Source: Caenorhabditis remanei (taxonomy: Eukaryota > Nematoda > Chromadorea > Rhabditida > Rhabditidae). From it: DNA of 64,000 nucleotides. Shown here in pieces: positions 1-64,000 of this stretch (its first letter is position 1; each line of letters begins with the position of its first letter). The notes under the pieces were generated by a model, which was not told where the DNA came from, made no database searches, and was given only the letters and a program-made list of their open reading frames with translations. Where the stretch lies: contig NC_071332.1 of the NCBI RefSeq assembly GCF_010183535.1, forward strand, positions 18,538,001 through 18,602,000, read 5' to 3'. Position numbers and translations under genes: made by a program.

Positions 1-565
1 GCATTTTACAAGCTCACAGGGCTATATTTAACTCATATGAATTTAAATTATTTTCCCGCAAAACTTTCCGCGGAAAACGGAGAAGGAACTGATATACCTT
101 TTGATTGATTTTTCGACGCTTTTGATTCCATGATCCGTGAAAGAAGTAGTCAGTCCTGTTGAGCGAAAAAACGATGATTGGGTAGAGGCAAGAATCAATA
201 TTTCTTTCTCTTGACAGCGTATGCGGACCAGTGGTGGCGTATGAGTGGTCTGCCACGTCCTCCTCTATTTGTCTACTTGTGTTCATACGGTCCCATTAGG
301 ATGAGCCAGAGAAACGTCTGGGTGTGTGCTAATCCTCCGTAAGGCAAGGTTGGTGACGTGGCACCCTACTAATGAGGTGGTAGAGACCTTCAATATTTGC
401 AGAGTGTCCCCTGGGGCATTTCCTAACCGAAGACTGCTGGGCCGACAGTCACCGCCATAGTTTTTGCTTACGGCAGAGGACCACCGGTATTGATTTTTCT
501 CTCAGGTTTTACTCTTTTTTCCTCAAAATTTCATGACTGATTTCAAACTTTCCAGATTCTCTGCA
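1..565. other. No gene recognised
   Basis: I see no convincing exon here on either strand. An open frame on the minus strand at 14-286 has no family resemblance and no splice context. A pyrimidine-rich acceptor (CTTTCCAG) ends about 10 nt before the ATG at 566 and is probably the trans-splice site of the next gene. Confidence 0.4.
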
Positions 566-1539
566 ATGACTTCAAACAAACCGCTCACCTATCTTTGCAG
601 CCGCACAGTTTTACAGTATCTCAGTTTTAGTAGGAGGTGAGTTTCGATATTCAGGCAACAAAAAAACTAATTTCAATCATTCTAGAAAGCAATTCTACCT
701 CACGTGCCCAGCAATCAGAAAAACGGAAGAAAGTGTGCCTCACCGTTTGGAATCAGTGAGAGCACATTCCACATCTAAAAACCTAACCGTCATAGCTATC
801 GATGATTTTGAATTTCGTTTCTGGAAGCTGATCGATAGCACTCAATTAGTTGTTCAGAATTCTACAAAACTGGAGACTCTTGTGTCACAAACGGTATTTG
901 AGCAGGAGGCAGACGACAAGTTTTTGTTGTATTATTTCAACAGAGAGGGGACAGTTATCAAGAACTTAGAGGGCGAATGTCGTTGGATTCTTGAGTGCAA
1001 ACTGAAAGCGATCAAAAATTTGGTCACTCGCATGTCCCAGGAAACTGTTAACATGGGAATTCTATTAAATTTGAATTGCTATTCAATTTCGGTCGATTCA
1101 CGTATGACACCGACAGAATTTTTGGATTACTGTAGAAGTTTGGCAACGCGGACTGATCGACCGATTGGAAGTGTTTTCAAAATGAATATCGGACTATTCA
1201 GCATCACTAGAAATGCATATTTCGATCTTGTTCATTCGCAAATGAATGCAAACATAACATTACTGGATGGAGAGTGAGTATCCACTATATTAAGGTTATT
1301 GAAAAATTATAAATAAATAATAAATTTACAGAAAGTATGCAACGATTCCGATGGACGAGTCGAAAGAGCTGATCATATATTGTGATAATAAAGCTCTGGT
1401 TGTTGAAGTCTATGCGAGTGGTACGAGAGCCGAACAAACTACTGATCATTCTGAAAGACGTGCGCGACGAGTTGAACAGTTTCCATACTATCCACATCTT
1501 CCAATCCTTTACAACCCATATGAAAGGTTCTGGGCATAG
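566..1539 (+). CDS. DUF3557-type nematode protein
   Basis: Three exons, 566-636, 686-1273 and 1332-1539, give 288 residues. The start MTSNKPLTYLCSRTVLQYL followed by a stretch ending in a VPHRLE-like motif resembles the F-box-like N-terminus of the Caenorhabditis DUF3557 family. These proteins begin PL(S/T)Y, carry a helix of about 40 residues, then a conserved VP(L/H)(K/R)(I/L) strand, and end in a domain of unknown function. The C-terminal part around ELIIYCDNKALVVEVYASG is also typical. Both introns are about 50 bp with GTGAGT donors and TTCTAG or TTTACAG acceptors, and all phases join cleanly. A CTTTCCAG acceptor lies just before the ATG, supporting this start. The molecular role of the family is unknown. 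F-box kinship is an inference from the N-terminal pattern. Confidence 0.75.
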
Positions 1540-2535
1540 AGATACCAGTTTGGGTCGAACGCTCAGTAACTTTAGTTTTCAACCTAATTTTAATAATCTT
1601 TCATGTGCAATATGCAATTATCACCATGTGCTACCTCAAATCAAAACCACCCGGATCATAACAGGTACAACGAAAAACCGTCAAATCTGGGTCTTGTGGC
1701 TTCAGGCTCCTGATACGTACCTGTTCTGATTTGGACTGTTCTGATCAGAGGCTGCCCTATCACAAGTGTCTCACAATACTTTTAAAATATCCTTACATGT
1801 GCAATTCTTAATTTTTCAATAAATGTTCTCACATCATGTCTGATTTAAAGAAAACAAATTTATTACACTGAGGGCCTTAGGGGGGTCAGGGCATAGTTAG
1901 ATGATAAATGATTGGCCTTCACTCTCCAATACTTCGCAGTTGAACTCTCGACACCACAATAAATGACAAGAAGAATAAACCATCTATCAGTATGTATGAA
2001 CCTATGGTGTCGATTTTGTATTTTCGAATTGACGCGTTCAATGTCGAATGCCGATTTAAAACGACCGAGAGGGTAAGGATTTGAAGTTTAATGAGAAAAA
2101 TTTGATGGAAGCGAATTTCAACTCAAAAATCTTCTAGATAGGAATTTCTTTTCACAGATTGTTTCGCACCCATTATGAAATTGTTCTATTTCAAAATACA
2201 GAATTTGTATCCACGCAATTGCAACGCGTTTTTCTTTCAAAAGAAAAGTGAGAGGCCCCACGTGGCCCCGTCATCAATGGGTCCCCAATTTTTTTTTCAA
2301 CTTTTCACTAAAAACTTCATTTTTTCAGCTAATCTCCCATAAAAAATGTATACTTTCTCTATAACATCTCCGATTATTTTTCAATACGACTACGGTACTT
2401 TCCCAAGTACGCATTGCGGATAATGCGCATCATTTTACGCGCAATAAGTTTCAAATTCTTTTTTTCCTTATTTTTTCAGCGGTTTTCTCATTTCATGCCG
2501 TTTTTTGCAGTAATTTCTCATTGTTTCAGACGAGA
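1540..2535. other. Intergenic, no gene seen
   Basis: A polyadenylation-like AATAAA lies near 1818. The remainder is AT-rich and holds no exon-like open frame with splice context. Around 2390-2450 there is a short block (AAGTACGCATTGCGG...) that resembles blocks upstream of other genes in the window (9025, 29750), possibly promoter-related. Confidence 0.4.
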
Positions 2536-3152
2536 ATGTCTACTATAAGCATTTTCGAATCGACATTCGCTCAATCGGACAAAACTGATGCGATTCTGGT
2601 CGTTGAGGACAAGAAATTGCATGTGAATAAAGCGGTGAGCGTGTTTTTTTCAATTGAAGTTTTTGAATAATCAGCATCGATTTTCAGCTTCTCTCCTATC
2701 ATTCCGACTATTTCAACACTCTTTTCAATGGAGAATTCAAGGAAAAATCGATGCAGGAAATTCCTATTAAAGATGTCAAATATGAAGATTTCGCCACTCT
2801 TCTGAGTCTGGTTCAGGACAAGCCAATCAAATTGAATGATGAGAAAATCCATACCGAGCTTTTGAAATGAACTTTTCTTTCAGGAGACGAAGACAAACTC
2901 GAAGCCCTTTTGGAACTAGCTGATCGGTTTTTGATCCCTGCTGCTAAGAGACACGTGGAACTTTTCATCGGACAAACTTATATGGATACACCAAAAAAGC
3001 TTAAACTTGCTGACAAATACGATCTCGAAGTCTTGCTGGAACAGACTTTGGACCCATATCATGTACGCAAGGATTACAGATGCATGCGCGAACACGTTAA
3101 ATTGAAGTCTTCGACCAGGGTTGGGATATTCCGGGTCGCCCTTCTCTTGTAG
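2536..3152 (+). pseudogene. BTB/POZ gene A, splice donor lost
   Basis: Exon 1 (2536-2634) encodes the paralog-typical start STFAQSDKTDAILVV...LHVNKA. Exon 2 begins at 2688 with LLSYHSDYFNTLFNGEFKEK, the BTB core that dimerises and, in the nematode families, usually binds cullin-3. In the neighbouring paralogs exon 2 ends at a GTGAG or GTACC donor after the KPIKLN region. Here the corresponding bases read GATGAG, so there is no GT, and reading on gives a stop at 2868-2870. The exon 3 acceptor (TTTCAG before 2884) and exon 3 (ELADRFLIPAAKRHVELFIG) are still present. The last 30 residues do not match the paralogs. Together this points to a recently broken copy. Alternatively it makes a truncated BTB-only protein of about 93 residues. 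Confidence 0.65.
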
Positions 3153-3469
3153 AAATTTGAATTTCTTTTGAAAAAATTTCATTGAAAATGCTCGATTTCT
3201 GTGAAGTTTTTCAACTTGAATTTTCGACTTTTTTTTTGAACATCGATAAAAACTGGAGCGTATTTACGAAGAAATGTTGACTATTTTTTTTAATGAAAAT
3301 TTCAAAAGAATGTTGAAAAAAACTTTTTAAAAATTGTGCACATTTCCTTTAAAAATGTTTGTCAATCACTAATTAGAAATGCGAGAATTAGTCGGTGAAG
3401 TCGACTGAAATATCAATGTTCAACCGATACTCCGATAATTCACCTAGTTTTCAGCGGAAAGAGTCTACT

Positions 3470-4091
3470 ATGAGTTTCTACGAGTCGACATTCTCTCAAT
3501 CGGACAAAACTGATGCAATTTTGATTGTTGAGGACAAGAAATTGCATGTTAATAAAGCGGTGAGTGTTTTCAAAATTGAAGCGTCCGAGTAATAATTATC
3601 GATTTTCAGCTTCTCTCCTATCATTCCGACTACTTCAACACTCTGTTCAATGGAGAATTCAAAGAAAAATCGATGCCAGAAATTCCGATTGAAGATGTCA
3701 AATACAAAAAATTCGCTACACTTCTGAGTCTGGTTCAAGATAAGCCAATAAAATTGAAATGTGAGAGAAATAATGAAACATTTCGCATAACTATGATATT
3801 TGAGGGAATTGGGAAACGCTGGAAAGCCTTCTCGAGCTCTCCGACCGATTTTTGATGCCAGCTGCTAAGAGGCACGTGGAACTCTTCATCGCCCAAATGG
3901 GTTTGAATAAATTGGAAGAACTTGAAACTGCTGATAAATACGATCTCGAAGTTTTGTTGCAACACGCCTTGGAGTTGTACGAAGATCTTTATGACTTCAG
4001 AGGCTGCTTCAATGATTTTGAAAAGTTTTCGGATAAGACCAAACTAGCTATTTTCAATTATTTCTTCAGATGCTTCGATAACGCTTTTTGA
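3470..4091 (+). CDS. BTB/POZ protein B
   Basis: Exons 3470-3559, 3610-3760 and 3805-4091 give about 175 residues: BTB core (YESTFSQSDKTDAILIV, LLSYHSDYFNTLFNGEFKEK), then the helical C-terminal part (ELSDRFLMPAAKRHVELFI) that follows BTB in this family. Family members act as cullin-3 substrate adaptors, which is inferred here. Two small oddities: the position of the paralogs' first ATG reads GAG, so translation must use the second, internal ATG. The third exon's acceptor is TTTGAG rather than the usual TTTCAG, a weak but still AG-ending site. The gene may therefore be spliced poorly, but the frame is intact through to the stop. Confidence 0.7.
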
Positions 4092-4703
4092 GTCACTTAC
4101 CATTGTTTTTGTTTCCCACTTTGAATTGTTACTTTTTGAATAATTTCAGTTCATAAAGATTTTGTTTGTTATTTCACTTTCTTATTGCTTTGAATTAAAC
4201 GTCTTTGGCGTAAAAACTATCTTTTCTGATTTTTTCGCTCAGTTTTTCTATCCGTCACTTCAATTCGAGTCTTCGGCAACGTTTAAAGAATAATTTTAAA
4301 GAATTTGTTGCTAAAATTAGAAAATTTTTTCGAAAAACTGGTTTTTTTTTCAAACTCCGTACCGAAACATACGAATAAAGTTTTTTCGAAAAATTTTGAC
4401 TGAAAAAAAACGAAAATTCAACAAAAAATGAGTTTGCAGGAGGCAAAAATCTTGAATTTGTATGAAAACTTTAAGTATTTCAAGAAGAGTATCCCAGAAA
4501 ACCTGTTTTTGAATACAAGATTAGTGAAAAGTTCCATTTTTCGTTACTTAATTTTTGAAAATTTCAGAAAAATTATCAAAATTTTTCGAACGGTTTTTCT
4601 GAAAACTATCCTAAAAAATTTTCGACTTATTTTTTATTCTCTACTTTTCTCATGAAGTCTATTTTAACTCACAAACCGGTAATTCACCTAGTTTTAGCTA
4701 ACA
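4092..4703. other. Intergenic, AT-rich
   Basis: The spacer between BTB genes B and C is rich in A and T homopolymers (GAAAAATTTT-like blocks). Open frames here lack any family resemblance. A TTTTAG acceptor about 8 nt before 4704 is the likely trans-splice site of the next gene. Confidence 0.4.
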
Positions 4704-5479
4704 ATGTCTACTATGAGTATCTACGAATCAACATTCGCTCAATCGGACAAAACTGATGCGATTCTAATCGTTGGTTACGTTGATTGCACTCCAAAGGTAT
4801 ATTTATATCTAAAAATCATACTTGAAAACTCAAAATTCCAGCAAAAACAACTCCGCCTCAACGATAGCTCATCAGCGGCTCCCGTCAAAAAGATGTATGT
4901 CAATAAAGCGGTGAGAAATCAATAAATTCTTGAATTATTTCAAATAAATTTCAGCTTCTCTCCTGTCATTCCGACTACTTCGACGCTCTTTTTAACTCGA
5001 ATTTCATTCAAAAATCGATGCAGGAAATCGATATTGAAGACGTCAAATTTGAAGATTTCGCTACATTGTTGAGTCTCGTTCAGAAGAATCCGATTGCGAT
5101 TGCGCCGACAGGTACTGAAGAAGAAAAATCGATAATTCACTATAAATATTCAAAAATTTCAGAACATAACGTGGAGAAACTTCTGGAACTCGCCGATCGA
5201 TTCATGTTACCCGCCGCGAAACGTCACTTGGAACTGTTCATGCTTTCTACTGAAATCGCGGCGATCAGGAAATTAAAAATGGCTGCGAGACACGATTTGG
5301 ACACTCTTCTGATCCATTCACTGAAATTGTTTAAAACGAAAGAGGAATTCAATCCAATGAACCAGTTCTCCGAATTCACTGACAAAATTAAAGCGAGAAT
5401 TTTCGACCGTCATATTGAGTTGAGTAATGTCACCGTGATGTTTGCACCACAGCGAAGATATGCACAATTGAAAAACTGA
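4704..5479 (+). CDS. BTB/POZ protein C, with extra loop exon
   Basis: Exons 4704-4796, 4842-4910, 4955-5111 and 5163-5479 give about 211 residues. The first exon begins like its neighbours (STMSIYESTFAQSDKTDAIL), but where they continue EDKKLHVNKA this gene has an insertion: GYVDCTPK, a 45-bp in-frame intron (GTATAT...TTCCAG), then QKQLRLNDSSSAAPVKKMYV before NKA. The insertion lies in the first beta-hairpin of the BTB fold. The rest (LLSCHSDYFDALFNSNFI, ELADRFMLPAAKRHLELFM, C-terminal helices to KLKN) is canonical. As the extra intron is a multiple of three, both spliced and retained forms stay open. Probable cullin-3 adaptor by family. Confidence 0.75.
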
Positions 5480-5972
5480 GTAAATTAAAGGCTGAAATTG
5501 TTGTTTTTTTTGTTATTTTTCACTTTTTTTCTGTTATTTTTTGTTGATAAACGTGTTCTTTTTGAATAAAATTCTATTCGCATTACGGTTGTTTATGAAG
5601 TACGCAGAGTCGGTGTATTGCGTACTCTGCACCCGATTTGACGAACAATTGCTCATTTTAATATTTTTAATTTTTCCACTGTCCCAAAAACTTAATTTTC
5701 TATGGTTTTGAACAGTTTTTGGTGAATTTTTGTTATTTGAACAATAATTTAAATCGATTTTAACAATTTTTGATTACAATTTCCACTATTTTTTCATCAA
5801 AATCATGGATTTTCGTTCACTCGACAATTTTTCCCTTTCCTCTCAAATCTCTACCTACAATCGCCGTATTTTTGTTGTTTTTCAATTGATTGTAATGCGT
5901 TTTTTGTTCTATCTCGCTTAATACTACAAAACACGAGAAAAACTAAATTGAATTTCAGAGAAATCTCGAAAA
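5480..5972. other. Intergenic with variant GCG/CGC motif
   Basis: No exon seen. AATAAA at about 5564 is the likely polyadenylation signal of BTB gene C. At 5894 TAATGCGT and at 5915 CGC recur as in the motif described after the F-box genes, but with 15 rather than 7 intervening bases, about 76 nt before the next ATG. GTACGCAGAGT and its inverted copy sit at about 5597-5630. Confidence 0.4.
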
Positions 5973-7356
5973 ATGCCCGACCCGCCGTCGAATTCTCCAA
6001 TCGATCTTCGTGCACATATTCGCTACGATAAATATCATCGTATTTCTGCTGAAAAATCATATAAAAACTATGAAAAACTGTGTGAAACTATGGGAAACGA
6101 AGCAATTTCGATTGAAGAATATGAGTCTTTGTATAATCAATACATTGAAGAAGATGAACGGTAAGAAAAGTCTTAAGAGGGAGAGAAATGCTCAAATTAT
6201 TATTTTCCAGAGAGCTACCAGACATTCGTGGATGCATTTTATCTGATGTCATCAATGGAAAAACTGCTGAAAAATCATTGGACGATTTGTGTGATGCATT
6301 CAAATATCAGAAAATCGATAAAGAAGATCATGATTATTGGTACAACCGATTTGACAGTGGACACCGTTTCACTCGTGTCACATTTTCCGATTTCCCAGAA
6401 GATGTCCTCGCTGAAATTGTGGAGAAATGTGATATCATATCATAGTGAGCAAATTATAATGGGAAACATTTTTGAACTTTTTTATTTTCAGTTTGAATCT
6501 CCGCAACGTTTCATATGGACTTCGAGCTATCGCAGATCAGCTGCCGCCTCCCTGTACTCATATCGAGTTCGATATTACAGTGTTTGGTTGTCCAGACGTC
6601 TTTGTGGATGGTACACTTATCGTTGACTCGGAATTGGATGTTTTAACGAAGAAAAATTCAAGTCTTCAAATGGAAGCGATTGAAATCGGAGTATTGGAAC
6701 CTTTACTGAGAAATCCGAAACTTCGTCTGAAAGATTTCGAGTTTTATTCGAAATCTGGTTCCTGGCTTGAAGGCGCTTTTTTGTATACTGATGCCGTAAT
6801 CAAGCTGCTAAACTCATTGGATCACAAATTCCACGTGAAGAATTGCGCGATTGGAGTCAAAAAGCCGAAGAACTTGATGGACATTTTACGGTGTTTCAAA
6901 CCGGGAACACTCGAAAGAATGGAAATTATCGATGGATTTACACTTCTCCATATCTACGAAATTGCTAAATTGGATCAATGGAAACAGGCGAAACATCTCG
7001 AATTGCGTTTGTATGGAGACGGCATGCCACCGATGGAACATTTTCTTCATTTTTCAACTATTGAAATGCGGTCTGGATCGATTTCTCTGACAGATATAGT
7101 CAATCTTTGCGATGTGATTTTGATATTTTCTGACAAACTTCATATAATTAAATTTCAGAGTGTATCCAAATGGACCAACTTCGAACATATCCAAATAGAA
7201 AATTACACGAGATTGGATAAGGAAGAAATCAAGAGAGTTCTGAATCTTCAGCCAACTGCCTCTCCAGAAGTTTACACAATTCCAAATTCAAACTTGTTTT
7301 TTCAGTTTTTGCTGAATCGATTCGGTATGGGATCTTTTAAAATCTACAGAAATTAA
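5973..7356 (+). CDS. F-box protein D: HTH-HTH-F-box-FTH
   Basis: Exons 5973-6160, 6211-6444, 6492-7113 and 7159-7356 encode 413 residues. Residues about 8-60 (RAHIRYDKYHRISAEKSYKN...) and about 66-115 (RGCILSDVINGKTAEKSLDD...YWYNRF) are two tandem modules of the Mos1-transposase type HTH (HTH_48) found in C. elegans fbxa proteins. Then comes the F-box (FSDFPEDVLAEIVEKCDI, LNLRNVSYGLRAIAD) and an FTH/DUF38-type domain with the motifs LLRNPKLRLKDFEF, NSLDHKFHVKNC, FKPGTLERMEI and LDQWKQAKHLE. F-box proteins recruit substrates to SCF ubiquitin ligases through SKP1. The substrate is unknown. The last intron is 45 bp and in frame, so retention would not stop translation. A TTTCAG lies 14 nt before the ATG. 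Confidence 0.85.
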
Positions 7357-7448
7357 ATGTTGTTTTCTATTGTTTTATTTCAATTATTGTTGTTAACTTT
7401 GTTATAAAATTGTTTTTTGTTGTGGTTTTTTCTATTTTTAACAGCAAT

Positions 7449-7461
7449 GCGTGTCACTCGC
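7449..7461 (+). promoter_or_regulatory. GCG-N7-CGC motif after F-box gene D
   Basis: ATGCG-TGTCACT-CGC lies 93 nt after the stop of gene D and about 50 nt after an ATAAAA. It is followed by a T-rich stretch (TTTTGTTATTTT). The next start is at 7524. One of seven copies with the same spacing; see the corresponding finding. Confidence 0.5.
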
Positions 7462-7523
7462 CTTTTGTTATTTTCATGTTCACTTTACTCATCGAAAATG
7501 CTTTCCGATAATTAATCTCACAG

Positions 7524-8966
7524 ATGACCGATATACCTCCGAATTCTCCAATCGATATACGTGCACTCGCTCTCTATGATATTCACCAATGGAAAACTAC
7601 AGATAAATCGTATAAGAATTACGAGAAATTGTGTGAAGTATTGGGAAAAGAAGCGATTTCTTATGATGAATATGAGTCTCTGTTCAATAAATTTCTTGAA
7701 GAAAACTATTATTCTACTAAAGACGGAAGGTTTGTGATTGATTTTTATTGAAAAAAATATAACATTTTCATATTTTTATTTTCCAGAGGTCTCCCGATTC
7801 CAGACATTCGTGGATGCATTCTTTCTGATGTCATCAATGGAAAAATTGCTGAAAAATCAATTGATGATTTGTCTGAAGCGTTCAAAAAACAAAAAGTCGA
7901 TACTGAAGATCATGGCTATTGGTACAAACGATTTCGCAGCGGACACTTCAGTCAAGTTACATTCTCCGATTTCCCAGAAGACGTCATCGCTGAAATTGTT
8001 GAGAAATGTGATATCAAGTCATAGTAAGCATCGAATTCTCACAGAAGAACACCTTTAAATATATACTTTTGCAGTTTGAATCTCCGAAACGTTTCATATG
8101 GACTTCGAACCGTCGTAGATCAGCTGGTGCCTCCTTGCACTGATATTAAAGTGACTTGTCGAAATGAGCGGGTGCACGTCCATATATATGATGCACGTAT
8201 CGCAGACTCCAAATGTTTTGATATATTGAAACTTTTGCTGAAAAATCCGAAACTCCTATTGAAATGCTTTTATTTTATCGCGAATTCATATTTTCGAGTG
8301 ACTGAAATCCTACCTGGAAACCATAAACAAGACTTCTTCGATTTCCTCAACTCATTGGATCACAAAATTCACGTTGAAAAATGTGTGATGTGGGGGGAAT
8401 ACGAGAAAGATTTGATCGGAGTTTTGAAATGTTTGAAGTCTGGAACACTTGAAAAACTGGATATCGATTCAGGATTTTCGATGGATGAAATTAACGAGGT
8501 CGTGAGTATGAATCAATGGAACCTGGCGAAACACTTGAAAATCATCACCTCTGAATTGCCTTCGATCGAGAATTTTTTCCATTTTTCAACTTTCGAATTG
8601 GGAATTGGGAAAGAATCGATTGCTCTAGAAGATATGGTCAAGCTATGCGAAGTAATTGTGATCTTTGTATATTTTCATTCAATTAATTTTTTATAGAATG
8701 CATCCAAATCGATCAATTTCGAATCGTTTACTCTGAAAACTAAGAACGATATAGATACAGAAGAAATCAAGAGAGTTCTGAACCTCCAGCCAACTTCCTC
8801 TCGTTGTTTTTACTCAATTCCAAATACAAATTTGATCGTTAAATTCAACCGTTGGAATTCGAATTGGCTCGGAGTCCGCAAAAATAAGATTTTTTCTAAT
8901 TATTTCTTGTTTTTACTGTTGTTTCTGTTGATTTATAATGCTATAAAAAGTGTTTTAGTTTGTTAA
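7524..8966 (+). CDS. F-box protein E: HTH-HTH-F-box-FTH, hydrophobic tail
   Basis: Exons 7524-7729, 7787-8023, 8075-8651 and 8697-8966 encode 429 residues with the same order as gene D: two HTH_48-like modules, F-box (FSDFPEDVIAEIVEKCDI) and FTH motifs (LLKNPKLLLKCF, NSLDHKIHVEKC, LKSGTLEKLDI). The paralogs stop after a basic end such as KIYKN or KITKK. Here the stop is read past, because AAAAATAAG is entered in the AAT-AAG frame, and the protein continues about 25 residues. This tail contains the strongly hydrophobic run FSNYFLFLLLFLLIYNA. The result could be a tail-anchored F-box protein, or simply a harmless loss of the stop. The ATG directly follows a CTCACAG acceptor. Confidence 0.8.
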
Positions 8967-8982
8967 AGTTCATATCTGTAAT

Positions 8983-8995
8983 GCGTTGAACTCGC
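8983..8995 (+). promoter_or_regulatory. GCG-N7-CGC motif after F-box gene E
   Basis: ATGCG-TTGAACT-CGC, with TCTCAGAATTCTTAC after it. It lies 17 nt after the actual stop, but about 98 nt after the position where the paralogs' stop would be. This suggests that gene E lost its old stop while the 3' signals stayed in place. Confidence 0.5.
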
Positions 8996-9136
8996 TCTCA
9001 GAATTCTTACGTTGGGAAAAGTTACTGTAGTTTGGAAAGTACGCAAACACCGCGATTGCTCATTGACCGAATTTTCAGCGAAAACTTTTTCATCGAATCT
9101 ATTTCATTGAAATTCCTATCATTTTTTCAGGGAAAA

Positions 9137-9862
9137 ATGTCTAAAACTCCAGCATTGAGTATTTACGAGTCGACATTCGCACAATCTGACAAAACTGATG
9201 TAATTCTGATTGTTGAGGGAAAGAAGTTGCGTGTTAGCAAAACGGTTAGTTTTGTTTCGAGTTAACAAATAAATGTTGCACTATTTTCAGGTCCTCTCAT
9301 TCCATTCCGACTACTTCGACGCCCTTTTCAATGCAGATTTCATGGAAATATCGATGCCGGAAATTTCGATCGAAGATGTCAATTTCGAAGATTTCGCCGC
9401 TGTTTTGAGTCTGATTCTCAAAAATCCCATCTCTCCGACAGGTACCAATAAGGGAAAATTTTACAGAAATTGTGCAATAACATATTTTCAGAAGAAAACG
9501 CCGAGAAACTTCTTGAACTCTCCGATCGATTTTTGCTTCCCGCTGCTAAACGCCACGTGGAATTTTTCTTAATTTCTGTGGGATTTGGTGCTTACAAAAA
9601 ACTGGAACTTGCATCGAGATACGATTCGGATACTCTTCTCACCCATGCTCTGGAACTATTCAAAACGAAAGAAGAACTTGTTCCGAAGGAAGAATTCTCT
9701 GGATTTTCAGAGAAAGTGAAAGCGAAAATTTTGGATCGTTTAATTGAATTGAATAAACCGAAATTAAGTGTACCTACTGGTTTGGGATCAGGACTTGGAT
9801 TAGTCGGTAGATTGAATCCATCGGTTAGATCCTGGGATTTCTCGAGCGAAGATAGTTGGTGA
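9137..9862 (+). CDS. BTB/POZ protein F
   Basis: Exons 9137-9244, 9291-9441 and 9492-9862 encode 209 residues. The N-terminus STFAQSDKTDVILIV, the core VLSFHSDYFDALFNADFMEI, and the post-BTB helices ELSDRFLLPAAKRHVEFFL match BTB genes A-C. The last 35 residues form a glycine- and serine-rich tail (VPTGLGSGLGLVGR...SSEDSW) absent from the neighbours. Introns of about 46-50 bp fall at the same positions as in BTB gene C. TTTTTTCAG ends 6 nt before the ATG. Predicted cullin-3 adaptor by family; it sits between two F-box genes in the same orientation. Confidence 0.85.
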
Positions 9863-9956
9863 TGGTTTTGATATGGACTAAAAATTGCCATTTTCTGTAC
9901 AACTTTGTTCAAATAAAGTTTGTTATGTTTTGTCATTCGATTCCGATATTTCTGAT

Positions 9957-9969
9957 GCGTTCGAGGCGC
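9957..9969 (+). promoter_or_regulatory. GCG-N7-CGC motif after BTB gene F
   Basis: ATGCG-TTCGAGG-CGC, 95 nt after the stop of gene F and followed by TTATATCTTC. The same motif follows the F-box genes, although this upstream gene is a BTB gene. That argues the motif belongs to the locus rather than to one protein family. Confidence 0.5.
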
Positions 9970-10038
9970 TTATATCTTCATTTTTTGAATTTTCTCGTTC
10001 AAAAATTCGAATTTGTCAAATATTCCTTTTTATATCAG

Positions 10039-11460
10039 ATGTCTTCTAAATCGACGCGTCCACTTTTGAAGTTTCCAATCGATATTCGTGCACATGTTCT
10101 CTATGACGCTTATCAACGTATTTCTAATGAAAAATCATATAAAAACTATGAAAAATTGTGCATAAAATTTGGAAAACAAGCGATTTCATTTGAAGAATAT
10201 GAGTCTCTGTTTAATCAATACCTCGAAGTAGATGAACGGTAGGAAAAGTCGCGAGAGAGAAAGAAATGTCATGTTCTCCTATTCCAGAGAGCTCCCAGAC
10301 ATTCGTGGATGCATTTTATCTGATGTTACCAATGGAAAATCAGCTGAAAAATCTATTGATGACTTGTGTGATGCATTCAAAAATCATAAAATCGATAAGG
10401 AAGATCATGGCTATTGGTACAAAAGATTTGAAAACGGACAGTCATTCACTCGTGTTACATTTTCCAATTTCCCAGAAGACGTGATCTCTGAAATTGTTGA
10501 GAGATGTGATATGAAGTCGTAGTGAGTTTCAATTTATTGAAAAAATCTTCCAATTCATTATTTTACAGTTTGAATCTCCGCAAAGTTTCACATGCACTTC
10601 GAGCCATCGTAGATCACCTGGCGCCTCCGTGCACTGTTATTGGAGTGAAATGTGGACATTGCTGGATAAAAGTCTCTGTAGATGATACAGTTATAGCTGA
10701 CTCCCTTTATTTCGAAAAAACCAAATCAAAGCTGCCATTGGGTTTGATTGAAAAACTATCGCCTAAAACAGTAGAACTTTTGTTGAGAAATCCGAAACTC
10801 CGACTGAAATCCTTCGAGATTGTTCCATATCCATATGTTCAAAGTACCTGGATGAAGACTAGAACCGGAATCGTAATCCCACCTCTAAACCACAAAAAAC
10901 GCTTCTTCGATTTACTTAACTCATTGGATCACAAAATTCACGCGGAGAAATGTGTGATTAAAGTGGATAACGAAAAGGAAGTGATCAAAGTTTTGCAATG
11001 TTTCAAGCCGGGAACACTGAAGGAACTCGAAATTAGTACAGGAATTTCGATGGATGGAATTACCGAAGTCGTTAAAATGGATCAATGGAAACTGGCGAAA
11101 CACCTGAAAATGAACACCTTTGTGTTGCCTTCGATCGAGAATTTCTTCCATTTTCCATCTTTCGAATTGGGATTCCCTCCGATTACTCTAGAAGATATGG
11201 TCAAGCTATGCGAAGTAATTTTAATTATTTCTAACTGATATTTTATTTTTTTGGTTTTTCAGAATGCCTCCATATCGAACACCTTTGAACATTGCAAAGT
11301 CATAATTCAAGGAATATTTGAGTTGGAAACGATCAAGAGAGCTCTGAACCTTCAGCCAACTTCCACTGAACAGAGTTTTTCAATTCCAAATACAAATTTG
11401 ATCGTTCAGTACTTATCCAAAGTCATGCTTTCACGTGTTTTCAAAATCTACAAAAATTAA
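10039..11460 (+). CDS. F-box protein G: HTH-HTH-F-box-FTH
   Basis: Exons 10039-10238, 10288-10521, 10569-11214 and 11263-11460 encode 425 residues. The two HTH_48-like modules (RAHVLYDAYQRISNEKSYKN; RGCILSDVTNGKSAEKSIDD...YWYKRF) are followed by the F-box (FSNFPEDVISEIVERCD, LNLRKVSHALRAIVD) and the FTH motifs (LLRNPKLRLKSF, NSLDHKIHAEKC, FKPGTLKELEI, MDQWKLAKHLK). TATATCAG touches the ATG directly, the tightest trans-splice context in the window. The FTH domain has a longer loop than gene E around the YFEKTKSKLPLGLIEKL stretch. Probable SCF substrate adaptor; substrate unknown. Confidence 0.87.
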
Positions 11461-11560
11461 ATGTTTTATTTCTCTTTTTTCAATTATTGTTGTTATTTTG
11501 TTGTTATCTTTGTTATAAAATGATTTTTTGTGTGTGTTTTTATCTATTAATATCTGTAAT

Positions 11561-11573
11561 GCGTTTCTCTCGC
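11561..11573 (+). promoter_or_regulatory. GCG-N7-CGC motif after F-box gene G
   Basis: ATGCG-TTTCTCT-CGC, 101 nt after the stop of gene G and followed by TTTTGATATTATTTTT. The start of gene H is 74 nt further on. Confidence 0.5.
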
Positions 11574-11646
11574 TTTTGATATTATTTTTCGACAAATGTG
11601 ACTAAACACCAGAAAAATTATATTTTGTTTCAGAGAAATATCGAAA

Positions 11647-13019
11647 ATGGTTGATCTACCTTTGAATTCTCCGATCGATATTCGTGCACATATTCTCTAT
11701 TACGCTTATCAACGTTATTCCATTAAAAAATCTTATTCGAATTATAAGAAACTGTGCATAAAATTTGGAAAACAAGCGATTTCATTTGAGGAATATGAGT
11801 TTCTGTTTATGCAATACCTCGGAGTAGATGAACGGTAAAAAAAGTTTTTAGAGCAAAAGAAATGTTCAAATTTTTATTTTCTAGAGAGCTCCCAGACATT
11901 CGTGGATGCATTCTTTCTAATGTCATCAATGGAAAATCTGCTGAAAAATCAATAGATGATTTGTGTGATGCGTTCAAAAATCATAAAATCGATAAGGAAG
12001 ATCACGATTATTGGCATAGGCGATTTGAAAATGGACACTTATTCACTCGTGTCACATTCTCCGATTTCCCAGAAGATGTGATCTCTGAAATTGTTGAGAG
12101 ATGTGATATCAAGTCATAGTGAGCTTCAATTTATTGATCAAAATCTTTTGACTCATTCTTTTACAGTTTGAATCTCCGAAATGTTTCTCATGGATTTCGA
12201 ACCGTCATTGATCAGCAGCCGCCTCCTTGCACTCATATTCAAGTGCATTGCGGAGGGGACAGGATGAAAATCTATGTAGATTATGCACTGATAGCTGACT
12301 CGGATAATCACTATTCAAATCTACGAATGAAGGCGTTTTTAAAACGAATGCACGGATCACTGACACTTTTGTTGAGAAATTCGAAACTCCGGCTGAAATA
12401 TTTCGCATTTTACGCGAATGCTGCTTCTCGAGAGACCTATTTGTATACAAAGGTCGTTATCAGTCTACTCAACTCATTGAATCGTAAAATCCACGTGGAA
12501 CGTTGCTTAATTAGAGTCGAAAGCGAGAGTGATTTAATCAGAATTTTACAATGTTTTAAACCGGGAACACTCGGAAAAATTGAGGAATACAGTAATTTTC
12601 CGTTGAGCAATCAAATTGCTGAAATGGATCAATGGAAACAAGCGAAAAATCTCGTGTTGGAAGGATACTTCTTTCCGCCGATTGGCCATTTACTTCATTT
12701 CTCAACCATTGAATTTCGTTATTATTCGAATTCCCTGGAAGACGTGATCAAGCTTTGTGAAGTAATTTTGAAGGTAAACATAGTAGTGAAAACTGTTCCG
12801 AAGGCGTTTTTCAAATTGCAGAATATTTCCAATTGGATCAACTTCACACATTTCAAAATAGGAACTGGTTATATTCTGGACACAAAAACAATCAAGAGAG
12901 TTCTGAACCTCCAGCCAACTGCCTCTCCACAAATTTATACAATTCCAAATTCAAATTTGGTTATTCAGTTCAAGCGTGGGAATAGGTATTCGAATTCGCT
13001 TAAAATCACCAAAAAGTAA
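11647..13019 (+). CDS. F-box protein H: HTH-HTH-F-box-FTH
   Basis: Exons 11647-11834, 11885-12118, 12167-12761 and 12822-13019 encode 404 residues. Domain order is as in D and G. The second HTH module (RGCILSNVINGKSAEKSIDD...YWHRRF) is nearly identical to that of gene G, so these two genes are probably a recent duplication. FTH motifs are LLRNSKLRLKYF, NSLNRKIHVERC, FKPGTLGKIE and MDQWKQAKNL. The last intron is 60 bp, open and in frame, and has a second possible donor (GGTAAAC) 12 nt inside, so the protein may vary by 4-20 residues. TTTCAG lies 14 nt before the ATG. Confidence 0.85.
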
Positions 13020-13115
13020 ATGTTCTGTTTTTAATTCTTGTTTTTTTGTTGTTGTTGTTAACTTTTTAATAAAAATGTTGCTTTTTGTGTGGTTTCTTTG
13101 ATTCATGTTTGTAAT

Positions 13116-13128
13116 GCGTTCGTCCCGC
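13116..13128 (+). promoter_or_regulatory. GCG-N7-CGC motif after F-box gene H
   Basis: ATGCG-TTCGTCC-CGC, 97 nt after the stop of gene H, followed by TCTATATTATTTTACG; AATAAA lies about 45 nt before it. Confidence 0.5.
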
Positions 13129-13202
13129 TCTATATTATTTTACGCTCACTTCACTCATTGAGAACGTTTTCAGATATCCAGTTTTTCAGGTAAATACTAA
13201 AA

Positions 13203-14699
13203 ATGAATTCGTTGAACTCTCCAGGCGAACTCCGAAGACTCATTGTCTACGACATTTCTCAATGGAAAACTATCGATAAATCCTTCAAAATCTATGAAAA
13301 ACTGCGTAAAGTATTGGGAAACGAGGCAATTTCTTACGACAACTATGAGTATTGGTTCAATCGATATCTCAAAGAGAACTACTATTCTCCATATAAATCA
13401 AGGTAATTAATATATTTTCAACTGAATTTCCCACAAAACTTAACAATTTTCAGTCCTCCTTTTGTTCCAGACTTAGAAGTCTGCATTCTCGCCGACGTCA
13501 TTGATGGAAAATCAATTGAAAATTCATATAGAGATCTATGTGAAGCTTTTGGAAACAATAAAATGGATAAGGAATATCATGCTAGTTGTTATGGCACTTA
13601 TGACTCCGAGGAGTAAGAATTCATCAAAAAAAATTAGAAAAATGTTGACGATTTCAGGCATCGACACGCCCTCATCATGGCTGAACGATCAAAATATTCC
13701 AATGAAGGTCTTCCGCATACTTATAATGATCACGGCTTGAAATTCTCAGATTTCCCAGAAGATGTGATCGCTGAAATTGTGGATAGATGTGTCTTGAAGT
13801 CATAGTGAGTTTCTCATTATTGATTTTTCATTTATCGAATTTGTTATTTTGCAGTCTGAATCTCCGAAGTGCCTCTCATTCTCTCCGTGCATTTGTCGAT
13901 AAACGGCCACCTCCATGCACCGATATTGAAATCATTTGCAGATCCGATTACATTCAAATAAATGCGGATAATGATATTCTGGTGCATTCTGGTCTTGTTG
14001 AGCTGAATCATTCACGCACTTGTTCTATGGATTATATCGAAAAACATGTTTTCCGAGAGCTGGAGTTCGTGTTGAAAAATCCGAAACTCCGATTGAAATC
14101 ATTTCGTGTCGATTTTCAAAATCATTCGATGTTTTTTGATATGAATGGATCACCTCGGAAATATAAGAAAAATTGTTGCAAATTGCTCAACTCGTTGAAC
14201 CACGAAATCCTCGTGGAACGATGCGTTATCATGACGGAAGACAAAAAATCTGAAAGACGAATTCTACGATGTTTGAAACCGGGAACATTGGAAAAACTGG
14301 AAATTGAAAACTGGCTTCGGGTAAATGAAATTATTCGAATCGCTCAAATGGATCAATGGAAACAGGCGAAACATGTCAAAATCACTGATATTAACGATCT
14401 GCCGATTGAGCATTTCTTCCATTTCTCCACTTTCGAAGTAAATTTCGAATCGATTTCAACAAACGATTTGGTTCGGCTCTGCGATGTAAATTTAACCTAT
14501 TTTTATGCTACTTCTTTTTTTCTTTTTTCAGAATCTCTCCAAATCGATCAATTTCGTGTCATGTACTATCGAGACAGAGCATTTATTGGATAATGAGGAA
14601 ATTAAGAATGCACTGAATCTTCGACCATCTGATACTCCGAATAAGTATTATATACTCAGGCAACTCAATATCAATCTAATTAGACGCGGCATCAGTTAG
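13203..14699 (+). pseudogene. F-box gene I, last exon cut by a transposon
   Basis: Exons 13203-13402, 13454-13612, 13658-13804, 13855-14485 and 14532 onward. The first HTH module (RRLIVYDISQWKTIDKSFKI) and a diverged second one (EVCILADVIDGKSIENSYRD) are followed by a linker exon shared only with gene J, the F-box (FSDFPEDVIAEIVDRCV, LNLRSASHSLRAFVD) and FTH motifs (LLKNPKLRLKSF-like, MDQWKQAKHVK). The last exon breaks after NKYYI at 14654, where a TA-flanked element begins. Reading into the element adds LRQLNINLIRRGIS and a stop at 14697-14699. The missing 3' end is found beyond the element at 15594-15665. Removing one TA copy and the element restores the frame, so the break is a single clean insertion. 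The chimaeric protein lacks only about 23 native residues and might still work. Confidence 0.8.
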
Positions 14700-15591
14700 A
14701 TTAGCTTGAATGTTGGCATGATTAGATTAATGCCGCGTCTAATTAGATTGATGAGCAATCTTGTAAGATTAATGCGCCGTCTCATTAGATTAGGGTGAAA
14801 TCTTGTGTAACTTGTGATAAAATTTGAAAATTCTTTAGGTAAAAAAAGAAATAGTAAATTTATTCAAATAAAAAACAAGAGTTTTTACAATCGAAATGTA
14901 TAGAAAAAAATATAGAAAATAATACAGAAAATTAAAATCAGAAATTAGTCGAAAATCCATTGCAATGAAAGTGGAAAAAGTCCTCGTTGTTCTCTGCCCC
15001 GCTGCTGTCCATTGTCGTCCACTCAGCGAATTTTGCTGTAAAATGAACGAAATTACCAAAAAACTGTTTGATTTCGGAACTCACAAAAGACTTTTTTTTC
15101 GAAGCTTGTGTAGAGAGCGCTGATGTTGAAGAAGTAGACGATTATACCTGAGCAATGAACTAATATTCACGGCTAATTGAAAGCGAAACAATTTGCTTAC
15201 CAAAGAATTTATTCATGATTTCATCGCAGTGTTGACTTTTCTTCCAAACCAAATGGAAATTGTGGAAGACTGAAGACGACAATTGAAGACTTGAAGAGCC
15301 ATAGAAACCGAAAAATACAATTTTTAATAATGGAAAATCGTGAAAAAGTCGATGAAACCGCAAACGAAATTAGTTCGCAACGATTTCAGACTTTCGAGAC
15401 ATAAATAGAGAATTAAAACTTAGAAAAAAAACATTAAAACAAAAATTGAAAGAAATTTTGCGCGTTTTGTACTGACTTATTCTTGGATCCATGGCGCGAA
15501 CGAAGTTTGCGCAAGCAAAATCCACTAATCTAATTAGATTGTGATTAGATTGATGCGGTTGTAGGATTAGATTAATATTGAGTTGCCTGAG
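14655..15591. mobile_element. 937-bp TA-flanked non-autonomous DNA transposon
   Basis: The ends are inverted repeats beginning CTCAGGCAACTCAATAT (left) with its complement at the right end. TA dinucleotides at 14653-14654 and 15592-15593 are the target duplication, as for Tc1/mariner-type insertion. Inside both ends the word ATTAGATT recurs many times in both orientations, as subterminal repeats. No transposase reading frame is visible, so it must be mobilised in trans. A GC-richer interior with no recognised coding content spans about 14950-15350. Confidence 0.8.
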
Positions 15592-15593
15592 TA

Positions 15594-15665
15594 CCCAACT
15601 CAAATCTTGGTGTTCAGTTTTCAGTTGGTTATGATGCAAACGAAATTTCTATTCGGAAAATTTAG
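15594..15665 (+). pseudogene. Detached 3' end of F-box gene I
   Basis: In the frame set by removing the transposon, this reads PNSNLGVQFSVGYDANEISI to a TAG at 15663-15665. It corresponds closely to the end of paralog J (PNSNLVVQFPRGSVAYEISI). It is no longer joined to its gene unless the element is removed or spliced out. Confidence 0.8.
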
Positions 15666-15759
15666 GATTTGAGACATTTATTTTTTTTTCATGCTTCGTT
15701 TCTTGTTGTTATTTTTATAAAACTTTAAAACTGTTATCTTCTCGATTATCAATCGTAAT

Positions 15760-15772
15760 GCGTTGAATTCGC
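15760..15772 (+). promoter_or_regulatory. GCG-N7-CGC motif after F-box gene I
   Basis: ATGCG-TTGAATT-CGC, 95 nt after the original stop of gene I at 15665, followed by TCTCAGAATTGTTATTTTTACC. The spacing measured from the pre-insertion stop fits the other copies. Confidence 0.5.
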
Positions 15773-15870
15773 TCTCAGAATTGTTATTTTTACCAGGAGT
15801 ACGGTTTGCGTTAAAGTTCACAGGTGTTTGCGTACAATGCACCAAGTGTCACGAGCATTGTTCTTTTCGT

Positions 15871-16062
15871 AATCAACCGAGGTCGTACCGAACCGGGAGA
15901 AACGGCGGAGCGGCTATTTTCAGGCAATAGATGTGATGATATTTGTAAATTTGACTTTTAAATTTACTATTCTTAAATATTGCACACAGTTTTTGCCCCA
16001 AAAATCGCCGCGTCGCCACTTCTCCCGCTTTCGTTTTCCCGCTTTTGTTTCTCTCGCTCTCC
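15871..16062. repeat. Left part of a palindromic element split by the MULE
   Basis: The bases around 15873-15915 (AATCAACCGAGGTCGTACCG, then AACCGGGAGAAACGGCGG) have a diverged inverted copy at 20633-20675 (GTTTCTCCCCGTTTGGTACG, then GCCTCAATCAACC). Taking out the MULE and one 9-bp duplication leaves a palindromic element of roughly 230 bp. The MULE landed in its right arm. The sequence between arms contains several CCCGCTTT-like pyrimidine blocks. Confidence 0.6.
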
Positions 16063-16071
16063 GTTTCTCCC

Positions 16072-19000
16072 ACTGCGGCGTATATAGCCGAATCTTTTTG
16101 ATACTTGTCCAGTGGCGCGCGCTTGCGTCACTATGTTGGCGCGGAATTCAAATAAAGAAATTTTCAGAAGAGCAGAGGAAAAGCGATGAAAGAAGAAAAA
16201 GAAAGATAATTGTTGATTTAAAATATGTGATAATTTGAAAAATCGAATAAATAAATATTTAGATTGAATTTTTGTGTCAAGAATTGAATTTTTTACAGAA
16301 ATGAAATGGAGGAGAATAGAAAAAAAATTATTTTATTAAAAAATATATGGAAGTGGTTTAAAAAACTAAAGGTGTCGAAGACATTCACGGTTGAGAGTCG
16401 AAAAATGAAATCTGTAACACAATTTAGATCAAAAGGAGAAAGGGAAGCCGAAAAGCATTCATGAAAGAGAAAAAAAGAGTGCGAAGTTAACCTCCGAAAG
16501 CAGACAGAAAGGTTAGCTGGTCAGAACGAGGCTCAGCTAACACTAGCGGTCCGCCTGGAGGAAAAACGCGTTTATAATGAAATACCTGATAATTTTTGGT
16601 GATGAAGAGTAAGAATAATGAAGAGAGGGCATGAAAATACGTAGATATCCTGGAAAAAAGAATTGATTAGTGTTATGCGGCACCGCCGATAAAGACCGCC
16701 CATGATTTCGCGCACAAAATTGGGCAGGGAGAAGCGTGTTTTATTCCGTTGAAGGGCGGCGCAGAGTTTGACGAAGAAAACGGAGTAAAGTAGGTTTCTG
16801 AAGTGTAAAATTATAGTTTTTTCAGGTAATAAAATGATGCGGTTGTCGGATCAGATTTTGGGCTGTCCGAATTGCGATTATAAGGCGCGCTCGTCTAATA
16901 TGAGAAAGCACATTGGTGCGGTACACGGGGAAGAAACATTGAAGAAATTTAAGGAAGCACTGGTGGCAAAGAAGGCAGCAATTTCGGGGAGCAAAGTACA
17001 GAAATGCGAGGTTTGCGCCCACATTTGCCCGACGATTGGGGGTATGAAAACCCATATGAAATTGCACAAGAGAAACGAAGCAGTGAAACCAGTGGACCCC
17101 TCTGAGGTGTCACTGTTTGAAGAGAGTGGAGAGAAGGATGAGACGAATGTGATGCGTGAACCACCGAAGAAGGTAGATATGCGGGACATCTGGAAGGGTT
17201 AATATTTTTTATAGAAATTTCATTGTGACGATACCGTCTATGACACAGTCAATGTTTATGGTCGTGTTACAAGACCCGCTTCCGATGTCAACACTGTGAA
17301 GGAAAGAGAGAGAGACCGGGAGATGAGAATGAGATGTCCAGTAGCTGGTTGTCTTGTGACTGTAGGAACTCGCTTATCTCTCGTCGAACATATGGCAGCA
17401 AACCACGACTCTCGATTTAACCTGGAAAATGATGAATTTTATGATGAAAAAGCTCTGACGGTTTCTAGAAAACAGAAAGATAACATTAAAAATATGAAAT
17501 TGATTAAGGAATGGATGGATATGAGACAAACGGAGAGCACGACTACTTTCATCAAAAAGAAAACAGTACAGAGTGAATCGGGCTCCACAACTTATTATCA
17601 TTGCCAGCACGAGGGTAAATACGATTCGAAAGGAACGTTGAGATTTGGACATGTAACGAAAAAAGAGACCGGCACCTCATCTTGCCCAGCATTTTTGAAA
17701 GTAGGGGTTGAGGGTTTCAGAAATTGGGACACCAGAGATTTCAGGTGTTTTCTAATGCAGAGAAGCAAGTTTTCAAGGTGGTGGGATGTTTTCAACATCA
17801 CGGGCACAAACAGGAGGTTGTCAATCAGAAATTAAATGAAGAAGATTTTGAAGTTTTGAAAAAGTATCAGTGGAAATATTAAAAAATTTTCGAAAGCAAA
17901 CTATTTTCAGGATGATGTTGGATGGTTTCACAAATAAACAAATTTTACACAAACTAGTAAAGACTTACAACGAAAACCATCGACTGTTCTTCTCGACTCC
18001 AGATGACTTGTCTAATCTTCGTAAGAGAGAGCTTCTCTTTCCCGGACGCCGTCATGATAATGACTTAGAATCGATTCTTCTGCGCGTGAATGAGAGCAAT
18101 GATTCTGATGGCATCCGATTGTACAATCCACCTGAAAATGCATCTGGTGAAGGGTTTCGTTTGGGTAACTGATAGTAAGATTATGTGCCCCATCTGAGTT
18201 TCGGTTTCAGTAATTATCACGCCTCAACAGATAGATCTCATAAAGAAATATTCGCACCGTGGTATCACAATGGACGACACTCACCATTGTACTACTTATA
18301 GGCTGAAATTGAGTACAATGTTAGTATGCGATGGATATGACAGGGGAGTACCAGTTGGTATGGACTCAATTAAGGGAATGGAGAGAATCTCACAGTTTCA
18401 GCTTTCCTACTTTCTTTCTCCACAACTACGATCGATGTGGAAAAAATGTTCGAATGTGTGAAAGTTTTGTTTCCACAGTTTAATCCTCAATTCGTCATGT
18501 CGGACGAAGCCTACGTGTTTTATAATGGATTTTCCAACGTTTTCCCTGGATCCCATGCTCGAAAAGTATTGTGCCGCTGGCATATTTTCAGAACTTGGAA
18601 AAAGATGGCGAAGAATACATTGAATGTAACAGTTTAGATTAATTTCAGTATTTTTAGAGCTGTATTTAGGAGTCTTCTTTGCTGAAATTATTGCCGAAAT
18701 TACGAGAACTCCTAAGAGAGCCAGTGAAAGAGCACTTCAATAGAAGAATCACAGAAATTCTGCATTTCCTGGGGAGCTTGGAGGGAAAAAAAGGAGAGAT
18801 TTTTGCCGATTATTTCAGATCTCGATATCTCGGTATGGAACACGTTGTAATACCTCCAAAACTTGTCCATTTAAGATCGAGTCTCCGAATGGTCCACCAC
18901 CGAAAGAGAAGGAATCATCTTTCATACATCGATGTACGCCGAGTCGTGGCATTCCATGCTGAAAGTAATAATATTCGTTAATCCAAATTGCAAAATAATT

Positions 19001-20632
19001 CAACTAAAATTTAGAAAGAAATTCTCGATGGAAAGACAAAAATTCGCGTTGATACCTTAGTTAATCAGCTCTACAACGCGGTAGAATGGGTTCTCGAGAA
19101 AAATCGAATCAAGGTATTCAAAAGTTCTTATGACTTGCCTAAAATTCTTATTAGGTGGCTCGTAAACTGGCAAAGGGAATTCCACGTTTGGCGAAAAATC
19201 ACAGACACTGTAGAACCGCAGCGCTCGAGCTTCGTCATTACGTCGTCATCGAAGAACAGGCTGAATTCGATGGAGAGCGGGCTTTCAGAGTTGGAAGAGT
19301 GGGTACAGACGTTGAGAAGATGTACATTGTAACTGAGAAACCATCGTGCTTGTGTCTGAAAGAAGTGAGATTGTTGAATGAGTCTCGCAAAATTATAATA
19401 TTTCAGGAAAACACGCATTGTAGTTGCGGTGGTTGCGGTTACAGACATCTGTGCACATGTCTTAATCAAGAAGCGGGTGTATGCTGCAAGCATATCCATA
19501 TGGCTCTCCGCACAATTGGTAAACATAAAAATGGATTCCATCTTTTTTCAATGAACGTACCTTCATTCAGAATCAGAAGTTGAAGTTTTTGAAATCGATG
19601 GCTCCGACGTTATGACTCGCACATCATCTCCAGATCTCTCCGTTCCTCATCGTCCCATTAATCCACCTCCGAAATCGATTCAGCCTGCTGCCACAACTGA
19701 AAAAGATAATGTTTTGCAGAAATTAGAACAACTTATTGGTGCTCACTCCACATTGGAGGAGTATCTTCGAAAGAAACTCGCCACTGACCCTGATGGAGCT
19801 GCTTCAGAGATTCAGAATGCCCTCGACGCCGTCCTCCCTCTCCTTCCATCCAATCAGCCAGCTCTCCCTCTTCGTAGACACGCTTCGCATTCGTTGACTG
19901 CTCGTCAAACAATGAATGAGCACTTAAAGCTAGAGGTTTATTATTTCTTAGATTACTATTAATTCTCACCTTTCCTTGCTAGACACGCCGGCGCTCACGT
20001 CCCATTGCCTCTTCATCTTCTTCTTCTTCTGCTCCGCTCGTCCCAGTTGAAGAGTTGTCCATTTGCTCCATCTGCCTTGAGGTGGCTGAAAAATTTGAAT
20101 TTTTGTTACTACTTTTCATTCACAGGCTGACTCACCTATCCCATCGGACACCAATCCATTGGAAGACAATTTTCATTGGAATTACTGGCGTAAATGCCCC
20201 GACTGTCTGCTTCCCGTCCACCTCGAGTGTGGAAACGGTCAGAAACTTTGCGCTCATTGCAACGTAAAATTTGTTGACTATGATTAATTTCATCGATATT
20301 TTTAATTATTAATTTTTAATTTTTTCAATTACTGTCCTTTTGTTGCTTTTATTTACATATTTATTAGCCACTTTCCGTTTCTTCGCCTTCGGCTACGAAT
20401 ATTTTTTCATTTTTTTACATTTTTTTTTTCTATAAACAAATTTTTTTATTATCTTCGAAATTTTAAGCAATTTTCACCGAAAAATTATAATGACATCTAT
20501 AAATCTGACAGAGAGCAGTAGTAAATGAAACAACAACTATCGATTTCTTTATTTGAATTCCGCGCCAACATAGTGACGCAAGCGCGCGCCACTGGACAAG
20601 TATCAAAAAGATTCGGCTATATACGCCGCAGT
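16072..20632 (+). mobile_element. Mutator-like (MULE) DNA transposon, 4561 bp
   Basis: The element has terminal inverted repeats of 90 bp, 16072-16161 and 20543-20632, which I read as identical over their whole length. The ends are ACTGCGGCG...CGCCGCAGT. The 9-bp sequence GTTTCTCCC is present on both sides, at 16063-16071 and 20633-20641, the size expected for Mutator-family target duplications. Long identical inverted repeats plus a perfect duplication mean a recent insertion. The internal gene (16834-20287) has MULE transposase and SWIM-type features. About 670 bp of 5' sequence before it holds no exon that I can support. Confidence 0.9.
16834..20287 (+). CDS. MULE transposase, multi-exon
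   Basis: Recognisable parts in order: two C2H2-like fingers at 16834-17202 (CPNCDYKARSSNMRKHIGAVH; CEVCAHICPTIGGMKTHMKLH), a third finger at about 17335-17400 (CPVAGCLVTVGTRLSLVEH), and a FLYWCH/WRKY-like zinc region (YYHCQHEGKYDSKGTL...SSCPAF). Next comes the transposase core at about 18240-18640, with MDDTHH, a VCDGYDRGVPVGM strand and MSDEAYVFYNGF holding likely catalytic acids. A SWIM-type CTCLNQEAGVCCKHIH lies at 19450-19500. A serine-rich linker and a RING/PHD-like end (ICSICLE ... CPDCLLPVHLECGN ... LCAHC) finish it. Exon boundaries in the middle are uncertain. Some joins, for example around 17740 and 18420, look like frame changes, so the copy may be defective. The span given is the outer limit. 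Confidence 0.65.
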
Positions 20633-20694
20633 GTTTCTCCCCGTTTGGTACGGCCTCAATCAACCCAATCCGTTTTTCCAGGTATTATCTGAAA

Positions 20695-22186
20695 ATGTTT
20701 GATTTTCCAATGAATTCTCCAACCAATCTCCGAGATCTCATTGTCTACGATATTCATCTATGGAAAACTATCGATAAATCATATAAAAACTACGAAAAAC
20801 TGTGTGAAGTGATGAAAAAAGAGGCGATTTCTTATGACAACTACGAGTATTGGTTCAATCGATATCTCAAAGAGAGCTACTATTCAGCAAAAAATGGAAG
20901 GTAATCTAAATTTTTTAGTTGAATTTTCCACAAAAAAACAATTTTCAGAGCTATTCGGGTGACCGATATTCGTATTTGCATTTATTCTGATATTATTAAT
21001 GAGAAGTCGCTGGAAAGTTCATATAGAGATCTGTGTGATGCATTCGACTATGATAAAATCGATAAGAATGAACATACTGATTTGCACCCCATTTATGGCT
21101 ATGAGAGGTAAAAATTTATACGAAAAAAGAAACAAATTAAAAATTTCAGATGTCCGCATGCACAACTTTTGGCGGAACGATCAAAATATTTCAATGCAGC
21201 CTCTCTTGATACTTGTAATGATGTGGGCTTGAAATTCTCCGACTTGCCAGAAGATGTAGTCACTGAAATCGTGGATAGATGTGACTTGAAGGCATAGTGA
21301 GTCACTCATTTTTTTTTCCGCATCAAAGTTGTTATTTTGCAGTCTGAATCTCCGAATTGTCTCTCATTCACTCCGAACAATCGTCGATAAACGGTCTCCT
21401 CCATGCACCGATATTGAGATCATTGTCAGAGATGATTACGTTCAAATCAAGGCGAATAATGAGATTCTGGTTGATTCTCGCCCCATTGAACTGACACATT
21501 CCCGTCATTGCTCATTAAGTTTGATCGGAAAATGCGTGGTACGAAAGCTGGAATTTCTTCTGAATAACCCGAAACTCCGATTGAAATCATTTCGAATCGA
21601 TTCGTTTACTCATGTGGAAACTACAAACTATGAGAAGAATTTTCTGAAGCTACTCGATCAATTTTCACACAAAATCCATGTAGAACGTTGCTCGATTGAA
21701 ATGGAACAAAACATCTGTAGAGTTCTACAATGTTTCAAACCTGGATCGCTTCAAAAACTGGTTATCGGTGGCTCGTTGTCGATAAATGAAATTAGTCGAA
21801 TCGCTCAAACGGATCAATGGAAGCAGGCGAAACATCTCAACCTCATTTGTTTCCCCGAATTATCGATTGAGTATTTCTCCCATTTCTCCACTTTCGAAAT
21901 ATCTTTCGGAACAATTTCAACTAACAATCTGGTCCGACTCTGTGATGTAAATTCAACATTATTTGAAGCTATTGCTTTTTTCTTTTTTCAGAACCTCTCC
22001 AAATCGACCAATTTCGAGTCATGCATCATCAAAAGTACGCGTTCGTTGAATATTGAGACAATCAAGAATGCACGGAATCTTCAACCGTCTGATACTCCGA
22101 ATAAGTATTATGTTCCGAATTCAAATCTTGTAGTTCAGTTTCCAAGAGGTTCTGTGGCATACGAAATTTCTATCCGTAAACTTTAA
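20695..22186 (+). CDS. F-box protein J: HTH-HTH-F-box-FTH
   Basis: Exons 20695-20900, 20949-21107, 21150-21296, 21343-21946 and 21992-22186 encode 436 residues. It is the closest paralog of gene I and shares the extra linker exon (CPHAQLLAERSKYFNA). First HTH RDLIVYDIHLWKTIDKSYKN, second RICIYSDIINEKSLESSYRD, F-box FSDLPEDVVTEIVDRCDLK, FTH motifs LLNNPKLRLKSF, FKPGSLQKLVI and TDQWKQAKHLN. The ATG is 62 nt from the right end of the MULE, so its original upstream region has been moved away by 4.57 kb. A TTTTTCCAG lies 15 nt before the ATG. Confidence 0.85.
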
Positions 22187-22292
22187 GTTTTGAGAAATGT
22201 ATCATTTTTTCCCGTTTTGTTGTTTTTGTTGTTATTTTTATAAAACTTTAAAATTGTTACGAAATTTTTGAAATTACCGGCCGAGTCGCAAT

Positions 22293-22305
22293 GCGTGTGC
22301 GTCGC
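22293..22305 (+). promoter_or_regulatory. GCG-N7-CGC motif after F-box gene J
   Basis: ATGCG-TGTGCGT-CGC, 107 nt after the stop of gene J. No gene follows closely on this strand, so this copy either marks a 3'-end function or is a relic of a lost downstream gene. Confidence 0.45.
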
Positions 22306-23376
22306 GTTTTTCTGATTTGGATTTGGAATAGGCTATATTAATATGTAACCGTTGTTTGCTTTTTGATTTTTTGTTCTAGATCATTATTGATTTCTCGTGA
22401 AACTTGTTCTTGTTTGCTTTCTTGCTTCTGCGCTGTAGGTTATTAGCTCGATTTTAGTTCTTCCTTCTCATTTCTCAAAAATTGCCGACATTGTGACAGA
22501 GATTCGGACATGAATGATACTAGAAATGATAAACGTGACAACTTTTTCCGGAAAAGTTTTTAACTTTTGAAAAAATTTCCACGTGTACCCCTTGAAACCT
22601 GACATTCCCCCGAAAGGCCAAATATGTTTCTAATCAATACCCTGCAAACTCGAACCCTCGTATTCCTAGCTCTATCAATGCTCAGGTGCACCGCCTAAGA
22701 AAGTAGAATGATGATCAGAAACATCCACTGGATCATTACAATCACTTAACTATTATCACTAGGTAAGCATGAAAGATGGAGAGAGTGCAAAAAGAGTTGT
22801 TTTTCAGAGCAAAGCGAAAATAAAGCATATGATGTATATTGATGGCTTTTTGAACGAAATTGGTTTTTCGCTGGAGGAATCGGATCGTCTTGGAGTTTCG
22901 TCTTCGTCGATCATTGGGTTTTATTTATGGTTCTGATCGAATAAAACCGTTTCTTTTTCTTATTAGGAGTTTTTTTAGAGCCGCGTTGCGTGCAGGTCGC
23001 AACGCATCGCTCCAACCGTTTGGCATCGTTCCAACCGTTGTGCGGCGGCTGGAACCGGAGATGTTTTCGAGTGAAATTTGAGGGCTCGCAACATTTTTTG
23101 TTATCAGTTTTTGGGAGGCGCTGCGGTCGCGTCGCGTGCGTTATGATAAAAAACAAGTGTGAAGACAGGTACGTGTGAACCTACTCGTTGTATTTAAGAG
23201 AAGTTTTTATGAAAATTACATTCACGAGAGCCAAAAACGCTTTGGCACTGTGCCAAAAGCGTACCGTAACCCCAAGATTTGCGTTCATCAGTAGAGAGCG
23301 TGAGATCAGCGATAAGACCGCATGCCTACTGACAGACACATAAGAATATCCAAGTCAAAAAATTCATTTATTTTAA
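22306..23376. other. Intergenic, no gene supported
   Basis: No exon chain could be built. A GC-rich stretch at about 22975-23130 contains repeated GGTCGC and CAACGC words. Inverted words TTTGGCACTG and CAGTGCCAAA-like lie at 23240-23265 and resemble sequence at 29070-29100. Several short open frames overlap on both strands without family resemblance. Confidence 0.35.
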
Positions 23377-24577
23377 TCAACAATTACGAAAGAAAAAGTG
23401 AGCACATCTCTTCATGGACTCAGAATTCATCTTTTGAATATCCATTGTCTCCAGGATTCTCTTCAGCTCTTTATTCGAATTCAATGTTTTAAGCAGGTGC
23501 ACCTAAACACTGTCAAATAAGATGACTAACTCATCAGAACGTTCCTTACCAGTAAATGTCGGCGATCCCGCATGAACATTGAGTGGAACACTTTATCTGT
23601 TACTTTTACTTGATTCAAATTTTCAATGCGTTGACGTTCATAGTACTTGGTCACATTTTTCAATCCTAACAACTTGGCGATTTGATTTATTTTTTTAAGA
23701 TCTTCCACTGAAAATACAATGTTTTAATTTGAAATGTGAATATAGAATACTGTCGAAAAAATAAAGTTTCGACAAGGATTTTCAAAAAAATTTCGCGCGC
23801 TGAAACGCGCAAGCGCATAAATTTGTGGGCGGAGCTTAAACTGCAAGCGGCGCAGTTCTTAATTTGGAAAAAACAACTGGAATTAGAACCGTGCCGCTTA
23901 TTTAAGCTTGCAGTTTAAGCTCCGCCCACAAATTTATGCGCTTGCGCGTTTCAGCGCGCGAAAATTTTTTGAAAATCCTTGTCGAAACTTTATTTTTTCG
24001 ACAGTACCTGAACAATGAACTTGAACTCCGTGCGCAATCTGTAGGCATTTCTCAAGCATGTTCATAGAAACACAAGCTGGCATTATAAAACCATTTTCAT
24101 TATGCAAATTGTTTCGATATATTGACAGTTTACTCGAATGGAACATCATCAACTAAAAATTGAGAACAGTTTAGAATCTGTAACTTTTAAATAAAACACA
24201 CCTTTTTATGAGTATACAAGCGGACTTTTTGATTGTTTTTTTCTTTGAAAACTATCATTTTTGAATCATTTTCAACATTGAATAGTGCATCATAGAAATT
24301 GAACTTCCAAACATTGTCCATTCCCATGATCGCACTGACATGTAAACCAAATTTGAAAGTAAATGACTTATTCGGTTGAGGCACCGTCCACGGCTTAACG
24401 CATAGAAATCCAGCAATATCAGCTTCTTTTTTTTCTTCCCAGCTTATAAGTTCTTTGTCTGTCTCATTGAACATCCCCAGGAAATAGCGAGCTCTCACTC
24501 TTTTGATTTCGTTAGAAGCATCCAAATGAATTAAAATTTCAGCTGAAGAATCATCTCGTTTATTCACGGCGATCAGA
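23377..24577 (-). CDS. BTB-like protein (partial 5' end), minus strand
   Basis: Exons on the minus strand: 24577-24202, 24152-24008, 23707-23550 and 23502-23377; a further 5' exon ending near 24640 (...YNLHTIDDFEF) is likely. The reading continues cleanly through all joins: RYFLGMFNETDKELISWEEK, then KMIVFKEKNNQKVRLYTHKK, LMMFHSSKLSIYRNNLHNEN, a VSMNMLEKCLQIAHGVQV stretch, LKKINQIAKLLGLKNVTKYY, and LVHLLKTLNSNKELKRILET. The pattern of a charged hairpin, H-x2-K, a helix of small residues and then LLGLKNVTKY resembles divergent nematode BTB proteins, with a possible MATH-like front. This is a tentative call. The second intron holds a 255-bp MITE inserted at its donor. The last exon is duplicated near 28100. 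Confidence 0.5.
23750..24004. mobile_element. 255-bp palindromic MITE with TA duplication
   Basis: The arms begin CTGTCGAAAAAATAAAGTTT and its complement, and run about 100 bp each with only a short unpaired centre. TA at 23748-23749 and 24005-24006 is the target duplication, as for Tc1/mariner-derived MITEs. Internal words GCGCTGAAACGCGC and GGGCGGAGCTTAAACTGCA occur in both arms. No coding capacity. Confidence 0.85.
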
Positions 24578-24746
24578 CTGAAAATGATATATTTCTTTGT
24601 GTTGCTAAATCTCTTGTCCGCTCACAATTCGAAATCATCAATTGTATGTAAATTGTACGCAATGAATTCAGGACTTGGAAATTGTAAGAAGTTAGTGATT
24701 ACTATAGACTTATGTACCGGAACTGAAAAACTGAATATCAAAGGAG

Positions 24747-24927
24747 CACGTTGAGTCCCAGGCTACCTATGCGAATACGCTCTAACGAGAAAATACGTGG
24801 AAAATGAAATATTTTCACGTATCCTAAAATTTTCTGTAGGAAAATAGATTCTAATGTTCACCGCCACGTATTGCGGACCATGTCTTTTTCAGAGCGCGTT
24901 TGCATAGGTAGCCTGGGACTCAACGTG
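24747..24927. mobile_element. 181-bp palindromic element
   Basis: Inverted ends CACGTTGAGTCCCAGGCTAC at both borders continue inward to CTATGC(G/A)AA(T/C)(A/G)CGCTC. AAGGAG is found immediately outside both ends (24741-24746 and 24928-24933) and is a probable 6-bp target duplication. The inner CCTATGCAAACGCGCTC word recurs in the element at 29272-29512, so both belong to one family. It lies upstream of the minus-strand BTB-like gene. Confidence 0.7.
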
Positions 24928-26700
24928 AAGGAGATATCTTAAAATTACTCACATTTTTGATAATCGCTCATCTTGAACGAGGAAAACGTAGAAATAAGCA
25001 AAACCACGTTGATCAAGAATTTGTTGTCGAATGTGAAGGGGCGGGGGTCACGCGATTGTCTATCAAAGGAAAATGAACTTTTCATTTTGCAGATTACACC
25101 GCTGCCACCGAATTAGAACTGCATGAGAATTGTTACAAATCATAACCATCCAATCTATGTCTGATGGCTTAACGGAGGAGTGAAGTGTCATTTTTTCAAT
25201 CTAGATATTCCAATAGTTCCAGAAAATTCTAAGAAAATGTCATTATTGACGCATATCCTACAAATCTCTCTATATCGTTCTCCTGGCTCAAAAAGAACTT
25301 TACGCGTGACCGTGTAGTCCCCTCGGACAAGATTAAAGTTGTTTTAACCCTTCCCTCATCTCAACTTTGTCATGTATTTGAAAAAATAACATTCGACAAA
25401 TTTCATTGAAGTGAACTCGGAAAATGTAACACAAAACTGTATATGGGGAACGAATATATCGAAGGGAAACCAATATATAAAACGGCAAATCGTGTAGAAA
25501 TGGAGCGAGGTGGATCAGCGAGTTGGTGGCAAAAGGAAAAAAGTTAAACACCCCAGTGGTTTTTCACAACAACATCTATATGACGTATCAAAATTTACTC
25601 GCACTGTCTCCACTCGTGAGAATTGTCCACTAGAGTATCCGAGCTTGCAAAGGAGTCATCCTTTCACCAAATGTCTTTTGAAGCTTATACAGCCATATGT
25701 GGAATGATAGGGTATTTCTTGACTGAGAATCTCAATAAGGACTGCATTTGGAGTAGCTGAGTGGTGGATAAACCGCGTGGAGCTTCTGTGAGAAAGAAAT
25801 TCATTATTACTACAGTTTTTCAAATGTTTACATACCGAATTCGACGTGAAGTTATTGCCATTTTGGGGTTGAAAACAGAAAAGGTCTTGTAGAACGGACC
25901 GTCTCTCATTTTCAAGGTACGATCCATAGAGCTGGAATCGTCCTGCTTCGATCGTTTAGCCATTGGAGAGCCAGTCGAATCTTTCATTTTTGCTGCGGGG
26001 CGAGGAAGAGTTCTCCTGCCAGTTCACCGATCAACTCTTCTGCATAGATATTCTCGCCAGTCTTCACGTTGTCAATCGAACCAGCCAGTAGGTAGTCTTG
26101 GTTTAGATACCCTAAAAAATGAAAATAAAAACATTGATTGCTAAGAGGAAAATTCGAAAAACAAAAACGATTGGAGATAAACGAGGTAAGGAAAACGAAA
26201 CGACTGCTATAATAATCGCATTGATCCCCCACAGAGCTCTACAGTCATCTGCGTCTCTCTTACCAATCTCTCTCCTATTTCAACACTATTTCTCTTCATT
26301 TTGGAGAGGCATGAGGAGTGTTGAATCGAACTGCACGAATGTAGACATACACACCTTCTCTCTCATTACGTAACACAACACCCCTTTTTCGAAACAAAAT
26401 AGCACGTGGGATCGAGAGACGACAGACATTAGGACCTTTGTGAGTAATGGACACAGTCCGCATATCTCCAGGAGTACTGTGACGTCATCAGTTCCTAGGT
26501 CAAGTAAACATGAGTAGCGTGAAGATAGAACGAGCTAGAGATAGGTATTTGTAAGAGAGACGCAGATGGCTAGAGTAATAAGGTGACCTTCATAAGTAGA
26601 TAGCTGTAGTTCTCATTCATGTCTCGCCATTTTTTGTTGCTCTTGTTGTATTTCCCCTCCAATCGATAATTTTCTTAACTAATTTATATATTTTTCAACT
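24928..26700. other. Low-information region with decayed fragments
   Basis: 25309-25331 (GACCGTGTAGTCCCCTCGGA...) is one arm of a hairpin repeat seen again at 32034 and 38499. On the minus strand 26108-25842 there is an exon-like stretch with a GTATGT donor, reading MKDSTGSPMAKRSKQDD and DGPFYKTFSVFNPKMAI after two in-frame stops; I do not recognise it. Its 5' end is an inverted copy of sequence at 26704-26750. TCATCTGCGTCTCTCTTAC at about 26248 and its inverse at about 26547 mark another palindromic insertion. Confidence 0.35.
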
Positions 26701-27269
26701 TTCAGGGTAACTAAACCAAGACTACCTACTGAATGGTTCGGTCGACAACTGTATGTTTGATTTTTTGTGAATTGTGAGTTTTTATTTAATTTGATTTTTA
26801 ATTAAACTTTGTTTTGCAGCTAAGCTATAGTATTTTGGTACAAAATGGTCTAGGATAGCTTGTTTGGTAAGTTTTTATTAAAATTTCACTCAATTTTTAA
26901 CTGTAATTAAGGAAAATAATCAAAATCAAATTTTGTTGATACACTGACCAAATAACAGTAATTACACCTTTCTCAGATTTTGATTTTTGAAGATATGCGC
27001 CTTTAAAGATGAGGTCACTGTATTTTGGTCCGTGTAACTTTGACGATGTATTTTTTGATCAATTTTGAAAATGCTTACGCTAGTTTTGTTGCGCAAAATC
27101 AGATCTAGCTTTTTTTAGTTGACAATTTTTCCATAGCTCCGCCCATTTTTGAGATATGCGACTATAAATGCAGGACCCTGTTCAAAAGGTTCTTGTTTAA
27201 AGGCGGTCAAAAGTGGGCGGAGCTACTAGAAACATTTTATCTTCAGGAGATCAACAATAATATTTTCAG

Positions 27270-27939
27270 CAGATCAGCAAGTTCGTCGAGATTTTGAGAC
27301 CAAAAGAAGGCATGATGAAGCTTGTGAAGGATAAGATTTTGGGAGTCAACGAAATGCAATGCTTCGTCAAATCGCCTGGATCGAGAACTCCTGCCCATCA
27401 AGATAATCAATTGGTCGCATCCGTGAACTTGAACATGGGACCAGGTGAATGCGTCTGGATATGTGTATCGATGATCTACGCTGCCATACTGGAAAAACTG
27501 ATGAATAAAAAAAAGAATCAGCCCCTACCATACAAAGTATTGGCCGACGGAACAAGATCTAATAGACGCAGGGATCCCATACCAGAAGCTCGTTCAGAAA
27601 GCCGGCGATCTGATCTATGTTGGAGTTGGCACATACCATTGAGAGCAGGCCAATGGTTATTGTGTCAATGCCGCATGGAACGTGGCGGAGATGTGCCCGG
27701 TTCAACTCGCCGCGGTAGCATACACCCACGATAACAATGTGGAGCTTCAATATGGCACTTTGCTCCCGATGATTTACGACGTTTTGTTGGAAATCGCCCA
27801 GCAGGAAGGACACCCGGAGCTGAAAAACCTTGCGTCTGGGAATGGAACTACTGCGAAGATGTTCAAGGAAAAACAGCAGTCTACTACAGAAAGACGAGAG
27901 AAGATCTCGAGAAGATTTTCGACAATTGCAAACTTCTGA
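27270..27939 (+). pseudogene. JmjC demethylase-like pseudogene (UTX/JMJD3 type)
   Basis: After a TATTTTCAG acceptor the frame reads LRPKEGMMKLVKDKILGVNE, then a VKSPGSRTPAHQDNQ-like stretch and VNLNMGPGECVW. This matches the UTX/JMJD3 catalytic core, in which H-x-(E/D) after RTPGHQ binds iron. Near 27540 the frame shifts by one base; the continuing frame gives KYWPTEQDLIDAGIPYQ, AGDLIYVGVGTYH, then TGA (27640-27642) where the family has HWVQA, then EQANGYCVNAAWNVAE. The second iron-binding His survives, but the frameshift and stop break the enzyme. A possible preceding exon (VTKPRLPTEWFGRQL) is at 26706-26750. Relatives in C. elegans are the jmjd-3 genes. Confidence 0.75.
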
Positions 27940-28026
27940 TTTAGTTTTTTAAATATTCCCAAATAATGAATGTTTGAAAGACGAATAAAATCACCGTCCC
28001 CCCTGTTTTATGGTCGTTCTCATCAC

Positions 28027-28188
28027 CTCTCAAAAAATTCATTTATTATAATCAACAATTATGAAAGAAAAAAATGAGCACATCTCTTCATAGACTCAGA
28101 GTTCATCTTTTGAATATCGATTGTCTCCAGTATTTTCTTCAACTCTTTATTCGAATTCAATCTTTTTAGCAGGTGCACCTAAACACTG
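28027..28188 (-). repeat. Stray copy of the BTB-like gene's last exon
   Basis: Bases from about 28027 to 28188 repeat, with roughly 90 percent identity by eye, the segment 23354-23515 that holds the last exon and 3' UTR of the minus-strand BTB-like gene. The copy includes the intron acceptor, and then the similarity ends abruptly and the receptor gene begins. No further exon of that gene follows. It is a partial duplication or an endpoint of a rearrangement. Confidence 0.7.
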
Positions 28189-28237
28189 TCTCGTTATCAA
28201 CTTTTTCATTTTCCTTTATCCATTCCCCGTTCTTGAT

Positions 28238-29705
28238 ATGTACCTAAACACCACTAACCCCTTATACGATGCTGAATATCTCATAAAATATCCCAACCTC
28301 ATGCTTTCTATTTTCGGTGTTGTTACCAACATTATTCACATTTATTTCCTAAGCCAGACTCTCAAAAAACACCCAATTTTTGTATGTTTCATGATCATTG
28401 GAATCGCAGATTTTTTCCAGTTCTTCTCAGTTTTTGTTATCGAGACAGTTGTGGTGATTAACTATATCGATAACCGAAATTGTATTGGTTATATAAATGT
28501 GGCTGACATTGTTTTCAAGTTTTTCACTCAGTTCTTATATTCGTGTGGTACTACAATGGCTGGTTGGATGATAATAATGGTGGCGATTATTCAGGGGCAA
28601 GACCTCAAGTTTCAGAATTTTTGGACCCAAAAACTCGCAGCTACAGTATCCAAGGTTACTGTAATAGCTATTACAATATTAAAAGGATTTATTCTATTCA
28701 CTCTGATCTTTATGTTTTGCCAACTGGAATATGTGGTGTGCAGTGAGAAGAATCTGGCGAATGCTTATATGGAAACTCATTCGAATTGGGTTACTAAAAT
28801 TGTTTGGTTCTGCTGGTTTCTAGAAAGTGGATATACATTTTTCAACGCAATTTTCATTTTGATATCCCCTTTTTATTTGATAAAAAGAGGAAAAAAGTGT
28901 CTGGTTGAAAAGAAAAAGAGGTGTTCGAGACTAATTATATATCTGCTCCTGACATTTTTGATATCCGATTTCGGAAGTTTTTTGTTCGAGCGAATTCTGG
29001 TTGATGGGAATTTGGAAGGATTGAGAACGCAGTGAGTTTCGTTGTTTTGATAATTAGAAAAGAAGTAAAAATCGTTGGCACTGCGGCAAATTTGGCACAG
29101 TGCGAACCGTTGTGCGACGGAGCGCGTTTCCGCGACCGTACGTCTCTCACTAGTGCGAAAACCTGAAATTTTTGAAATTTCAGTGCCAGCTTGGTTCTCC
29201 CAATGGAATTACACCGATTATGTTTAATGATTGGTGCGAACATCCGCCCATGGGTCATTTTTACAGTTTCACGGTAATTCAAAGTGAACCTATGCAAACG
29301 CGCTCTTTTGAGAAAAATCGCTTACCTAAATTTTTTTGTTTAAGCTGAAAAACTTTGTCAAGAAATAGTTTTAAGGAGAAATATAATCGAAAAAGGCCAT
29401 TTTTTTTTGAAAAAACAAAAATATCAAAAAATTGCAATTTAGGCGTCAAATAATATTACCAAAATGTAGTCTCAACAAAGCGCGTTTGCATAGGTTACGA
29501 TTGAATTATCGTGCAGTTTCGACAGAATATCAGGAATCAATGAAGGCATTTTTCGATATTTCAGGTGGTACAGTTGCGGTATGTGACAGAAGTTTTAGAT
29601 AAATTTCTCGAAAAATACTGATTTAAAAAAATTTAATTCTCAGGTAGCGCCACGACGAGTGAACAACAACAATTATCTACGTGGTTCATCTTCATAGTTC
29701 ATTGA
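28238..29705 (+). CDS. Seven-TM chemoreceptor, srw-like
   Basis: Exons 28238-29031, 29184-29273, 29517-29578 and 29644-29705 encode 335 residues. The first helix region NLMLSIFGVVTNIIHIYFLS and the next (HPIFVCFMIIGIADFFQFF) resemble the srw family of nematode G-protein-coupled receptors, with the GVxxNxxH pattern of helix 1. Further hydrophobic segments lie at about residues 95-120 (ADIVFKFFTQFLYSCGTTMA), 138-165, 180-205, 225-245 and 265-285. The last exons read ASLVLPMELHRLCLMIGANI and a GINEGIFRYFRWYSC stretch. An N-terminal NTT is a glycosylation sequon. All phases join. Intron 2 is enlarged by a palindromic element. Assignment to srw rather than another class is moderately sure. Confidence 0.7.
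29272..29512. mobile_element. Palindromic MITE in receptor intron 2
   Basis: Inverted arms contain AACCTATGCAAACGCGCT, shared with the element at 24747-24927. The outer bases (GGTAATTCAAAG, inverse CGATAATTCAATC) are more diverged. It fills most of the intron between exons 2 and 3 of the srw-like gene and leaves both splice sites intact. Confidence 0.65.
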
Positions 29706-29887
29706 CTTTGTTTTTCATTTTTTTAATAAAGGGCTACGGTAGTTGCAAAAGTACGCAGTGTGTTTGCGGAAAATGCGCAACATTTGACGACCGATTGCAT
29801 CATGATTTTTTTTTTCAGTTTTCAAAGGTTTTGAAGCCATTTTTTGTAATTTTTGGCTGGAATTTCACTCATTTTTTATTTTCAGAA

Positions 29888-32807
29888 ATGTCCGAATATC
29901 TGCGTAAAAATCCGGAAGCGATGCTTTCTCTGTTCTTTTATGAACATATACAAAATAGAGGAACTTGTGAAGCTGTAACTCGAATCGCGAAATTTTGGGA
30001 ATTCGAGAACACTCCCACGAGTTTGATCTTATCTTTATGCGAGCTCTAACCGAGATAGATAAAATCAACATTGACAGGTAAGGAAAACACAAAAAATAAA
30101 AATGAAAAAAGAAATTTCAGACAAAAAATGGAAAATATCATTCAAAACAACAAAAATGCGATTCATTACTGTGTTCTCTACGAATTTCTTCAAAAGAAAC
30201 CAATCGGACAGTCCTATAAAACATTCTGTAACACTGTCGGAAAAGGAGTTGTCGATTTTAAAGATTTCAAGAATCTTTTCGATCGATTTGCACGTGGAAA
30301 GTTTGCTATTGTTGGGCAAACTCAGTAAGGAAATGGCGCGAAAATAAAAAATCAATTTTTAAAATTTTCAGTGCTCCGGAAATAGAAATTCAGGGCTCTG
30401 GCTCTGTCCGCTCACTCCCGACACTCCCAGAAGAAATTCTCGTGAAAATAGTGGAAAAATCGGGTCTGAAAGAGAGATTGACACTTCGAAAAGTGTCTCG
30501 ATGCTTCCGTTCCATCGTCGACGAGTCTAAATTGATTTGCGAAAAAATCGATATTCGATTCACTGATTTGTCCACAGAGATCTGTATCGAATCGCTTCCA
30601 ATGATCAATTATCAACAGAAAAACGGGGGATGTGTGATTGATTTTGGAGGAAATCGAATGATTATGAATGGAGAACGTCATATTGAGTGTGCATTGAGAG
30701 ATTTGAATACGATTCTGAAGAATCCGAAATTCGAATTGAGAGTTTTGAAGACTACTTTCCTATTGGGCATTCCATTCTTGTTCAATGGATATATTCCGAC
30801 GGAATGGACACCAATTTACAGATTTATGGAGTTGGAGGACTTTTTTCAGAGATTCAAGTGAGTAAAAGGCACAAAAGACCAGACTTTCGCTGAAAATACT
30901 GAAAACTTTGTTGTTTAGAGCTCAAAATGAATACATAATGATGAAAATTTTGCCGAAACTAAGGTTATTTTTTCGGAAGAGTGTGTCACGAGCCGAAGTC
31001 CGCTACATTTATTATTTTTCTGCTCAAATTTTAAAAATCAAGCATTTTTAGCTAAATTTGAACGTTTTTTCATGAACAACTCCCGGAAATTTCGAAAAAA
31101 AACTATTTTTCAAAGTATTTTTTATTCAAAATTGATGAAATTTTCAAAAATTTCAATAAAAATGCGTTTCCAATTTTCTTTAATTTTTTCATCGAAAATG
31201 TGACCATTTTTGATGATTTTGAAGAATTATTTTTAATTCTGAATGATAGTCGAAAATTTTGACGTTGCGCGCCAGATGAGTTTTTTAGAGTCTGGTGTGA
31301 TTTTGACGCGTTTTTGAGGCGGATTTTTTGTTCAAAGCGCTTCAAAGGCGCGCCAGTCTGTATTCGGGTCGTCTGGCGCGCCTTTGAGGCGGATTTTTAG
31401 TTCAATACGCGTCAAAGGCGCGCCCGGCATCTTTTTGAAGTCTGGCGTGCCTTCTGCGCTTTTTGCGCGAAAAATCCGTCTGGAAACGCGAAATGTGTTT
31501 TTGTGAAGTCTTGAAATTTTTTCGCAAAGTAGAATTTTCGACTACGCATTAATAAAACTCTAGCCTACATAAGATTTTTGACTATTTTTGATGAAAATTT
31601 CAAAAAAAGGGCAAACATTTTTCGCGCAAAAATGAGAAAAATCTTTTTTTCAAGATTGAAACTGAAAAATTAAGTCTCCAATCTCTATCTTTCAGACGTC
31701 GTCTCCACGTGAAATCCTTCGATATCCAATTCGAGATTCATTGGAACGATGACACCGAGCCAATTCTCTCGATTCTTCCATATCTGAAACCTGGAATTCT
31801 GGAGAAAATTCGAATTAAAATGGACGTTGACTTCTCCGATCAAATGAAAGAAGTGGTGAAATTGGAGCAATGGAAGCAGGCGATCGAATTGGATATGAGA
31901 AAGACTCATTTCGAACTTTCACTTGAGAATTTGACTCATTTCAAACGTTTTTCCGTTTTTATTCCGAAGATTACAGAGGAACAAGTCATTTCGATTAAGG
32001 AGGTAATTGCGCTCTGTCGCAAAAGAAATAGGCGTGTACTCCTCTCGGACAATATCAAATGTTGAGAATTTTTGGTCAGAAAAATGCAATTTTTAGACGA
32101 ATTTTGTTTAAAATGCTATTTTTCGACAATTTTCGTTCGAAAAAGCAAATTTTGGTCATTTTTTTTGACAATTTTCGTTCAAAAATTTTTTTTAAAACAA
32201 TTTTGATTAAAATATGCCACTTTCCGATGATTTCTATGATTTTCGGTTAAAAAGATGCAATTTTTAGACGATTTTCGAACTATTTCCGTTCGAAAATGGG
32301 TTTTGTTGACGATTTTCGGTTAAGAAATGCAATTTCTCGATGATTTTCGTTCAAAAAAGCAATTTTGTGACGATTTTCGGTTAAAAAAACGACTTTTCGA
32401 TGATTTTCGTCCAAAATTGTTTTTTTTCGTTCTGAAACCATAAATCCCAGACCCCAAAAAAAAAACACCGTTTTAGAACGAAAATTGTCAAAAAATGGCA
32501 TTTTTCTGACCAAAAATTCTCAAAATTTGATCGAAAATTTCAGTGAAAAATTGAGAAAATCTATTATTCGACTTATCCGAGAGGAGTACAAATAAATTTT
32601 CAGACTCTCTTCAAATCGACTAATTTCGAATCGTGTACTCTGAATTACTACGAAGATGAGCTGGATCTCGACTATATTCAATCAAAAGTGGGACCACACA
32701 TCGAGGATAATAATACTGGTGCTCTTCTATTCAAGGATCAAGAAACCAAGACGGTTTTCGAAATTCAGTTGGGAGATGAATCAATCGATATTGTCAGAAA
32801 ATGTTGA
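29888..32807 (+). CDS. F-box protein K (HTH-HTH-F-box-FTH), frameshift in first exon
   Basis: Exons 29888-30077, 30121-30324, 30372-30857, 31696-32002 and 32604-32807. Exon 1 starts MSEYLRKNPEAMLSLFFYEH, an HTH_48-like module, but its end (EFDLIFMRALTEIDKINIDR, which joins exon 2) is in a different frame. One base must be lost or gained near 30010-30025. Exon 2 carries the second module (HYCVLYEFLQKKPIGQSYKT). The F-box is SLPTLPEEILVKIVEKSGLK with LRKVSRCFRSIVDE. FTH motifs are ILKNPKFELRVLK, LKPGILEKIRI and LEQWKQAIELD. If the frameshift is real the protein could start at the ATG at 30128. Introns 3 (838 bp) and 4 (601 bp) are repeat-filled. Confidence 0.65.
32034..32590. repeat. Hairpin element with internal minisatellite
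   Basis: The ends, GTGTACTCCTCTCGGAC at 32034 and its inverse at 32573-32590, enclose a run of about ten imperfect 30-bp units built on GA(C/T)(A/G)ATTTTCG(T/G)T(C/T) and AAAA(A/T)GCAATTTT, from about 32060 to 32420. The second arm repeats them in inverse. It occupies intron 4 of F-box gene K. The end sequence is shared with repeats at 25309 and 38499. Confidence 0.65.
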
Positions 32808-32963
32808 TCTAAATTTTTGAAAGTTTTATTTGTTACTTTGTTGTTGTTGTTGTTATTGATAAATTGTATCGGAAAAACCTTAAATTTTACAGCGTGGCCG
32901 GCCTCAGGTCACAGGTCAAAACTAGTTCCTTTTTCATTTAAACCATAAAAACATTATTTTAAA

Positions 32964-35900
32964 ATGTCACAACGTCTCCTATCCGACCGAACTGCCCTTC
33001 TCACTTGCATACTTTACGACACTCTTGCCAATATTCCAGTCTACGAATCATATCAAAAATTGTGTAAAATCAGAGGAAACTATGAGATTGATTACGTGGA
33101 TTTCGAATTTCATTATTATCGATTTTATAATGGAGATGGGAATTTGGATTGTGATCGGAGGTAAGTGCGCTCCATTGAACTCCCACGTACGGGCCGTATC
33201 TGTGAATCGTATGGTGATACCTGGGAGTCGCTGCTCAGCGAATAGAGAAAAAAAACGGAAAAATGTATTTTTTCGGAACTTTTGGGTCCCACCACGAAAA
33301 TGTTGAATTGTTCATTCGAACAGTTTAATTTTTTAATTTTATTTTATTTGAAACGAAGGAACAAGTCACTGACACGTTACATTCAGAAGAGGAGTTAAGT
33401 GAGATTCAAATTAGACCGGGTCACAGAATTAGATGGTATGGGTATTGAGGGTAAGATATTTAGTAAGATTTAGTTTGGCAATATTAGATTTAAAACACCG
33501 GGAAGAAATTTTAACGGGGAAAACATGTTCAGGAAGTTCATTCCAGCAATTTAATGTACGATTTCCAATGAATTGTGAACGTTGATTGGATGTATTCTTT
33601 AAGGCGCACCGAATGTAATATTTGTGCCTACGTAAGTTGGCGACATCGGGATAGTACGTACGAAGGTTATCATAAGTGCATATCTCCTTAGATATGAGGG
33701 ATTTGTATATGCACAGTAGGTCATTAATAAGTCTCCTATATTCCAGTGATTCCAACTTCCAGGTTTCCAGACAATCAAAATACGATATGTAGCTCATATT
33801 GAACTTTTTGTAACATCGATATAAAAATGATTTCTGGAGCGATTCCAGCTTCCGAATCATAACTTTTGTTATAGGTGAGAACACAACGGTGCCATACTCG
33901 ATTATTGGCCGAACATAAATTAGGAAGCATTTCAAAATAACTTCAAAGCTGGAATGTGTGAGAATTCTAAAAAGTATGTTGATACGTAAGTGGCACTTCC
34001 TGATAGTTATCTCTATGTGTCTTGAGAACGTCAGATCTTGCGAGAAATATACTCCAAGATCACGGATAGTTGAGGTAGTAGGAAGTGATAGACCGTTTAG
34101 AGTAAATTTACTGGAGACATGGATATAACTGCTTTTACGTTTACTCAACGAGAATTTAATGACTACGCATTTATTAGGAGCCACAGACATCTGCCATGTT
34201 TTACACCAGCTTTCAAGTTTGAAAAGGTCTGACTGTAAAGTAGTTTCATCAGTTCCGTAAAGTTTGAGATCATCAGCGTATAATAAATAATTCGATATAT
34301 ATTTGTCTCCAATATCATTGATGAATATCAAGAAAAGAAGCGGCCCAAGAACAGAGCCTTGAGGCACACCTGAGCTTACTGCCATAGGTTTAGACATTGT
34401 TTTGTTAACCATTACTTTTTGAGATCTCCCTGTTAAGAAGGACTCAAGCCAATTAAGTAGGTTCCCGGCTATTCCACAACTTCCGAGCTTTGAGACTAGT
34501 TTAGAGTGAGATACGGTGTCGAAGGCTTTTTTGAAATCCACATAAACTGCCCAAATTGGCTTCTTACTGGAAGAATCAGATAACAAATCTCCAGAATAAC
34601 GTATTAGTTGCGAACAGTCATGGGTCTCACCGCGAAATCCGGAAGTTACGGTATTTTTAGTGAAACTGAAAATTTTGCCTGATTGACCTAAACTACCGTA
34701 TTCTTGTCATTTTCGCGGCGAGACCCATGAAACCGACATTTTTGAAATCAGCAGATCAAGACGGTTCAAATGAGTATAATCATGCCTATGTTTGAAAAAA
34801 CCGATTTTTTTTGAAAATTTTGGGTCCCGCCCAGGGTTGCCGCCGAAAAAAAAATTTATTTTCGGTTTTTCGGCTTTTTCGGGTGTATGGAGCCGAAAAT
34901 ATTTTATTTTTTTCGGTCTCCGCGGAGCGGAGAAAAAATTTTCGGTTTTTTTTTCGTCTCCCGAAAAAAAAGTTTTCGTTTTTTCGGTTTTGGAAAAGAA
35001 GGTCGATTTTTTAGCTGTTTTTATTCATTTCATTACTGTTTTCAGTACATTTTTTTGATTTTTCGGGTTTTTTGAGGGGTTTTTTAAGGGGTTTTTAGGC
35101 GAACAAAAAAAGTTTTCGGGTATTTTTTAGGCGACCGAAAAAAAAATTATTTTTTTTCGGCTTTTTTTTAGGAGGCCGAAAAAAATTTATTTTTTTTCGG
35201 CTTTTTTTCAGGAGGCCGAAAAAAATTTATTTTTTTTCGGGTCAAATTTTTTTCGGCGGCAACCCTGGTCCCGCCGCGAAAAATTCGGAAAATTTCGACT
35301 TGTTCATAAGCTAGTCATGATTATATTCATTTGAACCGTCTGAAAGCGCTGATTTCAAATATGTATGTTTCATGGGTCTCACAGCGAAATTGAAAGAGTT
35401 ACGGTAGTTTTAATGAACCTGAAAATTATGCCAGGTTGGCTTAAATTTCCGTAGCTTTGTGTTTTCCGTGGGGAGACCCACGGAGCCAAAATTTTTTGAA
35501 ACCACCTGATCTAGACGATTCTGATGAGTATAATCATGCCTATGTTTGAAGAAAATCGATTATTTTGAAAATTTTTGGTTCCCGCCGCGAAAAATTAGGA
35601 AAATTCAAATTTTTCGAAAGTATGTCATGATTATATTTATTCGAACCGTCTTAAAACGCTGATTTCAAATATGTATGTTTCATGGGTCTCACCACAAAAT
35701 TGGAAAGGTTACTGTAGTTTTACTGTAACTGAAAATTTCAGCTCTTTCCCCAAATCGTTGTCATTCTCCACACTTCCAGTTGACGCTCTTCTCCAGATTC
35801 TCCAAAGAATCGATTTCAATGATAAGTGAGTTAACAACCAATTAAATAACCAAATTAAATTTCTAATTTTATTTTCAGATTGAAAATGCGAAATGTGTCG

Positions 35901-38011
35901 AAAGATTTGCGTGATATTATCGATAAGAAGAAGATAAAATGCAAAGAAATGAGCGTACTTTTGAAGCCAGATCGTGTTCAAATTGCCCTGGAAAATCAAT
36001 CGATGAGTTACATTTTTCAAGTGAATGGCGGGGGATTTATTAAGAAATATGAAATCAGTGTGGACAATGAATATGAAGTCGTGGAGAGCAAGAAGAAATT
36101 CCGTGAGGGAAATTTTCTGGAAATGGTGATGACTGACATCTCGGTTATCCTGTCGAATGAAAATTTGGAATTCAAAAAATTAGTGATTGTTCAAGACTAT
36201 GCGCAGGATGCTGTCAACCGATTCATTCAAATCCTTACCTCACTCGATTTTCAAATCCACGTCGAAAAATGTATTTTTCATGGATTGAGAGATGACAATA
36301 CACTCCAAATCCTATCTTTTCTGAATCCAGACGCCCTGAAATGCCTTGTATTTCGGAATGTGGGCTATAAAAGAACATTTGTGTCGGAATTGGTGAAAAT
36401 GGAGCAGTGGAAGAAGGTGGAGATGTTATATTGGGATTATATTAGAGACTGGTTTCCGATTGGCCACTTGTTTCACTTCAAACGGTTTTGTATTGAACAG
36501 ATGGATTGGACAGAGGAACGACTCGTCGAGATTAGAGATGTAAGAATTGTTATAGGATACGTTTCGAAATTATGACACATTTCGACACAAAACGTGAATT
36601 ATTTCGCTTCAACGGAATCCTTTCACCGCACTGTGCAGTAAGATATACAATTTGGCCTTTTTCAGCTGAAAATGACTAGAGGGTGTTACGGTATCACTGA
36701 TTGTCCGACAAACTTAATTATGTGTGAACCATACGGAACAAAAGTAGAGCTTCATTTTTGTACCTGTCAACATTTTTGTACGGCCATTCCCTATCAAGTT
36801 ACATATCGACAAAGTAATTTTTCCCTCAAATTATCTCATTTTAGTGCAAAATAGAGAACCCTTGAAAATGACCATAACTCTCTAGGGAGTGTCCGTACAA
36901 AAAAGTTGTCAACTACAAAAATGCATACTTGCAACGGGCCGGGCCGGGCCGGGCCGTGACGAGAATTTCCAAGGCCCGGCCCGGCCCGGCTGAAAAATTT
37001 AAACTGAAATTTTGAACGAAAATTTGAATTTTTTTGAATTTTTTGAATTTCTTCCCAAAAATGTCGAATTTTTGACTATACTTCAGAATTCAATCAAAAG
37101 ATAGTTATGCATCAAAAAATTGAAATTTTTAATGTAAAATTTCAAAAAATTTGGTAAAAAATAGGTACCTTTTTTTTGAAGCCGGGCCTTCGGGCCGGGC
37201 CGGGCCGGGCCGTTAATTTGCAAGTATGCAAAAATGAAGGTCTGCCTTTGTACTGTATGATTTATACATAGTTTACTATATACCGTAACACCCACTGATT
37301 ATTTTCAACTGACAAAGGCCAAATTGTATATCTTACTGCACTGTACTGGAAGTCGCCAAAATGTGATGGTTTGGAAATGTTTGGTTTCAGGTTGAGTTGC
37401 TGCGCAGCCAAATTGGATATTATAACGTGCTTAAACGATAGGGAGGATCGTTTTTTCCTCAAAAAACATAACTTTTTTCGATTTTCGCGCCGTTTATGCT
37501 ACGGGAGGTTTCTATAATAGTGGGGAATTGAAAATGCAGCCATTTTTGGAAACTGATGCTCGAAGCTCCACCTGCCGATGCTGGGATATAAAAGTGGGCG
37601 GAGCTTGGTCCGGATGTTGCGAAACCGACAGTTTCAAAACGTCCAGTTTAGAAACATTCTACTGAAGCCATTATTTTTTTCCAGAACCTCCTCAAACAAC
37701 CGAATTTCGAAGTGTGCAGTCTGAAATGTCAGTCTACAACGGATTATCCTATTCGTCACGCCTTTGTCCAGGGGGATGACCCATTTAACGTTGTATACGG
37801 AAACGAAGAGAATGATGACGAGGGTGTCTTCCGTTTTGATCTACAGACAATCGATCGGGTTATGAGTCAATGCAGCGAATACGACACAGCCACCCATCGT
37901 TATCATATTCCCAATTCCCAGGAGTATTTTCAATTCAAATGTATTTCGGAGGAATGTGTCAATATTTGGAAGTCTAGTGCTGATATTAAAGAAAATTGGA
38001 TGATTTTTTGA
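32964..38011 (+). CDS. F-box protein L with giant repeat-filled introns
   Basis: Exons 32964-33160, 35742-35825, 35879-36539 and 37685-38011 encode 422 residues. Exon 1 is a single HTH_48-like module (ALLTCILYDTLANIPVYESY). The F-box is split over exons 2-3 (FSTLPVDALLQILQRIDFND; LKMRNVSKDLRDIIDKK). FTH motifs follow: VILSNENLEFKKLVI, TSLDFQIHVEKCIF, LNPDALKCLVF and MEQWKKVEMLY. The last exon is longer than in the paralogs, with an acidic segment (NEENDDEG). Only one HTH module is present, unlike the D-J genes. Intron 1 is 2581 bp and holds a LINE, a hAT-like MITE and a dispersed repeat; intron 3 is 1145 bp and holds a hairpin. All phases join across these introns. Probable SCF adaptor. Confidence 0.75.
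33325..34600 (-). mobile_element. 5'-truncated non-LTR retrotransposon (LINE)
   Basis: The minus strand 34586-33429 encodes the second half of a reverse transcriptase: VYVDFKKAFDTVSHSKLVSK, SSGVPQGSVLGPLLFLIFIN, and YADDLKL with the catalytic aspartates, followed by the thumb and the C-terminal region shared with the LINE at 44376-47148. Endonuclease and the first RT motifs are missing. On the plus strand the 3' end lies near 33325, next to an (ATAAA)-like tail. It lies antisense in intron 1 of F-box gene L. The frame is intact over 385 residues, so the insertion is not old. Confidence 0.8.
34614..35741. repeat. Copies of a dispersed GGGTCTC...GAGTATAATCATGCC repeat
   Basis: Words such as CATGGGTCTCACCGCGAAA, GAGTATAATCATGCCTATGT and TTTTGGGTCCCGCCGCGAAA recur here in alternating orientation (34620, 34715, 34770, 35365, 35480, 35540, 35675). 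They recur again in the introns of the long gene at 41040-41620 and 42470-42550. The unit is about 300 bp and partly palindromic. It has no coding content. The copy at 34800 is split by the hAT-like element below. Confidence 0.65.
34832..35267. mobile_element. 436-bp hAT-like MITE with 8-bp duplication
   Basis: Inverted ends CAGGGTTGCCGCCGAAAAAA (left) and complement (right) border a T-rich and A-rich interior of CGGCTTTTT or CCGAAAAA-type words. GTCCCGCC is present on both sides (34824-34831 and 35268-35275). It lies inside GGGTCCCGCCGCG of a dispersed repeat whose uninterrupted form is seen elsewhere in the window. Both the 8-bp duplication and CAGGG ends are typical of the hAT superfamily. 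No transposase. Confidence 0.85.
36629..37343. repeat. Hairpin element with nested GGGCC-rich core
   Basis: The outer arms (CACTGTGCAGTAAGATATAC at 36629 and its inverse ending about 37343) run roughly 100 bp and lie in intron 3 of F-box gene L. Between them a second inverted pair, ATACTTGCA...GGGCCGGGCC at about 36926 and GGGCCGGGCC...TGCAAGTAT at about 37190, looks like a separate element inserted into the first. Confidence 0.65.
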
Positions 38012-38478
38012 AGGAATTTTTTTTCCTGTTTTAAATAGTTCTTGTGCTCTATGGTTCTTCATTTGAATAAATATGTATTCATTAATTTTGTTATTTTTAT
38101 TGATTTGGAGGTTTTAAAACTGGTAGAAACGACTTTTCGAAACCAGGACATTTCAACACGTCTTGGTTTCAAAACTGCCTGTTTTATAACTGATAGTTTT
38201 TGAACTTTGATTTCTGGGTCATTTTGAAACTATAACCTTTTTTGAAACCAAGGCATTTTGACATAACCTCCGTAATTGGAAACGTTCAGCAATGTCTTGG
38301 TTTCGAAACGTCCCGGTTTTTAAATGTCTTGATTTTGAGGAGGACGCAAGTGCCATATTTTTAAATTACAATTTCCGATATTTCAGAAAATTCTAAGAAA
38401 CTTTTGGTTATTGACGCATATGCTAAAACTCGCTCTAAACGACATAATTCCCGTTATCCTTTCTCAAAATGAGCTTTT

Positions 38479-38680
38479 GTGGAAGAATTTTTCCGCGCGA
38501 CCGTGTACTCTTCTCGGACAAGTTTTTTTGCTCAATTCCTCGTTTCCTCACTTTTTCAACAGTTAAATCGAAAACATTGAAAAAAACTACATAATTTATT
38601 GGAAAAAGTGAGGAAACAAGGAATTGAGCGAAAATCTTGTCCGAGAGGACTACACGACCGCGTGGAAAAAACTCTTCCAC
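38479..38680. repeat. Hairpin element, CTCGGACAAG family
   Basis: GTGGAAGAATTTTTCCGCGC, then GACCGTGTACTCTTCTCGGA pairs with an inverse copy ending at 38680 around a centre near 38575. It lies between F-box gene L and the long gene and shares its CTCTCGGAC core with repeats at 25309 and 32034. Confidence 0.65.
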
Positions 38681-38695
38681 CATGAAAAATGGCCA

Positions 38696-39018
38696 CATCC
38701 ATCAGAATTGTGGAAAATAAAATTCTCCATTTTTTTGAGCCAGAAAACGTAAGTTTTGGGGGGAAATTGACTTTTTTGATACAGAAAAACCGATTTTCAG
38801 TAAAATATTATTTCCAGCAGTTTCAGCCAATTTTACTATTTCTAAAAATGCTAACAGTTTCATAGTATTCTCAAGTACAATATGTGCAATTTTTATAAGA
38901 AAAATTTTTTTATCTGAAAATCAGTTTTTCTGTATCAAAAAAGTGATTTTCTAACGAAAATTCTGGTTTTCTGGCTCAAAAAATTTAGAATTTTATTTTC
39001 TACAATTCTGATTGATGG
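38696..39018. repeat. Second intergenic hairpin, about 320 bp
   Basis: CATCAGAATTGTGGAAAATA at the left pairs with TATTTTCTACAATTCTGATTG at the right, and the match continues inward through TTTTGAGCCAGAAAAC and GATACAGAAAAACCGATTTT. No coding content. It directly follows the previous hairpin, so 38012-39292 contains no gene. Confidence 0.65.
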
Positions 39019-39292
39019 GTCCTTCTTTCATTCATCTGAAAACCGACTAAAAACCAAAAAAACTGATTTTTTAGTGCAAAAAATGCAAAAAATAAAAGAA
39101 TTGAATTGAAACGTAAAAAATTCGGCTTCACGTTTCTTGCAGTTTGGGAGACAGTACCACGTGGAACTTTTTTTTAAAAAGTTCAAAACAATTTTTTTTC
39201 TTTTTCCACGACCCTCCACGTGTCACCAAATTTCACAAATTCCAACGAATAATCGATTATTCTTCTTTCACACTTTCCTTGTGAATCAAACA

Positions 39293-42200
39293 ATGCCTTG
39301 GACGGATTTATCGGTGAAATTGAAGCGAGAAGTGGCCGGAAGGCTCGATTTTATGAGCAGGTATGATTAGGATTCTTGAATGCGTCAAAAAAAAAAAACA
39401 TTTTTCTTATATGATTAGGATTCTTGAATGCGAGCAGGCCTTTTTTGCCTTTTTTGCCAAAAAAATTTAGAAAAAGGTAGAATTTTTGACTATATTTAAG
39501 AACATTGATAAAAACTGAAGCGTACGAGAATTCCGGAGAATTTTGACAATTTTTAATGAAAATTTCAAAAAATTTCGAAAAAATTTGTGAAAAAATTGTG
39601 AATCCGAGCCGAACCAGCAAAATTTTTGGTCAGTCCGGCTCGGAATACCGAAACCCTGGGGTACCAGATACGCGCTAGTTAGAGTGCCCCCACCAACTTC
39701 AAACTAAGCACCAAAAACGCGCCAGCTCACCGAAAACGCGCCAGCTCACCTGAAATGCGCCAACCACAAGTTTCCATGAAAATTCAAATTTCCCGTTATT
39801 CTAGACGCTGCATGAGTCAAACAAGCCATTTGGGCTGCTAAATTGTGTTTTCTAACTCACAGAGGCGAAGTGGTGCGCCGCTCTGTACACCGAAAATGCG
39901 CCAGCTCACCGAAAACGGACCAACTTTAAATTACCATGAAAATTGCAATTTTCCGATGTTCTAGACAGAAACGCGCTAGTTAACTCATCCGACACCAATT
40001 TCAAACTGCGTACCGAAAATGCGCCAGCTCACCGGAAACGAGCCAACGCCGAATTTCATAAAAATTCAAATTTTCCGATATTCTAGACGCTCCATGAGTC
40101 AAACAAGACGTTTGAATCGCGAAATTGTAGATTCCACGCAAATTTTGAATTTTTTTCTCGAAAAAGCCAAATTTTTGACTATAATTCAAAGGGGAAAACA
40201 TTTTGAAAAATCATCAAAAACGTTCAAATTTTCGATGAAAAATTGATAAAATTTCGAAAAAAGTTTTCAAAATCCGGGCCGGAACGGCAAAATTTTTTGT
40301 CAGCCCGGCCCGGAATTTCCTAACCCTGGCGCCTACGCACCAGAAACGAAAAAAGCACCAACATCAAATATTCATGAAAAATTCAAAACTTTCCGATATT
40401 CTAGACAGAAACGCGCTTGATAACTCAGCCGACACTAATTTCAAACTGTGCACCGAAAATGTGCCAGCTCACCGAAAATGCGCCAACCCCTAATTACCAA
40501 GAAAAATTCAAATTTTTCAATATTCCAGACGCTCCATGAGTCAAACAACCCGTTTGAATCACGAAATTGTGGATTCCACGCGAATTTCTGTGCCACGTGT
40601 CAAGATTGTGGTCGACGATTCGGATTACGTCATCACGATGTACACTGGAATCGAGAAAATTCTGAAAATTGAAATTAAGAAAGGATACGATCAGAAGACG
40701 GTGGTCTCGAGGTGAGGGACACTTTGTAACCGGGGACGTTTCGCAACTTTTTGTTTTGTTTTTGTAGATCAGAAAATAACTGTGAGACTGTCCAATCGAA
40801 ACCATCCGAGAAAAGTACGATGGACGTGTTTGTGGAGATTCTCGCGAGTTTTTTCAAGACGGAGACAGTGGATATCGGTGTTTTGGAGTGGGATTTCAAG
40901 CAACACGCCGTCCCTGGCTCTGAGGTACGGTAGAAACTAAAAAAAATTTTAAAAAATCCAAAAATTGTGAGCTAAAAATCACAAAAATCTAAATTTTTCA
41001 AAAATTCCAAAATTTTTCAAACTACCGTAACCTCGTCGTTTTCGTTGGGAGACCCATGAAGCTAATATTTCTGAAATCAGCAGATTAAGGGGGTTCTAAT
41101 GAGTATAATCATGCCTATGTTTGAAGAAAATCAATTTTTTTTTGAAATTTTGGGTCCCGCCGCGAAAAACTCGAAAAATTCAAACTTTTCGAAAGTACAC
41201 CATGATTATTCATTTGAACCGCCTTAAAAAAAAAAAAAAAAACGCTGATTTTAAAATTATATGTTTCATGGGTCTCAACACGAAATTGTGAAGGTTACGG
41301 TAGTTTTAATGAAACTGAAAATTTTGTCAAATTGACTTAAACTACCGTAACCTTATCATTTTCCTGGTGAAACCATGAAAACAACATTTTTGAATTCAGC
41401 AAGTTAAGAGGGTACTAATGATTATAATCATACCTATGTTTGAAAAAATCGATTTTTTTCAAAATTTTGGGTCCCGCCGCGAAAAATTCGGAAAATTCAA
41501 ACTTCTGGAAAGTATGTCAAGATTATATTCATTCGAACCATCTTGGAACGCTTATTTCAAATAGATATGTTTCATGGGTCTCATCTCGAAAATGTGAAGG
41601 TTACGGTAGTTTTAATGAAACTGAAAACCTTCGAAATCCCGTTTTTGAGATTTTTAGCTCAAAAAATCACAAATTTTCATTTTCAGAACGATCTGAAAAT
41701 GAAAAAGCGTCAAGGAATCCTTGTCAACGTGCTCTCGTCAAAAATCGAGAAATCAACTGGCGGATCCACAGTTTTCCACACCGAGAAACTGGTGATTTCC
41801 GACAAATGTGCATCTGATTTCACCACAGGTCTTCTGAATCTCTGCGACAAAGAATATCTGGATTCTATGGAGGTTCTCACGTTGACATCGATTGAGAAAG
41901 CCTCTAAAACCGGAGCGTGGTGCGATGTGTACACGGAAAACGCGGAATCCTTTTGTGAGTTTTTTTTTCATGAAATTTGGAGCATTTTCAGCTGAAAAAG
42001 AATTTTTCCAGACAGTCAAGGAGTTTTCTATGAGGAAGTCCCATGCGTCGACAAATTTCTTATGACTACAAGCTACCGTACTACCAACTGGTCGACACTT
42101 CGATTTGCGAGACTCAACGAGAAAGCAATGAAAATTTGGAGTCGCGCCGGTTCAGTGCTTTCGAGGTATCCTTAAAAAATTTTAAAATTTAAAATTCGAA

Positions 42201-45200
42201 AATTTTCCAGAACGCCCGACAAGAAAGAGTTCAAAATTGTGCGTGAGAAGGAGGAAAAGAAGATTTTGTTGCATAAGAAGACGGAATGCGGGTACTCTAT
42301 CACTGTGTACACCGACGAGAAGTTCGACAAGTTGGGTGGGATGAAGTGGTTTGAGACGGAGTTTATGGTAAGTGTAGGTGCACGGATAATGCGTCAAGAC
42401 ACTGGAAACGCGCCAAGGCAATGAGAATGCGTCAAGCCACAAAGAAAACCGTTTCTCTTCAAACATAGGCATCATCATACTCATTAGAACCGTTTTGATC
42501 TGCTGATTTCAAAAATGTTGGTTTCATGAGTCTTCCAATGAAAATGAGGAGGTTGTGGTAGTTTTAAAGATTTTAGAATATCGAAAATTTTCAAAATTCC
42601 AAAACTGTGCAAGTTTCCGTCGGATTTTTATGATTTGAGGCTCAAATATCTTGGAATTCTTTGAAACTTTTCAAATCACCGGGAATGCGTCAAGACACTT
42701 AGAATGCGCCAATGCCCTAGAAAAGGGTCAACACACAAAATTGCATTCACTAAAAACGCGCCAGCAATATTTATCTTCTTTTCAGAACCAAAAATGCGAT
42801 CTCGGCTGGTTTTGCAAGAAATGCTGTGACCCATTCGACTATTGGTATCATCAAAACCTGCCAACTCTGAATTCAAAAGTACTGCAAATCAATTCGGATG
42901 ACACTTTTGTGAAGTCGTGGGGATTCAAAAAATCTGAAGGCGTTGGACCACCAACTGCGACTACTACCACTGGAATAGAGGTAATGTTCATAAGGATTTT
43001 AAATTTAGTTCCTAGAATGCGTCACGTCACCAGAAATGCACTAGTTAGCTCATTATAAGGCGTCCCCGCCCCACCAGTCGGCACCGAAAATGCGCCAGCT
43101 CACCGAAAACGCGCCAGCTCACCGAAAACGCGCCAACACCAAGTTTTCACGAAAAATTCAAATTTTCCGATGCTCTAGGCGCGCCATCAGTCAAACAAGT
43201 CGCTTGAATCGCGAAATTGTGGATTCGTGAGGTTGTGAAAACAAAATTTTAGAAAAAATCATAACAAATTTTCTGAAATTAAAATTTTCAGCGTCGTCCC
43301 AACAATGAGAGAGACCAATTGATTGCTCAATATGAACAGTTGTACTTGGAAGTCAGTCAACTAGCTGAGAATTTCACCGAAAAGATGTTGGAGGAGATCA
43401 AAAAGTTGAGGGACTCACCACAAACGAAGGAGATCAAAACTGGCCTCGCGAAGTGTAGAGAACTGAAGAAGGGGGTGAATGAAATGGTTGAAACTGTGAA
43501 GTCGATGCTGCTGAAATTCAAGAACTCGGAAGAATTCGGTGTGGACGTGATTCGAATGAGAATTGGGCAGATTCTGGAGGCAAAATCTCGATTGGAGGCG
43601 AGCATGAAGTTGTTTGGAGGCGTTGGAGCAAAGAATAAAGTAAATATAAATATAGATGAATAGTTCCGAATAAATTATTTGTATTATTTTCCAGCTTCTT
43701 CTTCAACAAATCGAAAGAGAAATTCTGATTGCCCAATGTGAGCAACTCTTCCCGGAAGTTAGTGATCTATCGGTAGTTGTGTTGGCAAAGATGTCAGAAG
43801 TCTCTAAAAAACTAGAAGGTGTTCCACTATCAGCTGCTGTCAAAACAGCGATGAAACAATTGAAAGAGTCGACGACGACTTTTCGTGATATACCGAAACT
43901 CACCACTTCTTTGTTGAATCAATTCAGAAATAATTCAAATCTAGTCAGTGTGAAAGTGATTCGGGAGAGGCTTGAATCCACTCAAAAACTGAGAATCCGT
44001 TTGGAGAAAGCCATGGAGAGTGCTGAGGCGTTGGTGTGTTTCTTTTACGTTTAGCTGTGAAGTTTCATGATTTCGAATCATTCCGGATTTTGAAACTATG
44101 AAATTTCAAATGTTGGAAATTGTTCCGGAATATCTTACTATTAGCACGACACGCTTTTTACAACCGCGCTCTACCGAAACCCTAAAAAATTGTGTGCGAA
44201 ATTGAGAGACTCAGAGAAAAAGCGACATGGGCATTTCGGTGGAGCGCAGTTTTTAGAACTATGCAGTCTTGTAATTCGCCAGTTTTGAAATGTATCGGTT
44301 CCGAAACTTCCGGATCCCAAAATTCTTTATTTTCAGATTTCCCAACATGAAAGAGCTCAACTAATTGCCCAATGTAGATGCTCTCTTATTACTATTCCAG
44401 AAGCCTTAAGTGCTGTCGAAATTATTGCTGTGGATGTATTTATCAATGGGAAGTCAACACGTATTATATCATGTTATCACGCCAATCATAGTTCTGATAT
44501 CGGTCCAATCATTGAAGCGCTGGAGTTCTTATTGTCTACCCACAAACAGACTATTATTACTGGTGACTTTAATATGCCACACATAGATTGGTCGAGTATG
44601 ACGGCTTCGGACAGCAAGTGTAATGAGTTTTTAAGCTTTGTACTTCGGAATGGATTATGTCAACACGTCCACTCTCCCACCCGCCTTAATCCAGACCATA
44701 TACTTGACTTATTGCTGACAAATACTCCGAGTGTACGTGAAGTGGTGGTAGGGGAATTATTCAGCGATCACAAGTTGATAAGAGCAACCCTGAATTTATC
44801 GCTAAAGAAACTACCCAATCATAAAACCTTGCTTAATTTCCGGAAAGCGGATTATGATAGTATCAATTTTGTATTGAGCAATACGAACTGGAACTCTATA
44901 TTTCGGGAACTATCGGTCGAGGAGATGTACAGTCAATTACTTGAGATCGCCACTAATCTTATCAATACTTATGTACCTACTGTCACCCGAAATTTCTTAC
45001 TGAAGAAGTATCCTGCTGAAGTTAGACGGTTACAAAAGTTGAAGCTATATATATGGAGGAATGAGGGTAACACTGAACGTTACAAGGCCATTAGTGCTTT
45101 ATTGAAAAAATCCCTCACTGATTATGATACATCGGAACTCGAGAAAAAGCTTACTACTGGTTCATCTAAAACCTTCTTCAGATTTATGAAAGACCACATG

Positions 45201-48200
45201 AAACCGTTTCATGAGGTCGGTATCATCAAGAACAATGGCGAAATTATCTGTGATGACATAACCAAAGCGGAGCTGTTTGCTGACAGGTTTTCGGAAGTGT
45301 TTACGCATGATGATGGCAATGTTCCATTCTTCAAACCAAGGTCCAACTCTATTATCGATGGCTACGAATTCGAACCGTATATAGTGGAAGCCGTGTTGGC
45401 AAAGCTCAAGCCCAGACATAATCGAACTCCGGACCAGATTCCTGCTATATTTCTGAAGAGAGTTGCCACCGCCATCGCGTTCCCACTCACTCTAATTTAC
45501 AACAAATCACTGTCAACTGGCAACATACCTCATATCTGGAAAAAAGCCATTGTTGTACCGTTGCACAAAAAAGGTCTTAGATCAGACTGTAACAACTACA
45601 GGCCAATTGCACTTACGTCCAGTGTCTGTAAAACTATGGAAACCATTCTTAGAAGAGTTTTGGTCCAACACCTGAATGTCAACGGCCTATTGAATGGGAG
45701 TCAATACGGTTTTCGCGCTTACCGAAGTTGCGAATCTCAACTTATTCATTATCAAGGCTCTCTATTACAAGATCTGGAAAGGCACAAAGCCAACTTTGCC
45801 ATCTATATAGACTTCAGTAAAGCGTTTGACAAAGTACCGCACAACAAATTATTGACCAAACTCGAAGGATATGGTGTTCAAGGAAACCTTCTTCGTTGGT
45901 TATCCACGTTTCTGACTAATCGTAATCAGGTAATTTCTCTAAATGGAATTTACTCGAAACCTATGGATGTTATTAGTGGAGTGCCACAAGGCTCTGTCCT
46001 TGGTCCTCTTCTCTTCCTCCTATACATCAACGATATTAGTGACAACGTGGAATCCAATATATTAATGTTCGCGGATGATCTAAAACTCTTCTCTCCGCAT
46101 GCCAATTTATTGCAGAATGATTTAGCTATTATATCCGATTGGTGCTCCCAGTGGCAAATGACAGTCGCACCAAACAAATGTGAAGTTATTGCGTTCAGAC
46201 ACTCGACACGCAACCTTAAAAGCAAATCTTCCCCGGATTTCCATATTTCGGGTTTGAAACTCCCTTTTGTAAGGCATATTCGAGATCTGGGAATATTCTT
46301 TTCGGACGACCTTTCTTTCACACATCATGTCAACATTATTCTAAGGAGATCTCAATTCAGAGTGAATATGCTTTTCAATATTCTCAAGAATTCGACTATG
46401 GAAGTGTTTATTAGATGTTATATTATATATATTCGACCTATCTTGGAGTATGGATGTACCATTTTCTCGCCCTATCTCAAACTTCACATTCGGAAGATTG
46501 AATCTATTCAGAAGTCATTTGTTCATCGAATTTTCAAAAAATTTGGAATAGAATATACATCCTATTTCAACGCTCTGGATATATGTGGACTGGACTCTCT
46601 GGAGCTCAGAAGATTAGTTTTCGATTTGGTATTTATATATAAATCAATTATCAGCAGAGAGATCTATTGTGCAAATGCCTTATTTACATTTATTCCATCT
46701 GTTAAATCTCTAAGAAGACACCCATTTTATTTGCGTTGTAATATCAAAAATAGTAACAAATCCAGCTCCCAGTTCTTGTCCAACCGTACTTTAAACTGTT
46801 GGAATTCTCTACCCGTTTCTTCTTTCCCGGTTAAATCTTCCTCCCGTTCGTTTAAAACTAACTTGAAACATGTTGATTTGTCTAAGTATCTAACTCTTTC
46901 TCCCCTCAACTATTAATGTTTCTACTTGTCTCCCCCCTCCCTCTCTCGTTTTTGGCCTATTCACGAGGTAGCAAAAAAAGGGCAAAACTATTTTTCTCTT
47001 TTTTACTACTTCCAAAGGGAAAAATAGTTTTTTACCACCTAATTTTGCGTCCTCCAGAATCGGCCCATCAAATATTTATTTATCTTTTTGAATCCACTTC
47101 GGTTGTATCAGTGGCTCCTTGCCCTTCATATCGAATTAAAATAAATGTGAAAGCCTTTTCCTGGAAGCCGCCAAAGCAGCCACAAATTTCACAACAAAAC
47201 TTTCGAAAGAGATTCCAACAATGGAGCGTCTGACACATTTGAATGGCGTCAAAGAGAAGCTTGATTTTTTTAAATTTTTGGAAAATCTGGGCACTGAATT
47301 ACCCGAAAAGATGAGATCGTGGATTTTCCAATTCAAATATACAAACATGTTTGAAGTTGACGGGATTCGTGAGAAGCTCTCATGGGTTCAGCGGGTGAAA
47401 AGGGACTTCGAGAATGGCATGCAACTTTTTGAGCCGAGGAAGAATCCTCCTCAAGATTCTAAGGTAAATTTCATTTTACTTACTAGGGAAGGCCTCCGGG
47501 TGACCGTGGAGTTATGGAACGCGACCTATATCATTGAAAAGCTGAGAAAAGGCTGATTTCAAATATATATTCAGTTTTTGCCCGCGAGGCCTGGTATTCG
47601 AGAAAAACAAGGTAAAAGTTTGGAAAAAATGACAAATTATTGCCTTTCTGACACGCGAAAAATTTGTTGAAATTTTTTTTTGCAATTTTCCCGTGTTAAA
47701 AAGGCAATAATTTGTCATTTTTTCTCGAACTTTTACCTTGTTTTTCTCGAATACCAGGCATTGAGGGCAAAAACTAAATATATATTTGGAATCAGCGTGA
47801 TTTCAGCTTTCCAATGATATAGGTCACGTCCCATAACTCCACGGTTACCTGGAGGCCTTCCCTAGTTAGATCCCTAGATCTTTAGATTTCTGAATTTTCA
47901 GTACCAGAAAATCCTAGTTTTTCCGATAATCATACAACCAGATTATTTGGTCTATCATACTTTTCATCAGGGTCTATCCAAACCGGATGGTCTGTAACTC
48001 GAAATCATCAATTTTTTAAAAAGATTTGAAGATCCTGAGAACCGTAGATTCCTAGATCTTCAGATTTTTGGATTCCGGTTCTTCCAGATCCTTTGATCTC
48101 TACATCCCATACTTGTCAAGGCCCTGGTTTAACATTTTACTTCAATTCTTTATGGAAAATGTGAACATTTTTTATGTTTTCTGAATTTCTTCTAATGCTA

Positions 48201-51200
48201 AATCATAGACAAAGATTTGACTTATTCGCAAAAAAAAATCAGCATTTTGAATTTTGAGATTTGACGCCAATTAGCCTGGCTTTCGGGACGGACCTTAATT
48301 TTGTTGGCAAGACCCGGCCCGGGCTTTGACAAACATGTTACATCCTGAAATTCTCAGATTTTCAGAATCTCTATTCCTTAGACCCCTAAAAACTTCAATC
48401 AGAACGTTCAATATTCTTGAAATATTGTAATTTTCCAGACTGAAAGAGATGAATTAATTGCACAAAGTGAGCAACTATTCTCTGAAATTACTCAAATAGC
48501 TACTGCTATTTCTCAAAAAATGTCCAAGACAATTCAACTAATAGAACTATTCTGGATGGCACTGGATAACAAGACCAAAACAGTACTGAAAGACAATGCG
48601 GTCGCAATGCGGGAAAAATTCGACAGTTTGCCGCCTGTTCTTGAATCGTTGCTGAAGGAATTCAAGAGTTCTGCTAAACATAGTTTGGGGGAGATGCGAG
48701 TGATATATCAGATGGCTTTGGAAATGAAAGTGGAAGCGAAGGGTCATCTGAAACAATTGGGAGATGAAGATCCGATCATTGATGTCAAACTGGTACCAGA
48801 AGTCTCAGAATCCGATGACGTTGCGAAGGAAATCGCTGAACGACTAAAGGTAAAAATTTTGATTGAAAATTTGACGGAATTTGTTTTTTTTTCAGGAGGC
48901 TGTTGCTCACAAGATTCTGAATCCACTTGCCACTTCTGAAACTCTTATTAGTCCAGAAGACAAGAAGGAATCTCAGAAGAAGATTCCGGACACACTTGAT
49001 GCTTCTGAAGATATGTCTTCTAGTGCTGGAAAATCGGTAAGAATAGTATTTTTTGAAAAATTGAAAGGAATAAGGTTTATAGGATGTTGCTCACAAGATT
49101 CTGCACACACCTGTCGTTTCTGAAGAACCGGATGACGTCATCAAAACTCCAGATAACGAGAAAGACTCTGAAGCCATGGTAAGCTCTAGAGCTCCAAGAA
49201 TTTCCAAAAAAAAATTGTTTTTTTCTAGAATCCCGCCACTGAAAAAGCCGAACTAGTTGCTCAATGCGAGCAATTATTCCCAGTAGTTGCACAAACGCTC
49301 ATCAAACACACCGAAATCATGACAGAATACCTGAAAGAACTCAACGAGGCCCCACTAACAGATGAAGTGAAAAAGGAGATCAAAGATTGCAAGGAAGTGT
49401 TGCAATTGATTGATTGTGTGCCCGCGAATCTGCTGAAAGCACTGAAAAAAATGAGGGAAAACGATGAAGTTGAGGTTGAGAAGATTCGGGAGATGATGCT
49501 TCAGCTTCAGAATATCAGACGACGGATGGAGGCGGAGGTGAAACGTTTTGAAGGAATGGGTATCGATGTTGGAGAACAGGCGAATGGAAAAGAAACCACG
49601 GTAAGTTTTATATACTTTTCAGACACGGGCCGGCGCGTAACTTGCTTAAACCTGAGTTTTGTCAGCTGAAAAGTATACCAAAATGTAGATCTCAGTGAAT
49701 TCTATGTCTCTATTATTATACGGAATGTGTGACTAGTTGTTAACGTACCGCGGGCCAGGCTAGAACGGCTTTATGGCCATTTTTGTGATTTTGGCATTTT
49801 TTCTCGGCTCGTGGGACATTCACAAATAGCCATCCGGCCCGTATTATATAACGCGTTCTCTGTAAGACTCGATCAATAGAGGTACTAGGGAAAGTTTGTT
49901 ATATAAACATGCACTCTGGGTTTTTGGTAACACATGTGCACAATATTGGGTCCCAGCTTCATGCGTTGAACATGTCCTCATATACGTTCTTTGAAAGTTT
50001 CAAAGACGTATGTAGCTAACTTACACGCCCTACGCCTCTAGCTACAGTGACCATAATCGAGTCTTACGGAGAATGCGTTATATGGTTTATAGGATGATGC
50101 TGTCGCTTCTGAAGACCGGGATGACGTCACCAAGGCTCCAAATGGCAAGAAGGATTTAGAAGACGCTCTGAATGCTCCAGATGCCTCAAAAACTGACGTC
50201 TTCAGGAAAATTGGCAAAAAAATCGTGGCTACAGAACAAAAATCGGTAAAAATAGTTTTTTTTTTTGGAAAATTGGAAGGAATCAAGTTTATAGGATGTT
50301 GTTATCGCTTCTGAAGACCCGGATAACGTCACCAAGGCTCCAAATGGCAAGAAGGATTTAGAAGACACCCTCGATGCTCTAGATGTCTCGAAATCTTCTA
50401 TTACGGTAACCTCGGAAACCCAACAATCGGTGAAATTTGTGTCTTTTTCAGGTTGGGGTTTCTGAAGACGTCGTCAAGACTCCAGATGACAAGAAAGATT
50501 CTAAAGTCCTGGTAAGCTCTGAACCTCCTTGAATTTCCACAGCTCACAATTTTTTCCAGTATCCTGCCACCGAAAAAGCCGAACTAGTTGCTCAATGCTC
50601 TCAATTATTCCCAGAAGTTGCACGATCGCTCCTCAAACTTACCGGAATCTTGACAGTATGTCACAAAAAACTCAACGACGCCCCACAAACAGATGCCGTG
50701 AAAACTGTCGCCAAGGATTGCAAGGATGTGTTGGCATCGATTGATGGTGTGCCCCGATCTCTGCTGAATGGATTGAATAGGATAAAGAGAGACGATACAG
50801 TTGAAGTTGAGCAGATTCGAGAGATGATGGTTACGGTTCAGAATATAAGACAAAAGACGGAAGTGGAGTTGAAACGTTTTGAAGGTCTCGGTATCTATGA
50901 GGATGTTGGAGAAGAGACAACGGTAAATTTTGAGAACACTTGTCAACCGGTTCGGAGTGTAATTTGCTTCAAACTGAGTTTCATAAGCTAAAAATATACA
51001 AAAATGTAGACTTCAACTAGATCTACGTCTGTGACCTATTACGGGCCCGGTGGTTAGTCGTTTATATACCGAAGCACGGAACCCTATCACTCCAAACTCT
51101 ACTTTTAATGCGTCAGCGCGACCAGAAAACCGTTAGTAGTCAGAGACTGTGCTCATAGTCCGATAAAATGTTTTTTGAAAATGGGTTAACCAAAGAAATG

Positions 51201-52520
51201 CTTTTTGGAGAAATTTAGGGCAATTATCGACAAAATATATGCATTGAATCTAGTATAAAACGGCTGATTAAGCAATTTTTGTATACAGTATGAAAACTTT
51301 CTTGCTATGCGCCTTTAAGCTACAGTAAGAATTTGCACTGCGGAAGCGTCAGTAATCTTTTGGGTGTGCTGGAGGCGCAGGGTGCACTCTTATAGCAATA
51401 ACATTTCGAAAATTTCTCATTTCTGATCTTTAAATTGTCTCCCTGAGTGCCGTGCGAGAGCCGAACTAGAAAAGATATTCTGACAATTTTTGCGTTTTTG
51501 GTACTTTCCATTTGGCCCTTAGTAAGTCACAGACGTAGAACTCGACGAGATCTACATTTTGGTATATTTTTCAGCGCATAAAACTCAGTTTGAATCAAGT
51601 TACGTGCCCATTTTGACCCGGTTTGCAAGAATGCTACATTCTCGAAAACTTCAACCTTGTCGTTTTTCAGAATTCTAATCCCGAAGAGAAGTCCGTTTTG
51701 ATCGCTCTATGTGAACAACTCTTCTCGGAAACCGGCCAAGTGGCGTCTAAACTTTTGAGAAAAATGACAAAACGGATCAAGCAAATAGAAGATCTACCAC
51801 AAAAAACTGATGCGTGTAAAGAAATGCTGGAGACGTGTCAGATGATTTCAAACTATTGCGAACCGATCCCTGAGGTCACAATGAATGAGTTGATGTATCT
51901 TCAAGAGTATTCGGATTACGTTGGAGTGGAAGAGATTCGAGACACGATGGGAAAGGTTGAAAATATGAAACGCATGCTGGAGAACAAGCTGAAACAGTGT
52001 GAGGATGATTCGGAGGATTCTGAAGACGTCACGAAGGCTCCAGACAACAAGAAAAGAACTACGGTGATTCTAAACTATGAAAAATCTCTCTTGATCGCTG
52101 AATGTAAACAACTCTTCCCGGAAGTCATCCAAATGGCGTCTACACTTGTTAGCAAACTGTCAAAATTGATCAAACAGTCAGAAGGTCTAGAACCAAAAAC
52201 TAAAGTACAAAAAAATGCTCTGGAAAACTGTCTAATCGTGGTAAACAGGTGCGAACCGGTACCCGAGTCCATGATGAATGAGTTGACGCATATTCTCAAG
52301 AATTCAAACGAAATAAGATTGGAAGAGATTCAAGAAAGATTGGAAAGGGCTCAGGAGAATAAACTTCAACTCGAGGAGTGGCTGAGCACTTTAGAAAATC
52401 CCAAACCCTCGGATTGTATCGATATTGCAGATGTGGTTGATACTGTGGTAAGTCTTACGAGCCAGTTTGGAGTTATGTGACGTGACAGATATGAGTAGAA
52501 AACTGAGAAAACGCTGATTT

Positions 52521-52558
<38 letters not shown>

Positions 52559-54563
52559 GTTTTCGCAGACGAGGTCTGGTATTTGAGAAAAACCGAAGTC
52601 AAAGTTCTGAAAAATGTCAATTTATTAGCTTTCAATTTTCAAATCTATGTGACTTTCTTGAGTTATAACCAAATTTTCGGATTTTCGGACATTCAGACAT
52701 CAGGACACACCGTCAGACAGATATACCCAACATTTGTGTTTTTGCTGCAGCCTTAGGTTCAAAAGTCTTTTTTTTTTCCAAAATTTTTTTTTGATTAAAT
52801 AACAATTTTGCTTTTTTTTTTTTGAAAACTCAACCAAAGCTCAAGGTATTAAAACAATTTTGAAGGTCTTGACTTAGTTTTTCATATAAACTACGTTTTA
52901 GTGTGCTTGAAACCTTTTTCTCAACTTTCCCAAACTTTGACCTTGTTTCTCTCGAATACGAGACCTCGCGGGCAAAAACTGAATATATATTCGAAATCAG
53001 CGTTTTCTCAGTATTAAAATGATACAGGTCATGTCCCATATCCTCCCTAGTTAGACTCAAAAACGTACTAGTTTCCCCATTAACATTCTTCAGAGTCTCC
53101 AGAAAGACAAACAGGAGCTCATAGCTGAGTATGAGCAATTGGCGAAAGAAATCAGCCAGATCGCCATGCATTTCTCAACAAAACTGTCAGAAACTGCGGA
53201 AGCATCAACACGAGTTTCAAAGCCTGAGGAGCTTCCGAAAGACTTCCGAGAGGATTTTGAACAAGTTGCGGAGACTTACAAGGGATACTCGACACAGTTT
53301 GAGAATGCTATCGGGCAGTGCAAGAAATTGGGGAAAGGGGAGATTGTGAAGCAGATTCTGAAGATGCAGAAGTATAAGGTGCAGTTGGAGATGGAGGTGC
53401 AGACGATTGCTGAGCAACTATGGAAGAAGGATTCTCAAAATGCCAACGATGCTCCAGATGTGAAAACGATGGCTGTTACGGTGGGCTCGGAAACCCAACA
53501 ATTAGTAAAATGGCTGTTTTTTTTCAGGATGGTGTTTCTGAAGTCATCAAGACTTCAGATGACAAGAAAGATTATGAAGCCATGGTAAGCTCTAGAGCTC
53601 CTAAAATTTTCGAGTTATACAATTATTTTCTAGAATCCCGCCGCCGGAAAGGCCGAACTAGTTGCTCACAGCGAGAAATTTATCCCAGAAGTTGTACAAT
53701 CCGTCATCAAATTCCTCGGATTCTTGACAAAATATATCGAAAGACTCGAAGACGCCTCACAAACAGATGCCGTGAAAGCTGATCTCAAGGATTGCAAGTA
53801 TGTGTTGAAACCGATTGAGGGTTTACCCGCAAAACTGCTGAATGTCTTGAGAAGAATAAAGGGAGACGATACATTTGACGTTGAGGAGATTCGTGAGACG
53901 ATGGTTAAGGTTCATGCTATCAGACGTGAGATGGAAACGGGGATGAAACGTTTCGAAGGAATGGATATGGATGTTGGAGAGCAGGCGAATGGAAAAGAAA
54001 CTACGGTAAAATTTGAGCATAATTGTTAGACACGGCCGGCGCGTAACTCACTTAACCAAAAATCGGTAAAATTTGTGTGTTTTTTTCAGGATGGTGTTTC
54101 TGAAGACGTCATCAAGACTCCAGATGACAAGAAAGATTCTGAAGATGTCGGCAAGGCTCTAGAAGATAACAAGGATTTAGAAATTGTTTCAGAAGGAGCT
54201 TCGAAAAATGAAGAACCCGACGTTTTCCAGACAATTGGAAAGAAGATGTTTGGATCAATCCCTGAAGCGAATGCTCTGATAGACCCACGTTCTCGAAAAG
54301 CGGTAAGTAACACAAAAACCTAATCAATATTTCTGATCTACTATTTTTGTTTCCAGCGTTCCATCAACCCGGATGATTATGACTACGTGGGATCCATGTA
54401 TCCAGATGACTTCACACACTACCTTGAGCACCGAAGAAAGTTTGAGAACAGGGATTTCGATTTCGACTGCAGTTGTGCTCGTCTACAGTTTCTCGCGGTC
54501 TTCTTCTTTGTCCTTTTTTCGATTCTTTTTGTGGTTCTTTGGATTGAGACATTCGTTTATTAA
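39293..54563 (+). CDS. Giant F-box/helical-repeat/TM protein M
   Basis: Twenty-four exons, without the LINE, give about 1996 residues: 39293-39360, 40529-40711, 40768-40924, 41687-41954, 42012-42165, 42211-42367, 42786-42980, 43292-43639, 43695-44033, 44337-44375 plus 47149-47463, 48439-48849, 48896-49036, 49083-49178, 49229-49600, 50093-50245, 50295-50429, 50452-50511, 50560-50922, 51671-52447, 53094-53504, 53528-53584, 53634-54005, 54090-54302, 54357-54563. All phases join. Exons 1-7 give an F-box-like start (DLSVKLKREVAGRLDFMSR) and an associated domain ending GMKWFETEFM. Ten repeats of about 105-115 residues follow, each opening like EKAELVAQCEQLFPEV. Acidic linkers (SEDVIKTPDDKKDSE) separate later repeats. 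The end has one membrane segment (LAVFFFVLFSILFVVLW) after a CSC pair, then IETFVY and stop. Not recognised as any named protein. It could be two genes split near 44-47 kb. Confidence 0.65.
39690..40145. repeat. Repeated intron-tail/exon-2-head cassette
   Basis: A unit of GCGCCAGCTCACCGAAAA, a stretch ending CAAATTTTCCGATATTCTAG, and the first bases of exon 2 of gene M (ACGCTCCATGAGTCAAAC) recurs in intron 1. Copies of the exon head lie at about 39804 and 40084, with a partial one near 39963, before the real exon at 40529. The copy at 40084 still reads RSMSQTRRLNREIVDST behind an AG acceptor before diverging. Confidence 0.65.
41019..41620. repeat. Dispersed repeat array in intron 3 of gene M
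   Basis: Three to four copies of the repeat also seen at 34614-35741 (GAGTATAATCATGCCTATGT; GGGTCCCGCCGCGAAAAA; TTTCATGGGTCTCA) fill this intron. One copy contains an A-rich run of about 18 bases near 41227-41243. Confidence 0.6.
43070..43232. repeat. Further cassette copy in intron 7 of gene M
   Basis: GCGCCAGCTCACCGAAAACG words and a diverged exon-2 head (GCGCGCCATCAGTCAAACAA, then TCGCTTGAATCGCGAAATTG) follow TGCTCTAG at 43171. The copy reaches further into exon 2 than those in intron 1 but sits after six downstream exons. The unit was therefore copied to a distant intron. Confidence 0.6.
44376..47148 (+). mobile_element. LINE inserted in exon 10 of gene M
   Basis: The reading frame from 44376 to 46916 encodes the end of an AP-type endonuclease (TIITGDFNMPHIDW; ELFSDHKLI) and a full reverse transcriptase: KKAIVVPLHKKG, NYRPIALTS, IYIDFSKAFDKVPHNKLLTK, SGVPQGSVLGPLLFLLYIND, and MFADDLKLF, plus the C-terminal region. 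The 5' part is missing. AATGT occurs at 44371-44375 and 47144-47148 and is a 5-bp target duplication. The host frame flows into the element (IAQC then RCSLITIPEA) without a stop. The 3' end is AATTAAAATA. Same family as the LINE at 33325-34600. The stop is at 46914-46916. Confidence 0.85.
47482..47866. repeat. Hairpin element in intron 10 of gene M
   Basis: ACTAGGGAAGGCCTCCGGGT at the left pairs with the inverse at the right (GGAGGCCTTCCCTAGT). Inner matching words include CAAATATATATTCAGTTTTTG and GAATACCAGGC / GCCTGGTATTCG around a centre near 47670. Confidence 0.7.
49843..50087. repeat. Inverted repeat in intron 14 of gene M
   Basis: ATTATATAACGCGTTCTCTG followed by TAAGACTCGA near 49850 pairs with TCGAGTCTTACGGAGAATGC and GTTATAT near 50058-50085. 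It sits just upstream of the exon 15 acceptor. Confidence 0.5.
50925..51650. repeat. Large hairpin filling intron 18 of gene M
   Basis: Left-arm words (CAAACTGAGTTTCATAAGC, AAAAATGTAGA, ACGTCTGTGAC) recur in inverse on the right (AAACTCAGTTTGAATCAAG, TCTACATTTTGG, GTCACAGACGTAG). The arms are separated by unrelated sequence around 51100-51480. Confidence 0.55.
52474..53056. repeat. Hairpin element in intron 19 of gene M
   Basis: This is the same family as 47482-47866: GCTGATTTCAAATATATA and GTCTGGTATTTGAGAAAA on the left, with the inverses CTCGAATACGAGACCTC and ATATTCGAAATCAGCG on the right, ending CCTCCCTAGTTAGA. The left arm is shortened and contains a TA run at 52524-52555. Confidence 0.6.
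52524..52555. repeat. (TA)n microsatellite
   Basis: About 15 TA units lie within the left arm of the intron 19 hairpin. The related hairpin at 47482 has only about three units at the same place, so the run expanded after insertion. Confidence 0.85.
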
Positions 54564-55702
54564 TCATTTTTAATTGAAAATTATGGACCCTTATTACTCG
54601 GTATTTTTTGAATATGAATAAAATAAGAATATAGAATAAAGTGTTTGATATGTTTGGTGTCTTGATACAAAGGTCTGGAGGGATTTTTAAGAGAATTGAG
54701 TTAAAAATCCCAAAAAAAGTAAAAGAAGAGTAGTTTTTGGTGAGGAAATCTATAAAATCGACAAACATTTGAATTCTCCGGCATTTATCACCACAGAATC
54801 CAATTTTTTGAGCTCAAAATTTGAAAATATCGTGAAATTCGGTGTAAGGTGGATGAAGACTCTGTATATCCTCACCAGAGTTGCGCGGAAGTGATTTTTT
54901 TCTAAAACGGAAGTCGGAAGTCGGAAGTAAAATTTTGAGAACGGAAGTTGGAAGTCGGAAGTAAGAATTCCGCGCAACTATCAAAAATACAGTAACCCAA
55001 AAATTCGATAACTGAGTGGAAAAGCGGGCGGGGGTAATTCTTAGTGGGGAATTCGATTTTGAACTTATTTTTATAGTATTGCTGCGAAATCGGACCATCT
55101 GAATGATTTGGACACTATTTTTTCATGGCTGGGGGTCTTAGGCCCGGATATTTGGCGCCAAAATTTAAAATTTTGAATTTTTCCGCAAAAAAGTCAAATT
55201 TTCGGTCATGACTCAGAATTGAAAGGAATTCTGGAAATTCATCACAAATGATCACGTTCGAAGAAAAATTTTTAAAAGGTTGAACAATTTTTTAGACTGC
55301 TCTATTTCAATGATAGTTTATTCAGTAATATAACAATGGAATTGGGGAACGGACGTCAATTAGGTCAATTAGTCAATTACGACAATTAGGGATGGTGGAA
55401 GTTAAGTATAAAAGGAATAAGAAGAATGGGTTCTGCCATGTCGGAGAGATAGGGGCGGAGTTTGAGGGTTAAAGAAAAAAAATGGTAATGTTATAGTAAG
55501 AAACAGACCACAAGGGCAAAAAGTCAACAAATGAAGGATGACGTATAAAAAAAGGAGAATTTGAGTTTGAATTATAAGAATAGGAAAATGTATAGGAAAA
55601 GGAGTAATTAAATAAATATTAAAGACAATAATAATAGGTTGATTTGGTACTCGAATCGAGTACATGTCCCATAGAAAAAGAGGACCTGGGAAGGAAAAAA
55701 GT
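54564..55702. other. Intergenic between convergent genes
   Basis: AATAAA-like signals for gene M lie at about 54615-54640. A small element at 54880-54978 has inverted ends AGTTGCGCGGAA/TTCCGCGCAACT around tandem CGGAAGT words. No supported exon. The convergent minus-strand F-box pseudogene ends at 55703. Confidence 0.4.
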
Positions 55703-57775
55703 TCACATCCAAACATAAAACTCTACAACTGTTGTTCCAGCCAGCGCTTCAACTTTCAACGTTGCTCGTGTCCCATCCGATCTTATCACATCCAACCCTC
55801 CAGTCACAACTTTTTCTTTGCACCGAGCATTCTCATAGACTCGGAATGTTCTCGTTGTAGTTTGTGGCATCTTGATAGCATTGAGTCCCTTCAGAAGGAC
55901 ATCTGTACTCACCTCTTCTAGAGTCATGAATTTCAGATGTTCCAGTCGGGGACTCGACTTATTTATCTTCCACAACTTGAAAAAGCGGTTGAGAGTTTTC
56001 ACATCGACCATGGTATCATGGAGATGTAGATGTACAGCATTGCAAATGAGAAGGTCATCTAGACATAATCGAAAACGGGTTGGGTCCCGGGCAGTCATGA
56101 CATTGATTGTGATGCTATTCATGTTCAACATAAGAACTTTTTGAAATTGTTCGATGTTTTCAAACTGGTTTTTAAACATTTAAACATTTGAGATCAATTT
56201 TGAGAGCATTTCCAACATTTTGTGAACAAAAACTTCGTTACAGTCACGCGAGATATAGATTTGTTCGATGTTTGGAAGTGTCGCAAGAATCGGAAGTGCA
56301 TCGAATGATTCTGTTACCGAGAACTGCACTTCTTGGATTGATTCACAATTGGCTACATCCAGAATCCGATGAATGCATTCAGCCGTCGAAAGCCCCAACA
56401 CAGGTGAGTCGCGAACGACCCGTTACGGATGCACCGCAAGTCGCGCGCGGTCCGCATAGGAATCATATGTGGGTCCGTATGCGATCAGTAACGGATCGGT
56501 TCGCGAACGGATTGAATGTAACGGCGAGCGCTTCCTTCCTTCTATTTTTGTTCTCATTTACTACAAAACCCCGATTTTTCCAGTCAAACCATACAAAATG
56601 GATATTTTATTTTGTTTATTCTGAAAAAGATAACATTTAATACATAAATACATAATACATAAATAAATACATAAAAATCACATAAAATTGGGATAATTAG
56701 GTTCACAAAAATAGGTTCGAATCTGGGACGGAGACGGCGGATGACTTCTGATTTGACCGTTCTTGTAACCCTGAAATCGGAATATTGAGAGTACGGTACA
56801 ATTTTGCAGCTCCTATTACCGCATTGTTCCATTTGAACTCTGCACCATTTCCCTTGTTAACTGGCGAATTTCTGAAAAAAATTTATTAAAATATTATTTT
56901 GTATTGGCGATACTTACTTCCATTGTTAGTCGTTTATCCATTTTATGCAGCTGGCGGAGGCCCGAACGTCCATCTTTTCCTTCTGTCGCCGTTAATCATT
57001 TTCTGAAAAGTAATAAATTTAGGATAATTCCATGGAAAGTCAAATGTATCGACGGCTTCCGATGCAATCCTCATGCGAGTAAAATTTTTAAAAGCAATAT
57101 TTTGAACGATCGCGAATGAAAAAATCACAAAATTAGAAAACAAACAAGAAAAATAAATAATTCAGCAAGAAAAAATTAGATGGACGAGGGTGCAGTCTTT
57201 AGTCCCTCAGACCTCAGCCATCGGTAACGGATCCGTACGCGAATCCGTATACCATCCGCGCGCGAGTCAATTGCTTTTCCACGCTAAAGTGCAGAGCCGT
57301 ATTCTATCCGTTCGCGATTTTTGGAAACGGACCGTACGCGACTGGCCAGTCGTGAAAATAGCCATAACGGATCAGTTACGGACCAGAAACCTGGTCCATC
57401 CGCATACGGTTGAAGCGCACTTTACCTGTGAAGGTGCGCCATACAGCTGTCTTGTTGTCAACCAAAACTCCCATAAAATCTGTGTGATTTTCAGCACAGA
57501 GAAGTAAAAATAGTGTTTTACCATCTCTCAGGACTATATCAATATCAAGGGTGTGGTTTTTAGCCACAATATTGATAGAAGTTGCTGTTAGACAAGAAGT
57601 TTTTGACAAGAGTCTTGCTCGATTAGAAAGGAGAGAGAACGCGATTCTGGAAAAAAATTAGTTACTTGCGAATATTAGATGGAAAACAAACTTACAGATC
57701 AATAGGTTCCATTTGTTGGAGAACAGAAATCAGTGCAAGCCTTGGAAGGCGTAAGAGAGGAAACAAAGTCGTCAT
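55703..57775 (-). pseudogene. F-box/FBA_2 gene P1, broken
   Basis: Minus-strand exon 1 is 57775-57696 (LFPLLRLPRLALISVLQQME, an F-box). Exon 2 starts at 57646 (IAFSLLSNRARLLSKTSCLT). It is interrupted at 57430 by a 1032-bp insertion and resumes at 56398 with LGLSTAECIHRILDVANCES. The FBA_2-type end (LDDLLICNAVHLHLHDTMV; NRFFKLWKINKSSPRLEHLK; TTVVEFYVW) follows. It is closest to gene P4. Besides the insertion, the codon matching GAA in P4 is TAA at 56182-56180. Both lesions are independent, so this copy is very probably dead. Removing the insertion with two bases of duplication restores the frame (WRTLGLS), showing the gene was intact when hit. Confidence 0.8.
56399..57430. mobile_element. 1032-bp insertion with CACAGGT/ACCTGTG ends
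   Basis: The ends are inverted (CACAGGT at 56399, ACCTGTG to 57430), with at most a 2-bp AA duplication outside. Many partly palindromic words such as CCGTACGCGA, AACGGATC and GTCCGTA lie toward both ends in both orientations. The interior at about 56690-56960 contains a possible small spliced frame on the minus strand that I could not assign. No transposase recognised. Confidence 0.65.
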
Positions 57776-57840
57776 CTCGGTAGGGGGAGAGAGGGCATGA
57801 ATGAGGTGAGGAATCAATGTCTATCGGCTATAGACCGTAA

Positions 57841-57857
57841 CGCACGACCGCGACGCG
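57841..57857 (-). promoter_or_regulatory. Conserved upstream block of gene P1
   Basis: CGCACGACCGCGACGCG (plus-strand reading) lies 66 bp upstream of the ATG of P1. The same block precedes P2, P3 and P4 at 66-70 bp. Confidence 0.5.
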
Positions 57858-58318
57858 AGTAAAGTGCCCTCAGGGAAGACAAACATCTTTAGGAAGATCA
57901 CCTGCACATCTAACTCTTGTCGTGAAAAGGTGGAACCCGTATGTTTGCAGACTCGAGAAAAAGGGGAGTCGATGAACGATGCGCGCGACAGTTTCCTGAA
58001 GATCTCTAGGCCACTCTCATTTCAGAAAACTAAAAAATTGACATGCTTCCGGAACTGCTGCATGAGTCCTGGGTTTGGTAGTGTTCATATGTCCAAAGAA
58101 GTTTTTACAGTGGTTTCGACATTAGTCAGAGTTCTCATGATACGCAAAAGGTCTGGTTAGAGAAACTTCATTCCATCGAAAAAAAAATGAAAGAGATAAT
58201 TAAGAGAAACAAAATTTAAAATAAATAAAAATTCTTCACTTTATCATAACAAAAAAATTATATATTCGGAATTGAAAATTGTACGTCATAAGAAAAGGAT
58301 AAAGATTTGAATCAGTCA

Positions 58319-59358
58319 TTACATTTCAAACAAAGCACGGTCAACATAAAAATCGAAAGACTTCTCGCCATAAAAAGTTCCAAATCGAATTGTGGCTTTC
58401 TTCCCATCTGTTCTTTCGATATCATATCCTCCACAATACGATATTGATAAAACGCCCAGTTGTTTTGAATGAGAGAACGTTCTCTCTCGGTCTCCTAGAA
58501 ATGGAAAATCATTCAGTACTTCCAAAAGGCGCGTTTCATTGACATCTTCATTTACGAGCAATGACAGATGCTCAAGTCGAGAGTTGTGTTTGCTGTGAAA
58601 CCAATTTGTAAGAAATTGGCAGATATCTGTGGCACTAAACAAAACTTGTCTTAATTCCACCTTGAGTGCGTTTGTGACCAGAAAGTCATCAAGAGTGAAC
58701 GTCGAGAACTGACTTTGAATATACAACTCGTTCAAATTACTCTTTAGGAAGGTCTGAAACTCTTCTCTGCTCTCAAATGGAATCCGGTACAATGAAATCT
58801 CCGTGGTAACTGGCAAGATGATTTCCAGAGCTTTCTTTGCAAAACTATCGGAACAGGTATCCACGATGACTAATTTCTGGAGTTTTGACAGTTGAGCGAG
58901 AGTATCGCACACTTCTAGTTGAAGAGGTCCTCTGAGAATCACATATTCAAGCGATTCACAACTAGTAACCTCAAGAATTCGCTCCACCAATTTCGCGACA
59001 GTGATCGACCCCTTTTCCCATGAAATCATTCCGTTTCGAAGCATCACGTTGACCTCATCCGGAAGTATCTCCGTGTACAAATGGAGCCCCACTGACATAT
59101 CATTTTTCAATGCTACTGTGATACGAGGATAATCACTCCTAACAAACGCACTGATGGAATTGATAGATATTTTGCGAAGACTTTTCGACAGTTTATTGGT
59201 CCTTTCGGAGAGAAGCGAGAATGAAATTCTGAAATGATTGAAAATGAGGGATAAAACATAAGAAAGAGGAAAACTTACATATCAAGTGGATCCATGTAGT
59301 TGAAAACTGGAATAAGGGCAAGTCTAGGGAGACGTAAGAGAGGGAGCGGAGTCGTCAT
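58319..59358 (-). CDS. F-box/FBA_2 protein P2 (fbxb-like)
   Basis: Exons 59358-59279 and 59228-58319 on the minus strand encode 329 residues. The short first exon carries the F-box core (PLLRLPRLALIPVFNYMDPL), continued by SFSLLSERTNKLSKSLRKI. The second half is an FBA_2-type domain: FLVTNALKVELRQVLFSA, ICQFLTNWFHSKHNSRLEHL, and the end GGYDIERTDGKKATIRF. FBA_2 is the usual partner of the F-box in C. elegans fbxb proteins and is thought to bind substrates. Intact, with a 50-bp intron. Probable SCF adaptor with unknown substrate. Confidence 0.85.
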
Positions 59359-59427
59359 CTCGATAGGGAAGAGAGGGTACAAATGAGATGAAGAATCAAT
59401 ATTTGAGTCGATCGGGAGAGACCGCAA

Positions 59428-59444
59428 CGCACGACCGCGACGCG
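59428..59444 (-). promoter_or_regulatory. Conserved upstream block of gene P2
   Basis: CGCACGACCGCGACGCG, identical to the P1 block, 70 bp upstream of the ATG. Confidence 0.5.
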
Positions 59445-59719
59445 ACTGGAGTGTGCTCTGGGAAGACAAACACTCTTAGAAAGACGACCTGCACATCTAA
59501 CTCTTGTCGTGAAAAGGTAGATCCCGTATGTAGTGTTCATATGTCCAAAAAAGTTCTTAAAGCGGTTCGGGCATTTGCCAGAGTTCTCATGATACGCAAA
59601 AAGTCTGGTTAGAGAAACTTTATTCCATCGAAAAAAAATGAAAAAGATAATTAAGAGAAACACAATTTGATATCAATGATGTGATTTAGAATAACAATTT
59701 TAGAATAAAAGAAACGAAA

Positions 59720-60749
59720 TCACGGCCAAATGTAGAAGTCGGTGAACATCATGTCAAACTTGTTTTCAAATGTGATTGTGGCTTTCTTCCCATCTGCTCT
59801 TTCGATATCATATCCACCAGAAAACGTTTTCAAAGAAGTGTCTAGCTGTTTTGAATAACGGAACGTTCTTTCTTGATCTCTTGGAAAAGCGTTCAGTATT
59901 TCCGGAAGGCACGTTTCATCGAAACTTTCAAATATGCGAAATTTCAGATGTTCTAGTCGAGAGTTGTGTTTACTGTGAAACCAATTTGTAAGAAATTGGT
60001 TCAAATCTCTAAGTCTCAATGTGACTCTTAACAATTCCACCTTGAGTGCATTTGTGACTAGAAGGTCATCAAGAGTGAATCTCGAGAACTGGTGAGTGTT
60101 AATGAACAAATAGTTCAAATTAGTCTTCAGAAATGTCTGAAACTCTGTCCTGTTCTCATATGGAATTTTGAACAATTCAACTTTCGCAGTAACTGGCGAG
60201 AGGATTTCCAGAGTTTTCTTTGCTAATCTGTCACCACAGCTCTCTTCAATCAATAAACTTGGAAGCTGAGTCAAAATAGCAAAAGCATCGCATACATCAA
60301 ACTGTGGAGTTCCTTCGACACTAATTTTCGTCAGCGATTCATAGTTCGTCACATCTAGAACCCGCTCCAACCATTGAGATGCTGACAACCCGGTGTTTTC
60401 GTTAGTAAAAGCTCTGTTTCGAAGCCTCGCATCGGCCAAATCCGGTGCGTTCTCTTTGTAGAAATATAGGCTCAGTTCCACGTTGTACCACGTTGCAAAA
60501 CAAAGACTAATGTCAAGGTGATCGCTATTTACTTTTAGATAAATGTAACGAGGAGATATTTTGCGAAGGCTTTTTGAGAGGTTATTGGCTCTTTTGGAAA
60601 GAAGCGAGACGGCAATTCTGGAATGATTGAATATGAAGATGAGAACGAAAAAGTAAGAGCAAAAATTACATTTCAATAGGTTCCATTTCTTGAAAAACTT
60701 GAATCAGTGCAAGCCATGGAAGGCGTAAGAGAGGAAACGGAGTCGTCAT
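59720..60749 (-). CDS. F-box/FBA_2 protein P3 (fbxb-like)
   Basis: Exons 60749-60670 and 60617-59720 on the minus strand encode 325 residues. F-box PFPLLRLPWLALIQVFQEME then VSLLSKRANNLSKSLRKI. FBA_2 motifs are LDDLLVTNALKVELLRVTL, LNQFLTNWFHSKHNSRLEHL, and GGYDIERADGKKATITF. It is closest to P5 and next to P2, so the array probably grew by unequal exchange. The end DFYIWP is shared with P5 (DFYVWP). Intact. Confidence 0.85.
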
Positions 60750-60817
60750 CCTGGTAGAGGAGAGAGGGTACAAATAAATGAGGAAATCAATGGTGTCGAG
60801 GGGAGACCGCACCGCTC

Positions 60818-60834
60818 CGCGCGACCGCGACGCA
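60818..60834 (-). promoter_or_regulatory. Conserved upstream block of gene P3
   Basis: A CGCGCGACCGCGACGCA variant of the block, 69 bp upstream of the ATG. Confidence 0.5.
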
Positions 60835-60902
60835 GCAAAAGTGTGCTTTGGGATGACAAACATCTTTAGGGAGACCACCTGCACATCTAACTCTCTTCGC
60901 AA

Positions 60903-61568
60903 CTAGTGTCTTCACTAATCTCCCTGGAGACGTTTGTCTTCCCATCGGACACTCCAGCCGCAGGAATGGCCCAAGCATCGATTGTTGAATGACAGACCGC
61001 ACCGCTTGCGCAGTTGAAGTACGCTCTAGGGAATTCAAACATTTCATTGGAAAGACCAAGTACAATGACAGAGAAATAACGTAGTTCCGCCTACGAATAC
61101 TTTTATTGGTGTCAAAATATTATAGTTTTGTTTCGACATGTACAACACATCGAACTTCTGTTTACTCCATTCCGCTATTGATACGTTTCTTTTATCAGAC
61201 CTGCCCTTTGATGCAATCAACATTTAAAGCTGAGCCAGATATGCAAATGCGGTAGGGTTATTTTCAATTAGTTTCTCATATATAGCTTCAAAACGACCTA
61301 AATACGTTTTTTGCAGCCGGGCTTTCCCCGGTTCTTGCCGAGTCGGGCTTTGGAAAGTATGGTACAATGACGATTCCTCCTTTTTAGTCTGATCTGATTT
61401 GTGCCAGTTCTAATACGGTTCTCATAAAGGGTGGCACCGATGGAAACTTGTCTGGATTAACCCAATTCTGCAGAGAGGCGATATACCGCTGGATATATGT
61501 ATGAATTTTATTATTTAAAAAAATGTCCCGTAGAAAAAGGGTACCCGGGAAAGAGATAAAAAACAAAA
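60903..61568. other. Intergenic, no gene seen
   Basis: Beyond the promoter-like region of P3, this spacer includes a second weaker copy of the upstream block (AGACCGCACCGCTTGCGCAG near 60995) without any F-box exon beside it. This may be the remains of a deleted gene copy. Nothing else recognised. Confidence 0.35.
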
Positions 61569-62617
61569 TCAAATCCAAACATAAAACTCTACAACTGTTA
61601 TTCCGGTCATATCTCTAACTTCCAATGTTGCTCGTGTCCCATCCAATCGCATCACATCCAATCCTCCAGTCACAACCTTCTCTCGGCACCGAGAATCCTC
61701 ATAGACTCGGAACGTTCTCGTTGTAGTGGGTGGCATCTCGATAACATTGAGTCCCTTCAGAAGGACATCTGTACTCACCTCTTCTAAAGTCAGGAATTTC
61801 AGATGTTCCAGTCGGGGATTAGACTTGTTTCTCTTCCACAACTTGAAAAAGCGGTTGAGATCTTTCACACTGATCATGACACCAAAGAGATCTAGATGCA
61901 CAGCATTGCAAACGAGAAGGTCATCTAGAGATAGTCGCAAACGGGTTGGGTCCCGGGGAGTCATCAACTTGATTGTGATGCTATTCATGTTCAGCATGAG
62001 AACCTTTTGAAATTGTTCGAGGTTTTCAAGCTGGTTTTGAAACATTTCAACATTTGAGATCAATTTTGAGAGCATTTCAAACATTTTGTGAACGAAAACT
62101 TCGTTACAGTCACGCGAGATAAATATTTGTTCGATGTTTGGAAGTGTCGCAAGAATCGGAAGTGCATCGAATGATTCTGTTCCGCAGAACTTCAATTCTT
62201 GGATTGATGCACAGTTGGTAACATTCATAATCCGTTGAATGCATTCAGCCCTCGAAAGCCCTAAATTGCGCCATTTAACTATCTTGTTGTCGACCGAAAC
62301 TCGTATAAAATCCGAAAGATTTTCAGGGATGAGATGTAAAAATAGCTGTAGTCTTTTGTCATCTCCCAGGACTATGTCAAAAACGAGAAAGTGATTGACA
62401 GCCATTATATCGATAGAAGTTACTGATAGACCACGAGTTTTTGACATGAATCTTGCTCGATTAGAGAGGAAAGAGAACGCGATTCTGAAAAAAAAGTTTT
62501 TTAGTAAACGCGAAAATTACGTTGAAAACGAACTTACACATCAATAGGCTCCATTTGTTGAAAAACAGGAATCAGTGAAAGGCTTGGAAGGCGTAAGAGA
62601 GGGAACGGAGTCGTCAT
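61569..62617 (-). CDS. F-box/FBA_2 protein P4 (fbxb-like)
   Basis: Exons 62617-62538 and 62484-61569 on the minus strand encode 331 residues. F-box PFPLLRLPSLSLIPVFQQME then FSFLSNRARFMSKTRGLS. FBA_2 motifs are LDDLLVCNAVHLDLFGVMI and LNRFFKLWKRNKSNPRLEHL, ending TVVEFYVWI. It is the intact sister of pseudogene P1, and both differ from P2, P3 and P5 in the middle region. The array thus alternates two subfamilies (P1/P4 and P2/P3/P5). Confidence 0.85.
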
Positions 62618-62685
62618 CTCGGTAGGGGAGAGAGGGTATAAATAAGTGAAGAATCCATGAATGATGGTGTCGGGGGAGACCGCAT

Positions 62686-62702
62686 CGCACGACCGCTACG
62701 CG
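62686..62702 (-). promoter_or_regulatory. Conserved upstream block of gene P4
   Basis: A CGCACGACCGCTACGCG variant, 69 bp upstream of the ATG. Confidence 0.5.
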
Positions 62703-63091
62703 AATTGCCTGCTGGGAAGAAAACCATCTATAGGGAGACCACCTGCACATCTAATTATCTTTGTGAGAAGGTGAAACCCGCATGTTTGCTGGCTCGAAAA
62801 TAGACAACCTGAAGATCTCTAGACCACTCCCATTTCAGAAAACTCAAAAATTAATTTAAAGTGTTTGCTGCACGGTTAAAGTCCATTGTTTAGTAGAATT
62901 CGTCTGTCCGAAAAATGATTCTTAAAATGAATAGTATGAGAATTCGCCAGAGTCCTTATAATATGCAAAAATTCAGATTCAAGAAACTTCATTTTATCGA
63001 AAAAAAAGTTTTAAAAAGATAATTAAGAGAAACACAATTCGAAAGCAATGATGTCTTTAAGAATAACAAATTCACAATAAAGGAAACGAAA

Positions 63092-63992
63092 TCACGGCCA
63101 AACATAGAAATCGGTGTACATCGTGTTCATCTTGTTTTCAAATGTGATTGTGGCTTTCCTTCCATCTGCTCTTTCGATATCATATCCACCAGAAAACGTT
63201 TTTAAATGAGTGTCTAGCTGTTTTGAATAACGAAACGTTCTTTCTTGGTTTCTTGGAAAAGGAACAGCGTTCAGTATTTCCGGAAGGCACGTTTCATCGA
63301 AAACTTCAAATATGCAAAATTCCAGATGTTCTAGTCGAGAGTTGTGTTTACTGTGAAACCAATTTGTAAGAAATTGGTTCAAATCTCTAAGACTCAACAT
63401 GACTCCTAACAATTCCACTTTGAGAGCGTTTGTGACTAGAAGGTCGACAAAAGTGAATCTCGAGAACTGGCAAATGCAAATAAACAAGTAGTTCAAATTA
63501 GTCTTCAGAAATATTTTAAACTCTTCTCTGTTCTTATATGGAATTTTGTACAATTGAATCTCCGTGGCAACTGTCGAGAAGATTTCGAGAGCTTTCTTTG
63601 CAAAACTGTCATCACAGCTCTCCTTGATATATAAACTTGGAAGTGTAGTCAAAGTAGCAAGAGTGTTGCATACATCAAACTGTGGAGCTCCGTCGACACT
63701 AATTTCTGTCGGCGATTCACAATTTGTTACGTAAAGAATACGCTTCAACCATTGTGATGCTGTTAATCTGGTTTTGTGAGTAAATGTTCTGTTTCGAATC
63801 ATGACATCAGCCAAATCCGGTACGTTCTCTGTATAGAAAAAAAGGCTCAATCCCATTTCGTTCCATCTTTCAAAACGAATACTCATATTAAGGTGACCGC
63901 TTGTTACTTCCAGATACAAGTAACAAGGAGATATTTTGCGAAGGATTTTTGAGAGGTTATTGGCTCTTTTAGAGAGAAGTGAGAATGAGATT
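63092..63992 (-). CDS. F-box/FBA_2 protein P5, exon 2 only
   Basis: Minus-strand exon 2, 63992-63092, begins after a CATTCCAG acceptor with ISFSLLSKRANNLSKILRKI and ends DFYVWP. FBA_2 motifs FVDLLVTNALKVELLGVML and LNQFLTNWFHSKHNSRLEHL are intact. By comparison with P3, an 80-bp first exon with the F-box core lies just outside the window. The closest relative is P3. Confidence 0.85.
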
Positions 63993-64000
63993 CTGGAATG

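Follow-up and report, generated by a model that had tools for sequence, protein, structure and literature searches.

A predicted Caenorhabditis remanei gene, likely a fusion, joining an F-box half to a helical-repeat rod with a C-terminal membrane segment

Helical repeat arrays followed by a C-terminal membrane segment are known from the nesprin/KASH rods. The C. remanei gene described here differs from these in its F-box-like start, in giving no KASH match and in spectrin profiles that stay below cut-off. With the F-box-FTH and F-box-FBA2 families, members of which neighbour the gene in the analysed window, it shares a putative N-terminal F-box, whereas their FTH and FBA_2 domains have no match in it. 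Closer to its first half are short F-box proteins such as CBG18619, B9Z55_026825 and L3Y34_009756, together with rod-less C. remanei relatives, which have a corresponding F-box start, the same N-terminal half and SWGF motif and mostly a membrane end. These rod-less proteins differ in their length (354-541 aa), in having no helical repeats and in the short or acidic linker before the tail, and their tails show no detectable kinship to that of the rod gene. GCK72_021230 and CRE_28994 carry the same kind of repeat and a related membrane tail, but they have a single repeat and no F-box half. CRE_28998, from another annotation of the species, resembles the window gene in F-box half, repeats, linkers and tail, although it begins at exon 2, has 8 repeats rather than 10 and lacks R3/R4 and the LINE described below.

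According to PMC8665587, C. remanei has a hugely expanded set of F-box genes (1426), and for 745 F-box genes across five Caenorhabditis species no C-terminal domain is known; the words transmembrane and membrane do not occur in the main text of that paper. Among the literature matches listed, there was no description of nematode tail-anchored or transmembrane F-box proteins.

Gene model and repeat array

The window is the whole stretch of DNA analysed, 64,000 nucleotides at C5:18538001-18602000 of the 130-Mb Caenorhabditis remanei genome; positions below are in window numbering. The gene model, at 39293-54563 on the + strand, joins 24 exons through canonical GT-AG sites into 1988 residues plus stop, with the LINE left out. 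Its parts run from an F-box-like start through ten repeats of about 110 residues with acidic linkers to one C-terminal membrane segment, as follows (evidence in brackets).

39293..39360, +, E1: start codon and first half of the F-box-like domain (splice model, Pfam)
39360/40529 border, +, intron 3' of E1, after DFMS-R (site and phase the same in two rod-less relatives)
40529..40711, +, E2: remainder of the F-box-like domain (splice model, alignment to relatives)
40768..40924, +, E3: F-box half (splice model, duplicate)
41687..41954, +, E4: F-box half, putative substrate-binding region (splice model, genome match)
42012..42165, +, E5: F-box half (splice model, duplicate)
42211..42367, +, E6: F-box half (splice model, duplicate)
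42786..42980, +, E7: family motifs DPFDYWYHQNLP and SWGF, followed by the joint to the rod (alignment, genome matches)
43292..43639, +, R1 repeat (splice model, repeat alignment)
43695..44033, +, R2 repeat (splice model, repeat alignment)
44337..44375, +, R3 repeat, 13 codons 5' of the LINE (splice model)
44376..47143, +, LINE retrotransposon (endonuclease and reverse transcriptase) within the R3 exon, target-site duplication AATGT (Pfam, sequence)
47149..47463, +, R3 repeat, remainder of the exon 3' of the LINE (splice model, repeat alignment)
48439..48849, +, R4 repeat (splice model, repeat alignment)
48896..49178, +, acidic linker exons L4a (48896-49036) and L4b (49083-49178) (splice model, linker repeats)
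49229..49600, +, R5 repeat (splice model, repeat alignment, genome match)
50093..50511, +, acidic linker exons L5a (50093-50245), L5b (50295-50429) and L5c (50452-50511) (splice model, linker repeats)
50560..50922, +, R6 repeat (splice model, repeat alignment)
51671..52447, +, R7 and R8 repeats sharing one exon (splice model, alignment; AlphaFold pair model, mean pLDDT 81)
53094..53480, +, R9 repeat (splice model, repeat alignment)
53528..53584, +, L9 acidic linker exon (splice model)
53634..54005, +, R10 repeat (splice model, repeat alignment)
54090..54302, +, L10 acidic linker exon (splice model)
54357..54563, +, E24, last exon: C-terminal membrane segment and stop (splice model, hydropathy, tail comparison)

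Exons E1-E7 form the F-box half (394 residues), and its six introns are in phases 2,2,0,1,2,0 (phase 0 in 2/6). From E7 to the stop, all 17 introns are in phase 0, as the first-pass annotation had claimed for the repeat borders. Its ten diverged repeats can all be aligned, and R1, R2, R4, R5, R6, R9 and R10 each fill an unbroken exon of their own; the rule of one exon per repeat has exceptions in R3, a single exon split by the LINE, and in R7 and R8. The acidic linker repeats that it listed are also present (repeat families D3 and D4).

Helical repeats are also predicted by an AlphaFold model of the R7R8 pair (mean pLDDT 81, pTM 0.55), which gives one three-helix unit per repeat. The modelled helices measure 37, 17+15 and 25 residues for R7 and 46, 17+15 and 26 residues for R8. 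In this model the repeats resemble spectrin repeats in plan, a likeness that does not establish membership by fold. Profile searches found no convincing Pfam match that would place them in a known family. The best spectrin profile was Spectrin_SYNE1 on R1, at 15.3 bits against a cut-off of 35, and spectrin profiles reached E<=1 in 2/19 repeat rows. Known repeat families (Pfam) and solved structures, compared by sequence, likewise offered nothing convincing, the best PDB sequence match being a designed coiled coil (E 0.0013).

The R3 exon (44337-47463) is split by the 2768-bp LINE (44376-47143), which carries RVT_1 and Exo_endo_phos_2 domains (Pfam) and is flanked by the 5-bp target-site duplication AATGT. 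The R3 reading frame continues into the LINE ORF until a stop at 46914-46916. In its assembled form the gene would encode a truncated product if the R3 exon is retained; skipping it would preserve the frame, because the R3 borders are in phase 0, and the product would then have 1870 residues. The size of about 2000 residues first proposed is reached by the joined exons (1988 residues), but solely with the LINE omitted. When a 701-bp piece of the LINE was compared with the genome, 8 of the 15 matches (self included) were 99-100% identical, so that the insertion appears to be recent and the R3 exon was probably whole until recently.

The F-box half and its family

A Pfam F-box match lies in the expected place, at residues 3-41; the proposed F-box-like N-terminus is thus correctly positioned, but at 12.8 bits it stays below the cut-off of 20.5. 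Relatives' F-box scores reach 31 bits and seven of nine pass the Pfam cut-off; the gene's score is the weakest among the gene and its nine relatives, except for P0008, which has none. These relatives come from a homologue search with the F-box half that covered proteins of 217-690 aa. All nine (E 3.9e-25 to 1.4e-5) are rod-less Caenorhabditis proteins, from C. briggsae, C. nigoni or C. brenneri, of 354-541 aa, and they are 24-34% identical to the gene across 32-90% of the query. In the alignment, the motifs DFMS, IVDST, YTGIEK and CG are invariant between the gene and the nine homologues, while DPFxYWYxQNLP and SWGF are common to the gene and most of them, P0004, P0006 and P0010 being without one or both. 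The first intron of two rod-less C. remanei relatives lies at the same codon and in the same phase as the gene's. Judged by sequence, the gene's F-box half is part of a family of short Caenorhabditis F-box proteins.

Membrane ends recur in this family. In seven of the nine homologues (not in P0004 and P0006), a 17-residue window of hydropathy 2.35-3.32 lies at most 8 residues from the end. The C. remanei genome has 32 matches to the family N-terminus and 29 to the family C-terminal exon, which are exon matches, not genes, and include both rod genes. For inspection of the tails, 12 of the 29 C-terminal exon matches were hand-picked and fetched: eight end in-frame in a membrane-like segment, with a hydropathy of 1.81-3.48 and 0-14 residues left until the stop, three have such a segment in the following ORF, so that an intron is needed, and one has none. 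The following-ORF class is weak because in L087, one of the three, other frames pass too. At L064, two adjacent genes are also tailed, one of which supplied the query for the genome search with the family C-terminal exon. Control ORFs of the window have such an end in 2/89 cases (>=100 aa) and in 20/349 (>=60 aa). With 7/9 proteins and 8/12 genomic places tailed against 2/89 controls, an F-box plus a membrane tail appears to be the usual plan of the family. The earlier claim that no described protein has this combination therefore needs trimming: many rod-less family members from C. briggsae, C. nigoni, C. brenneri and C. remanei combine an F-box with a membrane segment at the C-terminus, and what stands as novel is the rod, found in C. 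remanei only, with rod and tail matching another gene family. Its absence elsewhere is weak evidence, as the protein search picks up sequences of comparable length that have words in common with the query.

An AlphaFold model of the relative P0007 has a mixed alpha/beta domain at about residues 43-360 (pLDDT mostly 64-90, with a dip at 260-274), an F-box region (residues 1-40) with pLDDT <50, and a helix at the end of the chain. Compared with PDB folds, it gave no match at E<=0.001, the best being 0.013. Membership in the two neighbouring families was considered and rejected. Neither FTH (PF01827) nor FBA_2 (PF07735) matched the gene at E<=10 or the nine relatives at E<=1. By hhalign, FTH reached E 0.027 with a probability of 1.8%, against seven aligned window ORFs of which two were checked as FTH, and FBA_2 reached E 0.26, against three window ORFs of which two were checked as FBA_2. 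An NCBIfam search gave no match.

The membrane tail, the single-repeat gene and the other copies

Hydropathy peaks at 3.05 at residues 1965-1983 (19-residue window), and the best window before residue 1900 is 1.21. Five residues follow the peak window, close to the single C-terminal segment with about six residues after it that had been described. A lone hydrophobic segment near the C-terminus, with no other, is the predicted pattern of a tail-anchored protein, and the tail-anchored topology first suggested is the simplest reading of the sequence. A search for a KASH domain gave no match for P0001 at E<=10, and about 5 residues lie beyond the membrane segment.

Single repeats outside both rod genes occur at two places in the genome. 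The one at C5:19201644-19202333 is a three-exon, 200-residue gene model with a short start, one repeat and a membrane tail. It overlaps GCK72_021230, annotated with 136 aa, to which 68% of the query aligns at 100% identity. Its identity to CRE_28994 (162 aa) is 45% by BLAST and 59% by MAFFT. The other, at C5:18.651 Mb, is interrupted. When nine repeat exons of the window were tested against the single-repeat gene, eight aligned above all 500 shuffles; for the ninth, an R3 fragment, 3/500 shuffles were as high. The rod tail scores 67 against the CRE_28994 tail and 50 against the tail of the 200-aa model, with 0/2000 shuffles as high for each, and is in the shuffle range against six rod-less F-box tails (109 to 1510 of 2000 as high). 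We considered that the rod tail derived from the F-box family's own tail, but the scores give this no support, the six family tails being no better than shuffles; insertion of the rod before an inherited F-box tail was likewise dropped for fusion once the single-repeat gene and the tail scores were known. The link between the rod tail and the single-repeat gene depends on about 30 hydrophobic residues, a point against the fusion reading developed below.

Searches of the genome with the tail exon and with E4 converge on a single further locus, C5:19149148-19160361, about 570 kb away (97% and 96% identical, respectively). This duplicate keeps, in order, E1-E7, R1, R2, R7R8, R9, L9, R10, L10 and the tail; it has R5/R6-like and extra R7-like repeats, 10 repeats in total, and is without R3, R4 and the LINE. 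Its E7 is 185 nt long (remainder 2 on division by 3), because of which the frame from E7 to R1 is broken, and its E7/R1 intron is 49 nt. With this frameshift between the F-box half and the rod, the duplicate is a poor candidate for a functional fusion. CRE_28998, an annotated C. remanei protein of 1521 aa, has an intact E7/R1 joint and 8 repeats and extends from exon 2 through to the tail. A 1031-residue query, scored against the 7996 candidates with the most words in common, found it as the sole protein at E<=0.001. CRE_28994 and CRE_28998 are both on contigs of 248,833 bases. That the two halves form one gene, as the first reading assumed, is supported by the unbroken course of CRE_28998 from exon 2 to tail and by the 49-nt intron parting the halves in the duplicate. 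CRE_28998 is itself a gene prediction, and both copies in the assembly are without an unbroken frame, owing to the LINE in R3 here and the E7 frameshift in the duplicate.

The proposal that the array can grow by exons agrees with the 10, 10 and 8 repeats of the three copies. In a tree of 30 repeats, R1, R2, R8, R9 and R10 of the three copies form position-specific groups, 5/5 strongly supported, and because of this grouping by position the array predates the copies. The numbers of R5/R6-type and R7-type repeats vary among the three copies, and R3 and R4 have no close partner beyond the window. The single-repeat genes join R9 at 88/79; we did not use the tree to name the founding repeat, because this grouping has 88/79 only and long branches meet. 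The lack of strong support for a place near one R-type also counts against the fusion reading.

Compared with the duplicate, E1-E6 have dN 0.018 and dS 0.114 (dN/dS 0.16), while R1, R2, R7R8, R10 and E24 pooled have dN 0.099 and dS 0.21 (dN/dS 0.47), a comparison that omits R9 for its gaps and leaves R3-R6 and the linkers outside; E24 alone has dN 0.019 and dS 0.134. Differences are in excess at third positions in both halves (106/235 and 21/36), R10 alone showing none (5/14). There is codon-level constraint in both halves, to judge from these substitutions. In the rod half, exons are 2099/2418 identical (86.8%) and four introns 222/231 (96.1%; p 8e-6); in the F-box half the order is reversed, with exons at 951/987 (96.4%) and introns at 781/875 (89.3%). 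The contrast is uneven, as R10 and E24 are 96% identical and the intron L10-E24 is 38/43, and the intron R1-R2 (54/55) is the only one with diverged exons on both sides (p 0.014). Such a contrast would result from repeats that swap exons, or from divergent haplotypes of old age.

Proposed origin and function

We think, with a probability of roughly 0.55, that the locus holds a single predicted gene, likely a gene fusion, whose product is likely an SCF adaptor held on a membrane by its rod. A fusion origin is likely because the F-box half on one side, and the repeats with the tail on the other, match two different gene families, both with C-terminal membrane segments. An F-box gene that lost or bypassed its tail would have been joined to a neighbouring single-repeat gene, and the phase-0 repeat exon would then have multiplied. 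Points against the adaptor reading are the sub-threshold F-box score, the low pLDDT at the place of the F-box in the P0007 model and the broken frames of both copies in the assembly.

The free-standing single-repeat gene, with its own start, also fits another reading, that two genes lie side by side here, a short F-box gene finishing around E7 and a tail-anchored rod gene with many repeats that begins around R1, the joined model being a prediction artefact. The frameshift of the duplicate just before the joint, barring in-frame passage from the F-box half to the rod, points the same way, as does the joint intron of the window, which is 311 nt long with at least one ATTAAA inside. However, an F-box half without the rod would miss the tail present in most relatives, no membrane-like segment lies between E7 and R1 in the ORF list (>=60 aa), E7 and R1 are both phase 0, and CRE_28998 fuses the halves in frame. 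An intron of 49 nt, such as the joint intron of the duplicate, would be too short for a second promoter or the usual operon spacer. Two adjacent genes are thus improbable in our estimate. The LINE in the R3 exon and the frameshift of the duplicate could instead mean that both copies are pseudogenes in this strain, a decaying pair whose architecture has no current function here. We consider this unlikely, given that the LINE is young, with 8/15 matches 99-100% identical and an R3 exon recently whole, that the frame is kept on skipping R3 between its phase-0 borders, that dN/dS is 0.16 in the F-box half and 0.47 in the compared rod and tail exons, and that the frame of CRE_28998 is unbroken.

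Two further readings accept the joined gene and differ on what it does. It could be a membrane rod before all else, a nesprin-like tether or scaffold in which the F-box-like start has lost SKP1 binding and survives as a relic; the predicted three-helix repeats, the weak R1 match to Spectrin_SYNE1 and an F-box score lowest but for P0008 would suit it. The F-box half is nevertheless the more constrained of the two (dN/dS 0.16 vs 0.47), and the absence of a KASH match for P0001, with so few residues beyond the membrane segment, also weighs against a rod of this kind, which we regard as doubtful. Finally, F-box antidotes are known in C. tropicalis, according to PMC12680543, and the gene could belong to a selfish or immune conflict system in which the adaptor eliminates a toxin or foreign protein found at membranes, with an arms race driving the diversification of the rod. 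Rod exons do diverge more than their introns, the opposite of the F-box half. Yet the contrast is not general, R10 and E24 being 96% identical, and the raised dS in R1, R2 and R7R8 is better explained by swapped exons or old haplotypes than by amino-acid selection alone; a conflict system is therefore very unlikely in our view.

As a fused, membrane-held adaptor, the protein would insert its tail into the membrane post-translationally, because there is no other hydrophobic segment, and nearly all of it would be cytosolic. Very hydrophobic tail segments without a following basic residue generally lead to ER targeting. The ER is accordingly the favoured target among membranes, since the tail of this gene has both properties. 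The N-terminal F-box is predicted to recruit SKP1/SKR and CUL1, and the domain after it could bind substrates. A weak F-box score may be compatible with such binding, because the F-box-like domain of the C. tropicalis protein KSS-1 shows no sequence conservation, and KSS-1 nevertheless forms a complex with SKR-1 (PMC12680543). The rod would set the reach of the ligase from the membrane, and the length of this spacer would change with the number of exons.

It is tempting, though speculative and more doubtful than the fusion itself, to propose a Caenorhabditis family of tail-anchored SCF receptors with an evolving spacer between substrate domain and membrane. One C. remanei member might have exchanged its own anchor for the anchor of a second tail-anchored gene and expanded the lone helical repeat of that gene into a ruler of 8 to 10 units, counted out in exons. 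The result would be a ubiquitin ligase bound to the membrane, with a reach that can be adjusted and with exon swapping as its means of diversification.

In summary, a recurring C-terminal membrane segment would place a subset of Caenorhabditis F-box adaptors on a membrane. The rod gene would be a case of two genes for tail-anchored proteins fused, with a repeat exon multiplied, and its copies are alike enough for following the growth and diversification of an exon array.

Repeated and inserted sequence in and near the rod gene

Within introns of the rod gene lie three further copies of the start of its second exon, E2, each with an acceptor-like site (window 39816, 40096 and 43178; repeat family D6), and one of the three is held by the intron that separates the F-box half from the rod. 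At 44289-46916 the ORF of the LINE is continuous with the open frame of the R3 exon, which the element splits. Since this frame stays open into the LINE ORF, an unspliced read would join the F-box half and two repeats to an endonuclease-reverse transcriptase. Another putative reverse-transcriptase-like ORF, identified by eye from its YADD motif, is located on the reverse strand at 33429-34706.

F-box ORFs on both flanks

Clusters of ORFs of two known Caenorhabditis F-box kinds flank the rod gene on both sides:
6460-22186, forward strand, FTH kind (seven ORFs, of which two were checked)
58319-62516, reverse strand, FBA_2 kind (three ORFs, of which two were checked)
For the F-box ORF at 30262-30861, neither FTH nor FBA_2 matched at E<=0.01.

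The duplicate and other relatives on C5

Compared with the duplicate at C5:19.15 Mb, the rod half (window 43292-54563) is less alike in exons (86.8% identity) than in introns (96.1%), whereas the F-box half follows the opposite pattern, its exons being more alike than its introns. The tail exon of the single-repeat gene also occurs as a degenerate copy (L067, C5:19177220-19177315), which lies in the interval separating that gene from the duplicate. In L083 (C5:19637500-19638987), a rod-less member of the F-box family, the SWGF motif is followed by an acidic linker that contains Cys-rich repeat units (CGPDCQECxRMNS) and then by a possible tail.
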